From Bacteroidia bacterium (GTDB lineage: Bacteria > Bacteroidota > Bacteroidia > Flavobacteriales > Schleiferiaceae), in assembly GCA_030424545.1 (NCBI GenBank), contig JAUHWL010000019.1, forward strand, positions 1-49,207: a stretch of 49,207 bases of DNA, in the 5' to 3' direction. The translations under genes were made by a program, and so were the position numbers. Shown here piece after piece: positions 1 to 49,207 of this stretch (position 1 is its first letter; the number at the start of each line of letters is the position of its first letter). Below the pieces are notes generated by a model, which was not told the origin of the DNA, made no database searches, and saw nothing but the letters and a program-made list of their open reading frames with translations.

Positions 1-127
1 ATAAATGGGATGCTTTAAAATTACATATCGACCCTGTAACGATGCTTTTAGCACTTTTGGAAAAAACCTGAAAGTGGTTAAAGGAAAAAAAAGTGTGCTC
101 AAAAAAAATCGAACTAATTACTTCACA
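1..127 (+). repeat. 127-bp direct repeat, left copy
   Basis: These bases are identical to 8410-8536. The repeat covers a TAA stop, the ATG of the Rhs tip gene and its first 41 codons, ending where the canonical FGM core motif would begin. It may extend left beyond the window. The two copies are in direct orientation and flank about 8.3 kb. Confidence 0.95.
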
Positions 128-1114
128 GGCGGGTCGTTGTTACCCGGAAGAAACGCCAACCCAGGAAGCTACAGACACGGCTATCAGGGAAGTGAAACCG
201 ATAATGAAATAACGGGTACTTCAGGAACTCATATTACAACCTTCTTTAGAGAAAATGATACCAGATTATTGAGGTGGTGGAGTATGGATCCTGTGAAATA
301 TGCATGGTTAAGCCCTTACCAATCTATGAACTTGAATCCAATTTTATTTAATGATCCTCTTGGTGATAAAATAAGGGCTGGAAAGCAAGAGAAAAAAGAC
401 TTGAGACAACAAGCCCGTTCGGATAAAAGTTTTCGTAAAACATATAAAAAATGGAAAAAAGCCGATGAAATATATGAGGTAAACCGACAAGATCAGGCTA
501 ATGGAAATGCGACAACTACTTTGAATAAGGCTGTTCCGCAGTCCTTTAATGATGAAGGTAAGGAAGGGAATAAAAATTACAATTATGTTTATTATTCAGC
601 TGTAGAAGGTTCAAAGCAAGGAGGTTATTCAGTTCTAGAATTAACTTATAGGGAGGTAAATGAATTTAGCATAATGGTTTCCCCGATGAAATGGGATGAT
701 AATTCTTGGAGTTTGAGTTCTCAAATTCAACAAAATAATTTTTCTCATTGGCAGGTCTTTAGTCCTAAAATGGACAATGTTGATACAAAAATTAAAGTGC
801 AAAACGCAAACGAACAGCGAACGGTTTTAACTTCAAGTGTTTTTAACGGTAACCCTAGTGAGTCAATATACAATGATGGACATGATTTGCAATGGGGGTC
901 GATTTTTTACAATTTTAAGGTTACCGCTATGAGTAAACCAATAATTGTTAGAGTTGATAGAAATTGGCTAGGAAGATTGAAATGGTCTGCTGGAGTTTAT
1001 GATTACAATCCAAGTTTTGGTGAATCTCCGGAGTCCGTATCAAGAGATATTGGAAACCCAATAAGGAGAAAAAACTATCAAGGGCCGTGGGTTGTAATGT
1101 CTGGTAAACATTAA
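5..1114 (+). CDS. Rhs core-tip protein, free-standing, toxin domain unrecognised
   Basis: A 369-residue protein starting MGCFKITYRP. From memory, this kind of opening (MGC, K, aromatic) is common in stand-alone Rhs tips of Bacteroidota. A stop codon lies immediately before the ATG. Residues 42-120 correspond to the Rhs-associated core but are degenerate: GGSLLPGR replaces FGMTMPGR, and WWSMDPVKYAWLSPYQSMN replaces the usual FLSVDPL segment. The C-terminal 240 residues are likely the toxin. They begin with a lysine-rich helix (about 125-155) and then a tyrosine- and tryptophan-rich part; I do not recognise the fold. The gene behind it starts 12 bases after its stop, as expected for an immunity partner. 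The first 41 residues are identical to those of the tip at 8414. Confidence 0.75.
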   Translation: MGCFKITYRPCNDAFSTFGKNLKVVKGKKSVLKKNRTNYFTGGSLLPGRNANPGSYRHGYQGSETDNEITGTSGTHITTFFRENDTRLLRWWSMDPVKYAWLSPYQSMNLNPILFNDPLGDKIRAGKQEKKDLRQQARSDKSFRKTYKKWKKADEIYEVNRQDQANGNATTTLNKAVPQSFNDEGKEGNKNYNYVYYSAVEGSKQGGYSVLELTYREVNEFSIMVSPMKWDDNSWSLSSQIQQNNFSHWQVFSPKMDNVDTKIKVQNANEQRTVLTSSVFNGNPSESIYNDGHDLQWGSIFYNFKVTAMSKPIIVRVDRNWLGRLKWSAGVYDYNPSFGESPESVSRDIGNPIRRKNYQGPWVVMSGKH

Positions 1115-1126
1115 TTTATTATTAAA

Positions 1127-1684
1127 ATGAATATTTTAACACTTGTGATGCTCCTTTTTTCTTCACAACCCGGGGGGGGTACGTTTGATTTTTCGCCAAA
1201 TCAAATGAATATTAATGGTACGTTATTCACCGTAAATAATGAAAATGTCTATGTTGATAGCTTGGTTTGCTATAAAAGTTTATCAGATGCCTTGGGAAGA
1301 AAAGGCAAAAAAGAGGGTAAGAATAGTGAATATTTAAAAGTCACATTCAAAGAGTTCGGCTTGGTACTTCATGGTGATATTTATAATAGAAAGAATAATC
1401 GTAATCCCTCGGTTTCTTCTTTGGAATTTGATTTTGATGGGTGGTATCCAAATCGTAAAATTATTCTAAATGGATTGGTTTTAGATAGTAATAAAACTTT
1501 TGATGACTTTTTATTGGAGGAAAATTTGAAATCCATTCTGACTGAAACGAGCTTAGAGAGAGAATACCCAACCAAAAAATATATTTATTTTAAATATCAA
1601 AACCTTTATTACGGAGTAATTGAATTTGGTAATGATAGTGGTGATTCCATTGCAAAATTTCAAATATTTTGGACTTTGAATTAG
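1127..1684 (+). CDS. putative immunity protein for the preceding Rhs tip
   Basis: A 185-residue protein of unknown family, 12 bases downstream of the Rhs tip stop. It has a short hydrophobic start (MNILTLVMLLFSS) that could be a signal peptide but lacks a clear lipobox. The rest is beta-rich with many aromatic residues, including FDFDGWYPNRKIILNG. The immunity role is inferred only from position: polymorphic toxin tips are normally followed by a small cognate gene. A run of eight G lies inside codons for a Gly-Gly-Gly stretch at 1172-1179, so slippage by one base would destroy the product. Confidence 0.6.
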   Translation: MNILTLVMLLFSSQPGGGTFDFSPNQMNINGTLFTVNNENVYVDSLVCYKSLSDALGRKGKKEGKNSEYLKVTFKEFGLVLHGDIYNRKNNRNPSVSSLEFDFDGWYPNRKIILNGLVLDSNKTFDDFLLEENLKSILTETSLEREYPTKKYIYFKYQNLYYGVIEFGNDSGDSIAKFQIFWTLN

Positions 1685-1754
1685 AAATGGTTTTAAGAAC
1701 ATAAGCCTATCCTCAAATACCTTAACCTCCGCTTGTACAGATTTGCAAACTTTT

Positions 1755-1773
1755 TGGTACAAAAACTAAAGGC
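1755..1773. repeat. 19-bp repeat TGGTACAAAAACTAAAGGC, left copy
   Basis: Exactly the same 19 bases occur at 6296-6314 inside the second recombinase gene, in the same orientation. Both copies are preceded by CAAAC, with four extra T in this copy. It lies just outside the left end of the ATPase/recombinase module. Confidence 0.85.
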
Positions 1774-1795
1774 CTCGCTTTGTGGGGCTTTTTCA
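1767..1795 (+). terminator. probable rho-independent terminator
   Basis: An A-rich left arm AAAGGCCTC pairs, with one bulge and a G-T pair, with GGGGCTTT and is followed by a T run. It would end transcription of the plus-strand immunity gene. It may partly act on the convergent minus-strand genes as well. Confidence 0.5.
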
Positions 1796-1796
1796 T

Positions 1797-2081
1797 TTAT
1801 TCTTTCAGCGCGCTAATGAGCGCCCATCCGAGGAGAATACCGAGGCCAGCATAGACGAGACCTTCGAGCAGGCTATCATCAGTAGAGAGTTTATTGGCGA
1901 GTTGGGTTAAGTTAGAGGTGTTGGTTCTACGAAAAAGCTCCTGAATCTCCCGCTGCCCTTTAGGTCCTTCTTTTTGAATAAGGGTAAGGTATTGCATCAC
2001 CTGGTTACGCGTAACGCCTTGTTTGTGTGCAATTTTGTTGCGCAAACTAGCTAGTGTTTGATATTCTTGGTAGGTAAGCAT
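1797..2081 (-). CDS. small protein with C-terminal membrane segment
   Basis: A 94-residue protein. Residues 1-65 are polar and helical (LRNKIAHKQGVTRNQVMQY); residues 72-91 form one hydrophobic segment (LVYAGLGILLGWALISAL) followed by KE. It is the last gene of a three-gene minus-strand operon: its start touches the end of the gene at 2081-2341, which overlaps the XRE regulator. The shape suggests a tail-anchored or holin-like membrane protein, but I do not recognise a family. Its role in the recombinase module is unknown. Confidence 0.6.
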   Translation of the reverse strand: MLTYQEYQTLASLRNKIAHKQGVTRNQVMQYLTLIQKEGPKGQREIQELFRRTNTSNLTQLANKLSTDDSLLEGLVYAGLGILLGWALISALKE

Positions 2082-2341
2082 TATTTATCTTTTTTACCTC
2101 TTAAAAACTGAGACATGACTTGGTCATCTAGAAAATCAAAAAACTTTTGTTTTTGACGGTCGCGTTCTTCCAGTACGGTAATGCGTTCCTGTATAACGTC
2201 TTTATCCATTATTCGTTCTTCAAGTTTAGCAATTTGCTCTTTAACTTTTATTAGGTGCAAGAAATACATCACACCAAAAGAAGCAAAGCCGCTGGCCAAT
2301 CCTATTACAATGGTAAGAATCGTGTCATTGTCAATCATCAC
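2081..2341 (-). CDS. small membrane protein with coiled coil
   Basis: An 86-residue protein with an N-terminal membrane segment (about residues 8-30, ILTIVIGLASGFASFGVMYF), then a charged coiled-coil region (KVKEQIAKLEERIMDKD) and a basic tail GKKDK. It overlaps the regulator upstream by four bases and touches the next gene, so the three genes are one transcript. The layout is like phage lysis accessory or mobile-element membrane proteins. No family is recognised. Confidence 0.6.
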   Translation of the reverse strand: MMIDNDTILTIVIGLASGFASFGVMYFLHLIKVKEQIAKLEERIMDKDVIQERITVLEERDRQKQKFFDFLDDQVMSQFLRGKKDK

Positions 2342-2679
2342 GCATACACTTTTCTATTCTTAATTTCCCTAATCACGGCATCGAGTGTAAAGAGCACCTG
2401 TTCTTTTTCCGCTTCGGTAAAGTTGCGCAGTTCCTTAAGCCTGCGGATCATCTGCGGGTCTTTGAGCAAGTCATCCTCTTCGGTTTCGCCCAGTAGGTAG
2501 CCCACAGAAGTTTGCAGCAAGCTGGCGAGTTTTTTGGCCATCTCAATAGAAGGGGTCATTTCATCGCGTTCGTAGCGCGAGATGACCGATACCGAAGTAT
2601 TGAGCTGAGCGGCCAGGATAGACTGCGAGAGCTTTTTTTCTTTTCTGAGGGCTGCTAATTTTTTACCAAAGCTGAGCAT
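2338..2679 (-). CDS. XRE-family transcriptional regulator
   Basis: A 113-residue protein with a Cro/CI-type helix-turn-helix at about residues 5-60 (LAALRKEKKLSQSILAAQL, then SVISRYERDEMTPSIEMAKKL). The C-terminal part is helical and polar. It is transcribed away from the ATPase gene at 2834 across a 154-bp gap with inverted repeats. The likely role is repression of the divergent ATPase/recombinase operon and of its own operon. The HTH call is firm; the target is inferred from arrangement. Confidence 0.9.
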   Translation of the reverse strand: MLSFGKKLAALRKEKKLSQSILAAQLNTSVSVISRYERDEMTPSIEMAKKLASLLQTSVGYLLGETEEDDLLKDPQMIRRLKELRNFTEAEKEQVLFTLDAVIREIKNRKVYA

Positions 2680-2833
2680 AAAATATAACCGTAAAAGGCG
2701 CTAAAACGCCCTGTATTAAACGAAAGCGTGAAATTACAAACCGTAATCGGTAATAAAAAATAGTTCGCGGTTTGTTTATTAAACAGCATAAGCCTAAATT
2801 TGACCGAAAAAGGTTTAAAAAATATTTTTTCAA
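2680..2833. promoter_or_regulatory. divergent promoter/operator region
   Basis: This gap separates the XRE regulator from the ATPase operon. It contains a 7-bp inverted repeat, CAAACCG at 2737-2743 and CGGTTTG at 2768-2774, and overlapping it a smaller one, ACCG-TAAT-CGGT at 2740-2751. Both are reasonable operator candidates for the XRE protein. No experimentally defined promoter can be read with certainty. Confidence 0.5.
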
Positions 2834-4459
2834 ATGGTCGCCACAACGCTCAACACCGCCAACGCAGAACAGCTCATTTACGCCAACGATCTTTTAGAAA
2901 TCACCGTGTTGGGCGGCATTAAGCTGGAAGGCTTGGACCGGATGCGCGTGACGGTAAAAGTGGCGCTGCAGGAAAGCAGCCGCCCACCCGTTCGCCATAA
3001 TCTGGACTTGTACAACGACAACCAATTAGAAAAATTTATCAGAAAAGTAGCCGAGCGGCACGAGATTGGCACAGCGGTAATCGCGGCCACACTGGCCGAG
3101 CTTACCGAGGGGCTGGAACAGTACCGACTGGAACAGATTGAGCAACGGGAAGATCACCGCCCCAAAGCCAAGCCACTCGCATTAGAAGAAGTGCGAGCCG
3201 CACAGGCATTTTTAAAAGCCCCGAACTTGTTAGAAAGAACCAACGAACTGATTGGCCAAAGCGGTGTAATAGGCGAAGAGAATAACAGGCTGCTGATGTA
3301 CCTGATCTTTACCAGCCGCAAGCGGCAGCAGCCCCTGCATGTGGTGAGCCTGGGTGCCAGCGGCACAGGCAAAACCCACTTGCAGGAAAAAGTAGGCGAA
3401 CTGATACCCGAAGAGGACAAAATCGAAATCACCACCTTGAGCGAAAATGCCTTTTACTACTTCGGCCAGCGGGAACTCAAAAACAAACTCATTTTAATCG
3501 AGGACTTGGACGGAGCCGAAAACGCTCTGTATCCGCTACGCGAGTTACAGACCAAAAAGCGCATCAGCAAAACCGTAGCGCACAAAAACACCAAAGGCGA
3601 AACCCGCAGCGTACATCTGGTAGTAGAAGGGCCGCTAAGCGTAGCCGGCTGCACCACCAAAGAGCAGCTGTATGAAGACAACGCCAACCGCAGTTTTTTG
3701 ATTTACCTGGATCAGAGCGAACAGCAAGACCAACGCATCATGGACTACCAGCGGGCGATGAGTGCCGGAACAGTAAACTTGGCAGAACAAGCAGCAGCAG
3801 CCGAATTACTCAAAAACTGCCAGCGGTTATTGCAGCCCGTAAAAGTGGTGAACCCTTATGCGCCATTACTCAGCCTGCCACAAGCCGTATTTAAACCGCG
3901 CAGAACCAACGGCCATTATTTACAGTTTATTGAAGCCGTGACCTTTTACAACCAGTGGCAGCGTGAGAAGAAATACGATGAACAAACCGGAGAAGAGTTT
4001 ATAGAAACCACTTTGGAAGACATTGCAGCCGCCAACCGCCTGATGAAAGATGTATTGCTGAGAAAAAGCGATGAACTCAGCGGAGCCTGCCGTTATTATT
4101 TTGAGCAGCTAAAAGCATGGCTGAAAGAAGAGCGCAAAACCGCCTTTACCAACGGGCAGGCACGGGCAGCTTTGCGCGAAAACCACAGCAACCAAAAGCG
4201 CTACATGGTGCAGTTGCAACAAGCCGGACTCATTCGGAAAGCCAAAGGCGACCAAAAGAAAGGCTATTACTATGAAGTAATCAGCGTAGAAGAATACGCG
4301 CAGCTACAGGCAGGCATAGCCGGAACTTTAGACCGTATTTTTTTGAAACTAGCCGAAGCAGACCAAAGTTCACAAGCAGTTCAAACCACTGGTGAACCGC
4401 TTAAACCCCGTGCAGGCAAGAAAAAGCCAAAGCAGTCCACCCAACCACAGAAAGTATAA
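2834..4459 (+). CDS. P-loop ATPase of a tyrosine-recombinase module
   Basis: A 541-residue protein. Residues 174-181 are a Walker A motif (GASGTGKT) and 219-227 a Walker B motif (LILIEDLDG). The N-terminal 110 residues are a separate domain with a helical part near 65-105. Residues about 430-480 look like a winged helix (ALRENHSNQKRYMVQLQQAG). The combination suggests a DNA-binding ATPase, perhaps a primase/helicase loader or recombination accessory. Its stop lies four bases before the start of the first recombinase, so the three genes are one operon. Codon use is more GC-rich than in the Rhs genes on either side, consistent with separate origin. The exact function is not known to me. Confidence 0.7.
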   Translation: MVATTLNTANAEQLIYANDLLEITVLGGIKLEGLDRMRVTVKVALQESSRPPVRHNLDLYNDNQLEKFIRKVAERHEIGTAVIAATLAELTEGLEQYRLEQIEQREDHRPKAKPLALEEVRAAQAFLKAPNLLERTNELIGQSGVIGEENNRLLMYLIFTSRKRQQPLHVVSLGASGTGKTHLQEKVGELIPEEDKIEITTLSENAFYYFGQRELKNKLILIEDLDGAENALYPLRELQTKKRISKTVAHKNTKGETRSVHLVVEGPLSVAGCTTKEQLYEDNANRSFLIYLDQSEQQDQRIMDYQRAMSAGTVNLAEQAAAAELLKNCQRLLQPVKVVNPYAPLLSLPQAVFKPRRTNGHYLQFIEAVTFYNQWQREKKYDEQTGEEFIETTLEDIAAANRLMKDVLLRKSDELSGACRYYFEQLKAWLKEERKTAFTNGQARAALRENHSNQKRYMVQLQQAGLIRKAKGDQKKGYYYEVISVEEYAQLQAGIAGTLDRIFLKLAEADQSSQAVQTTGEPLKPRAGKKKPKQSTQPQKV

Positions 4460-4463
4460 CCGA

Positions 4464-5489
4464 ATGAAAAATTTACCCTTACAAAATGAATCCTTTCGTT
4501 ATGTGGTGCGCTCATTCCATGAGTGGCTGGACGTATTGGGTTATGCACCCAGCACCGTTTACCAGTTGCCCAACTACATCAACGAGTTTTTTTATTTTTT
4601 AGAGGCACAGGGCTGCCAGCAAATCACCGACATCCAAATCAGTCATTTTAAGGCACATTTTGAAAACCTGCGCAGCCGTCAAAACACCCGCAGGGGAGGC
4701 GGCCTGAGCAACAACTACTTGAACAAACACCTGCAAGGCCTGCAAAAATTTACCGAGTACCTGCGCGAAAGCGGGCGACTGGTGTTGCCCGCCCTGCCCA
4801 TAGACTGGGTAAGCGATGACACCCGCAGTATTGAAACCATTAACCAGGAAGAAATCCGGGAACTGTTTACCATTGCCAAACAGCCCATGCACTTCACGGG
4901 CAAATCCGCCAGCTTTGATGGCTTTTACGAAGCAGCCGCCTACCGAGATGTAGCCATGCTCACCATATTTTACAGTTGCGGGTTAAGGCGCAATGAAGGC
5001 TACAGCCTGGATGTATCAGATATTAACTTTGATGCACAGGTGCTGCACGTGCGCAAGGGTAAAAACTACAAAGAACGCTTTGTGCCGTTTAACAAAACCG
5101 CCAGCCGCTACCTGCAAGAATGGGTGTATGACTGGCGCCCAGTGATGGTTAAAAGCAAAACCGAAAACGCTTTTTTCATCAGTCAGCGCGGCACCCGTAT
5201 GGAATCTCAAAGCATGGCCATCCGTTTAAAACTGTTGCAGCACAAAAGCCAGAACACCGCCTTGCAAGAAAAAAATCTGCGCCTGCATGTGCTACGCCAC
5301 AGCATCGCCACACATCTGTTGCAAAATGGGATGCCCTTGGCCAAGATAAGCCGCTTTTTAGGCCACACCTCATTGGAAAGCACACAAGTTTACACGCACC
5401 TGGTGCAGGATAAAAACGAAGTACCCGTGCAGCCTTTTAGCCATGTGAAACGCTACCCCTACGCAAAACCCCACGAAGATGAGCGGTAA
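4464..5489 (+). CDS. tyrosine recombinase, catalytically complete
   Basis: A 341-residue phage-integrase-family protein. The N-terminal core-binding (SAM-like) domain covers about 10-105. The catalytic domain has Arg175 (SCGLRRNEG), the H275-x-x-R278 box (HVLRHSIATHLL), His301 (LGHTS) and Tyr310 (TQVYTHL), so it should cut and join DNA. I chose the ATG at 4464 because it follows the upstream stop by four bases; a longer frame from 4392 would overlap the ATPase gene by 68 bases. Its end overlaps the next recombinase by 11 bases. Confidence 0.92.
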   Translation: MKNLPLQNESFRYVVRSFHEWLDVLGYAPSTVYQLPNYINEFFYFLEAQGCQQITDIQISHFKAHFENLRSRQNTRRGGGLSNNYLNKHLQGLQKFTEYLRESGRLVLPALPIDWVSDDTRSIETINQEEIRELFTIAKQPMHFTGKSASFDGFYEAAAYRDVAMLTIFYSCGLRRNEGYSLDVSDINFDAQVLHVRKGKNYKERFVPFNKTASRYLQEWVYDWRPVMVKSKTENAFFISQRGTRMESQSMAIRLKLLQHKSQNTALQEKNLRLHVLRHSIATHLLQNGMPLAKISRFLGHTSLESTQVYTHLVQDKNEVPVQPFSHVKRYPYAKPHEDER

Positions 5490-6504
5490 GATGAGGCTGG
5501 CTAAAAGCCGCGACAGCCGCACACGCGGCAAAACCAAAGCACCTGTTTTAAGTGCAGAATCGCTGCAACTGAAAGCCGCATTAAAAACGGGCAACGTTGC
5601 TTTTATAGATTATTTGTTGGGCAAAGGTTACAGCCGGGAAACCATCAAAGCATACGTGTATGATGTAGATCGTTTTACAAGCTGGTTGCAAGAAGAGGGC
5701 ATCACCCCGGAAAGCGCAAGTTATGCCGATGTGTTGTATTACATCCAGCAGAAAAAGGGAGTCGTAAAACAGCGCACACTGAGCACCGCACTAAACAGCA
5801 TCCGGCACTATTACACCTATTTGGTAAACACAGAACAAGTACCAGAAAACCCGGCAGCAGCCATTAAAATACGCGGTGTAAAACGCAGAAAGCTCTATCA
5901 GATATTAAGCAAACAAGAACTGGAAAGTCTGTATCATCATTACAGCACTGAGGTAAAAGAGCAAGTGAAAAAACAGAACTGGCAGCGCAACAGCTATCTG
6001 GCGACAAAACGAAACAAGATAATTATTGGCCTGCTGGTGTATCAGGGCGTAAGCACATCCGAACTGGTGAATCTTACTGTTCAGGACATCAAACTCAGGG
6101 AGGGAAAAATATACATAGCCGGAGGCCGCAGAAGCAACGAACGCGAACAGCCTTTAGAAGCCGTTCAGATGCTCGATATGATGGAATATATTATGCAAAT
6201 CCGGCCAGAACTGTTGGTGCTCACAAACAAGCAAACAGAACAGCTTTTGGTAAGCACAGGAAAAAGTCTACGCATCCACAACAGTCTGACCAAACTGGTA
6301 CAAAAACTAAAGGCGCAAAATGGTAAAGTGAACAGCTTGAAACAAATCCGCACCAGTGTGATTATCGGTTGGCTGAAAGTGCATAATCTGCGCAAAGTGC
6401 AATACATGGCAGGGCATCGTTTTGTGAGTTCAACCGAGGCGTATTTAGCCAATGATCCCAACGATTTACAAGAAGAAATTACAAAGTACCACCCGATTGG
6501 GTAG
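5479..6504 (+). CDS. tyrosine recombinase, degenerate catalytic site
   Basis: A 341-residue integrase-fold protein with a core-binding domain (about 40-125) and a catalytic-like domain. The first catalytic arginine is replaced by serine: the box reads GVSTSEL (Ser192) where active enzymes have GLRxSEL. The second box reads LKQIRT (Arg291) without the usual His. His313 (AGHRF) and Tyr322 (EAYLAND) remain. It is translationally coupled to the intact recombinase. A paired role, with one subunit mainly structural, is a reasonable inference; Tn554-type and RIT elements also use multiple tyrosine recombinases, but in different arrangements. Confidence 0.85.
   Translation: MSGKMRLAKSRDSRTRGKTKAPVLSAESLQLKAALKTGNVAFIDYLLGKGYSRETIKAYVYDVDRFTSWLQEEGITPESASYADVLYYIQQKKGVVKQRTLSTALNSIRHYYTYLVNTEQVPENPAAAIKIRGVKRRKLYQILSKQELESLYHHYSTEVKEQVKKQNWQRNSYLATKRNKIIIGLLVYQGVSTSELVNLTVQDIKLREGKIYIAGGRRSNEREQPLEAVQMLDMMEYIMQIRPELLVLTNKQTEQLLVSTGKSLRIHNSLTKLVQKLKAQNGKVNSLKQIRTSVIIGWLKVHNLRKVQYMAGHRFVSSTEAYLANDPNDLQEEITKYHPIG
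6296..6314. repeat. 19-bp repeat TGGTACAAAAACTAAAGGC, right copy
   Basis: Identical to 1755-1773. Here it encodes part of LVQKLKA in the degenerate recombinase. A 19-base exact match 4.5 kb apart, with a related CAAAC prefix, is unlikely by chance. Confidence 0.85.
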
Positions 6505-6605
6505 GTGACAAAAAAGTCGCTTGATACAGACAAAAATTTCCTTAAACACTATTTAAACGACATTTAAATACCTTTTAAACAGTTATCTGTTCAGGTACCT
6601 AAAAA

Positions 6606-6713
6606 TTAGGTTTTTTTTAAAAGGGAAATAGCTTTTACGGTGAGTAAAGAACTCACTACACCGCTGATGGTTCCGGATACAGAATCTTGTAATATGTCTT
6701 GTAAAAACTCCAT
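6606..6713 (-). CDS. possible 35-residue small protein
   Basis: The minus strand reads MEFLQDILQDSVSGTISG and continues with a mildly hydrophobic part ending LLKKT. It has no obvious ribosome binding site and no family I know. It lies between the recombinase operon and the GC-rich non-coding stretch. It could be a chance frame; the smooth amphipathic character is the only support. Confidence 0.25.
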   Translation of the reverse strand: MEFLQDILQDSVSGTISGVVSSLLTVKAISLLKKT

Positions 6714-6924
6714 TTGGAAAGCGCAAAGTAGTAATCAAAATCATGGATTAAAAAGAAAAGAGCCTTGAGTTATTAACGTGTTTTTATGGATGTTTTTAAA
6801 TTAGAATGAAATCAAAGCATGAAGGGTAGAGATAAATTTATTGAAGCAGGAAAATCGGTGTTCACCCTTCCTTGTCGGCAAGTGTTGCGCCAGCCCGGCA
6901 GCACTTTTTTAATGACGGTGTTTT

Positions 6925-6940
6925 CCCGATAGCTATCGGG
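6925..6940. repeat. perfect 16-bp palindrome
   Basis: CCCGATAGCTATCGGG is its own reverse complement. It could be a protein-binding site, a recombination remnant or a small hairpin. Confidence 0.8.
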
Positions 6941-7676
6941 ATCAATTGAAATAAAAAAGAGCCGTGCCGCCCTTTGGGCTTCGGGACTGTCACACCACTT
7001 GCAGCTCCTGCGGTCGGTCTCACTCGTGGCTTCCTGGCCTGCTTTGGTCGCTTCTCTCCCCACGCTAAGGCGTGGTTTGTTCAGCCACCACACAGCCCCC
7101 GCCACTGGTGTTTGCTCGCCTGCGGGTCGCTGCGGGCTACGGCAGTTGATTATTTTAATGAAATCGGTTGCCTTGCTTTTGTTCCACTTCACTCCGTGGT
7201 TTTTGTGTAAAGAAAATTTACAAAAACCCTGCGCTGAAGTTCCACACGTAGCTGCAAAACGCGTTCATGCTTCACGCTCTTTTTGCACCACCCTTGCTCC
7301 ACTCGCAGTCGGCTCGCGAAGCTTGGATCAAAAGGCTGCAATCCGTTCGTTCCTCACTCATTGCATCTTTTGCCCAGCCGTTTTGGCCGCAGGCGCTTTT
7401 TCCTATCCGTCAAAAAAAAATGAATAAAAAGGGCAGCAAAGAAAAGTTCCGGCCTTCAAAGCTGAAAGGGTAAAATGAACGCTCCGCAAAGCTCCGCGCC
7501 CTTGCATCTTTGAATCCCTTCACTTGAAAAGGGGGCTTTCTTTTTTTTCTGTTTTTTTCTTTTAAAAATGTTCGTCCCCAACCGTAATGAAATGGAGGTT
7601 GGATACCAAACCAATAAAGAAGAAAACCAAAAAGGAAAACAGTCTTGAAAAGCTGTTTTTGCTTTTTGACCGCTGA

Positions 7677-7717
7677 GCAACCCTGCTCGGGTTCTTGCCG
7701 TGCAGGAGCAGGGTTGC
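7677..7717. repeat. strong hairpin, 12-bp perfect stem
   Basis: GCAACCCTGCTC (7677-7688) pairs perfectly with GAGCAGGGTTGC (7706-7717) around a 17-base loop. There is no T run behind it, so it is not a typical terminator. A structural site such as a transfer or replication origin hairpin is possible. Confidence 0.75.
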
Positions 7718-8116
7718 GTGTTTAGCTGGAGTGCGGATATTTATACATAATGTGGTTATGGGCTGAGCCCGAACAACTCAAAGGGCGAAAGACCATAACA
7801 GCATGTTATGTTAACATAGCTTGGGAAGTTGTTTTTGGTGGATTGCTTGGGGGCGGCTCTTTGTGTTTTGAGCGGGACGAAAAACGCAATGTGCAGGCAG
7901 AGCCGTTGGCTACATCAAAAACAGCGGGTGCGGCTGGGCGCGTAGGTAAAATCTTCTGAACCCTTTGATTTTACTGGGATGTGCAATCTTGTCCTTTTCA
8001 AATCCAACTCTTTTTTTAACCTTCAAAATCAGAATTAAAAAAACACACACATGTGGGGCTTTTTAAGAGGTTAATAACGTTTACGGTGGTTGTCCTTTAA
8101 TAATCGAGGGGTTTAA

Positions 8117-8344
8117 ATGACCTTGAAAAATAAAGTTCAGAAAACCGTGAAGTTTTTGAAGTACTGTAGTAGTATAAAAAGAAAGGCGATGATAAAAATT
8201 AAGAAAATAGAAGGGATAGAAATAAAAGCTCCAAAGTGGTGGAAGGTGCTAATTTTTGTAATCATTATTTATGGTTTAATAAGTGGTGATTACAGAAATA
8301 TCATGGAAATATTAAAAAATTTCGTACTGGCCGCAGCTCCTTAA
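8117..8344 (+). CDS. small single-span membrane protein
   Basis: A 75-residue protein with a membrane segment near residues 43-57 (VLIFVIIIYGLISG) after a lysine-rich start. A GAGGGG sequence six bases before the ATG supports this start, while an internal ATG at 8189 would give a 51-residue form. It lies just before a truncated frame and the right copy of the 127-bp repeat. It may be a leftover immunity or accessory gene. The family is unknown. Confidence 0.45.
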   Translation: MTLKNKVQKTVKFLKYCSSIKRKAMIKIKKIEGIEIKAPKWWKVLIFVIIIYGLISGDYRNIMEILKNFVLAAAP

Positions 8345-8359
8345 ATTATTGAAATAAAT

Positions 8360-8413
8360 ATGAAAAACGAGGCAAACAAAAAGGTGTTTTACGGTATATT
8401 GCTGACTCTATAA
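8360..8413 (+). pseudogene. truncated start of a gene cut at the 127-bp repeat
   Basis: A frame reads MKNEANKKVFYGILLTL and then hits the TAA that begins the repeat. Its opening (polar start, then hydrophobic) looks like the first codons of a membrane protein. The repeat apparently replaced the remainder, so this may be a recombination scar. Confidence 0.35.
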
Positions 8414-8536
8414 ATGGGATGCTTTAAAATTACATATCGACCCTGTAACGATGCTTTTAGCACTTTTGGAAAAAACCTGAAAGTGGTTAAAGGAAAAAAA
8501 AGTGTGCTCAAAAAAAATCGAACTAATTACTTCACA
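8410..8536 (+). repeat. 127-bp direct repeat, right copy
   Basis: Identical to 1-127. It ends precisely at the codon before FGMTMPGR of the Rhs tip. Recombination between the copies would remove about 8.3 kb and place this tip directly behind whatever lies left of the window. Confidence 0.95.
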
Positions 8537-9604
8537 TTTGGGATGACCATGCCGGGTAGACAATTAACCCCTGCTAGTGGTAGTTATCGCTATGGTTTTA
8601 ACGGCAAAGAATTAGATAACAATGGCACAGGTATGGGCGGTGGTGGCGCTACGTATGACTACGGCTTCCGTATTTACAATCCTCAAATTGCTAAATTTTT
8701 GAGTGTGGATCCGTTGGCGGTAGAGTATCCATGGTTCAGTCCATATCATTTTGCAGGAAATAGTCCAATTAAGTATCTAGACCGAGATGGGCTAGAACCT
8801 GAAACTTACACTATGCATTTGGACAATGGAGATGAGTTGGTTTTTGAATTAGTAGCTGCTCAGACCGTACATGAAGTTGTAGAAACTTCGACAGAGCCCA
8901 ACGGTGACGTAAATGTAACTTCCAAACAAGGCTACATTGCGGTTTATCAACATGTTTATACTACTGATGCTGAAAACTTAATTTCCAATACTAGAAAGCA
9001 GGTCAATACATCCACAATTGTAGTGACCGTTGTTGACGATGTTAAGGAAGTGAATGAGCATATGGAGGATGATGTATACAAACCTCCGGTTGAAGTAAGT
9101 CGTACGAATGCCGTTAATACAACGAAAGCTCTTGGAATAACGTCTCATATTGAAGACCCATATAATGAACTGATAAAGGACGCTGCAATAGTTGCAGGTG
9201 TAACATATTTAGGAGAACGTTTAATTGTTGCCGCTGTAGCAGAAATGACAGCGTTTGGTTCTAAGTCAATCAATGATGTTGTAATCAACTCAAAAGGAAT
9301 TGAAAATATCAGAAAGCATTTGTCAAGAATGGATGCGGATGTGGCTAATGAAATGATGGTTACTCGTTTAGAGAAGATTGCAAATGGAGAACTTGCCGCC
9401 ACAACAACAGACTTAAACTTTTATGCCCATGAGTTAAGAGAGATGAGCCTTATGGATAAAGGACTTAAATATCAAGAAGCTCATGCTCAAGCATTGAAGG
9501 AATACGGTGTAACTTCAGCCGATTTATATACATCGGAAGCGGTAAAAGCAGGTGATGCTGCGTTTGAAGCTGAAGTCAATCAGATGTTAAAAAAAGGAGA
9601 TTAA
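8414..9604 (+). CDS. Rhs core-tip protein, free-standing, toxin domain unassigned
   Basis: A 396-residue protein. Residues 1-41 are the shared MGC leader, 42-125 the canonical Rhs-associated core (FGMTMPGR, YRYGFNGKELD, YDYGFRIYNP, FLSVDPL), and the rest is the tip. The last 70 residues contain a pattern NFYAHELREMSLM then YQEAHAQALKEYGV, which I associate with the ends of other polymorphic toxins but cannot name; the His-Glu pairs might bind metal. A stop precedes the ATG. The probable immunity gene starts five bases after its stop. Its core DNA closely matches that of the minus-strand cassette at 15868-16809. Confidence 0.85.
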   Translation: MGCFKITYRPCNDAFSTFGKNLKVVKGKKSVLKKNRTNYFTFGMTMPGRQLTPASGSYRYGFNGKELDNNGTGMGGGGATYDYGFRIYNPQIAKFLSVDPLAVEYPWFSPYHFAGNSPIKYLDRDGLEPETYTMHLDNGDELVFELVAAQTVHEVVETSTEPNGDVNVTSKQGYIAVYQHVYTTDAENLISNTRKQVNTSTIVVTVVDDVKEVNEHMEDDVYKPPVEVSRTNAVNTTKALGITSHIEDPYNELIKDAAIVAGVTYLGERLIVAAVAEMTAFGSKSINDVVINSKGIENIRKHLSRMDADVANEMMVTRLEKIANGELAATTTDLNFYAHELREMSLMDKGLKYQEAHAQALKEYGVTSADLYTSEAVKAGDAAFEAEVNQMLKKGD

Positions 9605-9609
9605 AACCA

Positions 9610-9993
9610 ATGAGTAAAATAGAAAAGAGTTGGTGGCAATGGGATAATCAGCACGATAGAAAGGACTTCTATCTGGGAGCCAAAATTGATGATTTGTTAC
9701 AAGAAGGACTTGTAATGAATGACCCAGATGAAACCGACAAATATCTGGGTATATCACCGAATTCACCTTGGACTTTAATGGTAAAGAATGGATTGGTGCA
9801 ATCCATAGCATACAGAAGAGACTATTTTGGAGTTTTAGAAGAAGATATTTGGACTCTTCATAAGCCTAAATTGGACAATGTGTTAGGTAGGATTCTTAAT
9901 CCAGGAAACCCTGACAAAGCGGGAGATTTTTTATATACCGTTTTTAGAGATGGATATATTACTCTTGTCATGTTAGTGAGAAAAGGAAAATAG
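9610..9993 (+). CDS. putative immunity protein
   Basis: A 127-residue soluble protein starting MSKIEKSWWQWDNQ, without signal peptide or membrane segment. It begins five bases behind the Rhs tip, the usual place for a cognate immunity protein. A cytoplasmic immunity protein suggests the toxin acts in the cytoplasm. I do not recognise the family. Confidence 0.65.
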   Translation: MSKIEKSWWQWDNQHDRKDFYLGAKIDDLLQEGLVMNDPDETDKYLGISPNSPWTLMVKNGLVQSIAYRRDYFGVLEEDIWTLHKPKLDNVLGRILNPGNPDKAGDFLYTVFRDGYITLVMLVRKGK

Positions 9994-10457
9994 GCTTGGC
10001 CGTGTTTGTCTAGTTTGGCGCTTCATAGGAAATGACATTTTCAAGCGAAAGAGGTGAAAGAAACAGTAATCTCAAATGAGCTTCCTGTTTTATTTGAATA
10101 GGGGTCTGGGGAATTTCCCCAGCATGATGGCATGTCAATTTTAGCGTCAACGGAATATCATGCTATCTTGTTATAGCCTTGTTGAGCGACATGCGTAAAA
10201 TTCAGCCACTAGACATAATCCTGTAGTGTCTTAACTGTGTTGGTGCGAATTTCATTTTTTTTATAATACTAACAACCAGTGTTTGTTTGATTTTTTCAAA
10301 AACCAAGTAGTAAAAAACACCCCCATTTTCTTCACCGCTCATTTGTAGATTTTGTTTGCATAACTTTTGGTAATGCAATTTTCTGCAGGCCTTAAAAAAT
10401 ATTGAGCGTAATAGTTGCTATTTTGTCTTTTTAACTCACTAAAAAGCAACTGCAACT
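9994..10457. other. intergenic region, no gene seen
   Basis: AT-rich. The one feature is a short inverted repeat CTGGGGA-ATT-TCCCCAG at 10107-10123. No RNA gene, promoter or coding frame can be supported. Confidence 0.5.
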
Positions 10458-11495
10458 ATGAAGCAAACAACCCCACTCTTACCATTATTTCACAAATTCA
10501 TAAAAGACACCGAGACTGGAAAACGGCTCAAAAAAAACGGCACACGCATCAAGGCCGACTCCATTCAAAACTACAAGAGTGTATGCCTAAACCTAGAGCG
10601 ATTTATCGCAAAAGAGCAGTATGATTGGCGCATTTGCGATGCATCTAAGCTCAACAAACGAGAACTTGGATCGGAGAAAAACTATTGGAAAAAATTCTAT
10701 AATTCATTTACGGCATTTCTATATGGCAAGGGCTGCCACGACAACTATGTGGGCACCAATGTGAAAATTCTTAGAACGTTTTTTAACTATTTGAAGTTTG
10801 AAAAAGACATTTCAACGGGTGAGTTTTACAAGCAATTTCATGTCCTTAAAGAAGATGTTGAGGTGTTGGTGATTTCGCCCGATCAACTAAAATTTTTGAT
10901 TCACGATGCCGGTTTTAACCATGCACTGCCTGAAAACCTCAGGCACATTAAAGATGTTTTTGTGTTTGGATGCACCACTGGGCTTAGGTTTTCTGACATT
11001 TATTTGCTTGCCAACAAAAATTTTGAAAAAAATGGCGCTGATTGGTATCTCAAAGTAAGATCTAAAAAAACAAAAACCTATACTGCGGTAAAGCTACCAG
11101 GGTATGCCGTGGAGATTTTTAAAAAACACAAATCTAAAAGCAATCGCGCTCTGTTGTTCAAACCGATTTCGCTCAACAATTTTAACAAAAACCTGAAAAG
11201 CATTGGTGAACTAGCAAATTTTGATGCACCCCTAGAACAGGTGCGAGAAAAAAGAGGCAAGGCTGCGAAAAACGCTGGAAAACCAATGCCATTCTACCAG
11301 AAAATGAGCTCTCATATGATGCGCAGAACGGCAATCACCACCTTGTTGATATTGGGCATGCCAGAACATTTGGTCAGGAAAATTAGTGGGCACAGCCAAA
11401 CCAGCAATTCGTTTGCACGCTATGTGCACTATGCGCAATCGTACATGGATCAAGAAATTGACAAGGTACACAGTGTGCTTAATTCGTATGAATAG
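10458..11495 (+). CDS. tyrosine recombinase beside the Rhs cassette array
   Basis: A 345-residue integrase of the Bacteroidota type with a SAM-like core-binding domain (about 5-120). Catalytic residues are all present: Arg177 (TTGLRFSD), H286-x-x-R289 (SSHMMRRTA), His312 (SGHSQ) and Tyr322 (FARYVHY). It is unlike the two coupled recombinases at 4464-6504 and has its own terminator. Its 3' end faces the 3' end of the five-cassette Rhs array and the first shared repeat starts about 100 bp further on. That location makes it the natural candidate to act on the cassette-end repeats. It could equally be an unrelated integrase left by another element. Confidence 0.92.
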   Translation: MKQTTPLLPLFHKFIKDTETGKRLKKNGTRIKADSIQNYKSVCLNLERFIAKEQYDWRICDASKLNKRELGSEKNYWKKFYNSFTAFLYGKGCHDNYVGTNVKILRTFFNYLKFEKDISTGEFYKQFHVLKEDVEVLVISPDQLKFLIHDAGFNHALPENLRHIKDVFVFGCTTGLRFSDIYLLANKNFEKNGADWYLKVRSKKTKTYTAVKLPGYAVEIFKKHKSKSNRALLFKPISLNNFNKNLKSIGELANFDAPLEQVREKRGKAAKNAGKPMPFYQKMSSHMMRRTAITTLLILGMPEHLVRKISGHSQTSNSFARYVHYAQSYMDQEIDKVHSVLNSYE

Positions 11496-11504
11496 CGTTC
11501 CTAC

Positions 11505-11524
11505 AAGCAACTAGAATTGCTTTT
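11505..11524 (+). terminator. terminator of the recombinase gene
   Basis: AAGCAA and TTGCTT form a 6-bp stem around a six-base loop, followed by T residues, ten bases after the stop codon. Confidence 0.6.
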
Positions 11525-11600
11525 GCCGTTTATCGGCCTACACGCACTGTATGGGGTGCTTTTCGTTAAAACGCCCTTGCTAGAACACTCTGGTAAAATG

Positions 11601-11768
11601 CAAAAAAGGCAACCTTTGCGTTGCCTCTCTTTTTCTATGCTAAATCTATTTTTTGCTGATTAGCAGCAATTTAAAAAGCAAACCATACGCGCCAACACCT
11701 TTGAGATACTACCATTATCAAACAATTAAGCTGTTGACTTTGCAAACCCACAAATGTGGAACACTACC
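11601..11768 (-). repeat. cassette-end repeat, copy 1 (with terminator hairpin)
   Basis: Read on the minus strand this starts at the immunity stop codon, continues through the CCACATTTGTGG near-palindrome and TTTGCAAAG, then a conserved stretch of about 100 bp, and ends in a hairpin AGGCAAC/GTTGCCT (11607-11626) with A and T runs on either side, a probable bidirectional terminator. Copies occur at 15066-15337 and 16835-17097, with shorter ones at 13656-13678 and 18678-18700. Confidence 0.9.
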
Positions 11769-12432
11769 AATCCTTTTCTGTAAGAATAAAGTTAAAATCA
11801 TCACTAATATTAACTTCATATGTTGAAGAAGTTCTACCGGAATAGAAGGAATACTTTCGATTTCTCAATTTGTTTACCCTTGTGGGAGCATAATTGAAAT
11901 ATCGCCAATGAATGATTTCGAGAAATTGCTCTTCATTAAAGATATTATTTCTTAATCCTTTTTCAAAAAAATCATCTAAGACCAAATACCCGGAGATAAA
12001 TTTCATGTCACCAGTCTGAATGTTTCTAATAATAATTCCATCATTCATATATGGCTCAAACCAATCATACGGTTTTCCAGCCTTAATCAAATAAGGAATG
12101 CCCATGTTGTCATAAATTTCAGATCCATAAATTCGTTTATGAACATTCCGAAACCCATTGTAATATATAATTTGATGGTTCGGAAATGCATCAAAAACGT
12201 GCCCTGTATCATCCAATTCCTTAAAGGTTATCGAATAATACTCATTGGTATCTAATGTTATTGAGGGCATCCCTGTGCTATCCATGCGAGAATCAAACGC
12301 ACTTTTTATTGTAAAACGATTTACTAGTTCAGAATATAATTCTTCCTCATATTCTTCCTTCTGTACTTGCCCCTTCGAAACTGTGCAGGATACTAATAAC
12401 AACAAAATAATTAGGTTATTCAGCCTCTTCAT
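11764..12432 (-). CDS. lipoprotein, putative immunity to the metallopeptidase tip
   Basis: A 222-residue protein with a lipoprotein signal (MKRLNNLIILLLLVSC, Cys at 16), so it should be anchored on the periplasmic or outer face. I chose the ATG at 12432: it overlaps the toxin end by 17 bases and yields a proper signal, whereas the longest frame starts inside the toxin gene. The stop codon TAG itself lies in the shared cassette-end repeat. Pairing with an HExxH toxin suggests it protects the periplasm. The family is unknown. Confidence 0.7.
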   Translation of the reverse strand: MKRLNNLIILLLLVSCTVSKGQVQKEEYEEELYSELVNRFTIKSAFDSRMDSTGMPSITLDTNEYYSITFKELDDTGHVFDAFPNHQIIYYNGFRNVHKRIYGSEIYDNMGIPYLIKAGKPYDWFEPYMNDGIIIRNIQTGDMKFISGYLVLDDFFEKGLRNNIFNEEQFLEIIHWRYFNYAPTRVNKLRNRKYSFYSGRTSSTYEVNISDDFNFILTEKDW

Positions 12433-13330
12433 ATTCGCTTTCTCTTTTATTAGCATTTTCACCAGAAGTATTACCAGTTTCATGTCCTCCTTTTGATTCT
12501 CCTTCATAAATATTACCGAAATAAAAAGCATTTAGCACATTACTAATCCAATCCTCTATATGCCCCATTTCGTGTGTTGTGTATTTACCATCATCATATT
12601 CGTTACCCACATAATTATCCAACAGAATTTCAAAGTGAACCTTTCCTTCTTCTAAACGCCATCTTAGCGAGAAATTTCCCTTCTCCATTTGCTCAGGATT
12701 AGTAATAACAACCCATTTTCTTTCATCCATATCTACTACAGAATAAGTACCATCCTCATTCTTTTTAACACCTGCATAACTCGTTCCTTCAGCTGTCCTA
12801 GACTCTCCTTCTTGATGTTTTTCTGGATCACTTAATACAATTGTTGTTGAACTGGGATTGTTCCTTCTTTCTTTATCTCTTTCAACACCATCTAAATTTT
12901 CAATACCAATTTCAATCACTACATCAAAGGCTTCATCATAACCTTCATCTCCAGGAGAAACAAAAGTTTTGTTTCCAGCATGATACCTCAATTGATTTAA
13001 GTAATTGTACAATTCTGGTGTCTTTTTCTCGACCAATTTTAGTGCGGCCTGTAACCTTTCCTTTTCTTGGGAATTTAGATTAGACGCTAACTTTATTATC
13101 TTTCCAGTAGGATCAATAAACATAAGTGGTGAGTTTGCTACAAAAGAGTAATCACTTAGATCTGGATATAATCGCGCTTCTGGATCCAGTGTCATCCACC
13201 TTCCCAACCTCGGGTCATAAATCCTCGCCCCAAAATCATAGCTATTGCCATTACCTTTTAGCTCGTTGTCTTTCTCCATGCCGTTAAAGCCGTGTCTGTA
13301 GCTTCCAGGATTGGCATTCCGCCCCGGCAT
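12416..13330 (-). CDS. Rhs tip cassette A with HExxH metallopeptidase domain
   Basis: The annotated frame starts at an internal ATG (MPGRNANPGS). The homology to the Rhs core starts six codons earlier (YAFGITMPGR), and a TAA lies just before it, so this is a headless tip. Core motifs are YRHGFNGMEKDNEL, YDFGARIYDPRLGRW and LDP. The tip has the zinc-protease motif HEMGH at residues 253-257 in TTHEMGHIEDW, typical of metallopeptidase toxins, and a Glu-rich tail. Its partner is a lipoprotein. Core DNA is very similar to cassette D (17574-18539), but the toxin parts are unrelated. Confidence 0.8.
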   Translation of the reverse strand: MPGRNANPGSYRHGFNGMEKDNELKGNGNSYDFGARIYDPRLGRWMTLDPEARLYPDLSDYSFVANSPLMFIDPTGKIIKLASNLNSQEKERLQAALKLVEKKTPELYNYLNQLRYHAGNKTFVSPGDEGYDEAFDVVIEIGIENLDGVERDKERRNNPSSTTIVLSDPEKHQEGESRTAEGTSYAGVKKNEDGTYSVVDMDERKWVVITNPEQMEKGNFSLRWRLEEGKVHFEILLDNYVGNEYDDGKYTTHEMGHIEDWISNVLNAFYFGNIYEGESKGGHETGNTSGENANKRESEYEEAE

Positions 13331-13678
13331 TGTTATTCCAAAAGCATAATATTTTTATTTGAAAGAACGGGTGCTTTTAAAGCGGTGTTAAAATAGGTTT
13401 TTAAGGTTGAATAAGCAGAAGTTTTTGTTCTAGTTTAAGGCGCTCAGATTTCAAATCTGCACGAGCAGGGCGCTCTATTGCAAATTGAGCTGTAATTCAT
13501 AAACCCAAAAGTCTGTAACAAATATGTGAAATTTACCTCATTTTATTTGTGCTTACAACCTAAACCAACAAGAGTAAACCCGTTGGCTTACTCTTGTTTT
13601 TCTCTTTTTTAAAAACTAATTTGGTTGCCAAACAGTTAAAACGTACGTTCTGCAAAACCACATTTCTGATACACTACC
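13331..13678 (-). repeat. spacer between cassettes A and B with diverged end repeat
   Basis: It holds a CGTTCTTTCAAATAAAAATA leader just upstream of the core of cassette A (shared with cassette D), a palindrome CAGATTTCAAATCTG at 13445-13459 that recurs at 18651-18665, a hairpin terminator, and a diverged cassette-end repeat at 13656-13678 that keeps TGCAAA, CCACA and ACACTACC. Confidence 0.7.
13567..13604 (+). terminator. strong hairpin with T run
   Basis: AACAAGAGTAA (13567-13577) pairs perfectly with TTACTCTTGTT (13588-13598), followed by T-rich sequence. It is oriented to stop plus-strand transcription into the array. Confidence 0.7.
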
Positions 13679-14017
13679 TTATTCTGAGTTTTGTATTGGA
13701 GAAATACTTGAAATAATTTCTTTTATTGAAATATCCTCTTCAAATTGATCAAAGACTTCCAGAAGTACACTTAACGACTCGACTTCCCAAGCATACTTGG
13801 AAAAATCAACTTTACCTAATGTAAGTTCAATATTCTTTTTTGTAGTTGCGTTTTTAATGAAATTTTTAACGGCTAAATCATAATCATTAAAATTATCCAA
13901 TGGGTCAGGCCAATCATTTATTGCTGAAAGTAGAACCTGTACAACTATTTTCATTTTAGGTGAAAATTGCTCTTTATCAACCATTTCTTCAATTTCCGCA
14001 ATCGATTTAATCATCAT
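13679..14017 (-). CDS. putative immunity protein of cassette B
   Basis: A 112-residue acidic, helical, soluble protein (MMIKSIAEIEEMVDKEQ) with no signal peptide. Its start overlaps the toxin stop as ATGA, so the two are translationally coupled. The cytoplasmic location suggests a toxin with a cytoplasmic target. The family is not recognised. Confidence 0.65.
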   Translation of the reverse strand: MMIKSIAEIEEMVDKEQFSPKMKIVVQVLLSAINDWPDPLDNFNDYDLAVKNFIKNATTKKNIELTLGKVDFSKYAWEVESLSVLLEVFDQFEEDISIKEIISSISPIQNSE

Positions 14018-15048
14018 TCTTCAAGTGTTTTAAATGCTTTTTGATGCCAAGAATTATATTTGGTTTTAACATCAAAAACTTGACCTGTATTATTATTTCT
14101 AAAATAATGATTTTCCATTCTATTTCCATTTTGAATACCTGCTTCATAAACTTTAACCCAATTACCAGGTGAAGTTTCGTTTAATGTATTTAGTAATTCA
14201 TTATTTTTTATTGATACAGTTACTTCACCTACTGCTCTATATGAATCCCCCATTACTTCTGCAACTGAGCTTTCTAACTGAAGCCCTGTCTTAGCAGCAT
14301 TTCCCGCAAATGGCTGATCAACACTCCTTACTCCGTCATCAATAAACTCTGGAAAAATCAATTCATCTGCATGCCTAGCAATTACAGGCACATCATCCAA
14401 AATATTTCCTGCCTTACGCAAGGATTTACCGAATTTGGCAAATCGAACTTCGTCTCCTGGGAGTACGGTCAAACCTACCTCAACTGCCAATGCTCCTATA
14501 GCTTCTGGATCTCCTTCAATTGCTCTATAATACAAATCCTTATAGTCAGCAATTATAGCCCTAACCATTGTAGCTCCATCTATCCCTTGTAGTTTCGCCA
14601 AATAATTATCCCACTCTTCTTTGTTCTTATTAGGGTCTACTGTTGCTAGTAAGCCATCTGTATTAACTGGTGGTGTAAATTGACTAATTGTTTGACAAAT
14701 TCCCATTAAATTGTCTGCAACACGATTAATCGCTCCTCTCGCCATCGCATCGGTATACTTTTTGTATTCAGGTGATGCCTGCCGAAGAAGTAAATGTGTT
14801 GTAGTAATAAAAAACTCTCTACCTTCTAAGTCTTTTCCTGCTATAACTTTATTCTCTGCAAAAGCATAAGAACTATTCCATGGATATTCACTCGCTAACG
14901 GATCCACACTCAAAAATCTCCCAATTCTTGCATCATGAACACGGAATTTAAAAGCCACTGCTCCACCAAGCATTTCAGGATCGGTTTCTTGATTTTGGAA
15001 GCCGTATCTATATTCTGATGGGTTGGCAAACCTCCCCGGCATGGTCAT
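14014..15048 (-). CDS. Rhs tip cassette B, toxin domain unassigned
   Basis: Begins MTMPGRFANPSEYRYGF inside the Rhs core; the frame upstream reads YYNAFG and is closed by a TAG within eight codons, so no proper start exists. Core residues 1-75 include RVHDARIGRFLSVDPLASEYPW. The middle (about 150-230) is helical with hydrophobic stretches, as in pre-toxin regions. The last 60 residues, with ENHYFRNNNTGQVFDVKTKY and WHQKAFK, look like a compact nuclease-type tip I have seen in other polymorphic toxins, but I cannot name it. It is followed by a coupled soluble immunity gene. Confidence 0.75.
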   Translation of the reverse strand: MTMPGRFANPSEYRYGFQNQETDPEMLGGAVAFKFRVHDARIGRFLSVDPLASEYPWNSSYAFAENKVIAGKDLEGREFFITTTHLLLRQASPEYKKYTDAMARGAINRVADNLMGICQTISQFTPPVNTDGLLATVDPNKNKEEWDNYLAKLQGIDGATMVRAIIADYKDLYYRAIEGDPEAIGALAVEVGLTVLPGDEVRFAKFGKSLRKAGNILDDVPVIARHADELIFPEFIDDGVRSVDQPFAGNAAKTGLQLESSVAEVMGDSYRAVGEVTVSIKNNELLNTLNETSPGNWVKVYEAGIQNGNRMENHYFRNNNTGQVFDVKTKYNSWHQKAFKTLEE

Positions 15049-15065
15049 CCCAAAAGCATTGTAAT

Positions 15066-15337
15066 AAATCTACGAAAGAACGACTGCCAAATAGGTGTTG
15101 GCAATATCGACACTATGATTGTTTTAGCCAAGTTTTAAAGCTGTGCCTAAAGTTAAAATTTTTACCAATGAAAAAAGGCAACCTTTACGTTGCCTCTCTT
15201 TTTCTATGCTAAATCTATTTTTTGCTGGTTAGCAGCCTTTTAAAAAGCAAACCATACGCGCCAACACCATTGAGACAGCACCATTATCAAACAATTAAGC
15301 TGTTGACTTTGCAAACCCACAAATGTGGAACACTACC
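15066..15337 (-). repeat. cassette-end repeat, copy 2
   Basis: About 270 bp similar over its whole length to 16835-17097, and over its right 170 bp to 11601-11768. It includes the hairpin AGGCAAC/GTTGCCT (15176-15195) and ends in the 23-bp sequence with CCACAAATGTGG and ACACTACC at 15315-15337. Confidence 0.9.
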
Positions 15338-15376
15338 GGTTGCTTATATCATAGTTATCTGGGGGGACAGTGCTGT

Positions 15377-15859
15377 TTAAAACTCCAAAGTCTCCTCGAC
15401 AGCAGTTGAATAACAAGCTATTTTCTTATCATAAGAATAGATTTCCTTCCGAACCATTTTGCCTTTAACATTGAAGTATACAGCCTGTCCATGTTTCATT
15501 GACCCATAATAACTGATAACTTCCGTTGATAGTATTATATCTGGATCATCAGGGTCTAAATAATTAATTGTATCTGTATTTAATACTGTATCTGTTATAT
15601 AGAGAACCCTGCTTTTTAATGAACCATCTCGATAGTAATATTCTACCTCAAAAAAATCTCCGCAGTCATAGGCAATTACTCTAATTTTATTGTGTCGATC
15701 CCTTTCTAACACTGTATCTATGCAATTACTTATATCTACTGATATTCTATATTCTTGAATACTAATAGATTTTAGTTCAGCACAAATACAACTATCATCT
15801 TGAGCAAATCCGACTAAGGAAAATGCCATGATTAGCAATAAAAAGCTTATTTTTCTCAT
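15377..15859 (-). CDS. secreted putative immunity protein of cassette C
   Basis: A 160-residue protein with a cleavable signal peptide (MRKISFLLLIMAFSLVGFAQ) and several Cys in the mature start (DDSCICAE). The body has a pattern YYRDGSLKSRVLYI and YFNVKGKMVRKEIY like MORN-type antitoxin repeats, a weak impression only. It starts eight bases after the toxin stop. Periplasmic location suggests an envelope-acting toxin. Confidence 0.65.
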   Translation of the reverse strand: MRKISFLLLIMAFSLVGFAQDDSCICAELKSISIQEYRISVDISNCIDTVLERDRHNKIRVIAYDCGDFFEVEYYYRDGSLKSRVLYITDTVLNTDTINYLDPDDPDIILSTEVISYYGSMKHGQAVYFNVKGKMVRKEIYSYDKKIACYSTAVEETLEF

Positions 15860-15867
15860 ACCAATAA

Positions 15868-16809
15868 CTATTCTTCTTTTTCAACAGTATGTATTCGTAC
15901 ACCAATTGCATTTGCATTTCCTTCTGAGTCTTTTTCAAGGTGTTCACCACTTCTTGCCATTCTGTTTTTATCAAGTACTTTTTCATTTACAATCAAATTT
16001 ACTGCTGCTCCCGGATATAATTCTTCATAATGTGCTTTCGCATCATTTCCTAGTTTGTCTTTTAATCCTTCATTTGAAAAGTAAACATCTACTCTATATA
16101 CGGATTCATCACTATCAATATCAGCCATTCTATCGTCAATAAATGTGCCAAAATCTTCCGTTGTGTAGTCAGAATTTGAAGTGGACATGCGTCCTTTAGT
16201 ATCGAAATGCCCAGTTGAACTCTTGAAGGTACCACTTATACCTTTGTTTATGTTAGTTGAAAACTGATCCGATCCCGTACCGGGATAATTATGTGTCCCT
16301 CTTTCTTCCTGTTTACCACGTTTCATGGCAAGTTTCTGTTTGGGGCTTAATTCATTAGAGTATCTTGGCTGACCGACAAAATCTCCATTAGCATCTTTTG
16401 TAAAGATTATCACTTCCTGATATGGCACTCGATCACCTGTTGAATTATCAACAACTCGATTGTCTTGAGCAACCCCGTGAACATCCTCATATCGTGTAAC
16501 AGTAATCTTTGTAACTCTTCCTTTTTCGTCCTGAGTCTCGGTGACAATGTATGCTTCTAATCCATCTAAATCTATGGCCGCAATAGGAGTATTACTTGCA
16601 TATTGATATGAGGATAGCATTGGATATGCTCCAGTCAACGGGTCCACACTTAAAAACTTGGCAATTGCTGGGTTGTAAATACGGAAGCCATAGTCATAAG
16701 TAGCGCCACCACCGCCCATGCCTGTGCCATTATCATCTAATTCTTTACCGTTAAAACCATAGCGATAACTACCAACAGCAGGGGTTAATTGTCTCCCCGG
16801 CATCGTCAT
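15868..16809 (-). CDS. Rhs tip cassette C, toxin domain unassigned
   Basis: Starts MTMPGRQLTPAVGSYRYGF within the core; upstream codons are AFG, N and then TAG. The core includes GMGGGGATYDYGFRIYNP and FLSVDPLTGAYP, and its DNA nearly matches the plus-strand tip at 8414. The tip, from about residue 85, is polar and rich in charged residues, with a segment YRVDVYFSNEGLKDKLG and VNLIVNEKVLDKNRMARSG near the end. I do not recognise the fold. Confidence 0.72.
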   Translation of the reverse strand: MTMPGRQLTPAVGSYRYGFNGKELDDNGTGMGGGGATYDYGFRIYNPAIAKFLSVDPLTGAYPMLSSYQYASNTPIAAIDLDGLEAYIVTETQDEKGRVTKITVTRYEDVHGVAQDNRVVDNSTGDRVPYQEVIIFTKDANGDFVGQPRYSNELSPKQKLAMKRGKQEERGTHNYPGTGSDQFSTNINKGISGTFKSSTGHFDTKGRMSTSNSDYTTEDFGTFIDDRMADIDSDESVYRVDVYFSNEGLKDKLGNDAKAHYEELYPGAAVNLIVNEKVLDKNRMARSGEHLEKDSEGNANAIGVRIHTVEKEE

Positions 16810-16834
16810 TCCAAAAGCATTCTAACACTAAACA

Positions 16835-17097
16835 CAAAAGAACGTCTGCCTTATAGGCGTTTGCAATATCGGCACTATGGTTGTGTTGGCCAAGTTTTAA
16901 AACTGTGACTGTTGTTAAAATTTTTACCAATGAAAAAAGGCAACCTTTACGTTGCCTCTCTTTTTCTAAACTAAATCTATATTACTTGTATGCTGCCCTT
17001 TAAAAAGCAAATCATACGCACCAACACCTTTGAGACACTACCATTATCAAACAATTAAGCTGTTGACTTTGCAAACCCACAAATGTGGAACATTACC
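16835..17097 (-). repeat. cassette-end repeat, copy 3
   Basis: About 260 bp similar to 15066-15337. The terminator hairpin is at 16938-16957 and the 23-bp end at 17075-17097, here with ACATTACC instead of ACACTACC. Confidence 0.9.
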
Positions 17098-17111
17098 TAT
17101 TTCAGAAATAC

Positions 17112-17561
17112 CTAATACAACTTTAGCATTGGTTTTAAGTCCTCAGTTTCTAACTCCACAATCTCTAATCTTTCCATTGAATACTCTAATTCCCAAATCT
17201 CACTACTTACTTCATTTGGTGACAAAATATTGACAAAAAACCTAGAATCGAGTTCAAAAAAACCTATTTTTTTATCCTTGCCAAAATTGTACTCCATCAG
17301 CTCTCCCCCTAAACAAAGATCAATCAAGTAAAAATTATTCATTCTACTATCAAATAGAATCAACTTTGTAGTGTCAGTATTCGAAAATATCTCGTCAAAC
17401 TTATATATTTTTTTAATTTTTTCAGAAACAAACTCTCCATTTTCAGTATTAAATGTATTGGCATGACATCTGAATACTTCAGTGACTTTCACAATATCCT
17501 CTGTTCTATTTTTACAAGACACTATGATAAACATAAGCGTCAGTATATGTATTTTTTTCAT
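17112..17561 (-). CDS. lipoprotein, putative immunity to the NlpC/P60-like tip
   Basis: A 149-residue lipoprotein (MKKIHILTLMFIIVSCKN, Cys at 16). The mature part is acidic and beta-rich. It begins 12 bases behind the cassette D toxin. A lipoprotein partner is what one expects if the toxin cuts peptidoglycan in the periplasm. The family is not recognised. Confidence 0.7.
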   Translation of the reverse strand: MKKIHILTLMFIIVSCKNRTEDIVKVTEVFRCHANTFNTENGEFVSEKIKKIYKFDEIFSNTDTTKLILFDSRMNNFYLIDLCLGGELMEYNFGKDKKIGFFELDSRFFVNILSPNEVSSEIWELEYSMERLEIVELETEDLKPMLKLY

Positions 17562-17573
17562 ATTGATAACAAC

Positions 17574-18539
17574 TTATTTTTCACCATTTGCAACCCTTTT
17601 TTCCAAATTACTAATCCTATTCTCAAGTTTATTTTTAAGTTGGACAGACTTACTCCTTAATTCTTTTAAATGATTGATTCTACTGTTATCTCCAAGGATT
17701 CTTTCGACCATGGTTTGTCCTTCATCTATTTTATGATTCAAACTTTCCAAATGCTTATTAACATCAGCTAGCATACTTTTATTTCTTTCTATTGCTGCTG
17801 GTTTCCAGTCTTGAGTATTTTCTAATCGATTTTCTTCTATGCTATTATCGGTATCCGACAGTGGAGTATAGAAATAAGCTCCTTTTCTGTCTATGTAATA
17901 GCCTTGTAAGCTGTACTGCTCTCTAACAACCCCATTTACTTCCTTTCCAGATTTTGTTTTGTATTTGGTTGCATGTAGAACTGTAACTTTTCCACTTTTC
18001 TCATCATAGCTTTCAACAATGCCAGTATGCCCTTTCCATAATACAATATCACCAGTTTTAGGTGTTCTCGATTTATGAAATTTTTTAGGGTCATTTACAA
18101 AACTATACAAATCACCTTTTGTTGTCATTAATTGGACTATAGGTGTTATTCCATCAGCTGCTAAAACACGACAAACCAATTCTGAACAATCCATAAACTC
18201 CAAGGCCTCATCAGTATTTGCAGTTCTATGTTTATTTCCAGTTTGTTGCTTATACGGAGTTCCCAAAAAAGAAGCAGCTGCTTTAATTCGATCACCTGGT
18301 CCTTCACCGTTTATATCCACAAATCGCAATGGACCATTTGACGCAAACAAATATGGAGACCAAAAAGGAAAAGATTTTGCCAATGGATCTAGACTCAAAA
18401 ACCTCCCAACTCTCGAATCATAAATCCTTGCCCCAAAATCATAGCTGTTACCATCGCCTTTTAGCTCGTTGTCTTTCTCCATGCCGTTAAAGCCGTGGCG
18501 ATACTCTGCGCTGCTAAAATTCCTCCCCGGCATGGTCAT
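17574..18539 (-). CDS. Rhs tip cassette D with NlpC/P60-like peptidase domain
   Basis: Starts MTMPGRNFSSAEYRHGF; the frame upstream is FGM, A, Y and then TAG, so it lacks its own head. The core has GFNGMEKDNEL and YDFGARIYDSRVGRF. The tip (about 80-220) has the cysteine box FMDCSELVCRVL (Cys118) and the histidine box GDIVLWKGHTGIV (His171), in the order and spacing of NlpC/P60 or CHAP peptidases that cut peptidoglycan. A coiled-coil tail follows at 255-318 (HLKELRSKSVQLKNKLENRI). The lipoprotein immunity gene fits an envelope target. Confidence 0.85.
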   Translation of the reverse strand: MTMPGRNFSSAEYRHGFNGMEKDNELKGDGNSYDFGARIYDSRVGRFLSLDPLAKSFPFWSPYLFASNGPLRFVDINGEGPGDRIKAAASFLGTPYKQQTGNKHRTANTDEALEFMDCSELVCRVLAADGITPIVQLMTTKGDLYSFVNDPKKFHKSRTPKTGDIVLWKGHTGIVESYDEKSGKVTVLHATKYKTKSGKEVNGVVREQYSLQGYYIDRKGAYFYTPLSDTDNSIEENRLENTQDWKPAAIERNKSMLADVNKHLESLNHKIDEGQTMVERILGDNSRINHLKELRSKSVQLKNKLENRISNLEKRVANGEK

Positions 18540-18700
18540 CCCAAATGCATACTATTTTTATTTGAAAGAACGGGTGCTTTTTAAGCTGAGTTAAGATAGG
18601 GATTTTTGCTTCTAGTAAGAACGCGAAGGGATTCGCGCACGAGCGGGGCACAGATTTCAAATCTGCGCGAGCGGGGAACCCACAAATGTGGAACACTACC
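18540..18700 (-). repeat. spacer between cassettes D and E with short end repeat
   Basis: It contains the CGTTCTTTCAAATAAAAATA leader next to the core of cassette D, a palindrome CAGATTTCAAATCTG at 18651-18665 with GCACGAGCGGGG-like neighbours, and the 23-bp cassette end at 18678-18700 (CCACAAATGTGG, ACACTACC). The long repeat with a terminator is missing here. Confidence 0.8.
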
Positions 18701-18711
18701 AACTACCAAAA

Positions 18712-19146
18712 TTAGTCACCGATTTTCTTCATCTTTAATGAGTCGTATTTAAAGTAATAACTGGCATGAGAACATACACTATTCGTAACTCCTTCCATTG
18801 GTCCTCGTTTGATTAAATAAGCCATATCTTGATGAAAAACGGGAATTAATTTACCATTACCCATTTCGTAAAAAATATTTGTCGTAGCTATCATGTGTTC
18901 TTGAACACTTTTATCTCCTAAACAATATTGAGGATATAAGCCAACTGAAACACAATTGTAACAAACGTTACTCCTTCTTACTACTATATAATACTTAACA
19001 GCCTTATTCTCTGAACATACTCTGTCTATTTCAGCTCCTTCATCTCCGAAGCCAATTAAAAATTTATCTGCAGATTGATCAATTAACCTTCTTGATGCAC
19101 AACTAGAAGTTAAAATCATTAGGGTGAGAAAAAAAACAATACGCAT
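18712..19146 (-). CDS. lipoprotein, putative immunity of cassette E
   Basis: A 144-residue lipoprotein (MRIVFFLTLMILTSSCAS, Cys at 16). The mature part has further Cys residues (NVCYNCVS, YCLGD), perhaps forming disulfides in the periplasm. It starts one base after the toxin stop. Immunity role is by position. Confidence 0.7.
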   Translation of the reverse strand: MRIVFFLTLMILTSSCASRRLIDQSADKFLIGFGDEGAEIDRVCSENKAVKYYIVVRRSNVCYNCVSVGLYPQYCLGDKSVQEHMIATTNIFYEMGNGKLIPVFHQDMAYLIKRGPMEGVTNSVCSHASYYFKYDSLKMKKIGD

Positions 19147-19147
19147 A

Positions 19148-20113
19148 TTATTCTAATTTTATTGTTGTTACGGCTTCCATCACCATTTTTTTGACTGCAT
19201 CTACTTCCTTTCGACTCATTGAAGTCTTAACCTTTCCTTTACCATCATTTTGCGGATACGCTGTATGGTAACTTGAAGCATCTATTGCCACATGATTTCT
19301 TCGTTGATCGTTTGCTGCTTCTTGATCAGCATCTGAAGCTTTACTCTGGACTTCCTCTGTATTATGAATGGATCCATTAAGGGTAGAACTACTATTATTC
19401 TCCATTCCTTGATGAGTATGAACTAAGAACAAAACAGGATATGTTCCATTTGACGTTTCGACCGTTGCACCGCCACTAGGATAGTTCGTGATTTTTTGCG
19501 GTACCGCATGTTTAGCCCTTTCTTCTACTGGCACTTCAATTTCTATAAACACTATTTTCGAGTTTTCAGCATCTATGACAACCACCCCTTTGTGCTCCCA
19601 AGTTGATTCAAGGAACATATCTTTTTCTTTTGTTGCTTTTTGATATAACTCAGTAAGGCCAGCCTGTATTTGCTCATCGTCAACAATTAGTTCTGTTGAT
19701 TTACCCCTAATATATTCCCATCCACCATTTACACTTTTCACTGTTTCATCTACGGCTTCTCTAGAAACACGATAATTGAACAATCTTAATTTTTCTTCTC
19801 CATTCTCATCAACGACACCATCGCTACCTAAATACTGTCCATTAGCACCAAAGTAATGGTCATCTCCTGCTGGATCAACAAATATTATTGGATTATTTCC
19901 AAACGCGCAATACGAACTAAGATCAAATTTTACAATTGGGTCAACATTCCACCGTCTTCCAAGTCGTGGGTCATATTGCCAATATTGGGCTGAATATGAA
20001 TTTTTACTTCCTGAAATTTCATTATCGGCTTCTTGTCCATTAAAGCCGTATCTGTATTCTGATGGGTTCGCAAACCGCCCCGGCATTGACATCCCAAATG
20101 GATAGTAACTCAT
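19148..20113 (-). CDS. Rhs tip cassette E, probable JAB-like metalloprotease domain
   Basis: The only minus-strand tip with its own start, MSYYPFGMSMPGRFANPSEY, about 50 bases behind a promoter-like box, so it may be the expressed one. The core includes YRYGFNGQEADNEI and LGRRWNVDPI. Residues 228-263 contain LFLVHTHQG (H232, H234) and, after a long insert, KASDAD (S260, D263), which matches the HxH and SxxD of JAB-like metalloproteases; the spacing is longer than usual, so the assignment is tentative. Its lipoprotein partner suggests action in the envelope. Confidence 0.75.
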   Translation of the reverse strand: MSYYPFGMSMPGRFANPSEYRYGFNGQEADNEISGSKNSYSAQYWQYDPRLGRRWNVDPIVKFDLSSYCAFGNNPIIFVDPAGDDHYFGANGQYLGSDGVVDENGEEKLRLFNYRVSREAVDETVKSVNGGWEYIRGKSTELIVDDEQIQAGLTELYQKATKEKDMFLESTWEHKGVVVIDAENSKIVFIEIEVPVEERAKHAVPQKITNYPSGGATVETSNGTYPVLFLVHTHQGMENNSSSTLNGSIHNTEEVQSKASDADQEAANDQRRNHVAIDASSYHTAYPQNDGKGKVKTSMSRKEVDAVKKMVMEAVTTIKLE

Positions 20114-20555
20114 TATACTTTATGTTGTTGGTTTAGATTGTATTAGGCAGCTTTCAAACAGCTCAAAAATATACCAAATAATGCAAATTATGGTAATAAA
20201 TGTACCAAAAAACAAGAGCTTTTGATTAGAGTTTATCATTTAATTGACTTGTAAACCATTTAGCGGTTCTTGAAGGGTTTAGTTTTTATGTAAGTATTTG
20301 ATAGGTGCAAAAATCTTGTGATCAAGTTCTATCACAAATCTTAAATGACATTCATGTTAAGTCATATAATCTTTCTCCAAAATCTTTCGTTTATGAGTTG
20401 TTTTTCATTGCAAAATGAAGCAATGTAGAAAATGTTGAATTCGTGTAAAGTGCTGGTATATAGATTGGTAAGTGCTTGCCTGAATGTGCTAAAAGTTTCC
20501 ATGGAGATTTCAACAATTCACTGTAATCTAGCCAGCAACAAGAGCAAAATTATAG
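20114..20555. other. intergenic region between the Rhs array and the secretion operon
   Basis: AT-rich, between divergently transcribed genes, so promoters for both sides should lie here. Apart from the box at 20164-20171 I see nothing firm. Confidence 0.5.
20164..20171 (-). promoter_or_regulatory. possible -7 box for cassette E
   Basis: The minus strand reads TATTTTTG, which fits the Bacteroidota consensus TAnnTTTG, about 50 bases before the ATG. A good -33 TTG at the expected distance is not evident. Confidence 0.35.
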
Positions 20556-20975
20556 ATGAGAACCCCCACTAGAGAGCCAGCAGTGCGCCTAGCGGCCTTT
20601 ACATTACAAGAGCTATTAATCGTATTGGTGATTATAGGCATCTTAGTATTGTTGGCCTTGCCCAACTTGATGCCACTGATAAGCAAAACCAAGAGTTTAG
20701 AAGCACAGATGAACCTCAAACATGTGCATACGCTAGAGCGCAGCTACTTTATGCAGTATGGCCGCTATCAAGAAAACTTGGCAGATGTAGGTTTTGAGCA
20801 TGAAAAAACCGTAGAAGAAAACGGCAATGCCAACTATCGCATAGAAATTTTAGAAGCAAGCAACACAGGATTTTTGGCACGCGCCACAGCACTAGTAGAT
20901 TTTGATGGCGATGGGCAAATTAACGTTTGGGAAATAGACCAAGACAAAAACCTACGCGAAGTTACCAAAGACTAG
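20556..20975 (+). CDS. type IV pilin / GspG-like major pseudopilin
   Basis: A 139-residue prepilin. The class III signal is FTLQELLIVLVIIGILVLLALPNL, with processing expected before the Phe of AFTLQE and the conserved Glu five residues later. The globular domain ends with DFDGDGQINVWEID, an Asp-rich loop like the calcium site of GspG pseudopilins. It opens a twelve-gene operon for a type II secretion or pilus-like machine. The leader before the motif (MRTPTREPAVRLA) is long and basic. Confidence 0.88.
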   Translation: MRTPTREPAVRLAAFTLQELLIVLVIIGILVLLALPNLMPLISKTKSLEAQMNLKHVHTLERSYFMQYGRYQENLADVGFEHEKTVEENGNANYRIEILEASNTGFLARATALVDFDGDGQINVWEIDQDKNLREVTKD

Positions 20976-21038
20976 CAGAAGCAATCTGCTAGGGAACTAA
21001 ACCTAAAATTCAAAACCAGTTTTTTTCGAGTTAAAAGT

Positions 21039-21500
21039 ATGGCCATTACGCTCATCATATTGCAAACATTTGTGCTGCTGCGCATGAGTTGGGAAGATTT
21101 TTCTACCCGAAGCATCCATGTAGCATGGTATATAGTGTTGGCCGCGATGGTGCTGTGGCAATTTGAGTTATCGCGAAGCGAGTTGCTGATCAACGCCATG
21201 GCAGCAGGCATACAAGGCTTGGCCTTAGCTGGGTTTGCGCTGTATAAAACCAGAGGAAAAAAACTCAACATATTTTCATGGATAGGCATAGGCGACCTCC
21301 TGTTTATAGCTCTTATGGTGGTGCATTTTCGGCCTGTATTATTTCAGGCGAGCTTACTCATCGCGCTCGTTATGAGCTTACTTTTCGGTTGGGTCACGCA
21401 ATCGCGCACCCAGCCACTGGCCGGAATCTATGCTCTTGTTATCATCGCCATGCAATGGCTATCATACAGCGAGGTCGCCTTATTGCAACACAAAATATAG
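21039..21500 (+). CDS. prepilin peptidase (A24 family)
   Basis: A 153-residue membrane protein with about five hydrophobic segments. The two catalytic aspartates fit the A24 pattern: Asp at 20 in SWEDFSTRSIH and the GxGD motif in WIGIGDLLFI (about residue 86). It is the short form lacking the methyltransferase half. Located directly behind the pilin gene, it should cleave the leaders of the pilin and minor pilins of this operon. Confidence 0.82.
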   Translation: MAITLIILQTFVLLRMSWEDFSTRSIHVAWYIVLAAMVLWQFELSRSELLINAMAAGIQGLALAGFALYKTRGKKLNIFSWIGIGDLLFIALMVVHFRPVLFQASLLIALVMSLLFGWVTQSRTQPLAGIYALVIIAMQWLSYSEVALLQHKI

Positions 21501-21506
21501 CCCAAC

Positions 21507-22907
21507 TTGGAAACCAAAGAAGCACATATCGAATCCACATTATTGCGGCTGCTCACCCCGCAGCAAGCACATCGATATCGCATTGTTCCAAAGGCCAAGG
21601 ATGATCAAAGCTGTACGTTTTATACAGACCACCCTAAGCCCAAGCGTCTTTTGCAAGAGCTCCCCATGTTGCTCGGTGTTGCGGTGCATTTAGAAGAAAA
21701 AGACACACCATGGATGGAAAAAACCTTGGCGCAGCACTACAGGCTCAATCATGAAAATCGCCTGCAACCCGAAGCTGATTTTCTAGACAAGCTATTGAGC
21801 GATGCCCAAAGCATTGGCAGCAGCGATATCCATATTGAACCACTAGAGCACATGGGCAGAGTTCGCATGCGGGTAGATGGCAAATTAATAGAGCGCTACG
21901 AAGTCAAGAAAATCGAATACCCTTCGGTTGTCAATAAAATAAAAGTACGTGCAGGGCTCGATATCAGTGAAAAAAGATTGCCACAAGATGGCCGCATCCG
22001 CGTGAAAAGTGGCAAAGACGGGCTTGATTTGCGCGTGAGTACGCTGCCTGTGATGAATGGGGAAAAAGTAGTGATGCGCCTGTTGGGGCAATCTTCGGGC
22101 GACATGACCCTTGCTCAATTGGGCATGGATGCCTCCCAGCAAAACACCTACGAAAAAGCCTTAAAAAAGCCCCATGGCGTCATTTTAATTAGCGGCCCTA
22201 CGGGAAGCGGAAAAACCACCACCCTCTATGCCACCTTAAAAAATTTGGCTGATACTTCAAGGAATGTCATGACCATTGAAGATCCGATAGAATACACATT
22301 ATCGGGCATTGCACAAGTGCAAGTCAAAGAGCAAATCGGGTTGACCTTTCCAACGGCATTGCGCACTTTTTTGCGACAAGATCCTGACATCATCATGATT
22401 GGAGAAATCCGCGACACCGAAACCGCCAAAATGGCCATTCGCGCGAGCTTAACGGGACACCAAGTGCTGAGCACCATACACACCAACAGCGCATGGGACA
22501 CAGTAATGCGCCTGCAAGATATGGGCGTGCCAGGTTATTTGGTGGCCAGCACCCTATCGCTAAGTGTAGCCCAGCGATTGGTGCGCTTAGTTTGCCCACA
22601 TTGCAAAAGCGAAGACAAGCTCACCAACCCGCAATGGCTGGGGATGTATGCAGACAAAGCACCTGAAAACATTTGTACATCAAAAGGCTGCCAACATTGC
22701 CATTACACAGGCTATAAAGGCCGCAAGGCCGTATATGAGATTTTACCCATCACCGAAGAGTTGGCAGTGGGCATTAAAACCAACAGCCTTAATATGCAAC
22801 AAGCCTATGCCCAGGCAGGCATCATGAGCCTTGCAGACCAAGCCTTGCGCATGCTTCAGCAAGGCGAAACTACATTAGAAGAAACCTTACCCTATTTTAT
22901 TACATGA
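21507..22907 (+). CDS. GspE/PilB-family secretion ATPase
   Basis: A 466-residue hexameric assembly ATPase. Motifs: Walker A GPTGSGKT (230-237), Asp box TIEDPIEY, Walker B with DPDIIMIGEIRD (about 292-303), His box STIHTN, and a four-cysteine zinc site (CPHCK and CTSKGCQHC). The start is the TTG at 21507, six bases after the upstream stop; the next in-frame ATG is at codon 53 and would remove the conserved-looking N-terminus. The N1 domain is short. It powers pilin assembly with GspF at the operon end. Confidence 0.93.
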   Translation: METKEAHIESTLLRLLTPQQAHRYRIVPKAKDDQSCTFYTDHPKPKRLLQELPMLLGVAVHLEEKDTPWMEKTLAQHYRLNHENRLQPEADFLDKLLSDAQSIGSSDIHIEPLEHMGRVRMRVDGKLIERYEVKKIEYPSVVNKIKVRAGLDISEKRLPQDGRIRVKSGKDGLDLRVSTLPVMNGEKVVMRLLGQSSGDMTLAQLGMDASQQNTYEKALKKPHGVILISGPTGSGKTTTLYATLKNLADTSRNVMTIEDPIEYTLSGIAQVQVKEQIGLTFPTALRTFLRQDPDIIMIGEIRDTETAKMAIRASLTGHQVLSTIHTNSAWDTVMRLQDMGVPGYLVASTLSLSVAQRLVRLVCPHCKSEDKLTNPQWLGMYADKAPENICTSKGCQHCHYTGYKGRKAVYEILPITEELAVGIKTNSLNMQQAYAQAGIMSLADQALRMLQQGETTLEETLPYFIT

Positions 22908-24835
22908 GTTTGATTGTAAGCACATATCAACCCCACTTGAAGAACATTTTTTTTAGCCTCATACTCTTGGGTTGCACCATGTGGCAAATGACCGCGCAAG
23001 CACAAACCAACCCGCGCCTCACAGCGATTCGCGTAGGCTTAGAATCCTTAGAAATTGATGTGCCTGGATTGAGTGAAACAACAGAACTTAGTGTGAGTGG
23101 CGTGCCTTTGGGGGAGTTTTTAAGAGCCTTGGCCAAAAGTCATGAGCTCAACCTGAGTATTGATGCAGAATTAAAAGAACCAGTAACGAACAATTTTAGC
23201 AATGTAAAAGTGGCCGACATACTCTATTTTTTGGCCGAAGACTACAACTTAGACTACCAATTTACAGGCAATATTATTAAAATTAGCCGCTTTGAACCGC
23301 CAGCCGACACCACGGCATATGCCCCGAAACAGCTCAGCATAGCAGCCGATAGTACCAATGGAATGCTCACGGTAAACTTTAAGCGAGATAGCATAGAATT
23401 GGTGACCCGCCAACTAGCAGAAACCACAGGAGAAAATATTGTATACGCCCCAGAACTCAGCGGAAAACTTCTGACCCTTTACTTGCAAAATGCCACACTT
23501 GACAAAGTGTTGGAACAATTGTGCTTTAGTAACCAGATGCGCGTAGAATATGCCACAGACAGTGTTTACAGACTACTTCCGCCCGAACCCAAAAATGATC
23601 AAAATACCCGAAACCAGAGTATTTCAAGCAGAAAAAGAAGGATGAGTTCTGGGGTGACTTTTGTGAATAACGAAGACACCACCTACACACTACTGGCCGA
23701 AAACCAGCCCCTCAACCAAATCGTAAAAGCCGTTTTTAGTGAGTTGGATGTGAACCTGTTTTATTATGCCGAGCCCCAAGGAAATCTCACTGTAGAAACC
23801 ACGGGTAAAAATGTAGATGAGATTTTACGCCAGATATTTTTTGGCACCCAATATACCTTTCGGAAAGTTGACGGAAATTATTACATAGGAGAACGCATAC
23901 AGGAAGGAATGCGCGCTACAGAACGATTGCACTTACAATATCGCAGCATTGAGAAAGTGCGTGAATACATTCCCGCGGGATTGCTCAAAGATTTAGAAGT
24001 AGTGGAATTTCCAGAGCTCAACAGCTTAATTGTAAGCGGTAGTTATCCGCAAATTCAAGAGCTGGGTGCATATTTTAAAGAAATTGATCAGCCCGTGCCC
24101 GTTATACAAATTGAAGTAATCATCATTGACTATAACCGCAGCCACGACATCAGTGCGGGCATAGAAATGGGGCTTGGTGAGAGCCCAGCCAAGAGTGGTG
24201 GCAAAATTAACCCAGGAGTAGATTACACTTTAGGCGCACAAACAATCAATCAAATCATTTCGAGTTTCAATGGGTTTGGGAGCCTCAATATGGGGCCTGT
24301 GACCCCAAATTTTTACATCGGTCTGCGCGCTTTAGAAACCAATGGCATCATCAAAACGCGCAGCACCCCGCGCTTGGCCACCCTCAATGGTCATGAAGCC
24401 AACATATCCATAGGGCGCACAGAATATTATGCCGTAGAGCAACAAACCCTGCAAGGGGTGCAAAATCCTATTCCCATCATCACCCGCAACTACAATAGTG
24501 TGCAAGCAGATTTTTCGTTAAAAATAAAACCTTTCGTTTCAGGCGAGGGGCAAGTCACATTAGAAATTGAAGTACAGCAAAGTGATTTTACAGGTCGCAT
24601 AGCCCCTGATGCCCCTCCAGGTCAGCAAACGCGAAAGTTCAATACCATCATTCGCGTGCTCAATGAAGACATGATTTTGATTGGCGGATTAGAAGAAAAA
24701 TCAAAAGAAGAAACAGGCAGTGGACTGCCGTGGCTCAGCCGAGTGCCCGTCATTAAATGGCTGTTTAGCAGCCGCAACAAAGTCAAGTCAGACAATAGAT
24801 TGAATATATTCATCAAACCCACCATCATAAAATGA
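22904..24835 (+). CDS. secretin (GspD/PilQ-like)
   Basis: A 643-residue outer-membrane channel protein with a signal peptide ending near AQAQ (residue 34). Residues about 60-400 hold several small N-domains, including STN/secretin N repeats (LGEFLRALAKSHELNLSID, VADILYFLAEDYNL). The C-terminal secretin domain covers about 430-640 with IKTRSTPRLATLNG and the end motif LIGGLEEKS, LPWLSRVPVIKWLF. It overlaps the ATPase by four bases. Confidence 0.93.
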   Translation: MSLIVSTYQPHLKNIFFSLILLGCTMWQMTAQAQTNPRLTAIRVGLESLEIDVPGLSETTELSVSGVPLGEFLRALAKSHELNLSIDAELKEPVTNNFSNVKVADILYFLAEDYNLDYQFTGNIIKISRFEPPADTTAYAPKQLSIAADSTNGMLTVNFKRDSIELVTRQLAETTGENIVYAPELSGKLLTLYLQNATLDKVLEQLCFSNQMRVEYATDSVYRLLPPEPKNDQNTRNQSISSRKRRMSSGVTFVNNEDTTYTLLAENQPLNQIVKAVFSELDVNLFYYAEPQGNLTVETTGKNVDEILRQIFFGTQYTFRKVDGNYYIGERIQEGMRATERLHLQYRSIEKVREYIPAGLLKDLEVVEFPELNSLIVSGSYPQIQELGAYFKEIDQPVPVIQIEVIIIDYNRSHDISAGIEMGLGESPAKSGGKINPGVDYTLGAQTINQIISSFNGFGSLNMGPVTPNFYIGLRALETNGIIKTRSTPRLATLNGHEANISIGRTEYYAVEQQTLQGVQNPIPIITRNYNSVQADFSLKIKPFVSGEGQVTLEIEVQQSDFTGRIAPDAPPGQQTRKFNTIIRVLNEDMILIGGLEEKSKEETGSGLPWLSRVPVIKWLFSSRNKVKSDNRLNIFIKPTIIK

Positions 24836-25944
24836 TGAGTATTGGCGACATAGCAAAAAAGTTGATGCCCAAAAAATTTGCGGTGCTGGGTGTAGAGCTG
24901 CTGCAGGAGGGTGAAAAAATAACATTTTCCCCTTATGCTGCACTGCTTTGTGAAGCTAAAAAGGGAGCCCTTCACATTGAAGAAATAACGATCGAACAAA
25001 CGCTTCAAACACAACTAGAGCAGTTGGCCAAGCTGCCCGTGATTTTACAGGTTGATGGCGAGCAAATCATTCATCGGATCAAAGAAGAGGGAGAGACTAT
25101 TGAGACAACACAGTTTTATGTCGAAGAAACTGAAAATGAATCCATAGCTGTTGTAATGCGTGCAACACTTCGTGCGCAGCTTGAAGCCACATTGCTCGAG
25201 ATAAAAAATGATTGGCTCGCTGTGCATGTAGGGTCTAGTGGGCAGATTGCGTTTTTGGCCGACTATCAAGGTGCTTTAGGGTTGTACGAATTTGAAGAAG
25301 TGCCCTATTTTGACCCGCAACCCCCCATTGAAACCCACTATCATGGCGAAAAAACCACCACCTTACATCTGCCCTTATTTATTCGCGCCATTGCATTTTT
25401 AAGCCAAGGTCAGTCGACTATTGCCTATCAAAGTTGGGGATGGAAAAGAGTACAACAACGCATCATGAAAGTGGGCATTCCATTGCTATTTGCTTTGTTG
25501 TTGGGAAATTTTTTAATGTACCAACCCCTTTATAACGAAGTAGCCTCCTTGTCATCCACGATGAATAGTGCAGGTTTTCAGAACTGGCATGAACAACGTG
25601 AGCTTATCCAGCAGCGGCAAAAATTTGTACAATCATTTGCAAATGCGGTTCCGGGGCAACTCAGTTGGTATGCCGACCAATTGATGCTGACAAAGCCTAA
25701 TAAAATCATCATGCAAACCCTAAGCGTAGATGCCATACAAGGCAAAGCCCGTCCGCGAAAAGCGCCACGCCAAAACGTGCAAACCATCGTGCTCAAAGGT
25801 CAAGCAAAATCAGCAGAAGAGGTGAAGCAATGGATGCAAAATATGGATACACAAACATGGATTGAGCATTGCACTTTGGCGCAATATGGCATTCGTGAAA
25901 ACAAAGTAGATTTTGAAATTATCGTCAATACTAAATCGCCATGA
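24832..25944 (+). CDS. GspL/PilM-PilN-like inner-membrane assembly protein
   Basis: A 370-residue protein with a cytoplasmic N-terminal part (1-210), one membrane segment near 213-233 (VGIPLLFALLLGNFLMYQPLY) and a periplasmic part beginning as a coil and ending with a ferredoxin-like fold (about 295-365). That architecture, an actin-like half joined to a PilN-like half, is that of GspL. Sequence similarity is weak, so the call rests on architecture and on its place between secretin and the GspM-like gene. It overlaps both neighbours by four bases. Confidence 0.7.
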   Translation: MMSIGDIAKKLMPKKFAVLGVELLQEGEKITFSPYAALLCEAKKGALHIEEITIEQTLQTQLEQLAKLPVILQVDGEQIIHRIKEEGETIETTQFYVEETENESIAVVMRATLRAQLEATLLEIKNDWLAVHVGSSGQIAFLADYQGALGLYEFEEVPYFDPQPPIETHYHGEKTTTLHLPLFIRAIAFLSQGQSTIAYQSWGWKRVQQRIMKVGIPLLFALLLGNFLMYQPLYNEVASLSSTMNSAGFQNWHEQRELIQQRQKFVQSFANAVPGQLSWYADQLMLTKPNKIIMQTLSVDAIQGKARPRKAPRQNVQTIVLKGQAKSAEEVKQWMQNMDTQTWIEHCTLAQYGIRENKVDFEIIVNTKSP

Positions 25945-26465
25945 AAACATTTGCAGACCATCAACAAAAAACGATTTGGCAAGGTAAAATGTGGATTGCC
26001 GGTTTTGCACTATTACTATTGTTAACCTATTTCATGGGCATTAGTAAAACAATTCAAGTTTATAGCGAAAAAAAGCATTACAAAACCCAATTGGCCACTT
26101 TTGAGCAATGGCAGAAAAGTCAGCCAGAAATGGATGTTCAGCAATTTTCAGCCAAAGATGCAGGTGCTGTTCAAGTAGCACTTTTTAGTGAAATCACTCG
26201 GCTGGCCAGCGAGTTGGAGGTGACAGTATCCAATATTATAGAGCCGCACGCTTATGCTCAAAGTGGCATGGAGGTGAACCTGTATGAGGTGGAGTGTAAA
26301 GGCAGTTTTAAAGCACTACTCACGCTTGTGCATCAACTTGAGTCCAACTTTGCAGACGGACGAATGTTGGGCTATGAATTTGACAAAAGAAAGGATTTAA
26401 AAACCCGAAAAACAGAACTTTTTATGCGGTTTTGGGTGCAAAGTTTAGGCGAAAAAAGCAAGTAA
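25941..26465 (+). CDS. GspM/PilO-like protein
   Basis: A 174-residue protein with one N-terminal membrane segment (about 15-34, MWIAGFALLLLLTYFMGISK), a coil, and a periplasmic ferredoxin-like domain (KGSFKALLTLVHQLESNFADG). This is the PilO/GspM layout, and it directly follows the GspL-like gene with a four-base overlap. Confidence 0.7.
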   Translation: MKTFADHQQKTIWQGKMWIAGFALLLLLTYFMGISKTIQVYSEKKHYKTQLATFEQWQKSQPEMDVQQFSAKDAGAVQVALFSEITRLASELEVTVSNIIEPHAYAQSGMEVNLYEVECKGSFKALLTLVHQLESNFADGRMLGYEFDKRKDLKTRKTELFMRFWVQSLGEKSK

Positions 26466-26502
26466 AAACCTCACTGAGCTGAGGATTTAAGATTTAGAAA
26501 AC

Positions 26503-27450
26503 ATGAGAAAATTAATTCAATTTATGGCAATTGTTGTGGCCATTTTAACCATGGCTGTGCAATGCAACGACATTTTTGAGGTACGGCTAGATCAAACCAA
26601 TGTGCAAATCAACATTCCTGTAGACAGCTTGCGTACTTCGGTGGCAACGCAAACATTTTGGTGGGAAAAAACCTATGGCGCTACGCACTATCGATTGCAA
26701 ATCGTGTCGCCACATTTTGACAGTATTTCAAAACTTTTGGCTGATGAAGTGCTAGACACCAACAAGTTTCAGATATCACTAAATCCTGGCATATATCAAT
26801 GGCGACTTCGAGCAGAAAATAGTGCCACCCAGACCCCTTGGGAAGTGCGCGATTTGATAATTGACAGTACTTTAGATTTAAGCGATCAAACGATTGTGTT
26901 ACTCACGCCTACACAAAACGACACAACCAATCAAATCATACAGAAATTTTCGTGGCAACCGCTTTACAATGCTGCTGACTATACATTTGAATTGTGGCAA
27001 CCAGATTTTAACGGCAGCCTTATCAAAAACAAAACACTCAACACAGAATCTACAACTGACACTCTGGTGAACACGGGTGCATTTGCATGGAGAGTGCGTG
27101 GAAACAACTTATTGGGAAGCACCGATTTCACCGTCCGCACAGGCTTTGTAGATACTGTTCGTCCGCAAGCCCCCATATTACTTTCTCCAGCCGCCAATGC
27201 TATTATCACTACAGGGAACAATATCGTATTTGACTGGAGCCGCCCAGCCGACAATGGTTCGAGCTTGCGAGATAGTTTAGTGGTGGCCACCGATACCAAT
27301 TTTGCACAAATCTATCAGACCTATACCACCAATGCCACTACACAGACAGACAGTGTTCCCACAGGTGTTATTTATTGGCGTGTATTTTCAAGAGACAAAG
27401 CGGGAAACCCTTCGCCTGCTAGTGCCACCCGAAAATTTACGGTGCAGTAG
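26503..27450 (+). CDS. lipoprotein with FN3-like repeats
   Basis: A 315-residue protein with a hydrophobic leader ending in Cys21 (ILTMAVQCND), probably a lipoprotein although the lipobox is not classical. The mature part has three fibronectin-III-like repeats marked by FxWxxxYxAxxY and WRVR or YWRVFSRD signatures (about 40-125, 130-215, 220-313). In the secretion operon it could be a surface or periplasmic substrate-handling component. No known T2SS subunit has this shape, so the function is open. Confidence 0.7.
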   Translation: MRKLIQFMAIVVAILTMAVQCNDIFEVRLDQTNVQINIPVDSLRTSVATQTFWWEKTYGATHYRLQIVSPHFDSISKLLADEVLDTNKFQISLNPGIYQWRLRAENSATQTPWEVRDLIIDSTLDLSDQTIVLLTPTQNDTTNQIIQKFSWQPLYNAADYTFELWQPDFNGSLIKNKTLNTESTTDTLVNTGAFAWRVRGNNLLGSTDFTVRTGFVDTVRPQAPILLSPAANAIITTGNNIVFDWSRPADNGSSLRDSLVVATDTNFAQIYQTYTTNATTQTDSVPTGVIYWRVFSRDKAGNPSPASATRKFTVQ

Positions 27451-27971
27451 TGAAAAAGAAAGCCAATAAAAAAACAACTACGTTGCTCGTTCTAGCAGTG
27501 GCTGCCATTTGGGGAGTCATTGGGTTGAAATTGTACACGGGAATCACAACTGACAGCGATGAAAACTTTACAATACCTAAACAGCGTGCTGTAAAGTTAA
27601 AAACGACAACATTGCCCCTCGTACTAGATTACAAAGATCCTTTTTTGAACACCGATAAACACTTGCGAACACCAAAAAAAACTGCAAACACGCGCGGACA
27701 CTCGCAGACACCCGTGAACACTCGTGGACACGCGCGGACACGCGCGAACACTCGTGAACACACGGCAATAACATGGCCAAAATTGGTTTATTTAGGTCAG
27801 ATAAAAAATTTAAGCACCCATAAAGTTTCGGCTATGTTGCAATGCAATGGGCAAACAGAAATTTTAGACATCGGCACGCAATGGCAAGAGGTAAAATTAA
27901 TTTCGTGCCAACCGGATAGTGCTCAATTGGAGTTTCAAAATGCAAAAAAATGGATCAGAAAAAATCCTTAA
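27450..27971 (+). CDS. GspC/PilP-like protein with a minisatellite linker
   Basis: A 173-residue protein from a GTG start that overlaps the upstream stop by one base. One membrane segment at about 10-28 (LLVLAVAAIWGVIGLKLYTG), then a linker, then a small beta domain (YLGQIKNLSTHKVSAML, IGTQWQEVKLIS) like the HR domain of GspC or PilP that docks on the secretin. The linker (about 70-108) is encoded by a 10-bp tandem repeat and reads NTRGH, NTRGH, NTREH with a 10-residue period, clearly not a conserved fold. Confidence 0.65.
   Translation: MKKKANKKTTTLLVLAVAAIWGVIGLKLYTGITTDSDENFTIPKQRAVKLKTTTLPLVLDYKDPFLNTDKHLRTPKKTANTRGHSQTPVNTRGHARTRANTREHTAITWPKLVYLGQIKNLSTHKVSAMLQCNGQTEILDIGTQWQEVKLISCQPDSAQLEFQNAKKWIRKNP
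27662..27770 (+). repeat. 10-bp minisatellite inside the GspC-like gene
   Basis: Seven consecutive 10-base units fit CTCGTGGACA with variants (27691-27760), and degenerate units flank them. The unit is not a multiple of three, so gain or loss of one or two units shifts the frame, and only changes of three keep it. A related pair of units occurs at 29801-29820. Confidence 0.9.
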
Positions 27972-29206
27972 AAGCCGGGGCGCTCAACTATGCCATTTTG
28001 TTGTCCATTATTGCGGCAGCCACTATTTTATTATTGTTGGTTTGGCAAGAAAAGCAAGCAGAAATCCACACAAAACACAAGCATCAATTTGATTTGCGAC
28101 AAAACTGTTTTTCAGCATGGAATATGCTAAAAAACTTGCCTATTGCAGGGCAAGAATATGTAAAAATTGAGCGTGATTTGTTTGACGAAGGGTGTGATTC
28201 GATAAACATCATCAATCGTCAATGGGGTGCATTTCAAACGGCTGTTATTCGTGCCCAGCGCATGGGTTTTCATTATAAAACAGCCTTAATTTATGGTGTG
28301 TTACCACACGAAAAATATCAAAATGTGGCACTTTATACTACAGGAAAAAGATACCCACTGCACTTTGCAGGCAAAGTGCGCATCTATGGTGATGTTTACG
28401 CCCCCCAGCCAGGTATTAAGGCGGCCTACATCGAAGGGAAAACATTTCCTTATAAACGCATGGTGCGAGGCCAAATTTATAAACGCGAAAAAAATGAAAT
28501 AAAGCCCGATGTCGCCCTTGAAAATTATGCGAAACGCCTTGCCCAATTTCAATACTTACCCGAAGACAGCTTGGTGTTTGAAATCAACAAAAATATTCGT
28601 CAACCCTGGGAAAAACGCACCATAATCTTTGAGCCTAAACGTAGTTTTTTTGATTTTGACACCTTGCAAGGCAACCTTATTTTAAGCCATCGCGATAGCG
28701 TGGTCATTAACGCCACTTGTGGGCTCAACGATGTGCTGATCAATGCAAAAAAGGTGCGTATTAAGGACGGTTTTTCGGGGCGACTACACATTGTGGCCAC
28801 AGACACGGTTATTCTCGAAGAAAATGTAACATTGGCTTACCCATCATCCATTATTTTAATGAACAAAAACCCTAAAATGCAAACGCAGATTAGGCTAAAA
28901 AAAGGAGTTCAGTTTAGTGGAGTAATAATCAGCGAAGATCGAGAACGATTGTCAAAAACAAGTGCCAAAGTAGTGTTGGATTCGGGATCAGTGGTCATTG
29001 GGCAAGTTATTGCGAACAGTCAGGTAGAACCAAAGGGTAAAATTATGGGGCAACTTTTTGCTGAAAAAATAATTTTGCACACGCGCGCAGGGATTTACGC
29101 CAACCACTTGCTTGATTGCGAAATCAACAAAGACAGTTTAGACATTCCCTTTGCTGGAAGCGGCATTTTGGGAGACGAAAAATACGTGGCGGCATGGTTA
29201 AATTAA
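27950..29206 (+). CDS. GspK/PilX-like or beta-helix protein of the secretion operon
   Basis: A 418-residue protein with an N-terminal membrane segment (about 10-30, GALNYAILLSIIAAATILLLLV) placed as in PilX/GspK-type minor pilins, then a long extracytoplasmic part. From about 215 onward it shows a repetitive hydrophobic pattern (VVINATCGLNDVLINAKKVRI, SGRLHIVATDTVILEE) typical of a beta-helix or polymer-forming fold. It overlaps its neighbours on both sides. A role as the tip of the pseudopilus is possible; this is inference. Confidence 0.6.
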   Translation: MDQKKSLKAGALNYAILLSIIAAATILLLLVWQEKQAEIHTKHKHQFDLRQNCFSAWNMLKNLPIAGQEYVKIERDLFDEGCDSINIINRQWGAFQTAVIRAQRMGFHYKTALIYGVLPHEKYQNVALYTTGKRYPLHFAGKVRIYGDVYAPQPGIKAAYIEGKTFPYKRMVRGQIYKREKNEIKPDVALENYAKRLAQFQYLPEDSLVFEINKNIRQPWEKRTIIFEPKRSFFDFDTLQGNLILSHRDSVVINATCGLNDVLINAKKVRIKDGFSGRLHIVATDTVILEENVTLAYPSSIILMNKNPKMQTQIRLKKGVQFSGVIISEDRERLSKTSAKVVLDSGSVVIGQVIANSQVEPKGKIMGQLFAEKIILHTRAGIYANHLLDCEINKDSLDIPFAGSGILGDEKYVAAWLN

Positions 29207-29505
29207 AGGCGAGTACCTTGGTGGAAGTGCTGGTGGCGATGCTTATAATTTCGGCCGTTACCACGGTCTGGACAACACTATTTTTGCGCATCAATGCACA
29301 TGGGAACTTGCAACAACAAGACTGTGGCAAAGAGCTTTTTCAAGAGGCAAAAAATATAGCTCAACCCACCCTGTTTGAGATTGATTGTAAAGGCGAAACG
29401 TGGAGTGTAAGCGTGACCAAAGAAGGTGAGAATTTGCTTTTTGTGCAAGTAGTGTCGCTAAATTTCAGACCAGAAGTTAAATATCAAGCATTAATTTCCC
29501 CATGA
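29194..29505 (+). CDS. minor pseudopilin (GspI-like)
   Basis: A 103-residue protein with a prepilin signal STLVEVLVAMLIISAVTTV, where Glu is the fifth residue of the mature form. I chose the ATG at 29194, which puts a short basic leader (MVKLKA) before the motif; the longer frame from 29116 lies mostly inside the upstream gene. Two Cys residues may pair in the globular part. The small size fits a minor pseudopilin. Confidence 0.75.
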   Translation: MVKLKASTLVEVLVAMLIISAVTTVWTTLFLRINAHGNLQQQDCGKELFQEAKNIAQPTLFEIDCKGETWSVSVTKEGENLLFVQVVSLNFRPEVKYQALISP

Positions 29506-29996
29506 AAAAGTTGCCCTCATTTACCTTGCAGGAAATCATCGTGGTGATGGTAATTACATCAGTGTTGGTTGGTGTTTTTTACTATGCATTTCGGTTTATG
29601 CAGCGTGATTTACTTTTTTTGACATCAACGGGAAATTACAACAATGAAAAGCAAGTTTTTGAAGCAAAACTTTGGAGTGATTTAGATGGTTATCAATCTG
29701 TTTTAGTGGAAAATAAGCGCATGAAAATTGAAAAAGCGCAGTTAAAAATCACGTACCATGTTTTAGGTGATTCGTTGGTAAAAAGAGAGGAAATAAACAC
29801 ACGCAAAACACCCGCAAACACCACAGCTACTTTTGAAATTTCGGCATCCTTTTTAAAAAGTGAAAGTGAACGCAACATGTGTGTTTTCGCCATCCTAAAT
29901 TCACCGAAAATAAAGGGTGACACGTTGCAAATATGCACACCCAAAAGTACCCAAACGGAGTTAGTAAGGAAAGCTTTCAAAAAAAATCCACACTAA
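29502..29996 (+). CDS. minor pseudopilin (GspJ-like)
   Basis: A 164-residue prepilin (MKKLPSFTLQEIIVVMVITSVLVG) with Glu at position 5 of the mature form. Overlaps both neighbours by a few bases (ATGA-type junction before, TAATG after). Two units of the 10-bp minisatellite encode part of residues 100-106 (NTRKTPANT). Confidence 0.78.
   Translation: MKKLPSFTLQEIIVVMVITSVLVGVFYYAFRFMQRDLLFLTSTGNYNNEKQVFEAKLWSDLDGYQSVLVENKRMKIEKAQLKITYHVLGDSLVKREEINTRKTPANTTATFEISASFLKSESERNMCVFAILNSPKIKGDTLQICTPKSTQTELVRKAFKKNPH
29801..29820 (+). repeat. two minisatellite units inside the GspJ-like gene
   Basis: ACGCAAAACA and CCCGCAAACA match the 10-bp unit seen at 27691-27760. They share the pattern nnCGnnnACA. 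Confidence 0.6.
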
Positions 29997-31120
29997 TGGC
30001 CATCGATTTAAAGAACATAGCACAACAACAAGGATCGCCTAGCAAAACGAGGCAATCAAATGGCTTGCTAGATCGTGAAATCAGGCTTAGTCCAACTTTT
30101 GCGGCCAAAGATAAATTGGCGTTTTATAGAGAGCTCACCTTGATGCTCAACAGCGGTTTGCCGCTCAAAGAAACCATCGAGCTCATCGCTAATGAGCAAG
30201 AAAATAAAATGCGCAAAGAGGTGCTGCAAAAAGTGCTACATAAACTCAATAAAGGCGAAAACTTGGAGAGTTCTTTACAGCAATCAGGCAGTTTTTCAGA
30301 ATATGAATTGGTCACTATTCGCATTGGCGAAGAAACAGGGAAATTGCAAAATGTGACCAAAGATTTGGCGGCATTTTTTGAAAACAAGATGAAACAAAAG
30401 CGCGCATTGATGACCGCATTGAGCTACCCTATCGTCATCTTTATGACCTCGATTGGCGCGGTGGTTTTTATGTTGCTTTTTATGGTGCCCATGTTTGAAG
30501 ATGTTTTTGCGCGCTCTGGCAAAGATTTGCCAGCGATTACCAAAATGGTGGTGGCCATGAGTGGATTTATCTCATCATCTTGGCGTGTTTTTTTACTTCT
30601 TTTTTTAGGCATGGCAGCCCTGTTTTTTTGGCAACGTAACAACCCTGCCATTCAGCGAATAAAGTCAAAAATTTATAGCAGAATGCCCATTTTTGGTAGC
30701 CATTACACTACGGGTGTTTTAATGCAGTGGAATGGCGCCATGGCGCTGCTGTTGCAAAGTGGCGTTAACCTGATGACCGCTCTTGAATTAAGCGGCAAAC
30801 TTGCCAAAGATTATCAGCTTAAAACAGCTCTTAAAATGATAGAAAGAGATATCATCAAAGGAGCAACATTGCACAAGGCCATGCAAGCGCATGGAATATT
30901 TAACAAGCGGCTAGTAACACTTATTAAAGTGGCCGAAGAGGCGCATGCCTTAAATGTGGTTTTTGGTGAACTTTCTACCCAATATCGTGAGGAGATTGAG
31001 CACCGCTCAAAACTTATCGGTAGCTTAATCGAGCCGTTTATTATTCTCTTTTTAGGGCTAGTAGTGGGCTTTATTCTGCTGGCCATGTATTTGCCTATTT
31101 TTCAAATGGGCGTGGGGTGA
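29996..31120 (+). CDS. GspF/PilC-family inner-membrane platform protein
   Basis: A 374-residue protein with two GspF domains (about 40-165 and 245-365) and three membrane segments (near 140-170, 190-210 and 345-370). Signatures include FYRELTLMLNSGLPLKETIE and IRIGEETGKL. The start at 29996 overlaps the previous stop as TAATG. It is the last gene of the operon and should bind the GspE-like ATPase. Confidence 0.92.
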   Translation: MAIDLKNIAQQQGSPSKTRQSNGLLDREIRLSPTFAAKDKLAFYRELTLMLNSGLPLKETIELIANEQENKMRKEVLQKVLHKLNKGENLESSLQQSGSFSEYELVTIRIGEETGKLQNVTKDLAAFFENKMKQKRALMTALSYPIVIFMTSIGAVVFMLLFMVPMFEDVFARSGKDLPAITKMVVAMSGFISSSWRVFLLLFLGMAALFFWQRNNPAIQRIKSKIYSRMPIFGSHYTTGVLMQWNGAMALLLQSGVNLMTALELSGKLAKDYQLKTALKMIERDIIKGATLHKAMQAHGIFNKRLVTLIKVAEEAHALNVVFGELSTQYREEIEHRSKLIGSLIEPFIILFLGLVVGFILLAMYLPIFQMGVG

Positions 31121-31215
31121 GAAACCCAGAACTGTGAATACCCTGAAAAATATCTAATACTTTAACATCAAAACATTATGTAATAAATAATTTATTTTTA
31201 TAAACTAAATAGTTA

Positions 31216-31223
31216 TACATTTG
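31216..31223 (+). promoter_or_regulatory. possible -7 box before the island leader
   Basis: TACATTTG fits TAnnTTTG and lies a few bases before the stem-loop series. No clear -33 box is visible. Confidence 0.35.
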
Positions 31224-31230
31224 CCCTCGA

Positions 31231-31383
31231 TTTAGCAAAGTTCTTTTGCTGAATTATAATGCCAGCTCTAAGTGGCATTACCGAGAATTTTCAAGTTCTC
31301 AAATTGAACAAAAAAATAATAGCATGATAGCGCTATACTACATATAGCTATCAAAGAGAAATACTGACGATTCGTATGTCGTC
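31231..31383 (+). ncRNA. leader with five consecutive stem-loops
   Basis: In order: TTTAGCAAA/TTTGCTGAA (31231-31253, one G-T pair); TAATGCCA/TGGCATTA (31257-31280, perfect 8 bp); GAGAA/TTCTC (31283-31300); TGATAG and CTATA paired with TATAG and CTATCA (31325-31353, 11 bp with a two-base bulge); GACGA/TCGTC (31366-31383). No coding frame crosses it. It ends about 30 bases before the first island gene. It could be a structured 5' leader or a separate small RNA. Confidence 0.55.
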
Positions 31384-31414
31384 TAGTTAAACTATTTAAA
31401 ATTTTTGTTTGATT

Positions 31415-31975
31415 ATGAGAACGTTTAAAATAAAGAATCTCGGAAAGAGAAAAAAAGAAAAATTAATCAGTTATTACGAAAGAATTGGTGGTGAACTATT
31501 TGTCACTTCACTCTTTTCAGATTACATTATCCAAACCTGTCGGAGATGGGGTGGCCATTGGGATGCCGATAAGCAAAAGTGGCGAGTTCCGCCAGAAAGG
31601 CTAAGCAACTTAATAAATCTTTTAGGCGATCAATCATTGCCACTGGTTAGAGTCAGTGCGCCAGAACATGTATTGAGCGGCTTAAACTCTCAATCACATC
31701 ACGTTGGCCTTCATATACTTTCCTTTTGTCCTGATAGAGACCGGGAGATACAAATCTATGCTGATGTCATTGAGGGCTATGCACAGTCTGGCGGTAGCCG
31801 GAAATACCCAAGAATTGAGTGCGAAGATGTTGTTTATGCTTTATGGGTTCCAACAGATTTTGCGGTTAAAAGAAACCTCCAAATAATAAATGGAGAAGAC
31901 TACCAATTAAGTAAAGCCAAAGAACTGCTCGAAGCTCAATTGGTAGAAATAGAAACATTAATTCAAAAACGATAA
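31415..31975 (+). CDS. hypothetical protein, first gene of the island
   Basis: A 186-residue protein of unknown family. I use the ATG at 31415; a TTG two codons earlier is an alternative. The N-terminal part has RRWGGHWDADKQKWRVPPERL, a Trp/Gly-rich motif reminiscent of small DNA- or substrate-recognition domains, followed by an alpha/beta region and a helical C-terminus (KAKELLEAQLVEIETLIQKR). It leads the small paralogous genes with three bases of spacing and is downstream of the stem-loop leader. No function can be given. Confidence 0.6.
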   Translation: MRTFKIKNLGKRKKEKLISYYERIGGELFVTSLFSDYIIQTCRRWGGHWDADKQKWRVPPERLSNLINLLGDQSLPLVRVSAPEHVLSGLNSQSHHVGLHILSFCPDRDREIQIYADVIEGYAQSGGSRKYPRIECEDVVYALWVPTDFAVKRNLQIINGEDYQLSKAKELLEAQLVEIETLIQKR

Positions 31976-31978
31976 AAA

Positions 31979-32338
31979 ATGGAAAAGAATATAAGCATAC
32001 GACTAGAAGTTAATCCTGAAAAATATATAAAATTAAGAGAATCCTTTATTAGTAAATCTGAGATAATTATACGAGAATGTTTACACATGGATGAGGATAA
32101 TCTGGAAGAATATTACAATGAACAATTTACGCTTCATTTTGACGACAAAGGAAAATTTCAGTTCGCCAGCGAAGAGGCTATAACAGGATTTTTTCATATC
32201 GACACAGGTGTGATGAGTGGTTCAAGTGCTATGGATCTCGCAATGGCAGCAGAACTCATCTTATCAGAGCAATTGAATCTACACACATATATAGTAGCAT
32301 CCGCAATAAATGAATCAATAGAAAACCAGTTAAAATAA
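31979..32338 (+). CDS. small acidic protein, paralogue 1 of 3
   Basis: A 119-residue protein (MEKNISIRLEVNPEKYIKLR). It shares with the two following genes the layout VNPxxYIxLRxxF, then an acidic helix, then a short beta part ending GFFHID. The C-terminal half is helical. It is not recognised beyond that. Three tandem copies suggest duplication and divergence, as seen in anti-defence or antitoxin families, but this is speculation. Confidence 0.6.
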   Translation: MEKNISIRLEVNPEKYIKLRESFISKSEIIIRECLHMDEDNLEEYYNEQFTLHFDDKGKFQFASEEAITGFFHIDTGVMSGSSAMDLAMAAELILSEQLNLHTYIVASAINESIENQLK

Positions 32339-32344
32339 AAAACA

Positions 32345-32719
32345 ATGAATACTCTTAAAATTAAAGTTAACGCTAATCCGGGCAATTACATTGATCTTAG
32401 AGCCCAATTCCTCACAATAAAAAATAATGTAAATAATTATTGTCTAAATTTATCTCAACAAGAAATCGAATCATGTCCAGAAGAAGAATGCCTACATTTT
32501 GATATGTTGGTTGGCAAATATCGCTTCTCATCTACAGATTCCTATCAGAAAGGATTTTTTACAGTTCCAATTTATGGCCTAAAATTTCGTACACCTTAAG
32601 CTCTTGCTGAGCGGGCAGAATTATGCTTTCTTGAGCAAATATCTATGACCGAATTTATGATAGAAGTTGCAAAACGAAAGCAAATAGAAAATCTGATGGA
32701 TAACGATAATATTGAGTAA
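32345..32719 (+). pseudogene. small acidic protein, paralogue 2 of 3, interrupted by a stop codon
   Basis: The frame opens MNTLKIKVNANPGNYIDLR and aligns with the copies on both sides up to GFFTVPIYGLKFRTP, where TAA (32597-32599) stops it after 84 residues. The same frame continues after the stop for another 39 codons (ALAERAELCFLEQISMTEF) with the helical composition of the C-terminal half of paralogue 1, ending at TAA 32717-32719. It is best explained as a nonsense mutation; a working truncated product or recoding cannot be excluded. Confidence 0.6.
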
Positions 32720-32738
32720 CACCACAAAAAAGTAAATT

Positions 32739-33110
32739 ATGAGTGAGACTATGCTGTGTATGGATCCCGATCCAGATAAATATGTACTAATGAAAAAGCA
32801 GTTTTTAATTGCTTCTGAGAACATTACAGAATATTGTTCTTTACTTACAAAGGAAGACATAAATTATTTTGATGAGGATGAAATACTTTGTTTCAATTAC
32901 CACGATGGAGTAATTGCTTTCTCCACGAACACCATGCAAAATGGATTCTTCAATGTTTATTGTTTATGGGAAGAAATTGAGACTCCAGAAGAAGTTGTAG
33001 GTTTTGTAAATGCGCTGATCGAAGAGCACCTAGAATTTCTTGACAACTTGATAAAAATGTCTATTGAATTTTTAATAAGAACTGGCACTAAACTTTTCAT
33101 CTCTAGTTAG
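32739..33110 (+). CDS. small acidic protein, paralogue 3 of 3
   Basis: A 123-residue protein (MSETMLCMDPDPDKYVLMKK) with the same layout as the two upstream genes: DPDPDKYV, an acidic helix (LTKEDINYFDEDEIL), GFFNVY, and a helical C-terminal half ending in IRTGTKLFISS. It is followed by a strong terminator, so it closes the first island transcript. The family is unknown. Confidence 0.6.
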   Translation: MSETMLCMDPDPDKYVLMKKQFLIASENITEYCSLLTKEDINYFDEDEILCFNYHDGVIAFSTNTMQNGFFNVYCLWEEIETPEEVVGFVNALIEEHLEFLDNLIKMSIEFLIRTGTKLFISS

Positions 33111-33114
33111 ATAT

Positions 33115-33169
33115 AAGGTGTATCCAGAACCAATTCGGTAAAAAATAAGGTTCCTGGGTACACCTTTTT
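33115..33169 (+). terminator. strong rho-independent terminator
   Basis: AAGGTGTATCCAGAACC pairs with GGTTCCTGGGTACACCTT with one small internal mismatch, followed by TTT. The polymerase-like gene begins just behind it. Confidence 0.85.
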
Positions 33170-33184
33170 ATGTTAAAACTTGAT

Positions 33185-34411
33185 ATGGAGCCTTGTATAT
33201 GGGTTCCAACGGAATTAATCAATTACCTAGATGAAATAAACCAAAGTGAATTAGAACGCATCAGCTCGAACGACCTACAGGCTCAGGAGTTTGTATTCCT
33301 GTACAGTTCTAATATGCTCAAGAGTTATTTTGACTACCAACAAGGAAAGAGTCCTTATATCCACCTGATGAGCAGCACAATTAGAGATTTTGTCGGAAGG
33401 CGATACATTCGGATAAGAGATTTCATGTTAGACCACGCGATTATCCATCAAAACACATCATATCAGGTAGATCATTATCCAATGACATACCGTTTTTCTG
33501 AAAGGTATCTGGAAAGTGATCTTTCACTTTATAAGGCACAAAACAAGACCATTCAAAACAGAATTGTAAACCGGAAGCTGGATTTAATGAAAGCAATAAA
33601 GGGGAATGAAATAGCTGAATACCTTGTTCATGATGTATATCCATATGTTACCATACCGGCTGATGAGGATCTTTTTGAATTAGGGAAAAAACTGGCCATT
33701 GAAGGCGTTCGAACAAACAAAGGCAAATTAATTGCCCTTAAGAAAAACTCAATTGATCATACCAATGAAAGTATAGTAGAAGATTCCATAGACTTATTTA
33801 ATAAACTATGTCATGGAGGTTATATGATTCCAATCATTGGCGGGATAAAGTCTGGCGGTAGAGTATTTGATTCTTTCAGTTTAGCTCCCAGCTGGTGTCG
33901 CTCTCAGGTGAAAATAAATGGTCAAAATCTGGTAGAAATTGACTTTAATACGTTACACCCAAACCTTGCAATAGCGATCTACGGAGGCAAAACTACCTGT
34001 CCTATCACCCATGATGAAGTGGCGAAGTACTTAGGCATTTCACGTTCTGAAGCAAAACGACATAATCTCTCATTTTTCAATTTAGAATTAGGTATTCTCA
34101 AATACTCTCCACTTTATCCATATTATAAAGAGAACCATCCAGAAATTATCAAAGGACTTATTAATGATAAGCTTTCGAGCAACTTCAATAATGTAGTGAG
34201 TTCAAAATTCTTATCTAAAGAAGTTGAATTAATGACCGAAGTAATAAAACGTATAAGGCAAAGAGGCATTAAAGCACTATATGTTTACGATGCATTATAT
34301 ACGACCGAAACTGAATCTGAAGAGGTCAAGGAGATTATGAATACCGTAGCTTCTGGGAAAGGTATCAAAACTGTAGCTAATATTAATTACCAATGTAAAT
34401 ACAGTGTATAA
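33185..34411 (+). CDS. compact protein with family-A-polymerase-like palm motifs
   Basis: A 408-residue protein. Numbered from the ATG at 33185, chosen because the ATG at 33170 abuts the T run of the terminator: GGRVFDSFSLAPSWCR (224-239); motif A-like LVEIDFNTLHPNLAI (Asp253); motif B-like RSEAKRHNLSFFN (Arg287, Lys291); and motif C-like ALYVYDALYTT (Asp369). The order and the two carboxylates match the palm of family A DNA polymerases and phage-type RNA polymerases, in a form known from uncharacterised mobile-element proteins. There is no exonuclease domain; the first 190 residues are of unknown fold. I infer a replication or priming polymerase for the island. It is not a reverse transcriptase, as no YxDD is present. 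Confidence 0.65.
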   Translation: MEPCIWVPTELINYLDEINQSELERISSNDLQAQEFVFLYSSNMLKSYFDYQQGKSPYIHLMSSTIRDFVGRRYIRIRDFMLDHAIIHQNTSYQVDHYPMTYRFSERYLESDLSLYKAQNKTIQNRIVNRKLDLMKAIKGNEIAEYLVHDVYPYVTIPADEDLFELGKKLAIEGVRTNKGKLIALKKNSIDHTNESIVEDSIDLFNKLCHGGYMIPIIGGIKSGGRVFDSFSLAPSWCRSQVKINGQNLVEIDFNTLHPNLAIAIYGGKTTCPITHDEVAKYLGISRSEAKRHNLSFFNLELGILKYSPLYPYYKENHPEIIKGLINDKLSSNFNNVVSSKFLSKEVELMTEVIKRIRQRGIKALYVYDALYTTETESEEVKEIMNTVASGKGIKTVANINYQCKYSV

Positions 34412-34736
34412 TATCAAAAAGTGCACAACATAAAGTATAGTTAAGTAGTAGTGCTAGGTATACCAGAAGAGCAAAGTGAGCCAGAGTAAAGACCCCGCCT
34501 TTAGGTGGGCGGGGTCGTCCTAGGTAAACTAGAATAGTAAATAATAGTACTGGGAGTTAATTAGTCAATCACAATAATAAAGTGCTGGTATTAATCTAGT
34601 CACCAAAGTAAATTACTAGCACCTCGCTAGCCCTTTGAAGAGGGCTGCTCGTTGATTTATTTCTTCTAATTCGAGTCTGCTTCGTAAACTTTTTTTAAAT
34701 AAATCCATATAAGCTATATAACTTAAATTATTAGAA
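34412..34736. repeat. repeat-rich non-coding stretch, possible origin or structured RNA
   Basis: No coding frame. Four degenerate copies of about 20 bp begin GTGCTAGGTA (34451), GTCCTAGGTA (34517), GTACTGGGAG (34547) and GTGCTGGTAT (34582), with a reverse-oriented one, TACTAGCAC, near 34614-34622. A GC-rich hairpin GACCCCGCC/GGCGGGGTC lies between the first two and AGCCCT/AGGGCT behind the last. It directly follows the polymerase-like gene. Confidence 0.55.
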
Positions 34737-34982
34737 ATGATAAAGACAAGAAAACAATTCGAAGAAGAATTCAGAAGAGTATTCACCCCTGAGGAAAGAA
34801 ATTTAATATTAGATGAAGTCAGGAGAAACCCTCAAGATTACAACCTTAAGGGTCTCCGTCAAGCTGGTGGATACCAAGCCATTCTCAATGCTTTTTTTGG
34901 TAACATTCTAATTGATATACAATCAGGTCTAGATAATGTCAAAATTCGTCAGAAAAGTGGTGAATTCGGTATGAATATCTAA
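34737..34982 (+). CDS. small hypothetical protein
   Basis: An 81-residue protein (MIKTRKQFEEEFRRVFTPEE) with a charged helical N-terminal half and RQAGGYQAILNAFFGNILID in the second half. A promoter-like GCTATATAACTTAAAT lies about 20 bases before the ATG. The family is unknown; the size and charge would fit a DNA-binding accessory or replication protein. Confidence 0.5.
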   Translation: MIKTRKQFEEEFRRVFTPEERNLILDEVRRNPQDYNLKGLRQAGGYQAILNAFFGNILIDIQSGLDNVKIRQKSGEFGMNI

Positions 34983-35105
34983 TGAAATTGCCTGTTTCGA
35001 AGCTGATTTTGAGCCATTTTCAATGAGAAAAGGGGTATACTTATAAAAGCTAAAACATAAAGGGAATAGCTAATTCTTACTATATACTTTAAACAATTAC
35101 CAGCA

Positions 35106-35816
35106 ATGAATACCTTCAATTTACAAGATTTAGCTGCCTTACAAGGGTTTTCTATAGCAACAGATAAGATGATTCCATTTTTAAAAAGTGTAAGAAATAG
35201 GATGGAAAATATCTTTCCTGATTATATCCAATGCCAACGATTAAACCTCGAAAAGCATCAATTCACCATTGACCAGATTCTAGATGACCATGAATTGAGT
35301 GTTGGTTTTAATTGGTCATCAACTACAGCATATTTTGGTGCAGAGCTTATTATTTATCCAACATTAACTATTGAAGAATCAATTCTATTAAACAATAACT
35401 GGGCATTTAAACCTGAAAACGGCTACAAACTGTTTTTCAAGTGCATTCCGGTTAACGATTTAATGCATTCTGATTTGGATATGGAGGAATTTCAATTCGA
35501 AAAGTTCATCGCTGAGATCATGACTGAAATAAGAGCAGCTTTCAACCCCTCTCGAATCAAGAATTATAAAATGTTCAATGAGAGTTTAGATATTGACAAT
35601 GACAAAGAGAAACAGATGCTGTTGAAGAATAAAGAAGATTTGGAAAAACTAATAAATGAATTAGAAGAAGATCTTAAAGAAATCTTACAATTCGGGGAAA
35701 TAGAAAATGTAGATATTCAACAGCAATATAAAAGATATCGTATATTAAAAGATTTGATAACTCTCACAAAGAAGCTTTCTATACTTTATAATAGTCTCAC
35801 TAATTCCAATAAGTGA
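35106..35816 (+). CDS. hypothetical island protein with coiled-coil C-terminus
   Basis: A 236-residue protein. Residues 1-160 form an alpha/beta domain (VGFNWSSTTAYFGAELIIYPTL) and about 175-232 are a long charged helix (EDLEKLINELEEDLKEIL). An ATTCTTACTATATA box ends some 20 bases before the ATG and a terminator follows. No function recognised. Confidence 0.6.
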   Translation: MNTFNLQDLAALQGFSIATDKMIPFLKSVRNRMENIFPDYIQCQRLNLEKHQFTIDQILDDHELSVGFNWSSTTAYFGAELIIYPTLTIEESILLNNNWAFKPENGYKLFFKCIPVNDLMHSDLDMEEFQFEKFIAEIMTEIRAAFNPSRIKNYKMFNESLDIDNDKEKQMLLKNKEDLEKLINELEEDLKEILQFGEIENVDIQQQYKRYRILKDLITLTKKLSILYNSLTNSNK

Positions 35817-35837
35817 CATGCTATTTTGCTAGTGAAT

Positions 35838-35862
35838 GGCGGCCTAAAGAGCCGCCTTTTTT
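35838..35862 (+). terminator. rho-independent terminator
   Basis: GGCGGC/GCCGCC stem with a seven-base loop and six T. Confidence 0.85.
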
Positions 35863-35907
35863 ATTTTCCACTATATGTGAAAAATATTTAAACTTTATAT
35901 TCTTTTT

Positions 35908-36042
35908 ACTATATAATACTAGCATGAAAGGATATAGTAAAAACTTGGCGTTTAGAAAATTTACTAAATCAATCTCATGTTAAGATAATTTTATTCATAG
36001 TATTTATTGGAGAAAGGCGATCATAATTGGTCGCCTTTTTTA
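35908..36042 (+). ncRNA. short transcription unit: small RNA or 19-residue peptide
   Basis: A promoter-like ACTATATAAT (35908-35917) is followed within about 100 bases by a terminator, AAAGGCGA/TCGCCTTT plus T run (36013-36042). The only frame is MKGYSKNLAFRKFTKSISC (35924-35983), basic and too close to the box to have a normal leader. Either a small RNA of about 120 bases or a leaderless peptide. Confidence 0.4.
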
Positions 36043-36131
36043 TTTCAAAAATAATTTCAAGAAATATCAACTTTATTTTAAACAAATATTGAATTCTACT
36101 ATATAATAAATAATCAAAAAATAAATTAAAT

Positions 36132-37043
36132 ATGATGACAGTTATTAAAAGCGAGTTTATAAAACTCATGAAAGGCTACCTGAAATACTACATTGGTAGC
36201 GAACTGAACTTGAAAGTTCAGGAAAAAAACAATTCAATAATTGGTAGGTTCACAGTATATGGCCATGTATTTGAAGTTACATTAAAGGAACTTGGTAATC
36301 GCCAGATCGAGTTGACTTCGATGTTTAGGTTCCAACACGGTACACAATCAATTCTTGGAAATCACAGAGGACTATGCTACAAGTATAGATACAAGACCGA
36401 ACAAGGGAATCTCTACTTTGGTATACAAGGCACTCTTTACAGGAGTGATATGAAAATCGTTCTGGATAAGCTATTCGCTGATTTTATAGCAATTGTCCGA
36501 TTCATTAAAACAGGTGTTGAACCAGAGAATAAGTATTCTTATCTAGATTCATGTATAACTGAGAAGGAAGCATGGAGAAAAGTGATGACAATTCAAAGAA
36601 AATATTCTGATGTCATTAACAATATGTACCACTATTTCTCATCAATAAATGAGGAAGAGTTTAAAAAGTACTACCATGGAACTAGATTCTGTTTTGATCA
36701 AGAAGGAGAGTTTATTGGCACTAACATGGTTGTTCCTCCACGAGCATATGAAATAATGAAGAAGGGCATAATGGATACCCCAGATGATATGGTTAATTGC
36801 GTTTTGTCTTTATATGGTGATATTAAAGAAGAGCTAGAGAATGATCTTGAGGACTTCTGTATTGAGAATGATTTAAAGCACCAGTTTAGCGATACTTTCA
36901 GCGATTTGGACTTCGAAGAAGCCCAGGATTTTTGTGAGAGACATGGCGTAGACGAATATCTGAAAGATGAGGAGCCACGGTCTATGAGGTATTTACTATT
37001 GGATACGCTAGTTCAACCAAGCTTACTTTATCCGTATAAATAA
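36132..37043 (+). CDS. hypothetical island protein with FDxxGxFxG...PPxA motif
   Basis: A 303-residue protein of unknown family. The N-terminal 120 residues look like an alpha/beta domain; residues about 185-210 read CFDQEGEFIGTNMVVPPRAY, a motif also found in the protein at 37618-38475. The C-terminal 90 residues are very acidic (LENDLEDFCIENDLK, FSDLDFEEAQDF). An ACTATATAAT box lies about 25 bases upstream of the ATG, and a terminator follows the gene. Confidence 0.6.
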   Translation: MMTVIKSEFIKLMKGYLKYYIGSELNLKVQEKNNSIIGRFTVYGHVFEVTLKELGNRQIELTSMFRFQHGTQSILGNHRGLCYKYRYKTEQGNLYFGIQGTLYRSDMKIVLDKLFADFIAIVRFIKTGVEPENKYSYLDSCITEKEAWRKVMTIQRKYSDVINNMYHYFSSINEEEFKKYYHGTRFCFDQEGEFIGTNMVVPPRAYEIMKKGIMDTPDDMVNCVLSLYGDIKEELENDLEDFCIENDLKHQFSDTFSDLDFEEAQDFCERHGVDEYLKDEEPRSMRYLLLDTLVQPSLLYPYK

Positions 37044-37100
37044 TATTGTTTTGCTAAATCCTGTTTGGTTCCTGATTTAAGTAGGGATTTTTATATTGAG

Positions 37101-37126
37101 AAGGCAGCCGGATGGCTGTCTTTTTT
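37101..37126 (+). terminator. rho-independent terminator
   Basis: GGCAGCC/GGCTGTC with one G-T pair, a four-base loop and six T. It lies inside the longest possible frame of the next gene, which argues for that gene's later start. Confidence 0.8.
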
Positions 37127-37189
37127 CATTTGAAATCAAACTTTCATTCAATAAAAACATATAAAGAGAGAATTATAAAAGAATGCAAT

Positions 37190-37612
37190 ATGAAAACATT
37201 AAGTCAAATGAACATCGAATACTTAACACAACAATTAAATGATCCATTCACTGGACATGATGTGTATTACCACCCTTTGGATTGGATATGGAATCCAATG
37301 GAAATGGTCGAGGGTTACATTAAAGCGAAGTTTAATGAAGATATTTTATCTACATCAATTTCACATGAATATGTCTATAACAGCTTGGAACAGTTAGAAT
37401 ATATCATGCCTTACAATGCCAAGGTGATTACCACTGATCACTATAAAATGCATTGGCGACACATTGATATAGACATCACAATATTGGAGGAAAAGGTAAT
37501 AGTGCTATCAACATTTGAAATTGAAAAATTCAATAGTTCCAAAATTGAGCTTCCTTTCGATATGGATTATTCAGAAGCCATTGAGTACGTGTGTAAATAC
37601 ATTAAAAACTAA
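37190..37612 (+). CDS. hypothetical island protein
   Basis: A 140-residue protein (MKTLSQMNIEYLTQQLNDPF). I chose the ATG at 37190; the earlier ATG at 37112 lies in the terminator hairpin. The protein is acidic with aromatic-rich segments (VYYHPLDWIWNPMEMVEGY) and resembles no family I know. It is followed after five bases by the next gene, so these two are probably co-transcribed. Confidence 0.55.
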   Translation: MKTLSQMNIEYLTQQLNDPFTGHDVYYHPLDWIWNPMEMVEGYIKAKFNEDILSTSISHEYVYNSLEQLEYIMPYNAKVITTDHYKMHWRHIDIDITILEEKVIVLSTFEIEKFNSSKIELPFDMDYSEAIEYVCKYIKN

Positions 37613-37617
37613 TAATC

Positions 37618-38475
37618 ATGAAGTATCAACAAGACAAGCATTACAGCGAGAATGCGACCAAATTCATAAAGGCATTTGATGCTTATTTGGATTACTATTT
37701 CACAAAATTTAATTCTCCGTATAGAAAGAATAGAAATAATCCTAACCAAGTATTGGCTTCAGCAAAGTGGAATGGTCTAGAACTTACAATAACACTCAAT
37801 TCCTTAAGCTACTGTTACAGTTTAACAACAGAAATGTCTCTTCCGAGTTCTAACCTAGGAAAGCAAAAGCTTCAGCATTTAATTGATTCTAATGATTTTA
37901 ACTTTTACAACAAGAATGGATTATTGACTTTTTGTCAAATTGAAGTTTTTGATGATTGTTTTGAATTAGGGTATGACATTGCGCCTGGCTATCAACCTAT
38001 GCACTTCCTTGAGAAATCAATCGCTGCATTTCATGCTTTATGGTCATATTTAAAGTTTGGAACAATTGTATATCAAGCTGAAGCGTTCATTTATAAAAAA
38101 GCATCTTGGGAAGAATTTGAAGTGCCAGAATATAGCGGTGCGTATTGGCCTATACTAATTCCAATCAGTGATTACTTCTTAAAGTTTTCCGAAAGACAAT
38201 ACAATTTACTCGACCCATCAACCTTCTTTGTGTTTGATAAGAATGGAGTGTTCAAAGGCTTAGATATTATTGCTCCACCATCTGCTATTGTTTTAAGTAA
38301 AAAGGACTACACCATTAAATTTTTAAGAGGTCTAAAGCCAATTGTTTATGAGAACTCTTATCATGAGTTTCCGGAGGACGAAATCTGGGACAAAGAATTA
38401 GAATACTTAAGTAATTTAGAAGACCTTGATGTTGAACAGGTGAAGGAATTCTATTCTCATCCTCTACCATATTAG
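37618..38475 (+). CDS. hypothetical island protein, distant relative of 36132-37043
   Basis: A 285-residue protein. Around residues 200-225 it has FVFDKNGVFKGLDIIAPPSA, matching the motif of the protein at 36132-37043 at a similar place in the chain; both also end in an acidic stretch. The N-terminal half has many aromatic residues. The pair probably stems from an old duplication. Function unknown. Confidence 0.6.
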   Translation: MKYQQDKHYSENATKFIKAFDAYLDYYFTKFNSPYRKNRNNPNQVLASAKWNGLELTITLNSLSYCYSLTTEMSLPSSNLGKQKLQHLIDSNDFNFYNKNGLLTFCQIEVFDDCFELGYDIAPGYQPMHFLEKSIAAFHALWSYLKFGTIVYQAEAFIYKKASWEEFEVPEYSGAYWPILIPISDYFLKFSERQYNLLDPSTFFVFDKNGVFKGLDIIAPPSAIVLSKKDYTIKFLRGLKPIVYENSYHEFPEDEIWDKELEYLSNLEDLDVEQVKEFYSHPLPY

Positions 38476-38501
38476 AGTGTACCCCAAATCGTAGTAAAAT
38501 C

Positions 38502-38530
38502 GGCCCTGAGAATCTCTTGTGGGCCTTTTT
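38502..38530 (+). terminator. rho-independent terminator
   Basis: GGCCC/GGGCC stem with a 14-base loop and five T, between the hypothetical gene and the recombinase. Confidence 0.65.
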
Positions 38531-38552
38531 CGTTTCTACTACTTTTGGCTTC

Positions 38553-39188
38553 ATGAATATATTACCTAAAAATAGTAGCGGAAAAAGGGTTTATTACAGT
38601 CGTGTATCAACAGCCGGTCAGAGCGATGAAAGACAATTACAGAATCTTAAGGGATATGATTATATATTAAGAGATAAATGCAGCGGACTTATTTCATTCT
38701 TTGAAAGACCCGGAGGTAAGCAGATTAAAAAGTTGGCAAATAACAACGAACTTAAGGAACTGGTTGTTCATTCTATAGATCGTCTTGGCAGAAACACTAT
38801 TGATGTACTAACTATTTGGAAACAGCTAACCGATCAACACATTACCATTATCTGCAAAAACCCATCACTGCGAAATTTTAATCATAAAGGTGAGCCTGAT
38901 AAAATATCAGAAATGATCCTGACGATTCTCGCCACTATGTCTTCCTATGAAAAATCCCTCATAAAAGAAAGACAAATGGAAGGGATTGCCATTCGTAAAG
39001 CTAAGGGCCTTTATACCGGGCGAGCCATAAACACAAAAGAATCGCCTGAGAAGTTCCTCAACAAACCCAAGAACAAGAAAATCATTGAGAAATTAAGCGC
39101 TGGTTATACGCAAGCAGAGATTTCAAAAATCCTCGGCTGTAGCTACTCTACAATAGCAAAAGTAATCAAGATTTCAATTGAGAAGTAA
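38553..39188 (+). CDS. serine recombinase (resolvase/invertase type)
   Basis: A 211-residue small serine recombinase. The catalytic Ser19 is in YYSRVSTAGQ, and the conserved arginines are in HSIDRLGRNT. The long helix (about 125-150) contains MSSYEKSLIKERQMEGI. The C-terminal HTH is GYTQAEISKILGCSYSTIAKV. I chose the ATG at 38553; the frame from a TTG at 38517 starts in the terminator. It lies with a small HTH protein at the tRNA end of the island, as recombination modules often do. Small resolvases more often resolve or invert than integrate, so its role in integration is not certain. Confidence 0.92.
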   Translation: MNILPKNSSGKRVYYSRVSTAGQSDERQLQNLKGYDYILRDKCSGLISFFERPGGKQIKKLANNNELKELVVHSIDRLGRNTIDVLTIWKQLTDQHITIICKNPSLRNFNHKGEPDKISEMILTILATMSSYEKSLIKERQMEGIAIRKAKGLYTGRAINTKESPEKFLNKPKNKKIIEKLSAGYTQAEISKILGCSYSTIAKVIKISIEK

Positions 39189-39257
39189 CGGATTTTATTT
39201 TTCTGGGTATTTAAACTTTTTCGGTAAAAAGGTATATAAATTCAAATTGAAGTTATT

Positions 39258-39524
39258 ATGAATGAATTTGAAAAAGTGAGGGAAATTATAAAATCTCTGG
39301 AGTCTTCGGCATCTTATACACGTGACTTAAAGTTGCTAATTGAAGAATTAAAGGAATTAATGTCGCATTATCACTCCAAACCGCTTAGCACAAAAGAAGT
39401 GAGTTTAAAATATCAAATTTCCACAAGAACAATCTCAAGATGGGTTGCTTCGGGGAGATTGAAACCTATAAGTAATCATGGAAAATACTTATTTAATGAA
39501 GAGGATATACGAAACATATTTTAA
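39258..39524 (+). CDS. small HTH protein, excisionase-like
   Basis: An 88-residue protein with an N-terminal coiled region (EIIKSLESSASYTRDLKLLIEELKEL as a helix) and a MerR/excisionase-type winged HTH (LSTKEVSLKYQISTRTISRW and a wing KPISNHGKYLF). Beside the recombinase, an excisionase or recombination directionality factor is likely. Confidence 0.7.
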   Translation: MNEFEKVREIIKSLESSASYTRDLKLLIEELKELMSHYHSKPLSTKEVSLKYQISTRTISRWVASGRLKPISNHGKYLFNEEDIRNIF

Positions 39525-39552
39525 TAGGTTGTTGTATTTTCGAGGTATTATA

Positions 39553-39627
39553 ATGGAAGAAAAAAAAGTCGGTATTAAAAATGATTCAGGTCAAAATTCA
39601 GGTCACCTAAAAACAAAAGCTTCGTAA
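39553..39627 (+). CDS. possible 24-residue peptide near the island end
   Basis: The frame MEEKKVGIKNDSGQNSGHLK ends with KASTAA-type codons inside the terminator stem. It contains two direct copies of ATTCAGGTCA (39584-39593 and 39596-39605). The frame may be accidental and the repeats may be a protein-binding site at the element end. Confidence 0.2.
   Translation: MEEKKVGIKNDSGQNSGHLKTKAS
39584..39605. repeat. tandem 10-bp direct repeat ATTCAGGTCA
   Basis: Two exact copies, 12 bases apart, between the HTH gene and the tRNA. A possible binding site for the HTH protein or part of the attachment site. Confidence 0.6.
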
Positions 39628-39648
39628 ACACTAGGCTTACGAAGCTTT
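39616..39648 (-). terminator. tRNA terminator, bidirectional hairpin
   Basis: AAAGCTTCGTAA and TTACGAAGCTTT form a perfect 12-bp stem with a nine-base loop, just beyond the 3' end of the tRNA. Confidence 0.8.
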
Positions 39649-39652
39649 ATTG

Positions 39653-39724
39653 TTGCCCCACAAGGACTCGAACCTTGACTGACGGTACCAAAAACCGCTG
39701 TCCTGCCAATTAGACGATAGGGCA
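39653..39724 (-). tRNA. tRNA-Gln (anticodon TTG)
   Basis: On the minus strand the acceptor arms TGCCCTA and TGGGGCA pair with one G-T pair, the T arm has GGTTCGAGTCC, and the anticodon loop TTTTGGT gives anticodon TTG. It is 72 bases long without an encoded CCA. Its 3' end faces the island, the usual geometry for an integration target. Confidence 0.93.
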
Positions 39725-39880
39725 TCTATTTATTTTCGGGGCGCAAATATAAGCACTCTGTTTATCCCCGCAAATACTTTTTTTTATTCCGTTCACACAT
39801 TTTTAGAAACGTTTAACGATTATGCCCTATGCTGGTATCTATTTATTTCTAAATTCGCCAACTACCAAATTTATGGAAGA

Positions 39881-42800
39881 ATGATAGAGAACTTTAAGAA
39901 AATCAATAACATAGCCGGATGGGCCGTTTTTGCCATTGCCGCTTTTGTATACACCTACACCGTAGAACCTACCGTAAGTTTTTGGGATTGCGGTGAATAC
40001 ATTGCAACTTCTGTAAAATTACAGGTAGGTCACCCGCCCGGAGCACCATTTTTTCAGATGGTTGGGAACTTGTTTTCGCAACTTGCCTTTGGCGATGTAG
40101 AAATGCAGGCTTACTGGGTAAATATGGTGTCTGTTCTTTCTAGCGCATTTACCATTTTATTTTTATTCTGGACCATTACCGCATTGGCTAAAAAATTAGC
40201 TGAAAAAACAGGTGAATTAGACCAAGGTAAATTAATTGCCATTTTTGGTGCAGGTGCTGTTGGTGCATTGGCATACACTTTTTCAGATTCTTTCTGGTTT
40301 AGTGCCGTAGAAGGCGAGGTTTACGCCATGTCTTCTTTCTTTACTGCTGCAGCTTATTGGGCTGTGCTTAAGTGGGAAGAAGTTGTAGATACCGATAAAT
40401 ATGCCAACCGTTGGTTAATTTTAATCGCGTTTATGGTTGGGCTATCTGTAGGTGTTCACATTTTGGTGTTCCTTACTATACCTGCAATAAGCATGGTTTA
40501 TTACTTTAAAAAATACCCTAATCCAACAACCAAAGGTTTCATCTTGGCCAACATTATTAGCATTGGCGTTTTGGGTTTTGTGTTTAAAGTAATTATCCCC
40601 TTAATCTTAAAAATGCTGGGCAAAATGGAAATTTTGTTCGTAAACAGCATCGGCTTGCCCTTTAACTCGGGCACTATATTTACATTATTGCTTTTAACAG
40701 GTTTAGCTGTATATGGGCTGATGTATACCAAAAAGAAAAATTTACCGCTTTGGAATCAATCTATTTTGGCCGTTATGTTCTTAATGATTGGGTACTCAAG
40801 TTTTGTGATGTTGGCCATTCGTTCTAACGCCAATACGCCAATTGATGAAAACAACCCCGAAGATGCATTGAGCTTGTTAGATTACTACAACCGTGTGCAG
40901 TATGGAGATTGGCCTATTTTATATGGAAGATCTTACAACGCTCAATATGATAGAGACGAGCCTTTTAAAGATGGAGACCCAACTTATGTAAAAGGTTTTG
41001 CTGTGGTTGATGGCAACAGAGAAGTGGCCGGTTTTAGAGATGAAAAGAAAGCCGAAGAATACGTTGCAAACAGTGGTAAAGATTTAACCATAGATGCCAA
41101 ATATATTGTGGCCAACGAGAATCTTGCATCGGTACCAAACTATGATGATAAGTATAAGAGCTTTTTTCCACGTATCTGGAATGACGATCCGCAATACACC
41201 AAAAACTACATAGAAATTGCAGGTATTAAAGACAAGAATAAAAGACCAACTTTTAGTCAGAATTTAAAATTCTTCTTTAACTACCAACTGGGCTATATGT
41301 ACATGCGCTACTTTATGTGGAACTTTTCGGGTAGGCAAAGCGATGAGCAAGGTAGATATGAGTTGACCAAAGGAAACTGGATTACGGGTATTCCATTCTT
41401 AGATGAAATGCGTTTAGGGCCACAAAAGAACTTGCCTAAATTTATCTCGGAAAATAAAGGCCACAACAAATACTACATGTTGCCGCTTATTTTAGGGTTA
41501 ATTGGCTTGGTTTATCACTTTAAAAAAGATAATAAAGATGCATGGACCGTTCTCTTATTCTTTGTGTTTACGGGAATTGCCATTGTACTCTACACCAATC
41601 ACAAACCTTTTGAACCACGCGAAAGAGATTATGCCTTCGTAGGTTCGTTCTATGTATTTGCCATATGGATTGGCTTAGGTGTAGTTGCGCTTTATGAATT
41701 GTTGCAGAGTAAGTTTAAAAAACCCTCTTCTGCCGCATTAATCACATTGCTTTGCTTGGGCCTTGTACCGGGCATAATGGCCAAAGAAAATTGGGACGAC
41801 CATGATCGTAGCAACCGTTATGTGGCTAGAGAAATTGCCAAGGCCTATCTTGATAGTTGTGCCCCAAATGCCATTTTATTTACCAACGGGGATAACGACA
41901 CATTCCCCCTTTGGTACATACAAGAGGTAGAAGGCTATCGTACAGATGTGCGCGTAGTGAACCTTTCGTTATTAAATACAGATTGGTACATAGACCAAAT
42001 GAAACGCCAAACGTATGATGGCGCACCGGTACCGTTTGATTTTGATTGGAACCAATACAAACAAGGAACTAGAGATGTTATTTATTACCAAGATATTGGT
42101 GTTAAAGGCCGCTGGATGGTAGACGACTTTGTAAAATGGTTGAAAAGAGATGACGATAAAGTGAAATTTAACGCCATGCGCTCTAAAGAACTTATGTTCT
42201 ACCCCATTAAAAAAGTACGTGTACCTGTAAATAAAGCAGAAGTAATTGCTAAAAATGTAGTACCGCCTCAAGATGAAGATAAAATTGTAGACTACATAGA
42301 TTGGGATTTAAACTCTGGCGTATTGCTTAAAAGAGATATGTTGGTAGTAGATCTAATTGCCAAAAACAATTGGGACAGACCCATTTACTTTAGCATTACG
42401 GTAGGTAACAACAGCAAGAGCTTTTTCTGGTTAGATCAGTACTTCCAATTAGAAGGATTGGCTTACCGATTTACACCCGTAAAACGCACCAAGAAAAGTC
42501 AAGGAATGGATTTTGGCGAGGTTAACCAAGCTGTGATGTATGACAATTTGATGAACAAATTCAACTTTGGAAACATGGAGCTTGAAGATGTTTATTTAGA
42601 TGAAACTGCACGCAGACTTACTTACAACTTGCGTACTATTTATGGCCGTTTGGCAAACTCACTAATAGAAAGTGGTGAAAAAGAAAAAGCCATTGAAGTA
42701 CTTGACCGTTTGATGGAAAAAGTTCCTGTAGAAAAATATGGTTTCGACTATTTTATTATGAATGCTATAGAAGCCTACTACAAAGCGGGCGATAGTGAAA

Positions 42801-43042
42801 GTGCTCGTAAATACATCGATTTATTTGCAGACCAGTTGGATGATGAGCTTACGTATTACGCACAGTTCAGCGCAAAAGACCGCAGAGCCATCACCAACGA
42901 AATTCAGAGCAACGGCCAATATTATCAAATGATTTTTGGTATGGTACAGCAATATGAATTGGGCATGCCAATGACCGAAGCAGGTTTGCAGAACAACGAA
43001 ATTTATGCACGTTATAGAAAAGCGCTTCAGCCGTTTAACTAA
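39881..43042 (+). CDS. DUF2723 family multispanning membrane protein
   Basis: A 1053-residue protein. The N-terminal 550 residues have a dozen or more membrane segments; FWDCGEYIATSVKLQVGHPPGAP (about 34-56) is the signature of this family and resembles the acidic first loop of GT-C glycosyltransferases such as protein mannosyltransferases. The C-terminal 400 residues are soluble, with a TPR-like part near 920-1000 (KEKAIEVLDRLMEKVP). A role in glycan transfer at the membrane is inferred from the family. A terminator follows the stop. Confidence 0.9.
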   Translation: MIENFKKINNIAGWAVFAIAAFVYTYTVEPTVSFWDCGEYIATSVKLQVGHPPGAPFFQMVGNLFSQLAFGDVEMQAYWVNMVSVLSSAFTILFLFWTITALAKKLAEKTGELDQGKLIAIFGAGAVGALAYTFSDSFWFSAVEGEVYAMSSFFTAAAYWAVLKWEEVVDTDKYANRWLILIAFMVGLSVGVHILVFLTIPAISMVYYFKKYPNPTTKGFILANIISIGVLGFVFKVIIPLILKMLGKMEILFVNSIGLPFNSGTIFTLLLLTGLAVYGLMYTKKKNLPLWNQSILAVMFLMIGYSSFVMLAIRSNANTPIDENNPEDALSLLDYYNRVQYGDWPILYGRSYNAQYDRDEPFKDGDPTYVKGFAVVDGNREVAGFRDEKKAEEYVANSGKDLTIDAKYIVANENLASVPNYDDKYKSFFPRIWNDDPQYTKNYIEIAGIKDKNKRPTFSQNLKFFFNYQLGYMYMRYFMWNFSGRQSDEQGRYELTKGNWITGIPFLDEMRLGPQKNLPKFISENKGHNKYYMLPLILGLIGLVYHFKKDNKDAWTVLLFFVFTGIAIVLYTNHKPFEPRERDYAFVGSFYVFAIWIGLGVVALYELLQSKFKKPSSAALITLLCLGLVPGIMAKENWDDHDRSNRYVAREIAKAYLDSCAPNAILFTNGDNDTFPLWYIQEVEGYRTDVRVVNLSLLNTDWYIDQMKRQTYDGAPVPFDFDWNQYKQGTRDVIYYQDIGVKGRWMVDDFVKWLKRDDDKVKFNAMRSKELMFYPIKKVRVPVNKAEVIAKNVVPPQDEDKIVDYIDWDLNSGVLLKRDMLVVDLIAKNNWDRPIYFSITVGNNSKSFFWLDQYFQLEGLAYRFTPVKRTKKSQGMDFGEVNQAVMYDNLMNKFNFGNMELEDVYLDETARRLTYNLRTIYGRLANSLIESGEKEKAIEVLDRLMEKVPVEKYGFDYFIMNAIEAYYKAGDSESARKYIDLFADQLDDELTYYAQFSAKDRRAITNEIQSNGQYYQMIFGMVQQYELGMPMTEAGLQNNEIYARYRKALQPFN

Positions 43043-43068
43043 AATGCATGTTTTATAAAATAAGTAAA

Positions 43069-43096
43069 GTCCAGGTCGCAAGGCCTGGACTTTTAT
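43069..43096 (+). terminator. rho-independent terminator
   Basis: GTCCAGG/CCTGGAC perfect stem with an eight-base loop and T-rich tail behind the DUF2723 gene. Confidence 0.9.
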
Positions 43097-43106
43097 TTTT
43101 GTAGCT

Positions 43107-43718
43107 ATGAAAGTGCCCGCCAAGATTCCCGCCTTTGTAAAATTGTTTTACCCCGAAGTTGTTTGGAAAATGCCAAGCCATGAAAATGCGGTGTACCTCA
43201 CTTTTGATGATGGCCCAACGCCAAATGTTACACCATGGGTAATGGCTGTGTTGGAAAAATTTAACGCCAAAGCAACTTTTTTTCTTATCGGGAATAATGT
43301 GGAAAAACATCCAGAAATCTTGGTTGATTTACGTGCGGCCGGGCACAGCATTGGCAACCATACGCACAACCATGAAAAAGGTTGGACAACCAACAACAAG
43401 GCTTATGTGCAAAGTGTGGCAAAAACGCATACATTGTTAAACACACCGCTTTTTCGTCCGCCATACGGGCGCATTAAAAAAAGCCAAATAGCCTTGCTAA
43501 AAAACCAGTACAAAATAATTATGTGGGATGTACTTAGCCACGATTATAACCCCAGAAACTCGCCCCAAGAATGTGTGGTCAATGTGCTAAACAATGTAGA
43601 GGCAGGCAGCATTATTGTGTTTCATGATAGCCAAAAGGCTTGGCCAAATTTGCAGTATTGCTTGCCACTGGTATTGGCCGAGCTTAAAAACAGAGGATTT
43701 GTTTTTCGTGCCTTATAA
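43107..43718 (+). CDS. polysaccharide deacetylase (NodB domain)
   Basis: A 203-residue carbohydrate esterase 4 protein. Motif 1 is LTFDDGPT (Asp34, Asp35), motif 2 GNHTHNH (His85, His89) and motif 3 FRPPYGR; IMWDVLSHDY and IIVFHDS complete the active site. It removes N-acetyl groups from amino sugars in glycans, using a metal ion. There is no classic signal peptide; it may be cytoplasmic or exported by another route. Confidence 0.93.
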   Translation: MKVPAKIPAFVKLFYPEVVWKMPSHENAVYLTFDDGPTPNVTPWVMAVLEKFNAKATFFLIGNNVEKHPEILVDLRAAGHSIGNHTHNHEKGWTTNNKAYVQSVAKTHTLLNTPLFRPPYGRIKKSQIALLKNQYKIIMWDVLSHDYNPRNSPQECVVNVLNNVEAGSIIVFHDSQKAWPNLQYCLPLVLAELKNRGFVFRAL

Positions 43719-43751
43719 ACATTTTATGGTGGCGATGACAAATCAACCGGC

Positions 43752-44534
43752 TTATTTGTAGGTGTATTCATAAGGCATAGGGCGGCCTTCAGATTTTGTT
43801 TCAGAAGCAATTAGTCCTTCTGTGTTATAAGTAAACGTTGTTTCGTTGCTGCCTGTATATCGCCTTTTAAGATTTCCTTCTTGGTCATATTCAAAATGGG
43901 TAGTTGTTGTTTCGCCATATTTTATTTGCGCCAAACGGCCATAATCATCATAAATCAATTCGTTTTTATTGGCAACGTTGTTAACCGTAAATTTTGTAGA
44001 CTTTTTCTTTTGGCAGTTATAAGTAGTAGTGACTTTTACACCAGTAAAAATCTCGTCAGAATACCAATTTTGCACAGACGCTAGGCACTTTTTAGAATAA
44101 CAATAAAGACTTTTGCTGTGTGTTTGCGCAACCTTGCCAACCATTTCATCTCCATAAGGGCCATTTTTTTCATGATCGCCAAAAAAGGCAATTCTATTTA
44201 CAGTAGAAACCACCGAGTCTAGTCGTCCTTTTTTCTGAAAATACCATGTAGCCTCTGCAGCAATAAAATAGGTGTCATTATAGGTTGGCATATTTTCTTC
44301 GTCAAACGTGTAATCGCTAAAATCGCCTTTGGCTTTCATGGTGTAGATGGTAATGGTTTTGTTTTCTGCATTTACTTTCCACACTTCTTTCAGTACATCG
44401 GCTTGTATAATATTCACGTTTTTTACTCCTTTTTTAAATAAGGAGAATTTATAGTTTAATTCTGGATATATATTTTGTGCAGTTAATGTAAAACCAGAAT
44501 AAACAACAAAGAGTAGTGCAGTAAAATAGTTCAT
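43752..44534 (-). CDS. secreted protein with YD-type repeats
   Basis: A 260-residue protein from the ATG at 44534, which gives a clean signal peptide (MNYFTALLFVVYSGFTLTAQ); an ATG seven codons earlier is possible. The C-terminal 60 residues carry repeats of the YD/Rhs type (YDDYGRLAQIKYGE, FEYDQEGNLKRRYTG, FTYNTEGLIASE). The N-terminal part is not recognised. Probably in the envelope or extracellular. Confidence 0.7.
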   Translation of the reverse strand: MNYFTALLFVVYSGFTLTAQNIYPELNYKFSLFKKGVKNVNIIQADVLKEVWKVNAENKTITIYTMKAKGDFSDYTFDEENMPTYNDTYFIAAEATWYFQKKGRLDSVVSTVNRIAFFGDHEKNGPYGDEMVGKVAQTHSKSLYCYSKKCLASVQNWYSDEIFTGVKVTTTYNCQKKKSTKFTVNNVANKNELIYDDYGRLAQIKYGETTTTHFEYDQEGNLKRRYTGSNETTFTYNTEGLIASETKSEGRPMPYEYTYK

Positions 44535-44628
44535 GGTTTTAATTTTTGGTTTCACAAAGAAGTAAATAGATTGAACACGCTATTGGGTTTGTACGTTATT
44601 GATGTTAGGCGTATAAAAGTAAAAAACT

Positions 44629-47073
44629 TCAACTGAAATCTCCGGCCATCTTTCTGATTCTATCGCGCAAGCTTTCGCTGCTTAAATGGTTAGAGTTTAA
44701 CCGATCTACCAAAATAGGAAAGGCCAATGGTGTAGGTTTATCTGTTTCTACAATGATTATTTCTTGTTTTTCTATACGGGCTAATGCTGCTCGCAATCGA
44801 GCCTCTTCCAGCTGAAATTCATGTACCTCTTCAAAGGCTTGTCGGTAGAGCAAGTTTTGGTTATCCATATCATGAAACACGTTAAAAAACAATTGTGAGT
44901 TGGCTTGCATATGCCTGTCTTTAATCGGGTTTCCGGGAAAGCCTGAGAAAACTAACCCGGCTATTTTGGCAATGTCTCTAAATTTTCTACGCGCCATTTC
45001 GGTTTCGTTAATGCTTTGGGCAATATCATCGGTTATACCGCGAAGGGTAAAAACATCGCTATCTAGGGCTTCTTCTATGGGTATTTCCGTATCGCTTAAA
45101 AGCTCAAAACCATAATCATTCATGGCTATGGTAAATGTTAATTTTTTAAATAATGATAATCTGTAGGCCAATAAAGCAGCCAAACCTTCATGCACCAAGC
45201 GTCCCTCAAACGGAAAAACAAAAACATGAAAGCCATCATGATCTGTAAGTTTCTCTATGAGCAATTGGTTTGCACTTGGCACACAACTGCGGCTTTGCTG
45301 CAAGGCAATAAGCGGGTAAATAAAACGGAGTTCTTTTTCTGCCGACTCTTTAATTACAGCTTCGCGGAGTTTTACGCGAAGCATAGCGCCAAGTTCTGCA
45401 CTAAGCGGCATGCGCCCTCCATTGTAGCTGGGCACCAATCCTGTTTTTTTGGTGCTTTGTACAACCTCGGCTTTTAATCCTTTTAGTTTTACAAATTCAA
45501 GATTGTACCCACTAAACCAAAATACATCGCCCGGTTTTAATCGGCTAATAAAATATTCTTCTACGTGCCCTAAAAAGCCACCACGTTTTAATCTCACTTG
45601 AATCATGGTATCGCTTACAATGGCCCCAATACTCATACGATGGCGCATGGCAATTTTTCTAGAAACTACCTTGTAAACTCCATCTTCAATTACCACTTTA
45701 TGAAAATCGTCATACCCGCCAAGGCTATCTCCGCCATATACCAAAAAGTTTAAGCACCACGTAAATTCACGGTCGGTTATGCTGTTAAAAGAAGCAGTTC
45801 CGCGAATTTCTTCCAAGGCCTTTTCAGCTGTAAATCCCTCGCTTACAGCCAGCGTTGTTAAATATTGCAGCAGCACATCAAAACTGCGCAAATACGGCAA
45901 GCGAGATTCTATGGTTCCGTTTAATGCGGCTTGGCGTAAGGCCGATGCCTCTATAAGTTCTAAACTGTGGGTAGGTACAAAATAAATTTTGCTTGTTGCG
46001 CCTGGTCTGTGGCCACTTCGGCCAGCGCGTTGCATGAAACGAGCAACACCTTTTGGGCTCCCAATTTGTATGATCGTTTCTACCGGACGAAAATCTACAC
46101 CCAAGTCTAAAGAACTTGTGCATACTACGGCTTTCAAGCGGCCATCGTACAATGCGTCTTCTACCCATCCGCGCAAATTTTTGCTGATGCTGCCGTGGTG
46201 CATGGCCATAATGCCGGCAAGTTCTGGTGCAACTTCTAGTAATCGCTGAAACCAAATTTCGGCCTGGCTGCGGGTGTTGGTAAAAATCAAGGTGCTTTTG
46301 CTGGCCAAAATAATGGGCACTACTTTTTCTAGTAGTTTAATGCCGAGATGGCCTGCCCAGGGCAGTGAATCTATATGATCTGGCAACACAGAAATCACCT
46401 CTAATTTTTTGGCGATGTTCGCTTTGATATAAGCGTGATTTTGTGCTTTGTATGTTTCGCCTAAAAGTACCTCTAAGCTTTCTTGCATGTTGCCAATGGT
46501 GGCGCTTATGCCCCACGTGCGCAGTGTTGGGTTCATTCCGCGAAGCCGGGAAAGAGCTAGTTCTACCATAACGCCACGCTTGCTGCCCAGAAGTTCATGC
46601 CACTCATCTACCACAACTGTTTTTAGATTTTTAAAAAGTTTAGGGTAGCCCTTAGTAGCTAACAAAATATGTAAGCTCTCTGGGGTGGTAATTAAAATTT
46701 CAGGAAGCTTTTTCTTTTGCTGTGTTTTTACTTTTTGTGCCGTGTCGCCTGTGCGCGTTTGTACGCTCCATTCGCTAGCCAGCCCAAAAAGCGCTCTTTC
46801 TGTGGCTTGTTGTATTTCTTTGGCGAGTGCGCGAATGGGAATAATCCAAATAGCTTGCAGGCCGCTGTTTTGTTTTATGTTTTTAAAGGTGCCTTCTAAA
46901 ACAATGGGCAGCAAAAGCGAATATGTTTTGCCACTGCCTGTTGGGGCGTTTACCATGCCGCTTTTGCCTTCGGCAAAGTGTTGCCACGCTTGGGTTTGAA
47001 AGTCAAAAGAGGTCCATCCGTTTCCTTGAAACCAGCTTTGAGATTGGGTTTTTATAAATTGCTCAAGAGTCAA
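44629..47073 (-). CDS. ligase-associated DEXH-box helicase (Lhr-like)
   Basis: An 814-residue superfamily 2 helicase. Walker A PTGSGKT (44-50), DEWH box at 156-159 (VVVDEWHELLGSKRG), motif III SAT in GISATIGN, motif VI QRAGRSGHRPG, and an Lhr-type C-terminal region with a winged helix. This family is normally encoded with an ATP-dependent DNA ligase and an exonuclease-like protein for DNA damage response; those genes are not next to it here. Confidence 0.92.
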   Translation of the reverse strand: MTLEQFIKTQSQSWFQGNGWTSFDFQTQAWQHFAEGKSGMVNAPTGSGKTYSLLLPIVLEGTFKNIKQNSGLQAIWIIPIRALAKEIQQATERALFGLASEWSVQTRTGDTAQKVKTQQKKKLPEILITTPESLHILLATKGYPKLFKNLKTVVVDEWHELLGSKRGVMVELALSRLRGMNPTLRTWGISATIGNMQESLEVLLGETYKAQNHAYIKANIAKKLEVISVLPDHIDSLPWAGHLGIKLLEKVVPIILASKSTLIFTNTRSQAEIWFQRLLEVAPELAGIMAMHHGSISKNLRGWVEDALYDGRLKAVVCTSSLDLGVDFRPVETIIQIGSPKGVARFMQRAGRSGHRPGATSKIYFVPTHSLELIEASALRQAALNGTIESRLPYLRSFDVLLQYLTTLAVSEGFTAEKALEEIRGTASFNSITDREFTWCLNFLVYGGDSLGGYDDFHKVVIEDGVYKVVSRKIAMRHRMSIGAIVSDTMIQVRLKRGGFLGHVEEYFISRLKPGDVFWFSGYNLEFVKLKGLKAEVVQSTKKTGLVPSYNGGRMPLSAELGAMLRVKLREAVIKESAEKELRFIYPLIALQQSRSCVPSANQLLIEKLTDHDGFHVFVFPFEGRLVHEGLAALLAYRLSLFKKLTFTIAMNDYGFELLSDTEIPIEEALDSDVFTLRGITDDIAQSINETEMARRKFRDIAKIAGLVFSGFPGNPIKDRHMQANSQLFFNVFHDMDNQNLLYRQAFEEVHEFQLEEARLRAALARIEKQEIIIVETDKPTPLAFPILVDRLNSNHLSSESLRDRIRKMAGDFS

Positions 47074-47117
47074 AAATCGGAAGGTTTAAAGATTAAACGA
47101 TATAGCGGAAAATTTAC

Positions 47118-48245
47118 TCAGGGCATATTGGATACGGTTAACTTCTCGTACCCCATTTTTTCTATTCGGTCTCCCAAAGCATTATTAACCATGGTTAGAA
47201 ATTCTGTAGTATATGGGTATTCTTTTTTTGCGTGCTTTTTGGCGTTTATTTTTTCCTTCCATATAGGTACTAAACCTGCGGGTATTTTTATGCCCAATTG
47301 GCTATAAATGTATTGCAGGTAGCTCAACTCGTTTTGCAAAAAGTTTTCGTAATTAATTTCTACCAAATGTTTTTTGGGGATGATTTTCTTCTGTTCCTCA
47401 AAAGCATCAAAAAGCAAGCAATAGGCTTTTAAAATGTTTTGGGTAAAATCATGTTCAGAAATGTGCTGCAACTGCAAAGGGTGTAAAATAGCCTTAAAAA
47501 AACGTTGCGAAGAAACTATTACTTCGTACGGATTGCGCTGTATATATACAAATCGCGCATCTGGAAACAATTCTAAAAGTTGCGGAATACGTGCGGTGTT
47601 TGGTGGGTTTTTAGAGATGTACCAGTTTTTGTTTTGTTCTAACAACCCTCGTTTTATAAAGGTGAGGTACGTTTTTTTCCAGCGTTCAATGTCTTGTTTT
47701 TCTAAGGCAGAAAAATCGAGTTGGTAAGACATGTAATAGGTCCAGTCGGCAGGGAAATACCACCAATTGTAATAGCAAATATCCATCACATTGCCCAAGC
47801 CAAATTCTTCTTCTTGCGGATTTAGCGGGTCTAAGGGCACATTGTCTACCGGGCGCGTTGCTGGCATCATTTTGCGCATCAACCAAAGCAATGGTTTTTT
47901 AAAACCAAATAGGTGATTGGGAAAAACCGTTTGAAACGTGGTGGTATAGCCAAACCGATGATCTAAGCACATTAAGTTGTGTAAATGCGTTGTACCGCTA
48001 CGCCAATGGCCCAAAATAAATACGGGTGCGTGTATTTGCTTTTGCTTTTTCTTGACCAAGAAATAAACAAATTTATCGCCAAGAGAAAGTATAGAGAGAA
48101 TAAAAGAAATGAAACCATTTAAAATGGCTCGCCAATAAAACGCGCGGGCAACTTTGTGTTTCCTTGCAAGGTTTATAAAGTTCGTAAATCGGCTTCCCGC
48201 CAAATTAGAAAAGGCAATTCCGTTTAAAAACTCTTTGTCTGGCAT
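47118..48245 (-). CDS. sulfotransferase family protein
   Basis: A 375-residue protein. The 5'-phosphosulfate loop for PAPS is FILGHWRSGTTHL (about 76-88), and the 3'-phosphate site is YIQRNPYEVIVSSQRFF (about 234-250). The acceptor substrate cannot be told from the sequence. It is transcribed in the same direction as the helicase. Confidence 0.88.
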   Translation of the reverse strand: MPDKEFLNGIAFSNLAGSRFTNFINLARKHKVARAFYWRAILNGFISFILSILSLGDKFVYFLVKKKQKQIHAPVFILGHWRSGTTHLHNLMCLDHRFGYTTTFQTVFPNHLFGFKKPLLWLMRKMMPATRPVDNVPLDPLNPQEEEFGLGNVMDICYYNWWYFPADWTYYMSYQLDFSALEKQDIERWKKTYLTFIKRGLLEQNKNWYISKNPPNTARIPQLLELFPDARFVYIQRNPYEVIVSSQRFFKAILHPLQLQHISEHDFTQNILKAYCLLFDAFEEQKKIIPKKHLVEINYENFLQNELSYLQYIYSQLGIKIPAGLVPIWKEKINAKKHAKKEYPYTTEFLTMVNNALGDRIEKMGYEKLTVSNMP

Positions 48246-48602
48246 TGCACGAAAATAGACTTTACCTTTAATTAGAGAACGAATTTAAGCATCTGTTTTT
48301 TCGCTTTTATGATTATTATTTCAATAAAAATGGAAAGGATTCATGCAAATGTTTCGCTTACTCATTTTCTTTTTGGTTTCAAAAAATGATTAGTAAGTTT
48401 ACCTAAACCAATAAATTTTACAATCATGTTAAAAACTATTTTTTAATGAAAGCCACCAAGAATTGTAACTTACTGAATGGGGGGGGGAGAAGACCACAGA
48501 TTTAACCATTGACCAATCTACATTGTTAAAATTTTGCGAATATCTTTGGGATGGCATCTTTGCTAGTAATGTTTCCAAATCAACTCTAGTAGTAAGCAAA
48601 TA
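48246..48602 (+). promoter_or_regulatory. upstream region with a 9-G tract and a frame-shifted small ORF
   Basis: An ATG at 48446 opens MKATKNCNLLN followed by nine G (48479-48487) and a stop after eight more codons. With ten or seven G the frame would run through EKTTDLTIDQSTLLKF to a TAA that overlaps the ATG of the next gene as TAATG. The tract could therefore switch a small protein and, by coupling, the next gene. No other gene is seen here. Confidence 0.4.
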
Positions 48603-49207
48603 ATGAGTTTGCGCACTTACATAGTATTTAGTCTTTGGGTTTTAGGAAATTTATCTTTTGCCCAAAACCTTGTGCTGAATCACGATTTTTCCATCATAGA
48701 CTCTAACATACCTGCGTTTTGCAGCATGATTGATTGGACAGTACCAATATCACCCAATGGTAACAATAGGTCCCCGGGGTTTGCACATGATACAATTTGC
48801 ACCAACCCGCAAAGTCTGGTTGTTGGCCGTTGCCCTGGCTTAAGTGTTAACAATGCAACTTATAGATACACAACTCCGCAACCGTATGAAGGAAAAGGGT
48901 TAACCTTACATGGTTGGTATTACGATTCAATAACCAATTACATCTTTGGTCAGGGTGGTTATGGTCTATATTCATACCATAGTACCACATTATCTCAGGC
49001 ATTAATTCAAGACACTACGTATTGTACCGAGGTGCATGTTATGCTGGCAACAGGTAAAATGGGGGGAAGCGAACTCTGCCATACGGCCAAAGGTTTTGGC
49101 ATGTATTTTACAGACACCAATTATTTGCCTTCAATTAATCCATGGGATTCTAATTTAGTACCTCAGGTTGGGGGCTTTGATTATTTTCTAAATGACAGTA
49201 CATGGGA
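48603..49207 (+). CDS. secreted protein, start only (cut by window end)
   Basis: An open frame from the ATG at 48603 to the window end, 201 codons without stop. It has a signal peptide (MSLRTYIVFSLWVLGNLSFA) and then QNLVLNHDFSIID, an opening typical of large secreted or OmpA-type proteins of Bacteroidota (NLVxNxxFE). Several Cys and Trp residues follow. The C-terminus is outside the window, so a sorting domain cannot be checked. Confidence 0.75.
   Translation, partial: MSLRTYIVFSLWVLGNLSFAQNLVLNHDFSIIDSNIPAFCSMIDWTVPISPNGNNRSPGFAHDTICTNPQSLVVGRCPGLSVNNATYRYTTPQPYEGKGLTLHGWYYDSITNYIFGQGGYGLYSYHSTTLSQALIQDTTYCTEVHVMLATGKMGGSELCHTAKGFGMYFTDTNYLPSINPWDSNLVPQVGGFDYFLNDSTW

Follow-up and report, generated by a model that had tools for sequence, protein, structure and literature searches.

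Gene content and boundaries of the island

The window analyzed here, 49,207 nucleotides of a flavobacterial contig (JAUHWL010000019.1, Schleiferiaceae), contains an AT-rich island between a GspF gene, which ends at 31120, and a tRNA-Gln gene. The coordinates proposed for this island in a preceding sequence-only reading were confirmed, as was its base composition, with a GC content of 0.337 (31121-39616) vs 0.435 and 0.389 in the flanks (21039-31120 and 39881-43042, respectively). The same strand and low GC are common to all genes of the island. Of its 12 ORFs, nine encode products without a known family; the other three encode a 413-aa polymerase, a serine recombinase of the small type and an HTH_17 protein.

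31121-31408, non-coding left edge beside GspF; no tRNA-end repeat and no right-end repeat beyond shuffles
31409-31975, plus strand, o1, 188 aa from TTG (ATG at 31415); no Pfam family
31979-32338, plus strand, o2, 119 aa, paralogue of o3; no Pfam family
32345-32718, plus strand, o3, interrupted paralogue of o2 and o4; 84 aa, in-frame stop, 39-aa continuation
32739-33110, plus strand, o4, 123 aa, paralogue of o3; weak match to phrog_24510 (0.007)
33115-33169, plus strand, long hairpin with a U-run, resembling an attenuator or terminator, immediately ahead of the polymerase start codon
33170-34411, plus strand, 413-aa minimal family A polymerase, TV-Pol-like; predicted catalytic Asp258 and Asp374, Lys296 in the fingers
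34412-34736, non-coding; holds a 28-nt direct pair as well as a GC-rich hairpin (34491-34516)
34737-34982, plus strand, o6, 81 aa; no Pfam family
35106-35816, plus strand, o7, 236 aa; no Pfam family
36132-37043, plus strand, o8, 303 aa, paralogue of o10; no Pfam family
37112-37612, plus strand, o9, 166 aa; no Pfam family
37618-38475, plus strand, o10, 285 aa, paralogue of o8; no Pfam family
38517-39188, plus strand, small serine recombinase, Sin/Bin3-like; likely start ATG 38553, 211 aa; complete Resolvase domain
39258-39524, plus strand, HTH_17 protein, 88 aa, excisionase- or regulator-like (HTH_17, 2e-9)
39584-39605, ATTCAGGTCA twice in direct orientation, the starts separated by 12 nt; putative binding sites
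39652-39724, minus strand, intact tRNA-Gln(TTG), 3' end facing the island

The count of about nine genes without a family stands, in that none of o1-o4 and o6-o10 has a Pfam hit below E 0.046, with the correction that o3 is interrupted by an in-frame stop. The 39-aa continuation of o3 resembles the C-terminus of o2 (0 of 500 shuffles as good); in the comparison with o4, 144 of 500 shuffles were as good. A domain common to o2/o3/o4 and o8/o10 was considered and dropped (3.7% probability in the profile comparison), and the structure model of o8/o10 was too poor to use (pLDDT 46). Relatives of o8 were not found in IMG/VR, and among 196 genomes of the order it was detected in the window's own genome, together with its paralogue, and as one weak match (E 9e-5). 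A joint search with all nine ORFs, in which the joint query lowers sensitivity and few candidates per genome were scored, recovered only the window's own genome among 395 genomes of the order; the joint search of phages, at similarly lowered sensitivity, recovered none.

As the sequence-only reading had noted for capsid, conjugation and known defense genes, no capsid, packaging, relaxase or defense gene was recognized (Pfam, all 12 ORFs; PHROGs, PADLOC and NCBIfam, 10 of the 12 ORFs each), and the Pfam search of the 12 ORFs detected neither a helicase nor a relaxase family. Weak phage- or defense-type matches run mostly via HTH parts; they include PADLOC mad1 in the recombinase (9e-4), the terminase small subunit in the HTH_17 protein (0.04) and a virion protein in o8 (0.17). 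The PHROG matches to packaging- or capsid-type families (10 of 12 ORFs) all have values of at least 0.04, two of the three being in the HTH_17 protein. No satellite feature was found, a satellite being one possibility raised in the earlier reading.

No repeat of the tRNA-Gln end was detected anywhere in the 49 kb window; because no such repeat marks a boundary, both ends of the island are provisional. Direct and inverted repeats joining the island ends were matched by 58 and 17 of 200 shuffles, respectively. The window contains no detectable tyrosine or large serine integrase and no integrase remnant. The left edge (31121-31408), where, by analogy with relative L076 (see below), an integrase and the distal att repeat might be expected, holds nothing recognizable; at E 0.05, no protein encoded in the relatives' loci matches it. 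The term integrative, used in the earlier reading, is therefore doubtful for the present copy, which has neither a tRNA-end repeat nor an integrase of these two types.

The hairpin preceding the polymerase gene is unusually stable (33105-33180, -25.9 kcal/mol, z -4.9, 0 of 200 shuffles), and a terminator-like hairpin lies between the island and tRNA-Gln (39616-39648). Of the repeat-rich character ascribed to the non-coding stretch 34412-34736, the hairpin and a single imperfect 28-nt direct pair were retained (22/28; 0 of 200 shuffles as good), whereas an iteron array was rejected, the multi-copy motif being matched by 44 of 60 shuffles. This stretch is a possible, putative origin region.

A divergent, TV-Pol-like polymerase

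The two predicted catalytic aspartates, Asp258 and Asp374, as well as Lys296, Arg231 and Arg244, are invariant in all 14 rows of an alignment comprising the window protein and 13 relatives, but not L082, whose gene spans two frames. The nearest comparison is a Flavobacterium relative (34% identity over 403 residues). With the AlphaFold2 model (pLDDT 81, pTM 0.78), family A polymerases were the top fold matches (best VIA Z 14.7 over 243 and 251 residues); the top Foldseek hit in the PDB was DNA polymerase I (E 5e-6), and BFVD yielded a replication protein of Zamilon virus (E 6e-4). The motif R292-S-E-A-K296 falls in a modeled helix (292-302), and its lysine, but not its arginine, is kept in the relatives. 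Residues 1-136 are predicted to be mostly helical, with low-confidence stretches, and no nuclease family was detected by sequence (Pfam, NCBIfam). Judged by predicted fold and conserved catalytic residues, the polymerase-like gene of the earlier reading is a real polymerase.

The TV-Pol family has an RRM-like palm with two metal-binding aspartates, a conserved beta-hairpin arginine before motif A and no nuclease domain, and its recombinase-linked subset has an all-helical N-terminal domain (PMC2579912). Compared with this published description, the window polymerase fits the family: the aspartates and the family A fold match agree with the palm, and both invariant arginines, Arg231 and Arg244, are candidates for the beta-hairpin residue. 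It thus appears to add a divergent member to the TV-Pol class. An OB-fold partner (MP/SSB) was not detected by the Pfam search of the small ORFs adjoining the polymerase.

A single-sequence query recovered no polymerase relatives in phages, plasmids or IMG/VR; a two-row alignment query matched one viral contig. Among 296 genomes, phrog_4756 had five matches, three of which were set aside: L006 is, by eye, a glycosidase-like protein, and L004 and L005 have polymerase-like motifs but align poorly. Short or weak polymerase-profile matches occur in G216, G115 and G693.

The serine recombinase and the HTH_17 protein

The assignment of a serine recombinase was borne out (Pfam Resolvase, 3e-22), the closest solved relative being Tn552 Bin3 (6.7e-17). 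Its best matches are resolvases and invertases of the Sin/Bin3/Mpi type, including PHROG 'DNA invertase' (1.5e-39) and, below the model cut-off, the master invertase Mpi (5e-13); matches to the CcrB and IS607 models are also below cut-off. For the protein previously called excisionase-like, the HTH_17 domain was confirmed, whereas the match to the NCBIfam excisionase model is below its cut-off.

Distribution and genomic context of the relatives

The polymerase has a scattered distribution: of 88 genomes from the family, a single one of which represents the window's genus, it was detected only in the window's own, and a full-length polymerase occurs in 2 of 395 genomes across the phylum. The polymerase and the recombinase are each single-copy in the window's genome. 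Most of the polymerase relatives are from Flavobacterium, and they are located near recombinases and tRNA genes, including tRNA-Leu, -Met, -Asn and -Glu. Of the 14 loci scored, the window among them, nine have a tRNA gene no more than 6 kb from the polymerase, vs 2 of 40 control stretches (Fisher p 1.7e-5). The stretch scored was 6 kb + gene + 6 kb, slightly more than the 12 kb of each control; the 3-kb contig L075 was left out, and the flanks of some relatives are shorter than this. The tRNA adjacency of the window was one of the features that drew attention to it; without the window, the count is 8 of 13 loci (p 5.3e-5). In eight of the nine loci, the tRNA 3' end faces the polymerase (p 0.02). 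Pipolins, too, use tRNA sites.

Recombinases of the window type (30-32% identity) accompany the polymerase in L072, L076, L162 and L163, each of which also has a tyrosine or large serine integrase; L159 encodes such a recombinase (29%) and no integrase detectable with the probes used. In L076, the end of tRNA-Met recurs as an exact 19-bp repeat, which bounds 6.7 kb. Among the matches listed from 249 genomes, none spans the joined empty-site query for L076; in L100, one of the four loci examined for this site, the left gene and tRNA-Met are present, a right-flank gene lies 1.8 kb past the tRNA and the element is absent, and in the other three no right-flank gene was found in the stretch examined. 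Two relatives whose polymerases are 92% identical have different tRNA genes and different integrases and share one 2.2-kb block, demonstrating modular exchange. None of the nine ORFs of unassigned family was found in the relatives' loci; therefore, the polymerase and the recombinase are the sole links to them.

At the site itself, tRNA-Gln and a TMEM260-like gene are neighbors in 27 of 30 loci, window included; with a single genome from the window's genus, no empty counterpart of the insertion site came to light. No upstream GspF match was detected in 18 stretches examined, 13 of which contain tRNA-Gln, and no recombinase was found at tRNA-Gln in these 13 with the probes used. The genes following tRNA-Gln vary among 13 relatives, some being common to a few.

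Comparison with known elements

In 2008, Iyer, Abhiman and Aravind described elements in which TV-Pol is combined with a gamma-delta-type resolvase or a lambda-type integrase (PMC2579912). Because of these, the island is not, as had been proposed, a new type of element. Like the TV-Pol mobile elements, it encodes a minimal family A polymerase, here with an N-terminal part modeled as mostly helical and no nuclease family detected by sequence; a recombinase shares the neighborhood (in the published elements a gamma-delta-type resolvase or a lambda-type integrase), and, as in the non-viral members, no capsid gene was recognized. As differences, neither a flanking direct repeat nor a second copy was found for the window element, and its nine cargo ORFs lack a family; direct repeats or a second copy indicative of transposition were reported there for a single Brucella example rather than for every element, and the word 'tRNA' is absent from the main text of that paper (PMC2579912).

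In SCCmec, the pattern-2 replication module CCPol-MP-Cch2 likewise places a family A polymerase near serine recombinases, in an element whose insertion site is the 3' end of a gene (PMC7581432, PMC10061031). By comparison, no helicase was recognized in the island and no OB-fold partner was identifiable by sequence; its serine recombinase is small rather than large, and there is no resistance cargo. Pipolins are also integrated elements with their own polymerase, a primer-independent one of family B rather than family A (PMC7385651). As far as the authors of the 2020 SCCmec paper knew, TV-Pol proteins other than theirs had not been biochemically characterized (PMC7581432). The island adds to this scarcely studied class of elements with a minimal family A polymerase.

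Origin and present state of the island

The explanation we favor, with moderate confidence, is that the island is a stranded, decayed integrative element of the TV-Pol class inserted at the 3' side of the tRNA gene. A circular element would have recombined into the tRNA-Gln 3' end, as seems to happen in its relatives, by means of a dedicated integrase of the tyrosine or large serine type. TV-Pol may prime and/or copy the excised circle, and self-replication, as proposed in the sequence-only reading, is suggested by this polymerase; aid from the host helicase and replisome is proposed because none was recognized in the island. The small serine recombinase may serve in multimer resolution or as an aid to excision, a step that the HTH protein may regulate or direct. 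We infer that the tRNA-distal end, with the integrase and the second att repeat, was lost from this genome; because the left end is undefined, the integrase loss is argued from absence. The missing tRNA-end repeat and integrase remnant and the interruption of o3 point, at the sequence level, to stranding. The island is probably fixed because its distal end appears to be gone and one gene is interrupted, though the polymerase and small recombinase genes are still open.

Several observations run against stranding: a small serine recombinase can work without a partner, the reading frames of the polymerase, the recombinase and the HTH protein are open, and L159 has no visible integrase. These bear on a less probable, though serious, alternative, an intact TV-Pol element that is still mobile, in which the small serine recombinase needs no other enzyme for movement, the HTH protein serves as excisionase and the crossover repeat is too short to see. 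The open recombinase and HTH genes adjoin the tRNA 3' end, the CcrB and IS607 matches, though below cut-off, show kinship with DNA-moving serine recombinases, gamma-delta-type resolvases are frequent in TV-Pol elements (PMC2579912), and L159 would be a precedent. However, the best recombinase matches are to resolvases and invertases, the same type accompanies a separate integrase in four relatives, and no end-to-end repeat exceeds shuffles.

That the locus is a patchwork of remnants at a variable site, its TV-Pol fragment, its resolvase and its unrelated cargo having arrived separately, seems improbable. The absence of the nine ORFs from the polymerase loci and, at reduced sensitivity, from the 394 other genomes of the order would fit separate arrivals, as would the variable region after tRNA-Gln, but the single strand and low GC across all genes and the co-occurrence of polymerase, recombinase and tRNA in relatives speak against it. 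This co-occurrence also weighs against an Mpi-like regulatory invertase locus, in which the recombinase would flip nearby DNA and the polymerase would be incidental. Despite the Mpi and 'DNA invertase' matches, we consider such a locus very improbable: the nine candidate inverted pairs listed in 28000-42500 are imperfect (78-89%), and none closely brackets the recombinase.

A leader RNA in the relatives

A covarying leader RNA precedes the replication gene in 12 of 14 relatives and in 6 further loci; L081 and L084, which lack it, are not part of the 12-row alignment. The leader has an 8-nt pyrimidine-rich loop complementary to the ribosome-binding region, and the genes downstream are TV-Pol, a BT4734-like gene, which we take to be primase-like, and an HTH_36-like gene. 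It has no match in Rfam, and its pattern has none in viral contigs. The leader is absent from the window (best 12.5 bits, E 0.41; 31000-39900, filters off).

On balance, and by a narrow measure, we think that flavobacterial integrated polymerase elements carry a leader RNA of a class not described so far. It would be a pseudoknotted switch controlling translation of the following replication gene, whether TV-Pol, BT4734-like or HTH_36-like. Its loop would pair with either a nearby downstream purine copy or a second copy at the ribosome-binding position, setting the timing or amount of element copying; the window polymerase may instead use the hairpin before its start codon. With one loop and two alternative partners, the control of such elements is directly testable in Flavobacterium. 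The leader and polymerase block recurs in elements that differ in integrase and in tRNA target, suggesting that it is a self-contained module for replication.

Family and fold of the island polymerase

The sequence-only reading proposed that the AT-rich island could be a new type of small integrated replicon or satellite. A new type is not supported: the island polymerase (33170-34411, 413 aa) fits TV-Pol, a family known beside resolvases and integrases (PMC2579912), and the window element belongs to an already known kind. TV-Pol represents superfamily A polymerases reduced to their minimal core; it occurs in transposons and viruses, and its genes are often adjoined by gamma-delta resolvases or lambda-type integrases (PMC2579912). 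The comparison with TV-Pol was made by its published description, which the window polymerase fits. The sole clear PHROG match was phrog_4756 (2e-11), a family with no assigned function. The AlphaFold2 model (pLDDT 81, pTM 0.78) retrieved DNA polymerase I in Foldseek (E 5e-6), and family A DNA polymerases and mitochondrial RNA polymerase in VIA-align (Z up to 14.7, mainly over residues 137-410); among viral models, the Zamilon virus replication protein was a weak match (E 6e-4).

A genome scan for the polymerase yielded 13 loci, labelled Flavobacterium (10), Flavobacteriaceae (1), Bacteroidetes (1) and Rhizobium (1), and one extra locus, L084, came from IMG/VR. The relative in genome G188, the same locus as L078 (Flavobacterium omnivorum), is 34% identical to the window polymerase across 403 residues. 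Every row of a 14-row alignment (the window and 13 of the 14 relative loci) keeps the motif aspartates 258 and 374, Lys296, and two arginines that precede motif A. The window polymerase forms a very long branch in the tree, so that its placement among the relatives is unsure. Only one of 88 family genomes, the window's own, encodes the polymerase, and the 14-row profile detected two full-length members among 395 phylum genomes (the window's own and G188), with three additional matches that were short or weak.

Gene content of the island

Bounded by the end of the GspF gene (31120) and by tRNA-Gln, a minus-strand gene whose 3' end is at 39652, the island has a GC content of 0.337; the secretion-like operon to its left has 0.435 and the TMEM260-like gene to its right 0.389. 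All 12 ORFs are on the plus strand, and nine lack a Pfam match below E 0.046. Among the ORFs without a known family, o3 is paralogous to both o2 and o4, and o8 and o10 are paralogues. An in-frame stop interrupts o3; the 39-residue continuation resembles the C-terminus of o2 (equally good shuffles, 0/500) and does not match that of o4 beyond chance (144/500 shuffles as good). The recombinase is of the small serine type, closest to Tn552 Bin3/Sin. The final ORF encodes an HTH_17 protein; its match to the NCBIfam excisionase model stayed below cut-off.

Recombinases and tRNA genes around the polymerase

In many relatives, the polymerase is surrounded by small serine, large serine or tyrosine recombinases. 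Of 14 loci (the window among them), 9 have a tRNA gene within 6 kb of the polymerase; among 40 control stretches, each 12 kb long and drawn from four Flavobacterium genomes, 2 contain one (Fisher p 1.7e-5). Without the window, the count is 8/13 (p 5.3e-5), with p 1.7e-4 when L072 and L078 are also counted as one. The tRNA 3' end is directed toward the polymerase in eight of the nine tRNA-bearing loci (p 0.02), and a recombinase gene separates the two in seven, the exceptions being L082 and L071, where the nearest tRNA points away from the polymerase. At L081 the tRNA is 9 kb from the polymerase, and no tRNA was found within the stretch examined at L079, L080, L083 and L084. An exact 19-bp repeat of the tRNA-Met end is present in L076, 6.7 kb off, past a tyrosine integrase. 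Four further polymerase loci were found through the leader RNA (see below) only: in L161-L163 a tRNA and recombinases are present as well; at L164 neither a tRNA nor a match to the recombinase probes was found.

In three relatives, a large serine recombinase frame (minus strand) terminates within the 3' part of the tRNA, and its final codons therefore extend into the presumed attachment site:
L073, 6296-6384
L074, 5386-5466
L077, 5821-5895

L071 carries a 49-nt exact direct repeat that covers the final tRNA-Arg bases and what follows; with its copies about 0.7 kb apart, it would be a separate small insertion or remnant:
L071, 16957-17005, first copy
L071, 17628-17676, second copy

State of the window copy

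The tRNA-Gln end has no second copy within the 49-kb window, the island ends share no repeat beyond shuffles, and an integrase remnant was not found. In L072, L076, L162 and L163, a small recombinase of the window type occurs together with a tyrosine or large serine integrase. Together with the interrupted o3, these sequence features favour the reading that the island is a stranded element whose tRNA-distal end would have been lost. Alternatively, the element may still be mobile through the small recombinase alone; L159 encodes a small recombinase of this type, and no integrase was detected there with the probes used. With a single genome in the window's genus and a left flank that relatives do not conserve, the comparison yielded no empty site for the insertion. 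For the stranded element, the most likely course is that an ancestor would have entered the tRNA-Gln 3' end via an integrase and replicated by means of TV-Pol (priming or synthesis) together with the host helicase and replisome, the small recombinase probably serving in resolution. The open literature, at the level of titles and abstract openings and with most subscription journals outside its scope, yielded nothing on tRNA-targeted flavobacterial TV-Pol elements and no account of the leader RNA.

A leader RNA upstream of the replication gene

A conserved leader precedes the polymerase start in 12 of 14 relatives, L081 and L084 being without it, and may gate translation of the replication gene. 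It is built of two nested helices and a third hairpin that varies. The 8-nt loop between the nested helices is the complement of one or two purine copies farther downstream, and one such copy occupies the ribosome-binding position. Examples, with 15 further loci alike, are:
L073, 9722-9829
L077, 9523-9628
L071, 9724-9844

RNAalifold (10 rows) predicted both nested helices; in 3 of the 12 pairs, one row or more carries changes to both bases, and the covariation term is near zero (0.03). Loop pairing was counted in 18 leaders with G-U allowed. The start-proximal site, whose end lies some 4-15 nt upstream of the start codon, pairs with all 8 nt of the loop in 14 leaders, with 6-7 nt in three and with 3 nt in one (L078). 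With the copy just 3' of the helix, 10 of the 18 loops form 7-8 pairs; the remaining eight form 5-6, near the swapped-partner mean of 5.0. When seven loop types were permuted, the own start-proximal partners were equalled or beaten in 8/5040 cases and the own post-helix partners in 31/5040, numbers that serve as a guide because one loop type is common to 9 of the 18 leaders and related rows are non-independent.

Searching 179 Flavobacterium genomes with a covariance model built from 12 rows gave nine matches, spread over 8 genomes. Three of these fall on training loci and their TV-Pol; another four mark new loci in which a TV-Pol follows directly. The two lowest-scoring matches stand not before a TV-Pol but before a BT4734-like gene (PF08800, 1e-4, which narrowly passes its cut-off) and an HTH_36-like gene (0.005, below its cut-off), as though the original replication gene had been exchanged for another behind a kept leader:
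L157, 1501-1600, 40.7 bits
L158, 1501-1587 (minus strand), 51.5 bits

For the L077 leader, Rfam returned no match with an E of 1 or below; the leaders of L073, L074, L077 and L079 had none that reached the gathering level. The window has no such leader (best model score 12.5 bits, E 0.41). The RNA directly before its polymerase start (33115-33169) is predicted to fold into a long, strong hairpin with a U-run (z -4.9), a candidate attenuator, terminator or translation control.

The polymerases of L073 and L076 are 92% identical. L073 lies near tRNA-Leu with a large serine integrase, and L076 near tRNA-Met with a tyrosine integrase; they have in common a single 2.2-kb block (90.7% DNA identity, plus strand, E 1e-10) of about 0.6 kb of non-coding DNA and the polymerase. 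That only this block is shared despite the different tRNA and integrase suggests that it was swapped between elements as one unit, leader included. The L073 contig is labelled Rhizobium, and its polymerase is 92% identical to one on a Flavobacteriaceae contig; it is possibly mis-binned rather than a case of transfer between phyla.

Left part of the window

The operon on the GspF side (21039-31120) is type II secretion or pilus-like, with GspF assigned by Pfam and GspE- and GspD-like genes by eye; of 56 family genomes, 11 (counting that of the window) have a GspF relative. Many ORFs at 5-20113 have similar 'MTMPGR..YRYGFNGKE.D' N-termini followed by unrelated C-termini, an array that we take to resemble a store of Rhs-type tips. 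Tyrosine recombinase-like ORFs were noted by eye at 4392-6504 and 10458-11495.
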